30,764 nt of DNA, from the IMG/VR virus record IMGVR_UViG_3300046001_003716, positions 1 to 30,764 of that record; one strand, given 5' to 3'. Source of the stretch: a virus. Position numbers and translations under genes: made by a program. Shown in pieces: positions 1 to 30,764 of the stretch (position 1 is the first letter of the stretch; every line of letters starts with the position of its first letter). The notes under the pieces are model-generated. The model did no database searches. It was not told the DNA's origin and worked only from the letters and a program-made list of their open reading frames with translations.

Positions 1-560
1 AGAGAATATATGCTGGGCAAACTTCACAAGGTCAGTTAGCAGTGGCCATTGGTACCAATGCTGGCAATACCAGCCAGGGCAATAGTGCAGTAGCCATTGG
101 TGATAATGCTGGAATTGACAATCAAGGCGATCAGAGCGTGGCCATAGGCCAGCAGTCTGGCAATACCAATCAAGGCCCCCAGTCAGTGGCCATTGGTACC
201 CAGGCCGGTTTCACTGGGCAGGGTGTGCTTGCTGTGGCCATTGGCATCCAGTCTGGTTATGACACACAGGGTGATAATTCGGTAGCCATTGGCCGCAATG
301 CTGGTTATGTCACACAAGGTGCCAATGCAGTGGCCATTGGTAGCAAGGCCGGACCAAGCAGTCAAGCCAGCAACTCAATCATCATAAATGCCACTGGTAA
401 CAACCTGAATCAAACCACAGCCAACACATTCACAGTGAAACCTGTGCGAGCAGTGACCAGTGTGACTTTTGCCGCACCCACATCAGGATCAATACCTGCA
501 GGATTCTCACCCATGTACTACAATCCCACCACAGGTGAGATTATTGTGATCACAACTTAA
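1..560 (+). CDS. Tail fibre/adhesin with YadA-head-like repeats (5' partial)
   Basis: The reading frame is open from the first base (codons start at position 3), so the N-terminus lies outside the window. A GTG at 42 is an internal codon of a repeat, not a start. The visible part has seven tandem 16-residue repeats of the pattern (A/S)VAIGxxxGxxxQGxx, a type that folds as the left-handed beta-roll of trimeric autotransporter heads (Hep_Hag/YadA head family). A tail of about 60 residues beginning NSIIINATG and containing MYYNPTTGEI resembles the ends of phage fibre proteins. It is probably a trimeric virion fibre or host-recognition protein. The repeat fold is clear from sequence, but its place on the virion is inferred. 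Confidence 0.75.
   Translation, partial: RIYAGQTSQGQLAVAIGTNAGNTSQGNSAVAIGDNAGIDNQGDQSVAIGQQSGNTNQGPQSVAIGTQAGFTGQGVLAVAIGIQSGYDTQGDNSVAIGRNAGYVTQGANAVAIGSKAGPSSQASNSIIINATGNNLNQTTANTFTVKPVRAVTSVTFAAPTSGSIPAGFSPMYYNPTTGEIIVITT
39..374 (+). repeat. Seven tandem 48-bp coding repeats
   Basis: Units begin at 39, 87, 135, 183, 231, 279 and 327. Each encodes 16 residues with the core VAIG, then a G at residue 9 and QG at residues 13-14 (the last unit has QA). A further degenerate unit lies upstream, at about 3-38. The DNA of the units is diverged but the core gtggccattgg is often kept, so the array could gain or lose units by recombination. Confidence 0.85.
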
Positions 561-568
561 AATTTAAC

Positions 569-1006
569 ATGAAAAAATTACTTGCACTCTTGCTGATCGT
601 GCCTGTGCTGGCTGTTGCACAACCCCGACAAAAACCAGGCGTGACCTATGACGCTGTGATCACCAGAGTCATAGACGGTGACACTGTGGCTTTCCAAGCT
701 CCCTTTCTACCAGCACCACTCAAGCCTGAACTCAGCATCAGAGTTTTTGGTGTGGACACTCCTGAAAAAGGATTCCGCGCTCAATGTGCCAGTGAAGCAC
801 AGCGTGGAGAAGCGGCATCGGCCTTTACCAAAGCAGCCGTTGCCCAGGCTTCACAACGACAGGTTGTGCTCATGGACTGGGACAAGTATGGTGGACGTGT
901 GCTGGGAGATGTCTTGTTAAACGGACAGAGTCTGCGTCAAATGCTTATCGCCAACGGGTTTGCCCGCGAATACTACGGCGAAGCAAAGCAAAGTTGGTGT
1001 AATTAA
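569..1006 (+). CDS. Secreted staphylococcal-nuclease-like (SNase/TNase) protein
   Basis: This 145-residue protein has an N-terminal signal peptide (MKK, hydrophobic residues 4-17, AVAQ cleavage-like site), followed by an SNase fold. The family's key elements are visible: DGDT at residues 36-39, IRVFGVDTPE at 57-66 (the arginine, aspartate and glutamate of the active site) and KYGGRVLG at 107-114 (the second catalytic arginine). The family cleaves DNA and RNA with calcium. The signal peptide implies action in the periplasm or outside the cell, for example degrading host or competitor nucleic acid, or action during entry or lysis. It lies 8 bases after the fibre gene. The start has no clear Shine-Dalgarno sequence. 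Confidence 0.85.
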   Translation: MKKLLALLLIVPVLAVAQPRQKPGVTYDAVITRVIDGDTVAFQAPFLPAPLKPELSIRVFGVDTPEKGFRAQCASEAQRGEAASAFTKAAVAQASQRQVVLMDWDKYGGRVLGDVLLNGQSLRQMLIANGFAREYYGEAKQSWCN

Positions 1007-1021
1007 TCACTCATCAATAAC

Positions 1022-1044
1022 GGACATGTAAATACTGCATGTCC
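1022..1044 (+). promoter_or_regulatory. Inverted repeat with TAAATA motif over the start of the radical SAM gene
   Basis: GGACATG (1022-1028) and CATGTCC (1038-1044) are perfect 7-bp arms around a 9-base loop that contains TAAATA (1029-1034). The ATG at 1039 lies in the right arm. TAAATA resembles the core of T4-type late promoters (TATAAATA) and ends only 4 bases before the ATG. There is no Shine-Dalgarno sequence. Either a late promoter giving a leaderless transcript or a hairpin occluding the start codon is possible. Confidence 0.4.
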
Positions 1045-2187
1045 AATTTCTATTGCGCAGCCCCTTGGCGTGGCCTGCATATCAATCCCCGTGGTGATGT
1101 TAAAACTTGTTGTGCCGGCAACCCCAATCTGCTGGGCAACCTAAATTCACAACGCATTGATGAAATTCTCAACAACACAATCATGGCAGATGTTCGTGCA
1201 AGCATTTCACAGGGAAAACCACATGATTATTGTTCAAACTGCGTAAACGCAGAACGCTTTGGTGCAGACTCAGAACGTCAATGGCACAACAATGTAAATC
1301 CCAATTTTGATTATGCCACAGCCGGAGACCAGTATCATTATCCTGTTATTGTGGATGTGCGGTGGAATACAACTTGTAACCTAAGTTGCAACTATTGTGA
1401 TCCCAGCGCCAGCTCAAAATGGGCCGCACTCAAGCAAGTACCATTCCGGTCAGGCTCACGCCCGTACTACGAACAAGTGTGCGACTTTATAGAACAACAT
1501 CATGCTCACATACACGAAGTAGCACTCGTTGGCGGCGAACCCCTGCTACTGCCTGAAAACGAAAGACTGCTGGATGTTATCCCAGAATCAGCTATTGTTA
1601 CCTTGATTACCAACATGACTGTTGATTTGGAAAAGAATAAAATCTTTCGGAAGCTGGCACAACGTAAACGAGTCGGCTGGTCAATGAGCTTTGACAATGT
1701 GGGTGATCAGTTTGAGTATGTGCGATACGGCGGCAGTTGGGAAACCCTGCAACATAACCTAGCTATTGTTAAAGATCTAATGAAAAACAACGGACACTGG
1801 GGTGGCATACATGCAGTATACAACATTTACAATGCCACAAGATTACGTGAACTAAAACAATTTGCCCGGGACACAGACACCTCTATACTTTGGCAGAACT
1901 TGTTCCAGCCCAAGCACCTAGACCCATTTACTCACGGTGCCGGCGTTGCAAAACTTGCCGCAGATGAAATACAATACTTGTACGACAACAACTTGGTAAC
2001 AGAGTCTGAGCAGGTATTTTTTGATCAAGCACTTAAAACATACAATGAGCGCCTGGACATTGTCAAAGTATCTGATGTTGATATTGCGTTTTGGAAACAC
2101 ATCTACGATATTGAACACCGGTATCATCCTGACAAAGCAGGTGAATTTGTACGGCTTTGGCCTGAACTGGAGTTCCTATGCAAGTGA
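1039..2187 (+). CDS. Radical SAM protein with N-terminal twitch domain (copy 1)
   Basis: This 382-residue protein has the radical SAM cluster motif CNLSCNYC (C113, C117, C120), which binds the 4Fe-4S cluster that cleaves S-adenosylmethionine, and a GGEP motif at 165-168 for SAM binding. An N-terminal cysteine module (C6, C24, C25, C65, C68) precedes the core and matches the N-terminal twitch/SPASM-like arrangement known for the phage-associated twitch-domain radical SAM family. It probably carries an auxiliary Fe-S cluster. The substrate is unknown. It is followed, with a 10-base overlap, by a 2OG oxygenase-like gene and then a second paralogue, so the three are probably co-translated and act together. 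Confidence 0.85.
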   Translation: MSNFYCAAPWRGLHINPRGDVKTCCAGNPNLLGNLNSQRIDEILNNTIMADVRASISQGKPHDYCSNCVNAERFGADSERQWHNNVNPNFDYATAGDQYHYPVIVDVRWNTTCNLSCNYCDPSASSKWAALKQVPFRSGSRPYYEQVCDFIEQHHAHIHEVALVGGEPLLLPENERLLDVIPESAIVTLITNMTVDLEKNKIFRKLAQRKRVGWSMSFDNVGDQFEYVRYGGSWETLQHNLAIVKDLMKNNGHWGGIHAVYNIYNATRLRELKQFARDTDTSILWQNLFQPKHLDPFTHGAGVAKLAADEIQYLYDNNLVTESEQVFFDQALKTYNERLDIVKVSDVDIAFWKHIYDIEHRYHPDKAGEFVRLWPELEFLCK

Positions 2188-2717
2188 CCGCAGTTGATAG
2201 TGAAAACAATTTGTTTAGAGTTGAGAATGTATTTTCACAAAATCTCGTGGAGCAAGTGTTGTCAACTGACTGGATCAACCTGGCCTGGGATCGTCAAGAA
2301 GGACAAGAAAACTGGTTACGCAGACGTATACGCGATAGTGCAATACCTTGGTTAGCACAGTGGGATACTGAACTCAGGCAAGCATGGGACAGCATGTCAC
2401 AAGCAACTGGTTTTAAATTTAAGCCATATTTTGGAACTGCATTTTGGTTAGACGAGCCGGGGTTTACTTGTAGCATGCATACAGATGGCGAATTACCTGG
2501 CAGTCTGCACATGACTTGGGCAGGACCCGGCACAAGTTTTTACTGGCACAAAGACCCCAACACATTGCGTTATCGTGTGCTAGAGCAACCTAATGCAGGA
2601 TATATAATGATCAACCAGCCAGACAATACTGGTTATAGAAAACTACTATGGCATGCTATGTTAGAGCCATCACCAACTTTTAGACTTACGTCATACACAT
2701 GGATAATACCAGAATAA
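2178..2717 (+). CDS. 2OG-Fe(II) oxygenase-like protein
   Basis: This 179-residue protein has the residue pattern of the non-haem iron, 2-oxoglutarate-dependent oxygenase fold: HTD (H101, D103), a distal histidine (H159 in LLWHAML) and an arginine ten residues later (R169 in FRLTSY) that would bind 2-oxoglutarate. The family hydroxylates proteins, nucleobases, sugars or small molecules. No close subfamily is recognised. It is sandwiched between, and overlaps, two radical SAM genes (10 and 19 bases), suggesting a joint oxidative or radical tailoring step. The fold assignment rests on the iron-ligand pattern only. Confidence 0.6.
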   Translation: MQVTAVDSENNLFRVENVFSQNLVEQVLSTDWINLAWDRQEGQENWLRRRIRDSAIPWLAQWDTELRQAWDSMSQATGFKFKPYFGTAFWLDEPGFTCSMHTDGELPGSLHMTWAGPGTSFYWHKDPNTLRYRVLEQPNAGYIMINQPDNTGYRKLLWHAMLEPSPTFRLTSYTWIIPE

Positions 2718-3856
2718 CTGATAGCCCTACATTTTGTCCCGCACCCTGGACCAGTTTAAACATTGATCAAGCTGGACACGTGAGCCCGTGTTTCCATTGT
2801 GTGGAGATGGTTGGTAACAACAAAACTGACACAATACAAAACATTATCCATGGTCCTATTTTAACAAGCATGAGAGAAACTATGTCTCGTGGAGAATGGC
2901 ATTCAGGATGCAGTTGGTGCAAAAGTCTTGAAGAAACAACAGGCTCAAGCGGAAGGACTGTGCGGCATGCTGATCAAAGTACTCTAACAAAAATTAACAA
3001 TGATTTAGATTTTTTTGAATTGCAACATCTTGTTGTTAATTGGAGCAATTTGTGTAATCTTGCTTGTGTGTATTGTAATGATGAAACTAGTACAGCTTGG
3101 CAAAGCATTAACAAGATTCCTATTAATCATGTTAAAAATGAACACCAAGATTTGATAGAGCTAGCAACAACTCAAGGACACAACATACAAGGCCTTAGCC
3201 TAGGAGGCGGCGAGCCGCTGTTGCAAAAGGGACTTGACAAATTCTTGGATTATATTACCTCTAGCAAAGTAAACGTTATGGTCACAACTAATCTCAGCAT
3301 GGAACTTACTACAAACGTCATTTATCAAAAGTTAAAAACATGGCCTCATGTTGAGTGGATGATCAGTTTTGACAATGCTGACAAAGAAAAATTTGAATAC
3401 GTTAGACACAATGCTGACTGGGACCAGTTTGTAAAAAATATAAGACAATTAAAAGCTGATGGTCAGAAAGTAAAAGCGCACCCTGCGTATTCTATATATT
3501 GTGCATGGGATCTAGTAAAATATTATGATTTTTGTGTTGCCGAAGACATTGATATTTTTTGGTGCGAACTTAATCATCCTATTGAATTAGACATTAGACG
3601 GTATTCAGCCGAAGTACGTCAACGTGCTATAGAAGAAATTGACAAAGTGTTAGTCAAGTACCCCAAACGAGAAGAGCTTGGAACACACGCATTGGAACGT
3701 TACCGATTAACGTTACAGGACTCTGGGTACATTAATACTACAGACTATACACCACAGAATATTTTTGAGTGGACAGCCAACATAGAAAACAAGTTGAAGA
3801 AAACAAAAAAATTTCAAGACTTATGGTCAGAACTAGCAAGGGCAATAACATGCTAA
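2699..3856 (+). CDS. Radical SAM protein with N-terminal twitch domain (copy 2)
   Basis: This 385-residue paralogue of the protein at 1039-2187 has cluster motif CNLACVYC (C119, C123, C126) and GGGEP at 169-173. Its N-terminal cysteine module is C13, C31, C34, C71 and C74. Shared blocks include CPAPW/CAAPW near the N-terminus, MISFDN/SMSFDN and FEYVR. The two copies are far from identical, so this is an old duplication or independent acquisition, presumably with different substrates or sequential steps. It overlaps the oxygenase-like gene by 19 bases and the next gene by 7. Confidence 0.85.
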   Translation: MDNTRITDSPTFCPAPWTSLNIDQAGHVSPCFHCVEMVGNNKTDTIQNIIHGPILTSMRETMSRGEWHSGCSWCKSLEETTGSSGRTVRHADQSTLTKINNDLDFFELQHLVVNWSNLCNLACVYCNDETSTAWQSINKIPINHVKNEHQDLIELATTQGHNIQGLSLGGGEPLLQKGLDKFLDYITSSKVNVMVTTNLSMELTTNVIYQKLKTWPHVEWMISFDNADKEKFEYVRHNADWDQFVKNIRQLKADGQKVKAHPAYSIYCAWDLVKYYDFCVAEDIDIFWCELNHPIELDIRRYSAEVRQRAIEEIDKVLVKYPKREELGTHALERYRLTLQDSGYINTTDYTPQNIFEWTANIENKLKKTKKFQDLWSELARAITC

Positions 3857-4641
3857 CAGTGAAAGGAAAATCAATGGGAATATATAAGAATCCTCCATGG
3901 CATTTTGGAGTGTCGTGGGCTAACAAAACTTTAGATTTTTTGCCCACAGACTCAGAAGAAAATTTTAAAAAGTTGTGCGAAGTACCGGAGTTTTTGGAAT
4001 ATTTCAGAAGTCACGGTTGGCTTGAGCCAGGGGCAATCTCATACAAAATGAACAATTATGGTTTTCGTTGTGCAGAATTTGTTCCTGGGGAAGATTGTAT
4101 AGTTGCACTAGGCTGTAGTTTTACAGTTGGTATTGGGCTTCCAGTTGAAAGTACTTGGCCTGAACTGGTTGGTAAGGCCCTGGGGTTAAAAGTTTACAAT
4201 TTGGCCTGGGGCGGTAACGCAGCCGATACTTGCTTTAGAATGGCAGAATACTGGATACCACAACTGAAACCCAAGGCGGTGTTTATGCTAACGCCACCAG
4301 AATCTCGCGTGGAGCTGATGTTAGACTCAACAGATCAGCCTGCAGAGGTATTTTTTCCGTCAAATGAGATTTCGTACAATCACTTGGGTTTTGACAATTA
4401 CATTAAGCACTATTACACCAATGATGAAAACTCTAGATTAAATCACAAGAAAAATAAATTGGCAGTTAAAGCATTGTGTGACGAGCTAACCACTCCTTGT
4501 CAAATATATGACGCAAATAATCATATGGCCTGGTCTAGAGAAGAAGTTGGGTATGCTAGAGATCGTATGCATGCCGGCCCTAAAGGGCACAAAAGATTAG
4601 CAGGAATAATACTACATGATTGGCGCAAAAAGCACACTTGA
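3850..4641 (+). CDS. SGNH/GDSL hydrolase-like protein (copy 1)
   Basis: With the ATG at 3850 the product is 263 residues. It shows the blocks of SGNH hydrolases: GCSFTVG with the nucleophile S90, WGGN with N123, and DRMHAGPKGH with D238 and H241 near the C-terminus. Family members remove or add acyl groups on glycans, lipids or proteins. No signal peptide is seen, so it probably acts in the cytoplasm. The start is uncertain: an ATG at 3874, preceded by AAAGGA six bases upstream, is equally good and would remove eight residues. An in-frame ATG at 3769 lies deep inside the upstream gene and is unlikely. It overlaps the radical SAM gene upstream and the terminase gene downstream. Confidence 0.7.
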   Translation: MLTVKGKSMGIYKNPPWHFGVSWANKTLDFLPTDSEENFKKLCEVPEFLEYFRSHGWLEPGAISYKMNNYGFRCAEFVPGEDCIVALGCSFTVGIGLPVESTWPELVGKALGLKVYNLAWGGNAADTCFRMAEYWIPQLKPKAVFMLTPPESRVELMLDSTDQPAEVFFPSNEISYNHLGFDNYIKHYYTNDENSRLNHKKNKLAVKALCDELTTPCQIYDANNHMAWSREEVGYARDRMHAGPKGHKRLAGIILHDWRKKHT

Positions 4642-6205
4642 CACGGTACTTGTAAAAGCACCACACCGACGAGAAACCTACACTGAACAAGAACTTGACG
4701 AGTTCATGAAGTGTGCAGACCCGGTCACGGGTGCAATGTACTTCATGGATAATTTCTTTCACATACAACATCCTACAAAAGGTAAAATGTTGTATCATCC
4801 GTTTGAATACCAACGTAGGCTGATTGAGAACTATCACACCAATCGTTTTTCAATATCACTCATGCCTCGACAAACTGGTAAATCAACATCGGCTGCTGGT
4901 TACTTGTTGTGGTATGCAATGTTTGTTCCTGATGCTACTATTCTAGTTGCGGCCCACAAGTTCTTGGGCGCACAAGAAATTATGCAACGTATTCGTTATG
5001 CTTATGAATTGTGCCCCAATCACATTAGAGCAGGTGCCACAAGCTACAACAAAGGCTCGATAGAGTTTGATAATGGTAGTCGTATTGTTAGTCAAACTAC
5101 TACTGAAAATACTGGTCGTGGTATGAGTATTACACTTCTGTACCTAGACGAGTTTGCATTCGTTAGACCTACTATTGCCAGTGAATTTTGGACTTCTATT
5201 ACACCTACGCTGAGTACTGGTGGTAAAGCTATTATTACATCGACCCCAAACTCGGACGAAGATCAGTTTGCGTTAATTTGGAAACAAGCCAACAAGACTG
5301 AAGACGAGTACGGCAATCCAAGATTAGATGGTCTGGGCATTAACGGTTTTAAGGCATTCCGTAGTTTTTGGAAAGAGCACCCTGATCGTGATGACGCTTG
5401 GGCAAGAGAACAACGAGCACAACTGGGGGAAGAACGTTTCCGTCGAGAGATGGATTGTGAATTCGTTATTAACGATGAAACACTTATATCACCTCTTAAA
5501 TTACTGGATCTGGAGGGAGTAGAGCCTACTAGCAAAACAGGGCAAGTGCGCTGGTACAAACGAGTAGAAAAAGACAAGATGTACATTATTGCGCTAGATC
5601 CCAGTTTAGGCACAGGTGGAGATCCGTCGGCTATACAAGTATTTGAAGCTGAGACTACAGAGCAAGTGGCTGAATGGCGTCATAACAAAACTGACGTGCC
5701 TACGCAAGTTAAAATCATGGCAGAAATTGTTAAAACAATTTTTGAAACTGTTAAGAACGAGCAATCAATCTATTACTCAGTTGAAAACAATACACTAGGA
5801 GAAGCAGCTTTAATTTCTATCAATGAGTACGGGGAAGAGAATATTCCGGGGTATTTCTTGAGCGATAATTCAGTACAAGGCACATCTGGCCGCAGAATAC
5901 GCAAGGGATTTACCACTACCAACAAGAGTAAAATTGTAGCTTGTAACAAGTTAAAGATTTTGGTTGAGTCAGGCCGCATGAAAATTTACTCAAAATCTTT
6001 GATATCTGAGCTCAAGAATTTTGTGGCAATTGGCAGTAGTTATCAAGCAAAACCTGGGGAAACTGACGACCTAGTAATGGCAACATTGTTAGCAACTCGC
6101 ATGCTAATGCTGTTACAGACGTATCATGCAGACCTAGATTCTCACTTAAAAGACCACTCAGACAACATAGTTGAACCGTTCCCATTCATTTCATTCATAA
6201 GCTAA
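4616..6205 (+). CDS. 17: Terminase large subunit (gp17-like packaging ATPase/nuclease)
   Basis: This 529-residue protein is the DNA-packaging motor. The ATPase half has PRQTGKST (Walker A, residues 84-91), LLYLDE (Walker B with catalytic glutamate, 174-179) and TSTPN (coupling motif, 208-212). The nuclease half has ALDPSLGTGGDPSA (326-339), with D328 as the first metal-binding aspartate, VENN near 389, and TDDLVMA near 495. Length is close to cyanophage and T4-type gp17 (T4: 610). It starts inside the end of the SGNH-like gene (26-base overlap). Finding it downstream of metabolic genes rather than gp16 departs from the T4 order. Confidence 0.95.
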   Translation: MIGAKSTLDTVLVKAPHRRETYTEQELDEFMKCADPVTGAMYFMDNFFHIQHPTKGKMLYHPFEYQRRLIENYHTNRFSISLMPRQTGKSTSAAGYLLWYAMFVPDATILVAAHKFLGAQEIMQRIRYAYELCPNHIRAGATSYNKGSIEFDNGSRIVSQTTTENTGRGMSITLLYLDEFAFVRPTIASEFWTSITPTLSTGGKAIITSTPNSDEDQFALIWKQANKTEDEYGNPRLDGLGINGFKAFRSFWKEHPDRDDAWAREQRAQLGEERFRREMDCEFVINDETLISPLKLLDLEGVEPTSKTGQVRWYKRVEKDKMYIIALDPSLGTGGDPSAIQVFEAETTEQVAEWRHNKTDVPTQVKIMAEIVKTIFETVKNEQSIYYSVENNTLGEAALISINEYGEENIPGYFLSDNSVQGTSGRRIRKGFTTTNKSKIVACNKLKILVESGRMKIYSKSLISELKNFVAIGSSYQAKPGETDDLVMATLLATRMLMLLQTYHADLDSHLKDHSDNIVEPFPFISFIS

Positions 6206-6208
6206 ATA
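6203..6208 (+). promoter_or_regulatory. Late-promoter-like TAAATA before the 605-residue gene
   Basis: CTAAATAT spans the terminase stop codon (TAA 6203-6205), and the ATG at 6216 follows after 7 bases with no Shine-Dalgarno sequence. The core agrees with six of eight bases of the T4 late consensus TATAAATA. Confidence 0.35.
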
Positions 6209-6215
6209 TAAGACC

Positions 6216-8033
6216 ATGTCAACAACAAACACACTATCACAGCAAATGCTTGATCTATTAGCTACCCGCAATTTCCACCCTGAAATGCTGGACAAAATGG
6301 GCAAGCCTACCACAGCAGAGAACGCAAAAACCTTTACCTTTGACTATGAGTCTGGCACTGGGAAAAATTACGGAACAATGGTAATTGTGTTGGACGTGGA
6401 TAACGACATGAAAATCATGTACGGTGATAATTTGGGTCGTACCATGGAAGGTGATGACAAACAAGAATTCTTTGATTTTATACAACACCTAAATCAAAAA
6501 GCCACAAGCAATCGCTGGACTCACACTATACAAGACATCAATCAGCTCAAGCACACCATGCAAGGTATGGCAGCTATCCAGGAAGGATTGTTTGAGGGAT
6601 ACTACGGAACTCGCAACATCAGCTATGCTGGACAGCCAACTGAAGCAAGATTGCGAATTGTTCATAGTCAAACTCTAGGTGAAAATGACGCACGTTATCG
6701 TCATATTGCCAAACTGTTTGTTGAAACAGCCGACGGAGAAGTGTTTAAACTAGGATTTCGTAATCTAAGTGGCGGCAAAGCTATGTTAGAACATGTGCGC
6801 CAAGGCGGCAAGCCGTACGATATTCGCGGCAATCATATCACTGAAATGGTTAACGAGATTGCAGTACTGGGACGATTTAACCGCGCCAGCGCGACTCGAA
6901 TCCTTGAAGGATCAACGCAGGAATTGATTACAGAAGCCCAACAGTATTACAAGAGCCTGCGTGAAAATCTCAAGCATCTTGGCTCAAGTCGTGGGTATAA
7001 CCGATATTTTGAGTCGTGGCACCCAGCCACAATTAATGAACAAGAAGGTATTGTTGACAATATCAAAACTTTGTTTATTGAACAAACAATTGACAGTCGC
7101 ATCGAGGCTGCACTGCCGTTATTGGCACGTATACAACAAAAAGGACAACAAATGAAAGAAGCTGACATTTTTGAATCATGGGTCAACAGTATCTCTGAAG
7201 GTACCTGGACCTTGCCAGAAACACCCGAACAATTAAACAAACTCAAAGAGTTGATGGCCACAGAACTTATTGTGGGACCTGATGCTACTAACGCAACAGA
7301 AGTCTTGTATGATATTGTGGGAGATGATATCTTGTTTGACCGTTTGCATGAACTAGCAGATCGTGACCCACGTGCAAATGCATGGAATGATACCGAAGTT
7401 ATTAATCGTCTTAAAGATCTTGGAATTGATTTACCTGAAGAAACAGCGCCTGTTGAGGATCCAACTGCTGCCCCTGCGCCAGTTCCTGCTGAGCAGCCAC
7501 CAATGGCGCCTATAGAAACACCGGCACCACCAGTTGCTGAAGAACTCAACCAGATGCGTAAAGCAGCCGGGTTACCTGTAGTTGAATCTATACTTGACGA
7601 ATCTGGCGAAACATTGCAACACATTTTGGACCGTTTTAAATTTGAAACTACTCAGTTCCAACAAGGTGGTGAACTTGATAGCGACTTGTATGAAGCGTTG
7701 TTTGATTACTACTCAAGCAAAGGCGAAATGCCTTATGGTGTTGCCAAGGCCCGTGATGGTGATCCGCATAATTGGGTTAGTGACAAATTAGGTCAGCATC
7801 TTGGAGTTGACGAGAGCAACAGCGGAATGATCATGCCTGAAGCTGATGTAATCAACACGTTTGAAGTCATGCCTGGATTCGAAGCACCCACAGTTGAAGG
7901 TAGTTGCAACATGACAGCCGAAGGTGAGTACTGTCCAGAACACGGCTTGATGGAGTGCGGTGGCGGTATGTATGAGTCTCGTGAAGGCGATGCTGTTTTG
8001 GCAAGAATAAAATCACTAGCTTTAATCAGATAA
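6216..8033 (+). CDS. Unknown 605-residue phage protein
   Basis: I do not recognise a named family. The first 240 residues look folded and mixed alpha/beta, with a block around residues 155-215 rich in RYRHI, LFVETADGEVFKL, GGKPYDIRGNHI and EMVNE that resembles conserved unknown proteins of marine T4-like phages. Residues 405-440 form a proline/alanine/glutamate linker. The C-terminus holds a small cysteine/histidine motif (SCNMTAEGEYCPEHGLMEC, near 565-583) that could bind zinc, and ends with ARIKSLALIR. It lies 10 bases after terminase and ends before a terminator and the gp32 leader. A structural or DNA-handling role is possible but not shown. It is not the tail sheath. Confidence 0.6.
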   Translation: MSTTNTLSQQMLDLLATRNFHPEMLDKMGKPTTAENAKTFTFDYESGTGKNYGTMVIVLDVDNDMKIMYGDNLGRTMEGDDKQEFFDFIQHLNQKATSNRWTHTIQDINQLKHTMQGMAAIQEGLFEGYYGTRNISYAGQPTEARLRIVHSQTLGENDARYRHIAKLFVETADGEVFKLGFRNLSGGKAMLEHVRQGGKPYDIRGNHITEMVNEIAVLGRFNRASATRILEGSTQELITEAQQYYKSLRENLKHLGSSRGYNRYFESWHPATINEQEGIVDNIKTLFIEQTIDSRIEAALPLLARIQQKGQQMKEADIFESWVNSISEGTWTLPETPEQLNKLKELMATELIVGPDATNATEVLYDIVGDDILFDRLHELADRDPRANAWNDTEVINRLKDLGIDLPEETAPVEDPTAAPAPVPAEQPPMAPIETPAPPVAEELNQMRKAAGLPVVESILDESGETLQHILDRFKFETTQFQQGGELDSDLYEALFDYYSSKGEMPYGVAKARDGDPHNWVSDKLGQHLGVDESNSGMIMPEADVINTFEVMPGFEAPTVEGSCNMTAEGEYCPEHGLMECGGGMYESREGDAVLARIKSLALIR

Positions 8034-8041
8034 CATAAATA
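8034..8041 (+). promoter_or_regulatory. Candidate late promoter CATAAATA upstream of gp32
   Basis: CATAAATA matches the T4 late promoter consensus TATAAATA at seven of eight positions and begins directly after the stop codon at 8033. It precedes a leader of about 165 bases containing three hairpins. It could drive gp32 and the genes behind it late in infection. Confidence 0.45.
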
Positions 8042-8049
8042 AAACAAAG

Positions 8050-8073
8050 AAGTGTGCGTAGTAGCGCACACTT
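8050..8073 (+). terminator. Perfect 9-bp hairpin after the 605-residue gene
   Basis: AAGTGTGCG and CGCACACTT pair perfectly around the 6-base loop TAGTAG. No T-run follows, so it may be an mRNA 3'-end stabiliser, a processing site or part of the gp32 leader rather than an intrinsic terminator. Confidence 0.5.
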
Positions 8074-8101
8074 CCGTAATCAACTAGATAGGCAAAATTC
8101 T

Positions 8102-8137
8102 CTACCGTAAAGGTAGGAAACACAGACAGGCTGTGTT
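8102..8137 (+). promoter_or_regulatory. gp32 leader hairpins, possible autoregulatory operator
   Basis: Two adjacent stem-loops are visible: CTACC/GGTAG (8102-8106 with 8112-8116) and AACACAG/CTGTGTT (8119-8125 with 8131-8137). They sit 75 bases before the gp32 start, followed by an A/T-rich unstructured stretch. In T4, gp32 represses its own translation by binding a structured leader next to a single-stranded AU-rich region. The layout here is similar, but no pseudoknot could be proven by eye. Confidence 0.4.
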
Positions 8138-8213
8138 AAAATAACCTTGTAGGCAGCATTTAAGTAAATCTTAAATTAACAATCATATTAACGCACAAGA
8201 AAGGCAACACAAT

Positions 8214-9218
8214 ATGGCATCATTAGCAGACATCCGAGCACGTTTACAAGCGGCAGAGGGCAACAAAGGCGGACAAGGTTCGCAAGGCGGCGGCGATAAA
8301 TCAATCTACGCTCACTGGAATATGGAAGAAGGCCAATCGGCTACACTACGCTTCCTCCCCGATGGAAATACCAAAAACACATTTTTCTGGCAAGAAAGAG
8401 CCATGATTCGGTTACCCTTCAACGGCGTCAAAGGGGAAATGGAATCTAAGCAAGTCATGGTACAAGTACCTTGTGTGGAAATGTGGGGCGATGCTTGTCC
8501 CATCTTGGCAGAAGTGCGCACTTGGTTCAAAGACAAGAGTCTTGAAGACATGGGTCGCAAGTACTGGAAGAAACGCAGTTACATCTTCCAAGGCTTTGTG
8601 CGTGAAAACCCAATCGCCGACGACAAAACTCCAGACAATCCAATCCGTAAGTTCATTATTGGCCCACAGTTGTTTGCAACTATCAAAGGCGCTTTGATGG
8701 ATCCAGAACTGGAAGAATTGCCAACTGACATGATGCGTGGCCTGGACTTCCGTATCAGCAAGACATCAAAAGGTGGCTATGCTGACTACTCTACTTCAAA
8801 GTGGGCACGTAAAGAATCCGCTCTTACTGAAGTTGAACAAGCCGCAGTAGATGCAAATGGGTTGTTTGATTTGAGCACATTCTTGCCCAAGCGTCCTGGT
8901 GATGTTGAATTAAAAGTCATCAAAGAAATGTTTGAAGCAAGTGTAGATGGACAGCCGTACGACACTGAGCGTTGGGGTCAATACTTCCGTCCAGCAGGCG
9001 TTAACGCACCTGGAGGCAGCTCAAATGATGCAGAAACTTCTGCCCCAGCACCCACTCCTACTCCAGTAGCAAAGGCAGCACCTGCTCCAACAGCAGAAAC
9101 TCCTGCCTGGGAAGATGAGCCAGCTGAAGCAACTGCGCCAGTTGTTGCTAAACCAGCCGCCAGCGGCAATGCCCAGGACATCTTGGCCATGATCCGCGCA
9201 CGTCAAACCAAGCAGTAA
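8214..9218 (+). CDS. 32: Single-stranded DNA-binding protein gp32
   Basis: This 334-residue protein coats ssDNA during replication, recombination and repair and organises UvsX/UvsY loading. The N-terminal MASLADIRARLQA and the following OB-fold core (IYAHWNMEEGQSATLRFLPDG, IRLPFNG, YIFQGFV, RKFIIGPQLF) match T4-type gp32. A flexible alanine/proline/acidic tail covers roughly residues 265-315. T4 gp32 holds zinc with H64, C77, C87 and C90. Here only C87 and C95 (VPCVEMWGDACPIL) are evident and the final CPxC cysteine is a leucine, so the zinc site is incomplete. AAAGG lies 10 bases before the ATG. UvsX follows after a terminator. Confidence 0.9.
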   Translation: MASLADIRARLQAAEGNKGGQGSQGGGDKSIYAHWNMEEGQSATLRFLPDGNTKNTFFWQERAMIRLPFNGVKGEMESKQVMVQVPCVEMWGDACPILAEVRTWFKDKSLEDMGRKYWKKRSYIFQGFVRENPIADDKTPDNPIRKFIIGPQLFATIKGALMDPELEELPTDMMRGLDFRISKTSKGGYADYSTSKWARKESALTEVEQAAVDANGLFDLSTFLPKRPGDVELKVIKEMFEASVDGQPYDTERWGQYFRPAGVNAPGGSSNDAETSAPAPTPTPVAKAAPAPTAETPAWEDEPAEATAPVVAKPAASGNAQDILAMIRARQTKQ

Positions 9219-9228
9219 TCTCTGCACT

Positions 9229-9263
9229 AACACAAGGGTCAACCCCTTGTGTTCTCTATTTTT
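9229..9263 (+). terminator. Rho-independent terminator after gp32
   Basis: AACACAAGGG (9229-9238) pairs perfectly with CCCTTGTGTT (9244-9253) around the loop TCAAC, followed by CTCTATTTTT. This is a strong intrinsic terminator. It separates gp32 from UvsX and would make UvsX depend on read-through or its own promoter. Confidence 0.85.
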
Positions 9264-9277
9264 ATAACAGGTGATAT

Positions 9278-10333
9278 ATGGGAAAACCATTTGATGTAAG
9301 TAAATTTCGTAAGGAAATTACCAAATCAATCGACGGCCTATCGATTGGTTTTAATGATCCAACAGACTGGATCTCAACAGGCAATTATGCACTAAACTAC
9401 TTGATCTCAGGAGACTGGAATCGTGGTATCCCATTGGGCAAGGTCACAGTATTTGCTGGAGACTCTGGCGCAGGCAAATCGTACATTTGTTCTGGCAACA
9501 TTATCAAGAATGCACAAGAGCAAGGTATCTTTGTGGTATTGATTGACAGTGAAAACGCTCTTGACGAGAATTGGCTCAAAGCACTTGGTGTTGACACTAA
9601 CGATAGCAAGCTACTCAAGTTGAGTATGGCCATGATTGATGATGTTGCCAAAACTATCAGTACTTTTATGAGCGACTACAAAGCACTGCCAGACGGCGAC
9701 CGCCCCAAGGTGTTGTTTGTTATTGACAGTCTGGGCATGTTGCTAACACCAACAGACGTTAATCAGTTTGATGCAGGCGACATGAAAGGCGATATGGGTC
9801 GCAAGCCCAAGGCTCTTACTTCACTTGTGCGCAATTGTGTAAACATGTTTGGCGCATACGGTGTCGGATTAGTTTGTACAAATCATACATACGCAAGTCA
9901 AGACATGTTTGATCCTGATGACAAGATCTCAGGCGGCCAAGGCTTTATCTACGCCAGCTCTATTGTTGTGGCCATGAAGAAGATGAAACTCAAAGAGGAC
10001 GAAGATGGTAACAAAGTTTCTGAAGTAAATGGTATTCGTGCAGGCTGTAAAGTTATGAAAACACGTTATGCCAAACCATTTGAAGGTGTGCAAGTTAAAA
10101 TTCCTTACACAACAGGTATGAGTCCTTACAGTGGCTTGGTTGACTTGATTGAGAAAAAAGGCCTGCTCAAACGTGAAGGCAACAGCTTGGTGTTTACCAC
10201 AAGCGAAGGCGAGATTATCAAGAAGTTCCGCAAGGCTTGGGAAAAGAACGACGACGCCTGCTTAGACAAAGTTATGGAAGATTTTAAAAATCAGAAAGCA
10301 GAGGTAAGTAGCGTTGAAGGAGATGAGGAATGA
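9278..10333 (+). CDS. uvsX: UvsX, RecA-like recombinase
   Basis: This 351-residue protein carries out strand exchange in T4-type recombination-dependent replication. It has GDSGAGKS (Walker A, residues 61-68), VLFVIDS (Walker B, 145-151), and loop regions around GDMKGDMGRKPKAL (170-183) and KISGGQGF that contact DNA. It is somewhat shorter than T4 UvsX (391). An AGGTGA Shine-Dalgarno sequence lies 4 bases before the ATG. It overlaps the acidic small gene by ATGA, and UvsY is two genes downstream. Confidence 0.93.
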   Translation: MGKPFDVSKFRKEITKSIDGLSIGFNDPTDWISTGNYALNYLISGDWNRGIPLGKVTVFAGDSGAGKSYICSGNIIKNAQEQGIFVVLIDSENALDENWLKALGVDTNDSKLLKLSMAMIDDVAKTISTFMSDYKALPDGDRPKVLFVIDSLGMLLTPTDVNQFDAGDMKGDMGRKPKALTSLVRNCVNMFGAYGVGLVCTNHTYASQDMFDPDDKISGGQGFIYASSIVVAMKKMKLKEDEDGNKVSEVNGIRAGCKVMKTRYAKPFEGVQVKIPYTTGMSPYSGLVDLIEKKGLLKREGNSLVFTTSEGEIIKKFRKAWEKNDDACLDKVMEDFKNQKAEVSSVEGDEE

Positions 10334-10593
10334 GCGAAGCAATAGCAGCAGAAATTTGGGGCGAACTCAAGCGTTACGTTAACACAGTTGACCGCGCCGA
10401 GGCAGCTGAAACAGTAATACAAATCTTAATGGATAACGATAGTGACGTAGAAGATATCCGTGCAGCCTTTACTGGCGATCGAGACATCAAGACAGCATTA
10501 ACTGCGTATCTTGACAACGATAAAGACTATGTTGAAGAGGAAGAGGAAGAGGAAGATTCTGACTACGACGAAGACGAAGACTGGGAAAATTAA
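10330..10593 (+). CDS. Small acidic-tailed protein coupled to UvsX
   Basis: This 87-residue protein has an alpha-helical N-terminal part (about 1-65) and a strongly acidic end from about residue 62, including runs of seven glutamates and alternating D/E/Y. It starts in an ATGA overlap with uvsX and so is translationally coupled. No family is recognised. Acidic tails of this type often bind basic DNA-binding proteins or mimic DNA, so a partner or regulator of UvsX, UvsY or gp32 is a reasonable guess only. Confidence 0.65.
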   Translation: MSEAIAAEIWGELKRYVNTVDRAEAAETVIQILMDNDSDVEDIRAAFTGDRDIKTALTAYLDNDKDYVEEEEEEEDSDYDEDEDWEN

Positions 10594-11843
10594 TGTCCCA
10601 AAAGTTTTTTCCTATTGCTACAGATACTGCTTGTCAACTAAAGTGGACTTGGAGTACCATTCATTTGTACACGGGTAAAACAAAGTCTTGTCATAGAGTT
10701 AATAGTAGCGATATAGATTCAGAAAATTTTTCTAGTTTTCATAATACTCCTAAAAAGATTGCTGATCGCAAACTAATGTTAGCTGGGCAATGGCCCACAG
10801 GAGGCTGTGAATATTGTAAGGATATGGAAAGTTCGGGAGGACAAAGTGACAGGCAGTTTCATCTACAAATACCTGACCTATCGCCTCCTGAACTCGACAC
10901 TGATCTAACAGCAACACATGTAACTCCTAGAATTGTTGAAGTGTATCTTGATAATACATGCAACATGAGCTGCATTTACTGTTGGGACGGATTTAGTAGT
11001 CGTATACAAAATGAAAACGAAAGATTTGGTAAGTTTGAATCGCATGGTGTAACCATTGTTAACACAGCAGTAAAACACCCCCAAAATACTAAATTACAAA
11101 CAGAGTTTTGGACTTGGCTTGAATCTAACTATCAAGATCTTCGTAGATTGCACATTCTTGGCGGAGAACCATTTTTTCAATCACAATTTGAAACTTGCTT
11201 GGAATTTCTAGAATCTCACAATAATCCTGAATTAGAATTTAACATTGTAACCAATCTCAAAATATCTAAAACAAAACTAACTGAGTTTGTGCAACGTGTA
11301 CGTAAATTACTAATTCAACGCAAGATTAAACGTCTTGATATAACTTGCAGCATTGACTGTTGGGGGCCTGAACAGGAATATATCCGTTATGGATTTAATC
11401 TTGAGCAATGGAAACAAAACTTTGAATATCTAGTAGAACAGCATTGGATCACACTCAATATCAATCAGACCATTACAGGCCTGGGCATAAAGTCCATGGA
11501 ATCGTTGTTAGAATACATTAATCAACACAGAGCTACACGAAAGATAGGACATTATCATATGGCTGTGGTCGATAATCAATATTTTAATCCTAGCATATTT
11601 GGTCCAGGATTTTTTGATGAAGATTTTGAAAAAATACTACAGGTGATGCCCAATGACGAATGGCAACACCAAAATAGTCGCAACATGATGAAGACATTGC
11701 AGTTGCAGTGCAATCAAAATACTCGTCAAGAAGATCAGTTGATTAAACTTAGAGTTGTGCTTGATGAACTTGATCGTCGCAGAAATCTCAACTGGCGTAT
11801 AACATTCCCTTGGTTAGTGAAAGAATTAGAACATGTGGTATAG
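10593..11843 (+). CDS. Radical SAM protein with N-terminal twitch-like domain (copy 3)
   Basis: This 416-residue protein has CNMSCIYC (C123, C127, C130) and GGEP at 190-193, giving the radical SAM core. The N-terminal cysteines C14, C33, C72 and C75 (GGCEYC) match the twitch module of the two copies at 1039 and 2699. It is the most divergent copy, has an extra segment around residues 140-165 and lacks the CPAPW opening. It starts on the last base of the acidic gene's stop codon and ends 11 bases inside uvsY, an unexpected place for a metabolic enzyme. Confidence 0.8.
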   Translation: MSQKFFPIATDTACQLKWTWSTIHLYTGKTKSCHRVNSSDIDSENFSSFHNTPKKIADRKLMLAGQWPTGGCEYCKDMESSGGQSDRQFHLQIPDLSPPELDTDLTATHVTPRIVEVYLDNTCNMSCIYCWDGFSSRIQNENERFGKFESHGVTIVNTAVKHPQNTKLQTEFWTWLESNYQDLRRLHILGGEPFFQSQFETCLEFLESHNNPELEFNIVTNLKISKTKLTEFVQRVRKLLIQRKIKRLDITCSIDCWGPEQEYIRYGFNLEQWKQNFEYLVEQHWITLNINQTITGLGIKSMESLLEYINQHRATRKIGHYHMAVVDNQYFNPSIFGPGFFDEDFEKILQVMPNDEWQHQNSRNMMKTLQLQCNQNTRQEDQLIKLRVVLDELDRRRNLNWRITFPWLVKELEHVV

Positions 11844-12285
11844 TAGAGTAGTTGCTGACCTTGGTGCGATTCCAGATTTTGTTTCACACTACGAAAACGA
11901 ACTCAATGAAGCCAAGAAAGATTGTAAAATTGGTGGATTGGTTGAAAAAAACATCAGTGCTCTCCCGGGTATAACTGAGCATCGCTTTAACCAACTACAA
12001 GAGATTGAAGCGGTGCTTAACTATCTTAATATTCAACTTCGAAAAATTCGTAGGAAACATTTTCAAAAGTATCTGGAAGGATATGCTAGAGCATTGACCA
12101 GCAGAGATGCTGAAAAATATGTAGACGGCGAAGATGAAGTTATTGACTACGAAACTATTATAAACGAAGTAGCATATTTGCGTAATCGCTGGTTGGGCAT
12201 TCTTAAGGGACTAGATTCCAAGCAATGGCAAATGGGTCATATTGTACGCCTAAGAACTGCTGGCATGGAAGACATCCAGGTGTAA
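11833..12285 (+). CDS. uvsY: UvsY-like recombination mediator
   Basis: This 150-residue, mostly helical, basic protein ends with the pattern seen in marine T4-like UvsY: a segment with ALTSRDAEKYVDGEDEV, then INEVAYLRNRWLGILKGLDSK and a closing GHIVRLRTAGMEDI. T4 UvsY (137 residues) forms hexamers that help UvsX displace gp32 from ssDNA. The location two genes after uvsX and four after gp32 supports the call. Confidence 0.8.
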   Translation: MWYSRVVADLGAIPDFVSHYENELNEAKKDCKIGGLVEKNISALPGITEHRFNQLQEIEAVLNYLNIQLRKIRRKHFQKYLEGYARALTSRDAEKYVDGEDEVIDYETIINEVAYLRNRWLGILKGLDSKQWQMGHIVRLRTAGMEDIQV

Positions 12286-12292
12286 ATACCTG
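12277..12292 (+). promoter_or_regulatory. Inverted repeat with TAAATA at the uvsY stop
   Basis: CAGGT (12277-12281) and ACCTG (12288-12292) flank a loop containing the uvsY stop codon. TAAATA (12283-12288) ends 5 bases before the ATG at 12294. The sequence GTAAATAC is identical to that before the first radical SAM gene (1028-1035). It is a possible late promoter for the glycan cassette, giving a leaderless mRNA. Confidence 0.4.
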
Positions 12293-12293
12293 C

Positions 12294-13058
12294 ATGAAAA
12301 TCGTACTTGTAACCGGCGGCTTTGATCCGCTACACTCTGGACACATTGCTTATTTTAAAGCAGCCCGCACCTTGGGCGACATGCTGATTGTGGGACTTAA
12401 CTCAGATGAATGGTTGACTCGTAAAAAAGGTCGACCATTCATGCCCTGGACGGAAAGATTGTGTGTGATAAACAATCTTGCCATGGTAGACGAAGTGTAC
12501 ACATTTGACGATGCAGATGGCTCGGCTAAAGAATTTATTCGACAAGTTCGAGCACACTACCCTGACGCAACGTTGGTATTTGCCAATGGTGGTGATCGCA
12601 CTGACAAAAACATTCCTGAAATGGATGTGGTAGATGCCAATTTAGAATTTGCATTTGGCGTGGGCGGCGAGGATAAAAAGAATTCTAGTTCATGGATTCT
12701 TGAAGATTGGAAAAAGCCCAAGACACACCGAGCTTGGGGATACTATCGTGTGTTACACGAAGTTGGTGCCAATACCAAACTAAAAGAACTTACTGTTAAT
12801 CCCAAAACATGTTTGAGTATGCAACGTCATGACAAACGTGCAGAATTTTGGTTTGTGGCCGAAGGAGAAGCCACAGTGTACACAGTAGATCCGCACAGCA
12901 CAGATCGTGACCTAATGGCCAGTCCTGCCAAGCACCAATCAACTTGGATTAAATTAAACGAGTGGCATCAGCTATGTAATGAAACTGATGAACCGTTAAA
13001 ACTAATTGAAATTCAGTACGGAGAAAACTGTGTTGAAGAAGACATTGAGCGTAAATGA
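12294..13058 (+). CDS. Cytidylyltransferase-cupin fusion protein
   Basis: This 254-residue fusion begins with a nucleotidyltransferase of the glycerol-3-phosphate cytidylyltransferase/RfaE-C type: GGFDPLHSGH (8-17, the HxGH motif), KKGRPFMPWTER (44-55) and KNSSSWIL (129-136) in place of the usual ISTT signature. The C-terminal part (about 150-254) is a cupin like the phosphomannose-isomerase domain of bifunctional ManC enzymes: SMQRH (175-179), AEFW with E184, and NEWHQL with H225. It may activate a sugar or polyol phosphate with CTP and isomerise its sugar. The domains are recognisable but the pairing is unusual. The longer frame from 12225 lies in uvsY and is rejected. Confidence 0.8.
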   Translation: MKIVLVTGGFDPLHSGHIAYFKAARTLGDMLIVGLNSDEWLTRKKGRPFMPWTERLCVINNLAMVDEVYTFDDADGSAKEFIRQVRAHYPDATLVFANGGDRTDKNIPEMDVVDANLEFAFGVGGEDKKNSSSWILEDWKKPKTHRAWGYYRVLHEVGANTKLKELTVNPKTCLSMQRHDKRAEFWFVAEGEATVYTVDPHSTDRDLMASPAKHQSTWIKLNEWHQLCNETDEPLKLIEIQYGENCVEEDIERK

Positions 13059-13738
13059 AAGCTATCCCTGTATACATTGGCTACGACCCGCGCGAAGCAA
13101 TTGCGTTCCACACCTGTGCAAATTCTGTCATTCGCAACTCTAGTAGACCTGTAGCTATTATTCCTGTAGCCTTAAACTTATTTAAAGACTACAGCGAAAC
13201 ACACACAGATGGCAGCAATCACTTTATCTACACACGCTTTCTTGTACCACATCTGCAAGAGTATACAGGCCACGCTATCTTTATTGACGGGGACATGATT
13301 GTTTGCGCCGACATTGCAGAGCTCTGGGATCTACGTAACCCTGCACTAGATGTGCAAGTGGTCAAGCATGACTACAAAACTCGGATGCCTGTAAAGTATC
13401 TAGGAGCAAAAAATGAAGACTATCCTCGAAAAAATTGGAGTAGTGTTATTTTGTGGAATTGTAATAGCTTCCCTAACAGAAAACTTACACCTGAGTTTGT
13501 ACAAAAATCCACTGGTAGTGAGCTCCACCGCTTTTCTTGGCTAGATGATGAGCGCATAGGTGAGTTACCGAAAGAGTGGAACTGGTTGCCTGATGAATAC
13601 GGGCCAAATCCAGATGCCAAATTGTTGCATTACACCCTCGGTACTCCGTGCTTTCATGAGTTTGCTGACACACCACAGAGTGAAGATTGGCACAGAGAAC
13701 GTATTCTAACAGAATACTGTCAACAAAGAGATATATGA
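13055..13738 (+). CDS. Glycosyltransferase, GT-A/GT8-like
   Basis: This 227-residue protein starts with IPVYIGYDPREAIAFHTCANSV, a typical opening of GT8-type enzymes, and has the metal-binding DGD motif in AIFIDGDMIV (D78, D80). NPDAKLLHYTLGTPCF near the C-terminus resembles the second metal-ligand region with a histidine. It transfers a sugar from a nucleotide donor. The acceptor is unknown. It is joined to the fusion gene upstream and the next gene downstream by four-base ATGA overlaps, so the cassette is one operon. Confidence 0.8.
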   Translation: MKAIPVYIGYDPREAIAFHTCANSVIRNSSRPVAIIPVALNLFKDYSETHTDGSNHFIYTRFLVPHLQEYTGHAIFIDGDMIVCADIAELWDLRNPALDVQVVKHDYKTRMPVKYLGAKNEDYPRKNWSSVILWNCNSFPNRKLTPEFVQKSTGSELHRFSWLDDERIGELPKEWNWLPDEYGPNPDAKLLHYTLGTPCFHEFADTPQSEDWHRERILTEYCQQRDI

Positions 13739-14721
13739 GCGAAGAAATTGAAGATCAAGATGCGTCAGTGCCGTTACCTCCTAGGCATGTGTTTGATATG
13801 GTACCTCCAGATATCAAAAAATTGTTTGAAGACATACTCAAATATCGGGTAGATCCAGCAGCCTGGTGCTACGGAGTAACATTAGAAAATTTAGTTACAC
13901 AGTTACATGGGTTGCGAACAAATGCAGTTATTGCGTTGGCAATAGAACCTGGAGAAACAAAATACAAGGAAAAAGGGCACATGTACGATCCATTTTTACA
14001 AAGTTTTATACTAGGTGCTGGTGGACAGATTAGCACTTGGAAGCGTGATAGTGTTAGCACTGCACCGGTTGTGTTAAGAGGCATAACAAAACGTAAGGAA
14101 ATGCAAGCATGTCGCGATCAAAATAGGGATTTTTATTACATTGACACAGGTTATTTTGGTAATGGTCGAAAGAAAACATATCACCGTGTTACTAGAAACG
14201 ATGTACAGAATTTTGGGCCTATTATTGAACGTCCTGCTGACAGGTGGGCAGCAACCGGTGTACGGTTAAAAAAGTTTCGACCAGGCACAAATATTTTATT
14301 GGCACCGCCCAGTCAAAAATTATTAAATTTATACAATATCAATCTTGAAGATTGGATAGATAAAGTTCAAGCAGAAATACGATCGCACACTGATCGTCCA
14401 ATTGTGGTTCGAGAAAAACAAAGTCGCAGTGTTCGTCAAAGTACAGACACTATGGAAATGGCATTGGAGCAAGATGTTCATTGCTTGGTAACATTTAGTA
14501 GCATTGCTGCTGGCGAAGCGTTACTCAATGGCAAACCAGCTATTACCCTAGGACCTAATGCTGCTGCCCCACTTTGTAGTCAGACTATTAGCGCAATTGT
14601 TGACCCACATATTCCAACGCTTGATGAAGTTGAGAGATGGGCAAGACACCTGGCATATTGTCAATTTACAGAACCTGAAATGAAAGATGGTACCGCCTGG
14701 CGGATACTCAATGACCACTGA
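13735..14721 (+). CDS. Capsule-synthesis-like (GT-B type) protein, paralogue A
   Basis: This 328-residue protein starts at an ATGA overlap. The C-terminal half has TDRPIVVREK, VHCLVTFSSIAAGEALLNGKP and AITLGP, a pattern seen in capsule polysaccharide synthesis proteins and related GT-B transferases, where a nucleotide sugar sits near the SS-E motif. It is clearly related to the minus-strand protein at 17395-18195 (shared NRDFYYxDxGY, RPADRW, HTDRPI, HLAYxQF and DGTAxRIL). It probably transfers a sugar or alditol phosphate. The exact family is uncertain. Confidence 0.6.
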   Translation: MSEEIEDQDASVPLPPRHVFDMVPPDIKKLFEDILKYRVDPAAWCYGVTLENLVTQLHGLRTNAVIALAIEPGETKYKEKGHMYDPFLQSFILGAGGQISTWKRDSVSTAPVVLRGITKRKEMQACRDQNRDFYYIDTGYFGNGRKKTYHRVTRNDVQNFGPIIERPADRWAATGVRLKKFRPGTNILLAPPSQKLLNLYNINLEDWIDKVQAEIRSHTDRPIVVREKQSRSVRQSTDTMEMALEQDVHCLVTFSSIAAGEALLNGKPAITLGPNAAAPLCSQTISAIVDPHIPTLDEVERWARHLAYCQFTEPEMKDGTAWRILNDH

Positions 14722-15640
14722 TGTAATAGTATATGTTAGCAGTGTAGCTAACCCCAAAAAACATACAAGAAAAATTGAATGTTTAGAAAGTTTTGCCGCA
14801 GGCGCAAAACGTGCCGGTGCGTCAGTTCATGTTGAATGGGCCAACCGTTATCAGCCTAGCAAGTTAGCTGTTATTTTGGGATGGGCAACCACGAACACAG
14901 GCGGTCCAAACATACAATTAAGAAAACAGATCATCGCCGAACAACAACGACACGGGTTCAACACCATGTGTATTGATGCAAGCTGTTTTAAATACCTTGA
15001 CAATCACGGCACATATTTAAGATACAGTCTTGGTGGTCCGTTCTATGATCGAGCTGAATATGCTAATAAAAATAGCTCAGACGTTAAATGGTTAGAAATT
15101 AGTAATGCGTTAAAAATCAAATTAGCTCCACCACAGCACAACGCTAGTGGTCATATCTTGATATGCATGCAACGAGACGGCGGCTTTTCTATGAAGTCTC
15201 TTGACCCTATCACCTGGTTAAAAGAAAAAATTGTACAAATCCGTGCCAACAGTATCAAACCAATTATGGTACGCCCGCATCCTGGTGCGTACGATCCCAA
15301 AGATTTTGACATATTTAGATCTAAACACTATCGCGATAGGCTTGACGTACATATTATTGACCCAAGCACTACACGATTAGTAGATAACTTACGTGGAGCC
15401 TATGCCGCAGTATTTTTTAACAGTTCGGCAAGTGTGGCAGCAGTGTGTGAAGGTATACCAATATTTGTTGATGATCGCAGTTGCGTGAGTTGGGATGTGG
15501 CCAATACTGATATTACAAAAATAGAATCGCCCCAGATGTTTGCTAGAGATCAGTGGATCAACAATCTAGCGGCAGCACACTGGAGCGATCAAGATGCACA
15601 AGCAGGCCGCATCTATCAAAAGTTCAAGCTGTTTTTTTAA
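14711..15640 (+). CDS. Capsule-synthesis-like (GT-B type) protein, paralogue B
   Basis: This 309-residue protein starts at ATG 14711, eleven bases inside the previous gene. The longer frame from 14687 adds residues with no support. It has IMVRPHPGAYD (a histidine-proline motif common in this class) and AAVFFNSSASVAAVCEGIPIFVDD, which corresponds to the SS-xAxEA region of paralogue A. It is more distant from A than A is from the minus-strand copy. The end converges on, and overlaps by 17 bases, a minus-strand methyltransferase gene. Confidence 0.55.
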   Translation: MTTDVIVYVSSVANPKKHTRKIECLESFAAGAKRAGASVHVEWANRYQPSKLAVILGWATTNTGGPNIQLRKQIIAEQQRHGFNTMCIDASCFKYLDNHGTYLRYSLGGPFYDRAEYANKNSSDVKWLEISNALKIKLAPPQHNASGHILICMQRDGGFSMKSLDPITWLKEKIVQIRANSIKPIMVRPHPGAYDPKDFDIFRSKHYRDRLDVHIIDPSTTRLVDNLRGAYAAVFFNSSASVAAVCEGIPIFVDDRSCVSWDVANTDITKIESPQMFARDQWINNLAAAHWSDQDAQAGRIYQKFKLFF

Positions 15641-16190
15641 CTACAACAATATCATAGTTGTGACCTTTGACCCAGTTCCATTTATCAGTTTTGTCAAACA
15701 CGCTGATTTCTTCCCAGACAATCTTAACTCCCATAACTGTCTCTACTTTGGCTCGCCACCACTCAGGTAGTTCCACAATCAAGTGAGCATTACGTCCATC
15801 AGGCAATTTCTTCTTAGCTGGATAACAAGCAATTCTAAAAAAGCCACAGCGATCCATTTTACTACTAATCATGCGCAAGGTCTCGTCTAGGTAAGCAGGC
15901 TCAATATGCTCCAACGCATCAGTGCTAACAATAGCGTCAAATGTTCTGTCAGGTAATCTTGCAAATTCGGGGTTACCAGGGTCATATCCCTCAGACACAA
16001 TTCCTGGATTCAGTTCCCTAACACTAGCAATTAGCGCACCTTTGCCACAACCAAAATCCAGTACACTAGTTGGTTGATAGTCCTTGAAAAATTTATCTAC
16101 TATTCGGTAGGCTTTGTAACCGTTATTGAATTTGCCTTTGGCATGCATACGGTTCAGTTGTTTTTGATAGTCAGCGTCTATTAGTGTCAT
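15624..16190 (-). CDS. Class I SAM methyltransferase
   Basis: This 188-residue protein has the SAM-binding motif VLDFGCGKGAL (43-53), then FDAIVSTDALEHI and a GFFRIACYPA strand, the usual order of class I small-molecule methyltransferases. The substrate is unknown, but its position among glycosyltransferases suggests a sugar. It is the last gene of a five-gene minus-strand block and overlaps its upstream neighbour by 20 bases. Confidence 0.8.
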   Translation of the reverse strand: MTLIDADYQKQLNRMHAKGKFNNGYKAYRIVDKFFKDYQPTSVLDFGCGKGALIASVRELNPGIVSEGYDPGNPEFARLPDRTFDAIVSTDALEHIEPAYLDETLRMISSKMDRCGFFRIACYPAKKKLPDGRNAHLIVELPEWWRAKVETVMGVKIVWEEISVFDKTDKWNWVKGHNYDIVVVKKTA

Positions 16191-16764
16191 TGTTCATCCA
16201 ATCAGGGTTATAAGGTCTGTCTCGAAACCACCAGTGAAGCTGGGAACCTTGCCAGTCACTGAAAAATTCTCTGTACCAGTCTTGACTGCGTTCAGCAGAA
16301 AAGTATTGTTTGTTGTATATTTGTTTTTTGGCCTTAGGCGATTTAACGTGCATTCCAATAAAACAAGCAACACCAGTTAAATTCATCAGCCGTTGTTTGA
16401 CCCAGACTAAATCATCGTCAGGGATGTAGGTCAACACTTGATTGCATATTACTAGATCATATTTTTGATCGGGTGGCTCAGTGGCAAATTCTGCAACACA
16501 AGGATCGTACTGGAATACGCTGTTTACATCAAGATAGTCAACAAACTTCATTAATGTAGTGTTGGGCCAAAATGTTGTAGGTTCTGCCCACTGGTGTCCT
16601 TTGCCGCATCCGTAATCAATTACAGTGTTGCAATTGTAATAGTGCGCTACATCTCTTATTTGTCTATGATATGAAAATGTATCTTTGCCGTCCCAACTTT
16701 TATTTTGTTGCTGAAACTGAGCACCTAACTCAACTGACTCTTGATAATAAGAACTTACTGCCAT
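16171..16764 (-). CDS. Class I SAM methyltransferase, second copy
   Basis: The ATG at 16764 gives 197 residues. A TTG twelve bases further upstream is possible but weaker. TVIDYGCGKGHQW (47-59) is the SAM site and YDLVICNQVLTYIP the motif after it. It is distantly similar to the neighbour at 15624-16190, so the pair may modify the same or successive positions of one glycan. A long aromatic C-terminus (HWWFRDRPYNPDW) is distinctive. Confidence 0.75.
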   Translation of the reverse strand: MAVSSYYQESVELGAQFQQQNKSWDGKDTFSYHRQIRDVAHYYNCNTVIDYGCGKGHQWAEPTTFWPNTTLMKFVDYLDVNSVFQYDPCVAEFATEPPDQKYDLVICNQVLTYIPDDDLVWVKQRLMNLTGVACFIGMHVKSPKAKKQIYNKQYFSAERSQDWYREFFSDWQGSQLHWWFRDRPYNPDWMNNDTNRR

Positions 16765-17402
16765 CCCATGATCCAATCGTCCTTGACTTGATCTAGTTTA
16801 ACCATACCCCAGGATTCTAGTAATCCAACAGCGGCAAATTGTCCGTAATCTTTGCTGTAGGCATCGTGTGGTTTCTGTTCAATTACTACAACAGGCCGGC
16901 AGCGGCGAATTGTTTGTTCTGCCCCTTGTAACACACGATACTCAAATCCTTCGCAATCAATTTTGATGTAGTCAACTATGGGTAATTCTAGACTATCTAA
17001 ACGTGTGATATTTGTATCACCAGCAGTACTATTGGGATCAACATGAGTATGGCCAGTGTTGCCCTCAGTGATGATCATGTTGATCATGCCTTCGTGATCG
17101 CCTAGGGCAATAGATTGAACTTGCAAATTTTTAGCAAACACATTTCTTGCTAAACATTCTCTAAACATAGCAACAGGTTCAAATGCAATCACAGTATCAA
17201 ATCGTTTTACTAAATCACGACTCCATAACCCAACATTGGCACCAATATCCAGTGCTACCCTGTTTTGTTTTATGTGATTAAAACTTCGACGTCTAACTTG
17301 ATACTGATACTCAGTTGGGCCGCCCTTGCTTACGCTTTTGGCAAGCATTTTGGGAAAGTGGTCTTCGGTATCCGGGAACCACCACCCGTGGCTTTCATAC
17401 AT
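16755..17402 (-). CDS. FkbM-family methyltransferase
   Basis: This 215-residue protein has the family's signature order: ALDIGANVGLWS (50-61), VIAFEPV, then TRLDSLELPIVDYIKIDCEGFEY and VLQGAEQTI. FkbM enzymes O-methylate sugars and natural products, and are frequent next to glycosyltransferases in surface polysaccharide loci and in phage glycan islands. It overlaps the following methyltransferase by 10 bases and the preceding gene by 8. Confidence 0.88.
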   Translation of the reverse strand: MYESHGWWFPDTEDHFPKMLAKSVSKGGPTEYQYQVRRRSFNHIKQNRVALDIGANVGLWSRDLVKRFDTVIAFEPVAMFRECLARNVFAKNLQVQSIALGDHEGMINMIITEGNTGHTHVDPNSTAGDTNITRLDSLELPIVDYIKIDCEGFEYRVLQGAEQTIRRCRPVVVIEQKPHDAYSKDYGQFAAVGLLESWGMVKLDQVKDDWIMGWQ

Positions 17403-18195
17403 TTTGTGTCTCCTGTAATATTCTTGCGGCTGTGCCGTCTCTTAATTCGTTAACGTGAAATTGGCCATACGCTAAGTGACATGTCCATGCATGTCGTTCG
17501 TCGTCAGTGGGAAACCATGGTGAATCAATTTTTGATAAGTCTGTGTTTGATACTGGAATTGCAGCGTTACAAGGTGCAAGTGCAAACGCTGGTACCCCAG
17601 CCAATACGCTTTCAGTGGCTGCAATTGAGTTGTAAGTTACAACAGCATGCACATCGCCTAGTGATGATTCTAGACTGTTGTTAATTCGTGTTTGCCGATT
17701 GGGATTACGCTGCCGAATTTCTATAGGCCTATCTGTGTGCATTTTTATAGTGGCAATTGTGGAGTCAATCCAGGAATCTAAATCAATGTTGTAAAATGTA
17801 CATGGTTTAGCATCTGGTGCAGCCACTAGTATTTTACTGCCTGTTCGGCGCGGCTGCATTTTTATCCCTAGTTTTTGCCAACGATCTGCTGGCCTAGAAA
17901 TTACCGAGCCGTGCTGTAAATTATTGAGCACTATCCTATGCCAAAATTTCCAACCGTGTGGATTAATAGCACTGATGCGATTACCTACATATCCAGAATC
18001 CATATAGTAAAAATCTCTATTGTTGTCCCAACAGCGTTTGATGATTTTGTGTTTCATAATGCCACGTATGACTAATGGTGCTGTGCTATCTTGGTATTGC
18101 CATGTTTCTAAACAAGTTGGAGTTGCGCCAGACCCTTGAGCAAACATATCAATGTACTCGTCAGAGTTGTTTTTGCTTAAGAATATCCAGTTCAT
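17395..18195 (-). CDS. Capsule-synthesis-like (GT-B type) protein, paralogue C
   Basis: This 266-residue, shorter relative of paralogue A lacks about 65 N-terminal residues. Shared blocks are APLVIRGI, NRDFYYMDSGY, SRPADRW, KMHTDRPIEIRQ, VTYNSIAATESVLAGVP, HLAYGQF and DGTAARIL. The opposite strand placement shows that the pair was not made by simple tandem duplication. It is translationally coupled to the upstream glycosyltransferase by a four-base overlap. Confidence 0.6.
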   Translation of the reverse strand: MNWIFLSKNNSDEYIDMFAQGSGATPTCLETWQYQDSTAPLVIRGIMKHKIIKRCWDNNRDFYYMDSGYVGNRISAINPHGWKFWHRIVLNNLQHGSVISRPADRWQKLGIKMQPRRTGSKILVAAPDAKPCTFYNIDLDSWIDSTIATIKMHTDRPIEIRQRNPNRQTRINNSLESSLGDVHAVVTYNSIAATESVLAGVPAFALAPCNAAIPVSNTDLSKIDSPWFPTDDERHAWTCHLAYGQFHVNELRDGTAARILQETQNV

Positions 18196-18995
18196 TGCCA
18201 GTACGCTTCTGTGCGGTGTATTTTTAAATCGCTTAACTTGCTACGACCTTGATCTTTGCGAGATCCTTTGAGATGATCCAAGTATGCGCCCCATTCTGAA
18301 TTGATTAGGGGATGGCCTTCGCCTGTAATCAAATGACTTGACCAGTCTAACTCGTATAAACTAGTCTGCCGACGAACAGCATCAAAAACAAAACTATCAT
18401 GCCATTCGTCTAGAGCAAAAATTCCTTGTTCAGCTTGATCGTAATACTTTTGAAATGTAGTTAAAAAATCTCTTATACAAGGCCTGCGGAGATTCATAGC
18501 GTACAATCCGCATTCAGTGTATTTGCCACGCCGCCCCAAGAAACAAAGATCCTTGTTGTCTGGGCACAGCCTACCTAAGTCATTTACTGTAATGGCGCTA
18601 TGGCACACAGTATCTGCATCCATCCAAATCAGCCAATCAGTATTAGTATGGTTGGCGCAATGAAAAATGCTGTACACCTTGTGAGCAAATCTCACAGCGT
18701 TCCATTTGAATCCTTTTCCTGAATCCTTGCGTTTTGATCTAACAGGATCGGCACTCACATCACCATTGGCTTTGGGTACACCACTCCAGCGAGTTTTAAA
18801 TGCTACCAGTTCTGCACTAACTTTTTCTAAGTCGTGTACAATTAAATTACTTGCTGATTCTGTAACAGTACACCCCTCAGCGTAGACTACTAACTGAACC
18901 TCAATTGGCCAGTTTTGCAGAAAAGTTTGGATCATTCGTCTTCCGTATTTTGCGTAGCCGTCGGCATTAAAAGTGGTACATACAGTGTATTTCAT
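18192..18995 (-). CDS. Glycosyltransferase with DAD motif
   Basis: This 267-residue protein has LIWMDADTV (D126-A-D128), the metal- and nucleotide-sugar-binding DxD of GT-A enzymes, preceded by a basic stretch (DPVRSKRKDSGKGFKW, 83-98) and KVYSIFH. The N-terminus TVCTTFNADGYAKYGRRMI is the usual first strand and helix. It is the first gene of the minus-strand block, with a TAAATA motif 6 bases upstream of its ATG. Confidence 0.75.
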   Translation of the reverse strand: MKYTVCTTFNADGYAKYGRRMIQTFLQNWPIEVQLVVYAEGCTVTESASNLIVHDLEKVSAELVAFKTRWSGVPKANGDVSADPVRSKRKDSGKGFKWNAVRFAHKVYSIFHCANHTNTDWLIWMDADTVCHSAITVNDLGRLCPDNKDLCFLGRRGKYTECGLYAMNLRRPCIRDFLTTFQKYYDQAEQGIFALDEWHDSFVFDAVRRQTSLYELDWSSHLITGEGHPLINSEWGAYLDHLKGSRKDQGRSKLSDLKIHRTEAYWQ

Positions 18996-19001
18996 GTGAG
19001 A

Positions 19002-19007
19002 TATTTA
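19002..19007 (-). promoter_or_regulatory. Late-promoter-like TAAATA for the minus-strand block
   Basis: Read on the minus strand the sequence is CTAAATATCTCAC then ATG (18995), with 6 bases between TAAATA and the ATG and no Shine-Dalgarno sequence. It is the only intergenic space (12 bases) between this block and the divergent gene at 19008, so any promoter for the five minus-strand genes must overlap it or lie in the divergent gene. Confidence 0.4.
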
Positions 19008-19859
19008 GTGATCAAAAACATAGCCTATTTTCCTTTGCAGTGTGCGTTAAACTCCAAGCCCGCCATGAGCGCAGTGCTGGATTGCCTACAAGCATCCGGG
19101 ATACAAACGCAAGAAAATTCCATGACCAGTGATGCAGTTGTAATTTGGAGTGTACTTTGGAACGGACGCATGAAAGCCAACCAACAAGTATACAAGCACT
19201 ATCGTAGTCAAGGTAAACCAGTGATTATTATTGAAATTGGTGCATTGTATCGTGGTAACACTTGGAAGATATCAGTAAACAATGTAACAGCGCAAGGCTA
19301 CTACGGCCATCTTGATAATTTAGATTTTGATCGCCCTAGAAAACTGGGCATAAGCCTAGCAACACAACTAATAACAAAACCAAATATTGTTATTGCATTA
19401 CAGCACACCAAGAGTTTGCAAGTGGCTAACATACCTGATATGACTGCATGGTTAACTGACACAATTAAGATTGTACAAAACAACACAAGCCGTCCTATTA
19501 CTATCCGTCCGCATCCAAGATGTCAAATTCCAATGCCATATCTACCAGCTGGTGTTACAGTAGAACAACCGCGCCCGGTTGCAAACACGTATGACAGTTT
19601 TGATATGCATTTTGATTGTCATGCTGTGATTAATTATAATTCAGGACCAGGAATTCAGGCAGCTATTGCTGGTGTCCGACCAGTTGTTGATAATACTAGC
19701 TTGGCATATCCAGTGAGTGTTGGATTTGCTGACATTGAACAACCTTATACTACGGATAGAAGCTTGTGGCTAACACAAGTTTGTCATACAGAATACACCG
19801 TGGAAGAATTAGGAAGAGGATTATGGCTAAAAAGAATAGAGCCCGCACTGACAACATAA
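19008..19859 (+). CDS. Capsule-synthesis-like (GT-B type) protein, paralogue D
   Basis: A GTG at 19008 gives 283 residues beginning MIKNIAYFPLQCALNS, which looks like a real first beta strand. The frame extends to 18915 but that part lies inside the divergent gene. ITIRPHPRCQIP and CHAVINYNSGPGIQAAIAGVRPVVD match paralogues A-C in order and spacing. ALYRGNTWKISVNNVTAQGYYG is an extra conserved-looking block. An alternative start is ATG 19065. Probably a GT-B type transferase. Confidence 0.55.
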   Translation: MIKNIAYFPLQCALNSKPAMSAVLDCLQASGIQTQENSMTSDAVVIWSVLWNGRMKANQQVYKHYRSQGKPVIIIEIGALYRGNTWKISVNNVTAQGYYGHLDNLDFDRPRKLGISLATQLITKPNIVIALQHTKSLQVANIPDMTAWLTDTIKIVQNNTSRPITIRPHPRCQIPMPYLPAGVTVEQPRPVANTYDSFDMHFDCHAVINYNSGPGIQAAIAGVRPVVDNTSLAYPVSVGFADIEQPYTTDRSLWLTQVCHTEYTVEELGRGLWLKRIEPALTT

Positions 19860-20563
19860 TTGACTGTGCATGTGTTATACATGGAACTGGATATAGCTGG
19901 GAGTATGTTGAAAAACTTTACAGCATGCTCACACGGCTAATTCCCAGCGGCATAAGATTCCATGTGTATACTGAGCATGATAGATCGGTGCCACCACACA
20001 TGATTAAGCACATTCTTGAAGAATGGCCTGGAATAAGTGGACCAAAAAAATCTTGGTGGTACAAAATGCAGTTGTTTAACTCACATTTATATAACGGTGA
20101 CATGTTGTATTTTGATTTGGACGTGGTACTAGTGCGTGAAATGGATTGGGTACGTGATTTACCAACTGACTATTTTTGGTCTATCCGTGATTTTAGGTAT
20201 CTGCAACGGTCGTTAGTTAATACAATAAATTCCAGTGTGATGTGGTTCAACGTTGGGGATTTTGCCTGGGTTTGGGATGACTTTGCCAAGCAAGATATTA
20301 ACAAAATAACCAAACAATTTCCCGGAGACCAAGATTACATTTCACATGTGATTAATCACAACAAGTGTCGCTTCTTTGATAATAGGTATTTCCAAAGTTA
20401 TCGTTGGCAAGTCATGGACGGCGGATATAACTTTCAGACACGTAAACACAACGCACCTGGCCATGGTGCAAGAATAGGTGACGAAACCGCAGTAGTGGTA
20501 TTTCATGGCAAACCAAAACCGCATGAAGTGCAAGACCCAGAAATACGAAATCTCTGGAAATAA
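19823..20563 (+). CDS. Glycosyltransferase with DLD motif
   Basis: The ATG at 19823, with GAGG upstream, gives 246 residues. The frame from 19766 lies in the previous gene. The protein has MLYFDLDVVLV (DxD, D98 and D100), VMWFNVGDF, and FHGKPKPHEV near the C-terminus, a histidine motif that closes the metal site in GT8/GT32-like enzymes. It ends the glycan cassette. The early promoter block begins 15 bases later. Confidence 0.75.
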   Translation: MAKKNRARTDNIIDCACVIHGTGYSWEYVEKLYSMLTRLIPSGIRFHVYTEHDRSVPPHMIKHILEEWPGISGPKKSWWYKMQLFNSHLYNGDMLYFDLDVVLVREMDWVRDLPTDYFWSIRDFRYLQRSLVNTINSSVMWFNVGDFAWVWDDFAKQDINKITKQFPGDQDYISHVINHNKCRFFDNRYFQSYRWQVMDGGYNFQTRKHNAPGHGARIGDETAVVVFHGKPKPHEVQDPEIRNLWK

Positions 20564-20577
20564 CACTTTAGTAGTAC

Positions 20578-20606
20578 TTGACCATTATTGACAAATTTGC
20601 TATAAT
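20578..20606 (+). promoter_or_regulatory. Sigma-70 promoter TTGACC-17-TATAAT
   Basis: TTGACC (20578-20583), a 17-base spacer and a perfect TATAAT (20601-20606). The ATG of the next gene follows 6 bases later, so the expected transcription start is the A of the ATG itself. An internal TTGACA at 20588 is only 7 bases from TATAAT and is not used. Confidence 0.85.
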
Positions 20607-20612
20607 TGTGAC

Positions 20613-21038
20613 ATGTTATATTTTGCTTATGGAATGAATACCAACACACAAGGCATGGCCCAACGTTGCCCTGCCGCAGTAAGTCATGGTCGTGCAGTTT
20701 TACTAGACCATGTGTTTCGCTTTGCTGGCCCTGCTGATGTTGTAAAGTGCCCGGACAGTTATGTTGATGGTGTGCTATGGACCATTACGCCCAAGTGCCT
20801 TGAAGCACTAGACCTGCTAGAAGGTTTCCCGTACTACTACAACCGACGCACTAAAAAAGTAGTGCATCAAGGTCGTGCGTTTGACGCAATGACTTACTTT
20901 ATGCAACCAGGGAACTTAGACGCTGAACCTGGCGATGGGTATTTTAACATGGTGCTAGAGGGCTACAAAGAGCATGGTGTGCCCACAGAACAGCTTTATA
21001 ATTCTGTATACTATAGTACTACCGTAAATCCCTACTAA
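20613..21038 (+). CDS. Gamma-glutamylcyclotransferase-like (AIG2/GGCT) protein
   Basis: This 141-residue protein has YFAYGMNTN at residues 3-11 (the YGSN-like loop that binds the gamma-glutamyl group), VDGVLWTI (51-58) and LDLLEGFPYYYNR (66-78), with E70 as the catalytic glutamate of the family. GGCT-like enzymes cleave gamma-glutamyl amides to 5-oxoproline and a free amine or amino acid. A phage use could be glutathione turnover or trimming of a gamma-glutamyl-modified product. It is expressed from its own early promoter with no ribosome-binding site. Confidence 0.85.
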   Translation: MLYFAYGMNTNTQGMAQRCPAAVSHGRAVLLDHVFRFAGPADVVKCPDSYVDGVLWTITPKCLEALDLLEGFPYYYNRRTKKVVHQGRAFDAMTYFMQPGNLDAEPGDGYFNMVLEGYKEHGVPTEQLYNSVYYSTTVNPY

Positions 21039-21054
21039 ACTGTAGGGTCTTTCT
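21030..21054 (+). terminator. Stop-codon hairpin and T-rich tail
   Basis: CCCTAC (21030-21035) pairs with GTAGGG (21042-21047), and the loop TAAACT contains the stop codon of the GGCT-like gene. TCTTTCT follows, and the next -35 box begins 3 bases later. Confidence 0.65.
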
Positions 21055-21056
21055 AG

Positions 21057-21085
21057 TTGACCAATAATTCCCATTCTGCTATAAT
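21057..21085 (+). promoter_or_regulatory. Sigma-70 promoter TTGACC-17-TATAAT
   Basis: TTGACC (21057-21062), 17-base spacer, TATAAT (21080-21085). The leader contains TAAACAGCAAACAGGAG (21093-21109), which is repeated exactly before the gene at 21404 and supplies the Shine-Dalgarno sequence. Confidence 0.9.
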
Positions 21086-21115
21086 TAACACTTAAACAGC
21101 AAACAGGAGTCTGGT

Positions 21116-21322
21116 ATGGGTTACAAGGTTATTGAAGTCGACAACATGCGCGACAAATACAGTGCTCGTGCTGGACTAGAAGGCCCGTTTAACTTCTCTG
21201 GCCGAGTGTTGTATTATTGCAACAAAGAGGGTGCCTACTATGATCCCCGCACTGACTTCTATGTAAGCCAGGCAGAAATGGATGAGCTGAACCAACAATT
21301 TTACGAAATTCTTAAAAAGTAA
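21116..21322 (+). CDS. Small early protein, unknown
   Basis: This 68-residue protein, with a strong Shine-Dalgarno sequence (CAGGAG) six bases before the ATG, has its own sigma-70 promoter. It is rich in tyrosine and charged residues with no recognised domain. YYCNKEGAYYDPRTDFYVSQ suggests a small beta-hairpin, followed by a C-terminal helix. Individually promoted small early genes in T4-type phages often act on host proteins. That role is inferred here. Confidence 0.7.
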   Translation: MGYKVIEVDNMRDKYSARAGLEGPFNFSGRVLYYCNKEGAYYDPRTDFYVSQAEMDELNQQFYEILKK

Positions 21323-21330
21323 TACTTTTT
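21314..21330 (+). terminator. Stop-codon hairpin with T-run
   Basis: AAAAAGT (21314-21320) pairs with ACTTTTT (21324-21330) across a 3-base loop. The stop codon (21320-21322) lies at the loop. The stem is A/T-rich and so a weak terminator, but it ends in five T. Confidence 0.5.
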
Positions 21331-21345
21331 AGTACTACTTTTTGG

Positions 21346-21374
21346 TTGACCAATAAACCGTAATTTGTTATAAT
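21346..21374 (+). promoter_or_regulatory. Sigma-70 promoter TTGACC-17-TATAAT
   Basis: TTGACC (21346-21351), 17-base spacer, TATAAT (21369-21374). It shares TTGACCAATAA with the promoters at 21057 and 21573. The leader repeat TAAACAGCAAACAGGAG is at 21382-21398. Confidence 0.9.
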
Positions 21375-21403
21375 ATACACATAAACAGCAAACAGGAGCC
21401 AAA

Positions 21404-21583
21404 ATGCAAATAGCTACAGCAATCAAACACCTACAAAAAGAAGCAGAATTCTTGGGTATGCCCTTGTTAGAGACCCTGCAATTTATCCAAAAAAACCCCC
21501 TTGCTCAACCCCAAAGAACCATGGAAGCATACCGGGCTTTTACGGCACAAGGTGCAAAGATGTTTGCCCCAGTTGACCAATAA
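21404..21583 (+). CDS. Small early protein of 59 residues, unknown
   Basis: The frame runs from ATG 21404 (CAGGAG Shine-Dalgarno five to ten bases upstream) to TAA 21583. The product starts MQIATAIKHLQKEAEFLG and ends FAPVDQ. Two amphipathic helices are likely. No family is recognised. Its last codons (V-D-Q-stop) double as the -35 box of the next promoter. A dedicated promoter and ribosome-binding site argue that it is a real gene. Confidence 0.75.
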   Translation: MQIATAIKHLQKEAEFLGMPLLETLQFIQKNPLAQPQRTMEAYRAFTAQGAKMFAPVDQ

Positions 21584-21601
21584 ATCAACTTCAGCTATAA
21601 T
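21573..21601 (+). promoter_or_regulatory. Sigma-70 promoter TTGACC-17-TATAAT, overlapping a coding end
   Basis: TTGACC (21573-21578) lies inside the last codons of the previous gene, its stop codon (21581-21583) is in the 17-base spacer, and TATAAT is at 21596-21601. It drives the AAA ATPase gene. The leader contains TTAACGCACAA (21608-21618), also present before gp32 at 8188-8198. Confidence 0.9.
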
Positions 21602-21631
21602 ACAATTTTAACGCACAAAAAGGAGCCAACT

Positions 21632-22657
21632 ATGAGTGCAATTCGAGTTATTAACGGTGTTTATCGCAACAAGCCCGTAAACAATGTTACCTTTAACCTT
21701 GTCAAGGGTTTCCAAACTGGTAGCAAAGGCGGCTTTGTTACTGTAAAATCAGATGGCTATTTTGGCCCAGAGTTTGATGTCGTGCGTATCCGTGTTGACG
21801 GTATACGTGATCTTGAATATGTCAATGGAGTAGACCCTGTGAAAGAAAACATCGTGAAGTTTGAGAAACCCGCAGAAACAGATGAACAAGCCATGGACCG
21901 TATCCGTGAGCGTTTTGACATCCTGCATGAGATGACCAAGGCCTGCGTGAGCGGCGACATCCGTGCTATGATTGTATCTGGCCCACCGGGCGTGGGCAAG
22001 AGCTACGGCGTTGAGACTGAAATTGACAAGGCCTGCTTGTTTGACAAGCTGGCCAGCAAACGCCTCCGCGCTGAGGTTGTTAAGGGCTCAGCCAGTCCCA
22101 TTGGCCTGTACAAAACTCTGTACAAATACTCAGACGCCAATTGTGTGTTGGTGTTTGATGACTGTGACTCTATCCTGTTGGATGACGTTGCTCTTAACTT
22201 GCTCAAGGGTGCCTTGGACTCCGGCAAGAAGCGCAAGATCTCCTGGTTGAGTGAAAGCCGTGTGTTGAGTCATGAGGGCATCCCAGACAGTTTTGAGTTC
22301 AAGGGTTCGGTAATTTTTATTACCAACTTGAAGTTTGACACCATGCGTTCGCAGAAATTGCGGGATCACTTGGACGCACTGCAAAGCCGGTGCCACTACT
22401 TGGACTTGACCTTGGACACCATGCGTGACAAGGTGTTGCGTATCAAGCAGATTGCCAAAGATGGTGTGTTGTTTGCAGACTACGATTTTGAAGAGTGTGT
22501 GCATGATGACATTATCAACTTCATGGACGAGAATCAGAATCGTCTGCGTGAGATGAGTTTGCGTATGGCTCTTAAGATTGCAGACTTGCGCAAGATGTCA
22601 GTGTTGAACTGGAAGCGTCTTGCAGAGACCACTGTTATGAAACCCGCAGGGGCCTAA
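21632..22657 (+). CDS. AAA+ ATPase
   Basis: This 341-residue protein has an N-terminal beta-rich segment (1-65) followed by an AAA+ core: GPPGVGKS (Walker A, 117-124), VLVFDDCD (Walker B, 172-179) and FITN (sensor 1, 229-232). The N-terminal segment may bind a partner or nucleic acid. It does not match clamp-loader gp44 in its motifs. It is strongly expressed by signal quality (consensus promoter and AAGGAG Shine-Dalgarno sequence), so it is probably an early remodeller of a host or phage complex. Base composition here is visibly more GC-rich than in the surrounding genes, a hint of separate acquisition. Confidence 0.8.
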   Translation: MSAIRVINGVYRNKPVNNVTFNLVKGFQTGSKGGFVTVKSDGYFGPEFDVVRIRVDGIRDLEYVNGVDPVKENIVKFEKPAETDEQAMDRIRERFDILHEMTKACVSGDIRAMIVSGPPGVGKSYGVETEIDKACLFDKLASKRLRAEVVKGSASPIGLYKTLYKYSDANCVLVFDDCDSILLDDVALNLLKGALDSGKKRKISWLSESRVLSHEGIPDSFEFKGSVIFITNLKFDTMRSQKLRDHLDALQSRCHYLDLTLDTMRDKVLRIKQIAKDGVLFADYDFEECVHDDIINFMDENQNRLREMSLRMALKIADLRKMSVLNWKRLAETTVMKPAGA

Positions 22658-22665
22658 TAGGCCCT
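22649..22665 (+). terminator. Stop-codon hairpin after the AAA ATPase gene
   Basis: GGGGCC (22649-22654) pairs with GGCCCT (22660-22665; one G-T pair), and the stop codon TAA is the first three bases of the five-base loop. There is no immediate T-run, so termination is uncertain. Confidence 0.5.
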
Positions 22666-22715
22666 GGGTTGGGCACTACTTTATGTTTTTATAATTTTAA
22701 TATTTGGAGATTGAT

Positions 22716-22889
22716 ATGGCAGGAAAAGCGAAATCCATTTACTTAACAGTAACACTCAAAGGCAAGTTTACATCAGTATTCCGCAAAATGTTTTTTGATG
22801 CCAAGGCATACAACGAGTATGTGAAATCAGAAGAGTTCAAGGCTCAATGGCCTGAGGATCAATACAACTATGTAAAGGAAACTTACTGA
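22716..22889 (+). CDS. Small basic protein, unknown
   Basis: The ATG at 22716, with GGAG six bases upstream, gives 57 residues beginning MAGKAKSIYLTVTLKGKF. The frame from 22704 (TTG) is less likely. Short beta strands are followed by YNEYVKSEEFKAQWPEDQYNY. No family is recognised. A TATAAT at 22690-22695 could be its -10, but the best -35 (TTGGGC) is only 15 bases away. Confidence 0.65.
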   Translation: MAGKAKSIYLTVTLKGKFTSVFRKMFFDAKAYNEYVKSEEFKAQWPEDQYNYVKETY

Positions 22890-23005
22890 TGTTTGAAATA
22901 TGGGATGGTGATTTGTACTTGTATTCTGTGGAAACAAAATACGAAGCAGACGAGCAAGCAGAAGCAGGCTTTACTGTAAAAAGTTTGGAATATTATGGCG
23001 CTTAA
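22889..23005 (+). CDS. Tiny acidic protein of 38 residues, unknown
   Basis: It starts on the last base of the preceding stop codon (TGATG), the tight coupling seen throughout this genome, and reads MFEIWDGDLYLYSVETKYEA then an acidic, aromatic remainder to TAA 23005. Coupling and a clean terminator just downstream support it. The function is unknown. Confidence 0.5.
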   Translation: MFEIWDGDLYLYSVETKYEADEQAEAGFTVKSLEYYGA

Positions 23006-23019
23006 CTCTTAAAAGTTTC

Positions 23020-23050
23020 CCTGGGCAACAACGGTTGGCTCCGGCCCAGG
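23020..23050 (+). other. Long stem-loop before the terminator
   Basis: CCTGGGC (23020-23026) pairs with GCCCAGG (23044-23050). The loop holds a smaller hairpin (CAAC with GTTG). Together with the terminator just after it, it forms a two-stem 3' end, which may protect the transcript or act as a small RNA. Confidence 0.4.
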
Positions 23051-23056
23051 CTTTAT

Positions 23057-23083
23057 AACAGGCACTTTGGTGCCTGTTTTTTT
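23057..23083 (+). terminator. Strong Rho-independent terminator
   Basis: AACAGGCAC (23057-23065) pairs with GTGCCTGTT (23070-23078) around TTTG, followed by five T. It ends the early block, and its T-run runs into the next -35 box. Confidence 0.9.
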
Positions 23084-23110
23084 GACTTCTTATAGCAATA
23101 AGTATATACT
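23082..23110 (+). promoter_or_regulatory. Sigma-70 promoter TTGACT-17-TATACT
   Basis: TTGACT (23082-23087), 17-base spacer, TATACT (23105-23110). The next ATG begins 9 bases after the -10 box, leaving a leader of only two or three bases and no ribosome-binding site. Confidence 0.75.
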
Positions 23111-23119
23111 ACTATATCT

Positions 23120-24016
23120 ATGTTACAACAATATCTACATATTGAGTTTTGCAAAAACTACACGCTTGATTTTAAAATACACAACACGCCTTTGGCTAAA
23201 CTCTGGCTTGAGAAGATGCGCCTGCGAGACCTTTATCCAATAGATCATCCTGATCGTTTCTACGGATTCAATTCACAAGAGCAAGAAATTGACCGCGCAG
23301 AAAAAATGATCCGTGGGTGTATTTCTATAATCAACAGCTACCAACCAATTATTGAACGTGAATTCACTACGGTTCATGACCAAGATTGTTTAAACTACTT
23401 GCACAACATTTTTGAACGATATCATGGCCTGCTAAATCAAAAAAAGACTCTTTGGTGGTTACGTGCTCCACAACCTGTAAAAAAGGCACTGTCAGAATTA
23501 AACTTGGCAGTACATCGTTGCGAAACTACATCAAGAAAATTAAAACCAAGATTTGCATGTACTTGGTACGGGGTTCCTACAGATACTGTACTACCAGAAG
23601 ATGTTATGAAACAATGCGGAGAGATTAATCCTACATTTGGAAGTGTATGTTTGAACTATGTTGATATTGGAAAAACATTGCTTGACCTTATGATAGACAA
23701 GGATGAGTACATTAGCAACGAAGCATTCCAACCGTTTAGTCATTACAATCCAGATTTTGTAGTAAAGTTTTTTGAGTACTCTTCAAAAGAAGTAGACAGC
23801 ATGTTGAAAAATATGCAACAATACTATCAAGAACATTATGATTTTTTTGCTGAGCGCGGTTATCAGCAATTTGATCATGTTAAACTACAGCCATTACAAT
23901 TTCCTGTGGCAAGTATAATTGAAACTGTTCCTCGTGAACAAATAATTAACAACATACAACAAAGACAACTCGTCACTCGAGTTTATATAGATGAAACAAT
24001 GCACCATACAAATTAG
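23120..24016 (+). CDS. Unknown 298-residue protein upstream of UvsW
   Basis: No family is recognised. The protein is mainly helical, rich in aromatic residues, histidine and cysteine, with PIDHPDRFYGFNSQEQEID near residues 40-58 and WYGVPTDTVLPEDV near 149-162. The C-terminus overlaps uvsW by 26 bases. It has its own early promoter, so it and uvsW are probably made early together. Confidence 0.65.
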   Translation: MLQQYLHIEFCKNYTLDFKIHNTPLAKLWLEKMRLRDLYPIDHPDRFYGFNSQEQEIDRAEKMIRGCISIINSYQPIIEREFTTVHDQDCLNYLHNIFERYHGLLNQKKTLWWLRAPQPVKKALSELNLAVHRCETTSRKLKPRFACTWYGVPTDTVLPEDVMKQCGEINPTFGSVCLNYVDIGKTLLDLMIDKDEYISNEAFQPFSHYNPDFVVKFFEYSSKEVDSMLKNMQQYYQEHYDFFAERGYQQFDHVKLQPLQFPVASIIETVPREQIINNIQQRQLVTRVYIDETMHHTN

Positions 24017-25460
24017 AGACGAAGTTAATATCAAGTTAGAAGGACTTGATCTTGACGTTCGCAAAGCCTTGGTTAATGCTTTCAAATACGAAAATCCTGC
24101 CGCACGTTATATGCCAGCGGTGCGACTAGGAAGGTGGGACGGCAAGATAGCATACTTCCAACTGGGAGGCAGTACCTACACAAATTTGCTACCTGAAATC
24201 ATTCCTATCCTTGAGAAGTTTGATTATGATATTGAACTGGATGATCAACGCGACTATTCAAACACTTTTAACTTTGACCAGGTACGTGAGGAATCGTTTG
24301 CACATGTTAAATGGCCCAAGGGGCATCCTGCCGCAGGTGAACCCATCATGATGCGGGATTATCAAGTTGAAATTGTAAACAACTTTCTAGCCAACCCGCA
24401 ATGCCTTCAAGAAGTGGCCACAGGCGCAGGCAAAACAATCATGACAGCGGCCTTGAGCAATGCAGTAGCGCCATATGGCCGCTCAATTGTTATTGTGCCC
24501 AACAAAAGTCTAGTAACACAAACAGAAAAGGACTACATCAACATGCAACAAGATGTTGGTGTGTATTTTGGCGATAGAAAAGAATACGGGCGCCAACACA
24601 CTATTTGTACTTGGCAAAGTCTAAACATACTGTTAAAGAATACCAAGGCAGGCACAGGCGAAGTAACTATTGGCGAGTTCTTAGAAGGTGTGGTATGCGT
24701 TATTGTAGACGAAGTACACATGGCCAAAGCAGATGCACTTAAAACCTTGCTAACAGGTGTGATGGCTAGAGTGCCAATTCGATGGGGGTTGACTGGAACT
24801 ATCCCCAAAGAAAAGTTTGAAAGCCAAGCATTGTTAGTTGGACTTGGACCTGTTATTGGTCGCTTGAGTGCTAATGAATTGCAACAACAAGGTGTGTTAG
24901 CCAATTGTCATGTGAATATTGTGCAGTTGATTGATCATGTGGAGTATAAAGAGTATCAAAGTGAACTTAAATACCTGCTGGAAGAGTCGGGTCGACTAGA
25001 CACTATGGCTGAACTTATACGCAAGGTAAACAAAACTGGAAATACTTTGGTGTTAGTTGACAGAGTTGCGGCCGGCCACGCATTATTAGAACGCCTAGGC
25101 GATTGTGCGGTGTTTGTATCAGGAGCAACAAAAGGAACAAAAAGACAAGAAGAATATGACGAAATTGCGGACAGTACTGGTAAGATTATTGTGGCTACCT
25201 ATGGTGTTGCCGCTGTGGGCATTAATATCCCTAGGATTTTTAATCTGGTTCTTATTGAACCCGGAAAAAGTTTTGTCCGTGTTATTCAGAGTATTGGACG
25301 CGGGATAAGAAAAGCAGAAGACAAAGATCATGTGGAAATTTGGGATGTAACTTCAACGTGCAAGTTTGCAAAACGACACTTAACTAAACGCAAGCAGTTC
25401 TATAAAGAAGCCAACTATCCTTTCACATTAGAAAAACTAGACTGGATGAAAATAGCATGA
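23991..25460 (+). CDS. uvsW: UvsW-like SF2 helicase
   Basis: This 489-residue protein (T4 UvsW about 500) has an N-terminal domain with the WDGK motif (49-52), then RDYQ (Q motif, 122-125), ATGAGKT (143-149), DEVH (240-243), TGT (268-270) and QSIGRGIRK (433-441). UvsW unwinds branched DNA and R-loops, restarts stalled forks and switches T4 replication from origin-dependent to recombination-dependent initiation. It joins gp32, UvsX and UvsY found earlier in the window. Confidence 0.92.
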   Translation: MKQCTIQIRDEVNIKLEGLDLDVRKALVNAFKYENPAARYMPAVRLGRWDGKIAYFQLGGSTYTNLLPEIIPILEKFDYDIELDDQRDYSNTFNFDQVREESFAHVKWPKGHPAAGEPIMMRDYQVEIVNNFLANPQCLQEVATGAGKTIMTAALSNAVAPYGRSIVIVPNKSLVTQTEKDYINMQQDVGVYFGDRKEYGRQHTICTWQSLNILLKNTKAGTGEVTIGEFLEGVVCVIVDEVHMAKADALKTLLTGVMARVPIRWGLTGTIPKEKFESQALLVGLGPVIGRLSANELQQQGVLANCHVNIVQLIDHVEYKEYQSELKYLLEESGRLDTMAELIRKVNKTGNTLVLVDRVAAGHALLERLGDCAVFVSGATKGTKRQEEYDEIADSTGKIIVATYGVAAVGINIPRIFNLVLIEPGKSFVRVIQSIGRGIRKAEDKDHVEIWDVTSTCKFAKRHLTKRKQFYKEANYPFTLEKLDWMKIA

Positions 25461-26128
25461 AAATAATTGTTTGTGGAGATAGTTTTTGCGCAGCCTCAAC
25501 TTATGCTGTAAAGGATGTTGGCGATAGAAAACATTTTAGTCAGATACTTGAAGATGCTTACGGACACAACGTAGTAAATTTAGCACACGGTGGTATGAGT
25601 AACGTGGGTATTTGGTTTCAGATACGTAACGCAATTTCGTTAAACCCTGATGTAATTGTATATAACCAAACATGGTCTGCAAGAATCGAGCTTATGATAA
25701 ACAAGCAAAATTTTAATTTAGAAAAAGGTTTAAAAAATTTTATATATTTTGATCCTAGTCACACAAGTACTGGTACAGAATATGTTGGGAACGTAACAAA
25801 CGGAAGTGTACTAAGTACAGTTTGGCAAGGTCTTAAGGACCACCCTTTTGTTGATATAACTAGTGAACAGCTTTTGGCAATCGACTTGTATCTTAAACAC
25901 ATGTATCATGACGGGATATCAACTGAACTTGATACTTGGATGTTTGAATACTGGCAAATCAAAATTGAACAAGCAGGAATTCTAGGCATAAAATTCAACA
26001 ACGAAAACGTTGGCAAAGTGGCATACGACTACAGCGAGAGTAATCAACAAATTGACTCTCCATACCACACAGATGCTGCAACACAAGAAACTATCGCGTC
26101 AAACATACAAAGGATTATTAATGGGTAA
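25457..26128 (+). CDS. SGNH/GDSL hydrolase-like protein (copy 2)
   Basis: This 223-residue protein has IIVCGDSFC (nucleophile S9), NLAHGGMSN for the oxyanion-site glycine and asparagine, and DSPYHTD near the C-terminus with the aspartate and histidine of the triad. It starts in an ATGA overlap with uvsW. It is shorter and diverged from the copies at 3850 and 29012. No signal peptide, so a cytoplasmic acyl transfer or removal is most likely. A degenerate non-enzymatic member is possible. Confidence 0.6.
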   Translation: MKIIVCGDSFCAASTYAVKDVGDRKHFSQILEDAYGHNVVNLAHGGMSNVGIWFQIRNAISLNPDVIVYNQTWSARIELMINKQNFNLEKGLKNFIYFDPSHTSTGTEYVGNVTNGSVLSTVWQGLKDHPFVDITSEQLLAIDLYLKHMYHDGISTELDTWMFEYWQIKIEQAGILGIKFNNENVGKVAYDYSESNQQIDSPYHTDAATQETIASNIQRIING

Positions 26129-26714
26129 AATTTATCAAAGCATAGCAAATTTTATGCCCGAAACGCCTGTTGGAGTTTTTGTAGAAATTGGTAGTGAGCG
26201 TGGAGAAGGCAGCACTATAACTCTAAACAACTTGGCTGCACAATACAGCACCAAATTGATCAGCGTAGATATTGATCCAACTGCTAAACAAATTTACGCT
26301 GACCAATTAACTAATACTGAATTTGTAGTAGCATTGGGTAGCACCTGGGCAAAAGAATTTTCTTCAAAGGGTACAGATATTGCATTACTGTACCTAGACA
26401 ATTTTGATTATATTTGGGATATCAATAATGTTAGTCCAGCAATACAAGTTCAGATGCGCAAATATGCTGGCCAAGGCATAACAATGACCAATCAAAATTG
26501 CCAAGCTGAACACATGCGGCAAATTGTTGCACTCCGGCCATATCTATCACCAAATGCTTTGGTTGTATTTGATGATACCTATTGTTACAATGACTGCTGG
26601 ATTGGTAAATGTGGACCTGCTGTGGTATACTTGCAAGCATACGGATGGAGTGTAATACACCAAACGTTAGATTGTGGAGTGATTATGCAACGTCTTTTGG
26701 AGATTGAATTATGA
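26121..26714 (+). CDS. Class I SAM-methyltransferase-like protein
   Basis: Starting at ATG 26121 (AGGATT upstream) gives 197 residues. The frame from 26010 lies inside the previous gene. VGVFVEIGSERGEGS (17-31) and LISVDIDP give the nucleotide-binding strand order, and ALVVFDDTYCYND (147-159) has acidic residues like the metal-dependent methyltransferase/cephalosporin-hydroxylase-like group. The substrate is unknown. It overlaps its neighbours on both sides. Confidence 0.65.
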   Translation: MGKIYQSIANFMPETPVGVFVEIGSERGEGSTITLNNLAAQYSTKLISVDIDPTAKQIYADQLTNTEFVVALGSTWAKEFSSKGTDIALLYLDNFDYIWDINNVSPAIQVQMRKYAGQGITMTNQNCQAEHMRQIVALRPYLSPNALVVFDDTYCYNDCWIGKCGPAVVYLQAYGWSVIHQTLDCGVIMQRLLEIEL

Positions 26715-27610
26715 GCATGGATTGGTTCAACGATGACGGTATATTCATGCCCATGCTCAATGACACTGGTAGAAATATTTTTTACAAAAATGCAATTAAT
26801 GCGGCAGCGCCAGGCAAAACAGTATGCGACATTGGCACAGGCACAGGATTCTTAAGTGTGCTGGCAGTGCATGCTGGAGCAAAACATGTGATTGCAGTTG
26901 AACGAGATTTGCAAAGATATCAGTATACCAAATCAATCATTGAAAAATTACAGATGACTGACCGCATTGAATTGATGCACGGAGATTTTCTCAACCTTGA
27001 CATTCGAGCAGATGTGTATGTGTCAGAAACTATCAACACACAAATATTTGGCGAAGATATAATAAAATTATCCAACCATGCGCAACGACACGGTGGAGAG
27101 TTTATACCCGGGCAATTTAAAATTCATGCAGAAGTGTATCAAATGCATCCAATATTTGTAGTTGATCAATCAGGATCAGAAGCATTTGAATATCAACCTG
27201 ACATTGATGTTGATCCTGCCTTTGCTAGCATAATCAACCAAGATTTTCAGAAACAGCACAGCTTGGCCGACACACGTTATCGAGCCAATCAACTCAATAT
27301 GTTGTTTAAAATGTTGCCAAAGTTTACCGATTTGAAACTGATAAAATATCACCAAACTCAACCAATCACAGTGGACTTGAATCAACTAAACAATGAGTCA
27401 GATCTTAAGGTCACTATTCCTTTGCAAGATGTCAAAAGATTTCAACAAAGCATGTATGTGGTATTGTTTTGGCAAGCCAAATATGGCGAGATAATAATGG
27501 ATTGTAGAGATGTTTGGTTTGGCAATATCAGCAAACACATTATGGGAGCCACCACTGACATTGTATTTCGTTATGATCCGCAGATACGCAACTGGCGGTT
27601 GACTTATTGA
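26711..27610 (+). CDS. Methyltransferase resembling protein arginine methyltransferases
   Basis: This 299-residue protein has the SAM motif VCDIGTGTGFLSVLAVHAGA (38-57), then KHVIAVERD, and SETINTQIFGE (105-115), which corresponds in place and spacing to the PRMT double-glutamate loop (E106, E115) that holds the arginine guanidinium. A beta-barrel-like C-terminal half follows, also as in PRMTs. The aromatic residue and exact loop differ, so it may methylate another group. Start by ATGA overlap. Its last codons carry the -35 box of the next promoter. Confidence 0.65.
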   Translation: MSMDWFNDDGIFMPMLNDTGRNIFYKNAINAAAPGKTVCDIGTGTGFLSVLAVHAGAKHVIAVERDLQRYQYTKSIIEKLQMTDRIELMHGDFLNLDIRADVYVSETINTQIFGEDIIKLSNHAQRHGGEFIPGQFKIHAEVYQMHPIFVVDQSGSEAFEYQPDIDVDPAFASIINQDFQKQHSLADTRYRANQLNMLFKMLPKFTDLKLIKYHQTQPITVDLNQLNNESDLKVTIPLQDVKRFQQSMYVVLFWQAKYGEIIMDCRDVWFGNISKHIMGATTDIVFRYDPQIRNWRLTY

Positions 27611-27627
27611 CACAAACCCTATATACT
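27599..27627 (+). promoter_or_regulatory. Sigma-70 promoter TTGACT-17-TATACT
   Basis: TTGACT (27599-27604) lies in the final codons of the methyltransferase gene, followed by a 17-base spacer and TATACT (27622-27627). The ATG at 27634 follows after exactly 6 bases, the same geometry as the promoter at 20578, predicting a leaderless transcript. Confidence 0.75.
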
Positions 27628-27633
27628 ATTACT

Positions 27634-28134
27634 ATGAGAATACTAACACTAGACAATACATTTTATGACCTTGACCATTTACCTGACGAGGTTGATGATA
27701 TGCGTTTTGCTATTTTAGACAATAGCAACCCAGCTGACCCAGACTATCAATTTATTCCTTTAATTTTCTTAGAGAGTTTTAATAGTCCCGCCCTAGTTCT
27801 ACGGATTGGTAACACTACTATCAAAATGCCCATGGACTGGCAAGTGTTAATTGGAGAACCAGATATTGGGGACCTGGAAGTTTTACCACTAACATCTATT
27901 AATGATCGAGGATTTAGAGTATTTCAGTTTAACCCGTTAACCAGCTATAGACCTAGTTTCCCGGACATTGAAATTTTAGATGTTTACCATGATGTGTCCT
28001 GGTATGCCCCTAAACTTAAAAACGGACAAATGCTGGCCGTGCCTATTAACGATGATGCGGAGCCGGATTGCATTTATTTTGTCAAAGACATTAGTCGTAA
28101 CTGTGAGATTGTGGACTATAACAAGGCCTGGTAA
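27634..28134 (+). CDS. Unknown 166-residue early protein
   Basis: The start at ATG 27634 (MRILTLDNTFYDLDHLP) is set by the promoter. A TTG at 27607 would lie upstream of the expected transcript start. The protein is acidic with many short strands. SWYAPKLKNGQMLAVPI near residue 124 is a conserved-looking block of phage unknowns. No family is recognised. There is no ribosome-binding site. Confidence 0.65.
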   Translation: MRILTLDNTFYDLDHLPDEVDDMRFAILDNSNPADPDYQFIPLIFLESFNSPALVLRIGNTTIKMPMDWQVLIGEPDIGDLEVLPLTSINDRGFRVFQFNPLTSYRPSFPDIEILDVYHDVSWYAPKLKNGQMLAVPINDDAEPDCIYFVKDISRNCEIVDYNKAW

Positions 28135-28280
28135 TGCCCTACACTGAACCTGAAGTATTTGAAATTATTAATAGACTGGCTAGAGTGTATCTGGAAAGTC
28201 ACCCCGACGACCGTGAAGGCTTAGAGCGTTTCCTACGTTGGGCACACCTACAGTACGGATACCAACATGGGCAGTCTTAA
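28134..28280 (+). CDS. Small helical protein of 48 residues, unknown
   Basis: It starts on the last base of the preceding stop (TAATG) and reads MPYTEPEVFEIINRLARVYL, ending GYQHGQS, stop 28280. Two helices, rich in arginine and acidic residues. It overlaps the following gene by 14 bases in another frame. Tight coupling supports it; the function is unknown. Confidence 0.55.
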   Translation: MPYTEPEVFEIINRLARVYLESHPDDREGLERFLRWAHLQYGYQHGQS

Positions 28281-28575
28281 ACCAGATACCAAGTACATTT
28301 ATGAACGATCAGATGGTATTGTGTATGCTCGTGAGTTTGGAGCAGATCCCAGCACACGTCAAGTGGTAGGATATGAAAGTGGTCGCGAATATGATCCTGT
28401 ATCTGGCCATAAAATAGACTACGACAAAAGAACACCAGACGGTAGGCCCTTGCACGAACACCTAATGGAAGACAAGATGTGGGGCGAGATTCGGCGGGCC
28501 GCCCGAACCAATCCTACTTTACAAGATGAACTGAATCGTGTTATAATGATTTACAAACTGACCAAAACTAAATGA
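28267..28575 (+). CDS. Unknown 102-residue protein
   Basis: It begins with a beta-hairpin-like segment (YIYERSDGIVYARE) and a central GREYDPVSGHKIDYDKRTPDG, then a C-terminal helix (LHEHLMEDKMWGEIRRAARTN). Similar small proteins are common in T4-like marine phages, but I cannot name a function. Coupled to the next gene by ATGA. Confidence 0.6.
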   Translation: MGSLKPDTKYIYERSDGIVYAREFGADPSTRQVVGYESGREYDPVSGHKIDYDKRTPDGRPLHEHLMEDKMWGEIRRAARTNPTLQDELNRVIMIYKLTKTK

Positions 28576-29015
28576 GTGACAAGCTAACGATTGCAAACGA
28601 GATGAAGATGTTTGACCGCAAGGTTAGAAGTTTCTATGACGATCTTACAGTCGAGGAACGCAAGAAGTTTTCAACTTTCCTTATGCTACGCTGGGGCTCA
28701 GCGGTAGAAGGCTCACGCGAACTGCAAGAGTTTTACGTTATTGCCACAAACGAAAGACTTAACAAACATTTCTTCGATGTAGGAAAACATCCTAAGTTGC
28801 AATGGTTGTTAGCTACTACAGTAAGCCCAGACTTGGGCGCAATGAGGCACAACTGGATCTCTCCCAAGAAAAAGGAAACAGGTCTAAGTGCCAAACGCAA
28901 GGCTTTGCAAGAAATATATCCCACCTACAAAGATGACGAAATAGATGTCATGGCAAAAATCACAACACAAAAAGAAATTGACGCTTACCACAAAGCCGCT
29001 GGCAAAGAAAAATGA
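28572..29015 (+). CDS. Unknown 147-residue protein, possible clamp-loader small subunit
   Basis: This helical basic protein has FYDDLTVEERKKF (21-33), FLMLRWGSAV (36-45), FYVIATNERLNKHFF and LLATTVSPDLGAMRHNWI. The order loosely recalls the small clamp-loader subunit gp62 of T4-type phages, which partners gp44, but no gp44 or sliding clamp lies in this window and identity is unproven. The gene is coupled on both sides. Confidence 0.5.
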   Translation: MSDKLTIANEMKMFDRKVRSFYDDLTVEERKKFSTFLMLRWGSAVEGSRELQEFYVIATNERLNKHFFDVGKHPKLQWLLATTVSPDLGAMRHNWISPKKKETGLSAKRKALQEIYPTYKDDEIDVMAKITTQKEIDAYHKAAGKEK

Positions 29016-29719
29016 TACAACAATTGATTGTAAACGGATGTAGTTATACACATTCCTATGCATTGGGCAACGGCCATCAAGATCTAGCACAGCGTCTAGG
29101 TATAGCTAACGCCCACAGTATTGCTGTTAGTGGCAGCGCCAACAGCAGAATACTTCGTACCACTCTTAAACACAGTTACACAGCACCACCGACCTTGTAT
29201 GTGTTGGGTATGACCTTTCTCAGCAGACTAGAAATACCCATCTGTGAATCTGAAAATGATTTTGAAGGACGATGGGTAAATCCGCAAAATCAAGAGTTTG
29301 CTTACAGATGGCAAACAGGCTGGAACCGAAAAGAGTCTGAACAGTTTGTAGAAACCAAACTCAAAACTGAAGTATACAGCATTTTGGATCGCACTGAAGA
29401 TCTCATGTACCGTATGCTCAGCACAATTGACAGTTTGAAATTTAGAGGGCATCGAGTGTTGATATTTCAGCAGGCCGATAATTTGTATCAGGAATATCTT
29501 GAAGATTCTAGATTGAGTTTGTTTTGTTGTCCAGAAATTGTTGATGGGTATCGATGGCAAGCAACTGCCTGGCAAGCCGCCCAAGGTGTAGAGCCTAAAA
29601 AGTATCCACCAGGTGCACCGCATGTTCCTCCAGATATGACGCATCCAGCGGTGGGTCATCATCAAAAACTCAATGAATACTTGACAAATTACATTCAAGA
29701 GCATAAAATACTACAATGA
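29012..29719 (+). CDS. SGNH/GDSL hydrolase-like protein (copy 3)
   Basis: This 235-residue protein has LIVNGCSYTHSY (nucleophile S11), SGSANSRI (asparagine of the oxyanion hole) and DMTHPAVGHH near the C-terminus (D and H of the triad). Copy 1 at 3850 shares the GCS opening; copy 2 has GDS. ATGA overlap with the preceding gene. Confidence 0.65.
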   Translation: MIQQLIVNGCSYTHSYALGNGHQDLAQRLGIANAHSIAVSGSANSRILRTTLKHSYTAPPTLYVLGMTFLSRLEIPICESENDFEGRWVNPQNQEFAYRWQTGWNRKESEQFVETKLKTEVYSILDRTEDLMYRMLSTIDSLKFRGHRVLIFQQADNLYQEYLEDSRLSLFCCPEIVDGYRWQATAWQAAQGVEPKKYPPGAPHVPPDMTHPAVGHHQKLNEYLTNYIQEHKILQ

Positions 29720-30387
29720 TACAATGCCAGTACTGTAAAAAACAGTTTGCTCGTGAAACTAGTATAGAAGTTCACATGTGTGAGCCCAAACGTCGTAGGC
29801 TAAACAAAACTGAACGCGGTGTTGAACTAGGGTTTCAAGCATATATTCGATTTTATGAAACCATGCAAGGCAGTGCTAAACTCAAAACACATGATGATTT
29901 TTGTGAGTCAGCGTACTACAAAGCCTTTGTAAAATTTGGTAGATATTGTGTAAGCACAAAAACAATCAATCCCAAACAGTTCATGGAGTGGTTGCTAAAA
30001 CATCAAAAAAAGATTGATAGGTGGGCAAGCGATCAGTTGTACACAGAATATTTGTTAGACTATTTAAAAGTTGAAAATGTTAGTGATGCACTAAGTCGTG
30101 CAATTGAATACAGTATTGATTGGTCAGAAAAACAATCTGCCCCGGCACATGATTGTTTGCGATACGGTAATTCTAATGCAATATGCTATGCTATTATTAC
30201 AGGTCGTATTAGTCCGTGGGTGTTGTATAATTCAGAATCTGGCGCAAAGTTTTTAGGCGAATTAAGCACAGCACAAGTGTCTATGATATGGCCATACATT
30301 GATAGTGATTTATGGCAGAAGAAGTTTCAAACTTATCTAGCAGATCAAGAATACGCTCGAGATATTTTAACCAAGGCAGGATGGTAA
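29716..30387 (+). CDS. C2HC zinc-finger protein, unknown
   Basis: This 223-residue protein opens with CQYCKKQFARETSIEVHMC, a CX2C-X12-HXC pattern (C4, C7, H20, C22) that should bind zinc and may contact nucleic acid. A helical, aromatic domain follows. No family is recognised. Coupled to the SGNH gene by ATGA. In other T4-like phages similar proteins are annotated only as hypothetical. Confidence 0.65.
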   Translation: MIQCQYCKKQFARETSIEVHMCEPKRRRLNKTERGVELGFQAYIRFYETMQGSAKLKTHDDFCESAYYKAFVKFGRYCVSTKTINPKQFMEWLLKHQKKIDRWASDQLYTEYLLDYLKVENVSDALSRAIEYSIDWSEKQSAPAHDCLRYGNSNAICYAIITGRISPWVLYNSESGAKFLGELSTAQVSMIWPYIDSDLWQKKFQTYLADQEYARDILTKAGW

Positions 30388-30388
30388 C

Positions 30389-30733
30389 ATGATTAAAAAT
30401 ATTACACCGGGGTCAGGCATCTATATTGCAGCCAACAATTACAGCACACCTTATGTTGACATGAGTCGACATAGTGCGGGCATGGTCCGGTACAATGGAT
30501 CAAATTTTGAAGTATACAATGGGACTGACTGGGTGCAGTTCAGTTCAAGTATTCCACAGATTGAACTGGACGGCGTAACACAAGAAGCACTTCAGTGGGT
30601 TCGTCGCAAAATGGAACAAGAAAAGCATCTGCTAGAACTGGCAAAAACGCATCCTACTGTGGCAGATGCTCTATTGGCTAGAGATCGTGCAGAAGATGCT
30701 GTTAAAATTGCAGCCGCATTGTGTAAAGTATGA
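30389..30733 (+). CDS. Unknown 114-residue protein
   Basis: The first half is strand-rich and contains MVRYNGSNFEVYNGTDWVQF (31-50), a motif seen in short phage structural or fibre-associated proteins. The second half is a long helix (VTQEALQWVRRKMEQE and on). A trimeric coiled-coil structural protein is possible. It ends in an ATGA overlap with the next gene. Confidence 0.55.
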   Translation: MIKNITPGSGIYIAANNYSTPYVDMSRHSAGMVRYNGSNFEVYNGTDWVQFSSSIPQIELDGVTQEALQWVRRKMEQEKHLLELAKTHPTVADALLARDRAEDAVKIAAALCKV

Positions 30734-30764
30734 GCGCAGATATTGACATTGACATGCCTGATAG
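30730..30764 (+). CDS. Start of a further gene (3' partial)
   Basis: ATG 30730 overlaps the previous stop (ATGA) and the frame stays open to the end, encoding MSADIDIDMPD. Too short to identify. Confidence 0.45.
   Translation, partial: MSADIDIDMPD

Follow-up and report, generated by a model that had tools for sequence, protein, structure and literature searches.

The question raised by this locus is what two radical SAM enzymes and an oxygenase would do together in a run of genes that ends in the large terminase gene of a phage. The stretch of DNA analyzed (the window), a fragment of 30,764 bases, comes from an uncultured T4-like virus and encodes a T4-type terminase as well as gp32-, UvsX- and UvsW-like proteins. 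Five genes on the + strand overlap end to end: rSAM1, OG, rSAM2, an SGNH-like gene and TerL. The description in the initial annotation of two N-twitch radical SAM genes that overlap a 2-oxoglutarate (2OG) oxygenase gene on both sides is reproduced in coordinates and overlaps (10 nt for rSAM1/OG, 19 nt for OG/rSAM2), and the run does continue through the SGNH-like gene into terminase, with TerL as its last gene. The features referred to below are as follows.

1022 to 1044, + strand: inverted repeat with a GTAAATA motif, overlapping the rSAM1 start codon (motif conservation, flank complementarity)
1039 to 2187, + strand: rSAM1, core gene of the cassette, N-terminal-twitch radical SAM protein (209.1 bits with NF033640, cut-off 170)
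2178 to 2717, + strand: OG, optional second gene, predicted 2-oxoglutarate/Fe(II)-dependent oxygenase (invariant residues, model, fold matches)
2699 to 3856, + strand: rSAM2, optional second N-twitch radical SAM enzyme (199.5 bits, cut-off 170)
3874 to 4641, + strand: SGNH/GDSL-like hydrolase or acyltransferase, optional (weak Lipase_GDSL_2 match, conserved blocks)
4616 to 6205, + strand: TerL, T4-type large terminase, last gene and anchor of the overlapping run (Pfam, PHROG)
10593 to 11843, + strand: rSAM3, third N-twitch radical SAM gene (228.5 bits, cut-off 170)
12225 to 20563, no single strand: sugar-type gene cluster (Pfam and PHROG matches)

The NCBIfam model NF033640 (N_Twi_rSAM, twitch domain-containing radical SAM protein) describes the whole protein, and its curated cut-off is passed by rSAM1, rSAM2 and rSAM3, which have in common with it an N-terminal twitch followed by CxxxCxxC. 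SPASM-type and Radical_SAM domains (Pfam) are present in rSAM1 and rSAM2 alike. The residues C113/C117/C120 together with C6, C24, C25, C65 and C68 are invariant among 45 relatives of rSAM1, as are C119/C123/C126 together with C13, C31, C71 and C74 among 22 relatives of rSAM2; both the CxxxCxxC for the SAM-binding cluster and the cysteines of the predicted N-terminal auxiliary cluster are kept. Judged by their sequences, the three phage proteins belong to the N-twitch radical SAM family. The model itself names no reaction, and the phage genes differ in forming a terminase-linked module and in reaching 2 to 13 matches in each cassette-bearing record. The rSAM1 twitch domain (residues 4-70) gave a weak profile match to BtrN (E 0.0013), a twitch radical SAM dehydrogenase of an aminoglycoside pathway, in which the twitch is C-terminal (match at chain residues 187-257), whereas that of rSAM1 is N-terminal. 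BtrN acts on a carbohydrate-like substrate. The best folds for the rSAM1 model included the peptide-modifying anSME, SkfB and ChlB, tied with BlsE, DesII, MoaA and viperin; as a pointer to the reaction the fold was set aside, with peptide, sugar and nucleotide enzymes all at Z 9-10. A profile scan of GTDB contigs returned no bacterial relative of rSAM1, and cultured phages gave no match at 1e-5, the matches in Vibrio phages being marginal.

For OG, no convincing match was found in Pfam, NCBIfam or PHROG, and a sequence search of the PDB (as well as one of cultured phages at E 0.01) was without match. The residues H101-x-D103, H159 and R169, equivalent to the HxD...H iron ligands and the distal Arg for 2OG, are invariant among 38 relatives. 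An AlphaFold2 model built from the alignment of these relatives (pLDDT 95.8) was matched by Foldseek to 2OG-Fe(II) oxygenases (AlkB, P4H, PHD2, PolD) with a probability of 1.00, and VIA-align gave Z scores of 15.0 for PasI, 14.4 for PolD and 13.9 for a bacterial prolyl-4-hydroxylase, so close to one another that the substrate class is not readable from the fold. The double-stranded beta-helix fold, with Z scores that reach 15.0 and an rmsd of 2.8 over 167 residues, agrees with the oxygenase assignment of the initial annotation, for which a lack of fold support would have been a refutation, and OG is predicted from its invariant residues and its model to be a 2OG-Fe(II) oxygenase. Among predicted viral structures, one protein of an uncultured phage was close (TM 0.93, 38% identity); the others were mostly generic viral 2OG oxygenases.

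The gene after rSAM2 had been called SGNH hydrolase-like, and a GCS block, a Gly and a DxxH block of this putative SGNH protein are invariant among 29 relatives; the Pfam Lipase_GDSL_2 match is weak (1.9e-4, under the cut-off) and the Asn of block III was not identified. Its open reading frame extends from a GTG at 3769 to 4641, with the ATG at 3874 as the start indicated by the relatives. TerL matches Pfam Terminase_6N/6C and phrog_36964 (E ~1e-118). The structural protein encoded 3' of TerL (window 6216-8033, phrog_13484) has a C-terminal tail with a CNMTAEGEYCPEHGLMECGG Cys/His motif that resembles a zinc knuckle and is kept in loci L005 and L073.

With OG, rSAM1, rSAM2 and TerL as baits, about 190 IMG/VR loci were collected, and arrangements were counted over 69 loci that are non-redundant at 97% TerL identity. 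The gene rSAM1 precedes TerL in 69/69. The commonest arrangement is rSAM1-TerL alone (25/69), and the full sandwich rSAM1-OG-rSAM2-SGNH-TerL was found in 15/69; the others are rSAM1-OG-SGNH-TerL (9/69), rSAM1-OG-TerL and rSAM1-SGNH-TerL (8/69 each), rSAM1-rSAM2-SGNH-TerL (3/69) and rSAM1-SGNH-OG-TerL (1/69). Among the 69 loci OG is present in 33, rSAM2 in 18 and SGNH in 36, in an order that is nearly always fixed, with OG directly 3' of rSAM1 in 32 of its 33 loci. When TerL was the bait, rSAM1 was present in every locus with a TerL identity of at least ~77% and enough upstream sequence, and roughly half of the loci at 72-75% TerL identity were without it. The sandwich is one variant of a modular cassette whose conserved unit is rSAM1-TerL. 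The co-occurrence of the three genes across phages, which the initial annotation had named as a check, is confirmed as a recurrent trio and not as strict co-occurrence: contrary to a fixed unit, OG, rSAM2 and SGNH are added or dropped by lineage. Only rSAM2 is always accompanied by SGNH (18/18, Fisher 6e-7), an association that on independent pairs gave a mean of 5.6 in the same direction, 0 opposite and a median p of 0.03; the associations of OG were not significant after the independent-pairs correction.

The cassette junctions are nearly all overlapping, and very few exceed 60 nt. The median dN/dS was 0.09 for rSAM1, 0.09 for TerL, 0.09 for rSAM2 (5 pairs only), 0.14 for SGNH and 0.26 for OG. 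These values and the arrangement counts place rSAM1 in the core of the clade's gene set, about as constrained as TerL, and mark the other genes as interchangeable additions, of which OG evolves fastest. On the TerL tree the six groups of accessory content need at least 32 changes, as expected for surface variation. The order of the genes is conserved, as are their reading frames, and purifying selection acts on them, so that the observation is far beyond chance.

The start of rSAM1 lies within the inverted repeat GGACATG-N9-CATGTCC (1022-1044), with GTAAATA at 1028-1034, 4 nt 5' of the ATG, and no clear Shine-Dalgarno sequence was found at this start. In 53-54 of 67 readable loci GTAAATA stands 4-5 nt before the rSAM1 ATG; 75 of the 101 copies in the 69 loci stand before an ORF start, and the flanks are complementary above shuffled flanks. 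A second copy in the window (12275-12296) precedes the cytidylyltransferase gene, with an inferred start at 12294: CAGGTGTAAATACCTGC-ATG. The element may act as a variant late promoter, from which the message would start almost without a leader, or as a hairpin in the RNA; in either case the terminase operon would begin with rSAM1. The slot 5' of rSAM1 (window 569-1006; also L032, L049 and L082) holds alternative nucleases of the SNase or NucA type with signal-like N termini. OG was present in 0/10 of the loci with the NucA type and in 18/31 others (p 0.002, uncorrected for kinship).

Within the window, rSAM3 lies just 5' of a sugar-type cluster that comprises a cytidylyltransferase and a mannose-6-P isomerase-type cupin (12225-13058), a GT8 gene (13055-13738), FkbM and other methyltransferases (15624-17402, - strand) and GT-like genes (18192-18995, - strand; 19766-20563, + strand). 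One type of cassette (L039) has further genes between SGNH and TerL, namely a member of the family termed A6, another SGNH-like gene and one for a GDP-mannose 3,5-epimerase (E 6.5e-91 against solved GMEs). At a second place in L110, an rSAM2 paralogue (48% identical), SGNH, an OG homologue and an O-carbamoyltransferase are consecutive and overlapping (hhalign 94.0 for SGNH and 98.7 for OG). The T4-like virus records L109, L110 and L111-L113 carry arrays of 5-6 closely spaced N-twitch radical SAM genes, in L109 and L110 with carbamoyltransferase, amidinotransferase, SGNH and 2OG-like genes and in L109 also with an AMP-ligase (~16 genes). A search with one array radical SAM protein had an Elusimicrobia MAG as its sole bacterial match; an Elusimicrobia MAG contig (L198 3199-21680) carries more than 10 different radical SAM-like genes, N-twitch types among them, over 18 kb. 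The cultured jumbo Vibrio phage K566 (OZ196521.1; L196 13549-20285), which lies outside the cassette clade, has four N-twitch-type genes, two above and two below the cut-off, among GT8/GT4-like genes. An A-type Fe-S carrier was present in 4/10 records. The A6 family, with a (T)EK-x-x-KP...DESYD motif, is a frequent neighbor of N-twitch genes (e.g., L007 5832-6860, L109 12206-13318): in ten records, 38 of 73 N-twitch genes have an A6 gene no more than 2.5 kb away, compared with 11 by rotation, a figure that is indicative only, because these records are related to one another. No informative match to A6 was obtained in Pfam, NCBIfam, PHROGs or the PDB, and its candidacy as a glycosyltransferase was dropped for want of support there.

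The reading preferred here, to which we assign about an even probability, is that the module is expressed late and carries out a multistep tailoring of a surface-type glycan or a nucleotide-sugar precursor, of the virion or of the host; genomic context is its basis throughout. A glycan or nucleotide sugar is favored because of the weight of the neighbors, namely the epimerase of the L039 type, the trio recurring in L110, the arrays, the glycosyltransferases of K566 and the position of rSAM3 by the sugar cluster; the dependence of rSAM2 on SGNH and the accessory turnover on the TerL tree also fit. The enzymes would act on a common substrate. In the first step rSAM1 would make a common intermediate by SAM cleavage and hydrogen abstraction, its N-terminal twitch cluster perhaps handling an electron, by analogy with twitch dehydrogenases such as BtrN. 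Where present, OG could then hydroxylate the intermediate or oxidize another C-H bond, rSAM2 could add a second radical step, and SGNH could remove or transfer an acyl group. Gain and loss of these three genes would give lineage-specific variants of the product, and the outcome would be an altered surface-sugar chemistry on the virion or the infected host, possibly serving surface variation; the late-operon position slightly favors the virion surface over that of the host. The initial proposal of a multistep tailoring pathway in a phage late region is thereby supported by recurrent co-location, the second trio and the all-or-none relation of rSAM2 and SGNH. Among the three substrates that it names, the gene neighborhood speaks most for the glycan, the RiPP-like peptide has no precursor gene in the cassette, and for the modified nucleotide the near-tie of PolD and PasI with other folds is uninformative.

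Against the glycan reading, the search of the window's own cassette found no glycosyltransferase, the frequent neighbor A6 lacks support as one, the conservation of rSAM1 near that of TerL fits a conserved (protein) substrate equally well, and the rSAM1 fold matches include peptide-modifying enzymes, though tied with the others. In its main rival, somewhat improbable in our estimate, the substrate is a structural protein (of the tail adhesin, head or neck) whose side chains are altered by rSAM1, OG and rSAM2; OG would have the part of a prolyl or lysyl hydroxylase, and sites for later glycosylation might arise in this way. Such a role suits the structural late region adjoining TerL, the equal constraint on rSAM1 and TerL (dN/dS 0.09), the prolyl hydroxylase match of OG, which is about as good as any (Z 13.9), and the presence of anSME, SkfB and ChlB among the fold and profile neighbors of rSAM1, but it leaves the epimerase, carbamoyltransferase and amidinotransferase neighbors unexplained. 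The small precursor that the initial annotation had suggested looking for was not found: the nearly always overlapping cassette junctions leave no room for one, and the clustered neighbors include no conserved Cys-rich small ORF (at least 50 aa). A RiPP precursor beside its maturase was accordingly rejected, the conserved small neighbors being structural-looking. The type of upstream YadA-like adhesin showed no association with cassette content, a null result that is weak because only 3/41 loci are adhesin-positive. Protein tailoring can be combined with the glycan reading, a residue being hydroxylated and then glycosylated. In a related and rather doubtful proposal, rSAM1 would be a core virion-maturation enzyme of the clade that modifies some part of the virion by radical chemistry, and OG, rSAM2 and SGNH would elaborate the modification. 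If this were true, the packaging operon would carry its own post-assembly chemistry; to our knowledge, no virion modification made by a radical SAM enzyme was known before.

There are two further readings. Synthesis of a secondary metabolite from a sugar or an amino acid in the course of infection is improbable: arrays with amidinotransferase, carbamoyltransferase, AMP-ligase and radical SAM genes do resemble antibiotic pathways, and a metabolite is among the products proposed for a jumbo cyanophage cluster (PMC7824862), but the cassette is without such scaffold-making genes and without an exporter, and a fixed coupling to TerL would be odd for a diffusible product. Nucleotide or DNA modification, with a hypermodified base as its product or a chain terminator of the ddhNTP type directed against the host, is very improbable. 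The top structures for OG, PasI (Z 15.0) and PolD (14.4), both belong to nucleoside antibiotic pathways, but the prolyl hydroxylase is nearly tied with them; the viperin-type matches of the radical SAM proteins are weak (28.9 and 40.8 bits with NF038283, cut-off 180), for which reason identity with viperin (ddhNTP synthase) was rejected; and the cassette is not among nucleotide-metabolism genes.

Several reported gene sets come near to the cassette. A study on jumbo cyanophages describes a carbamoyltransferase/2OG/halogenase cluster of 8-12 genes, with polysaccharide decoration or a metabolite as proposed role (PMC7824862). Phage-borne 2OG oxygenases and carbamoyltransferases are shared with the present work, whereas radical SAM is absent from its text, the cluster is not a compact overlapping cassette, and the passage on it describes no terminase link. 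Pelagimyophages have radical SAM cassettes in a host-recognition cluster (PMC7029224), and the T4-like TARA_ERS488813_N000010 has 12 radical SAM genes (PMC5332604); as here, these are T4-like, aquatic phages with many radical SAM genes near tail-fiber and glycosyltransferase genes, but both sources list genes only, and in the parts available neither mentions a partner oxygenase, a fixed order or a coupling to terminase. The latter also reports radical SAM-rich T4-like phages with an A-type Fe-S carrier (PMC5332604), in agreement with the 4/10 records above. Viral communities rich in radical SAM genes together with glycosyltransferases and RmlD have been described (PMC7150976). The open-licence literature, with subscription papers mostly outside its scope, yielded no paper on the function of the N-twitch family and no description of a terminase-linked radical SAM/2OG cassette.

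In the sources used, no reaction is assigned to N-twitch radical SAM proteins and no role in phages to such chemistry, and single records of aquatic T4-like phages contain as many as 13 matches to the family. A compact cassette of near-fixed order, with a defined partner oxygenase and nested combinations of genes, narrows the substrates to a short, testable list, and its variants form a natural pathway series. The cultured Vibrio phage K566, with its N-twitch genes among glycosyltransferases, is an entry point for laboratory work, and the reaction, if demonstrated, would tell what radical chemistry is for in phages.
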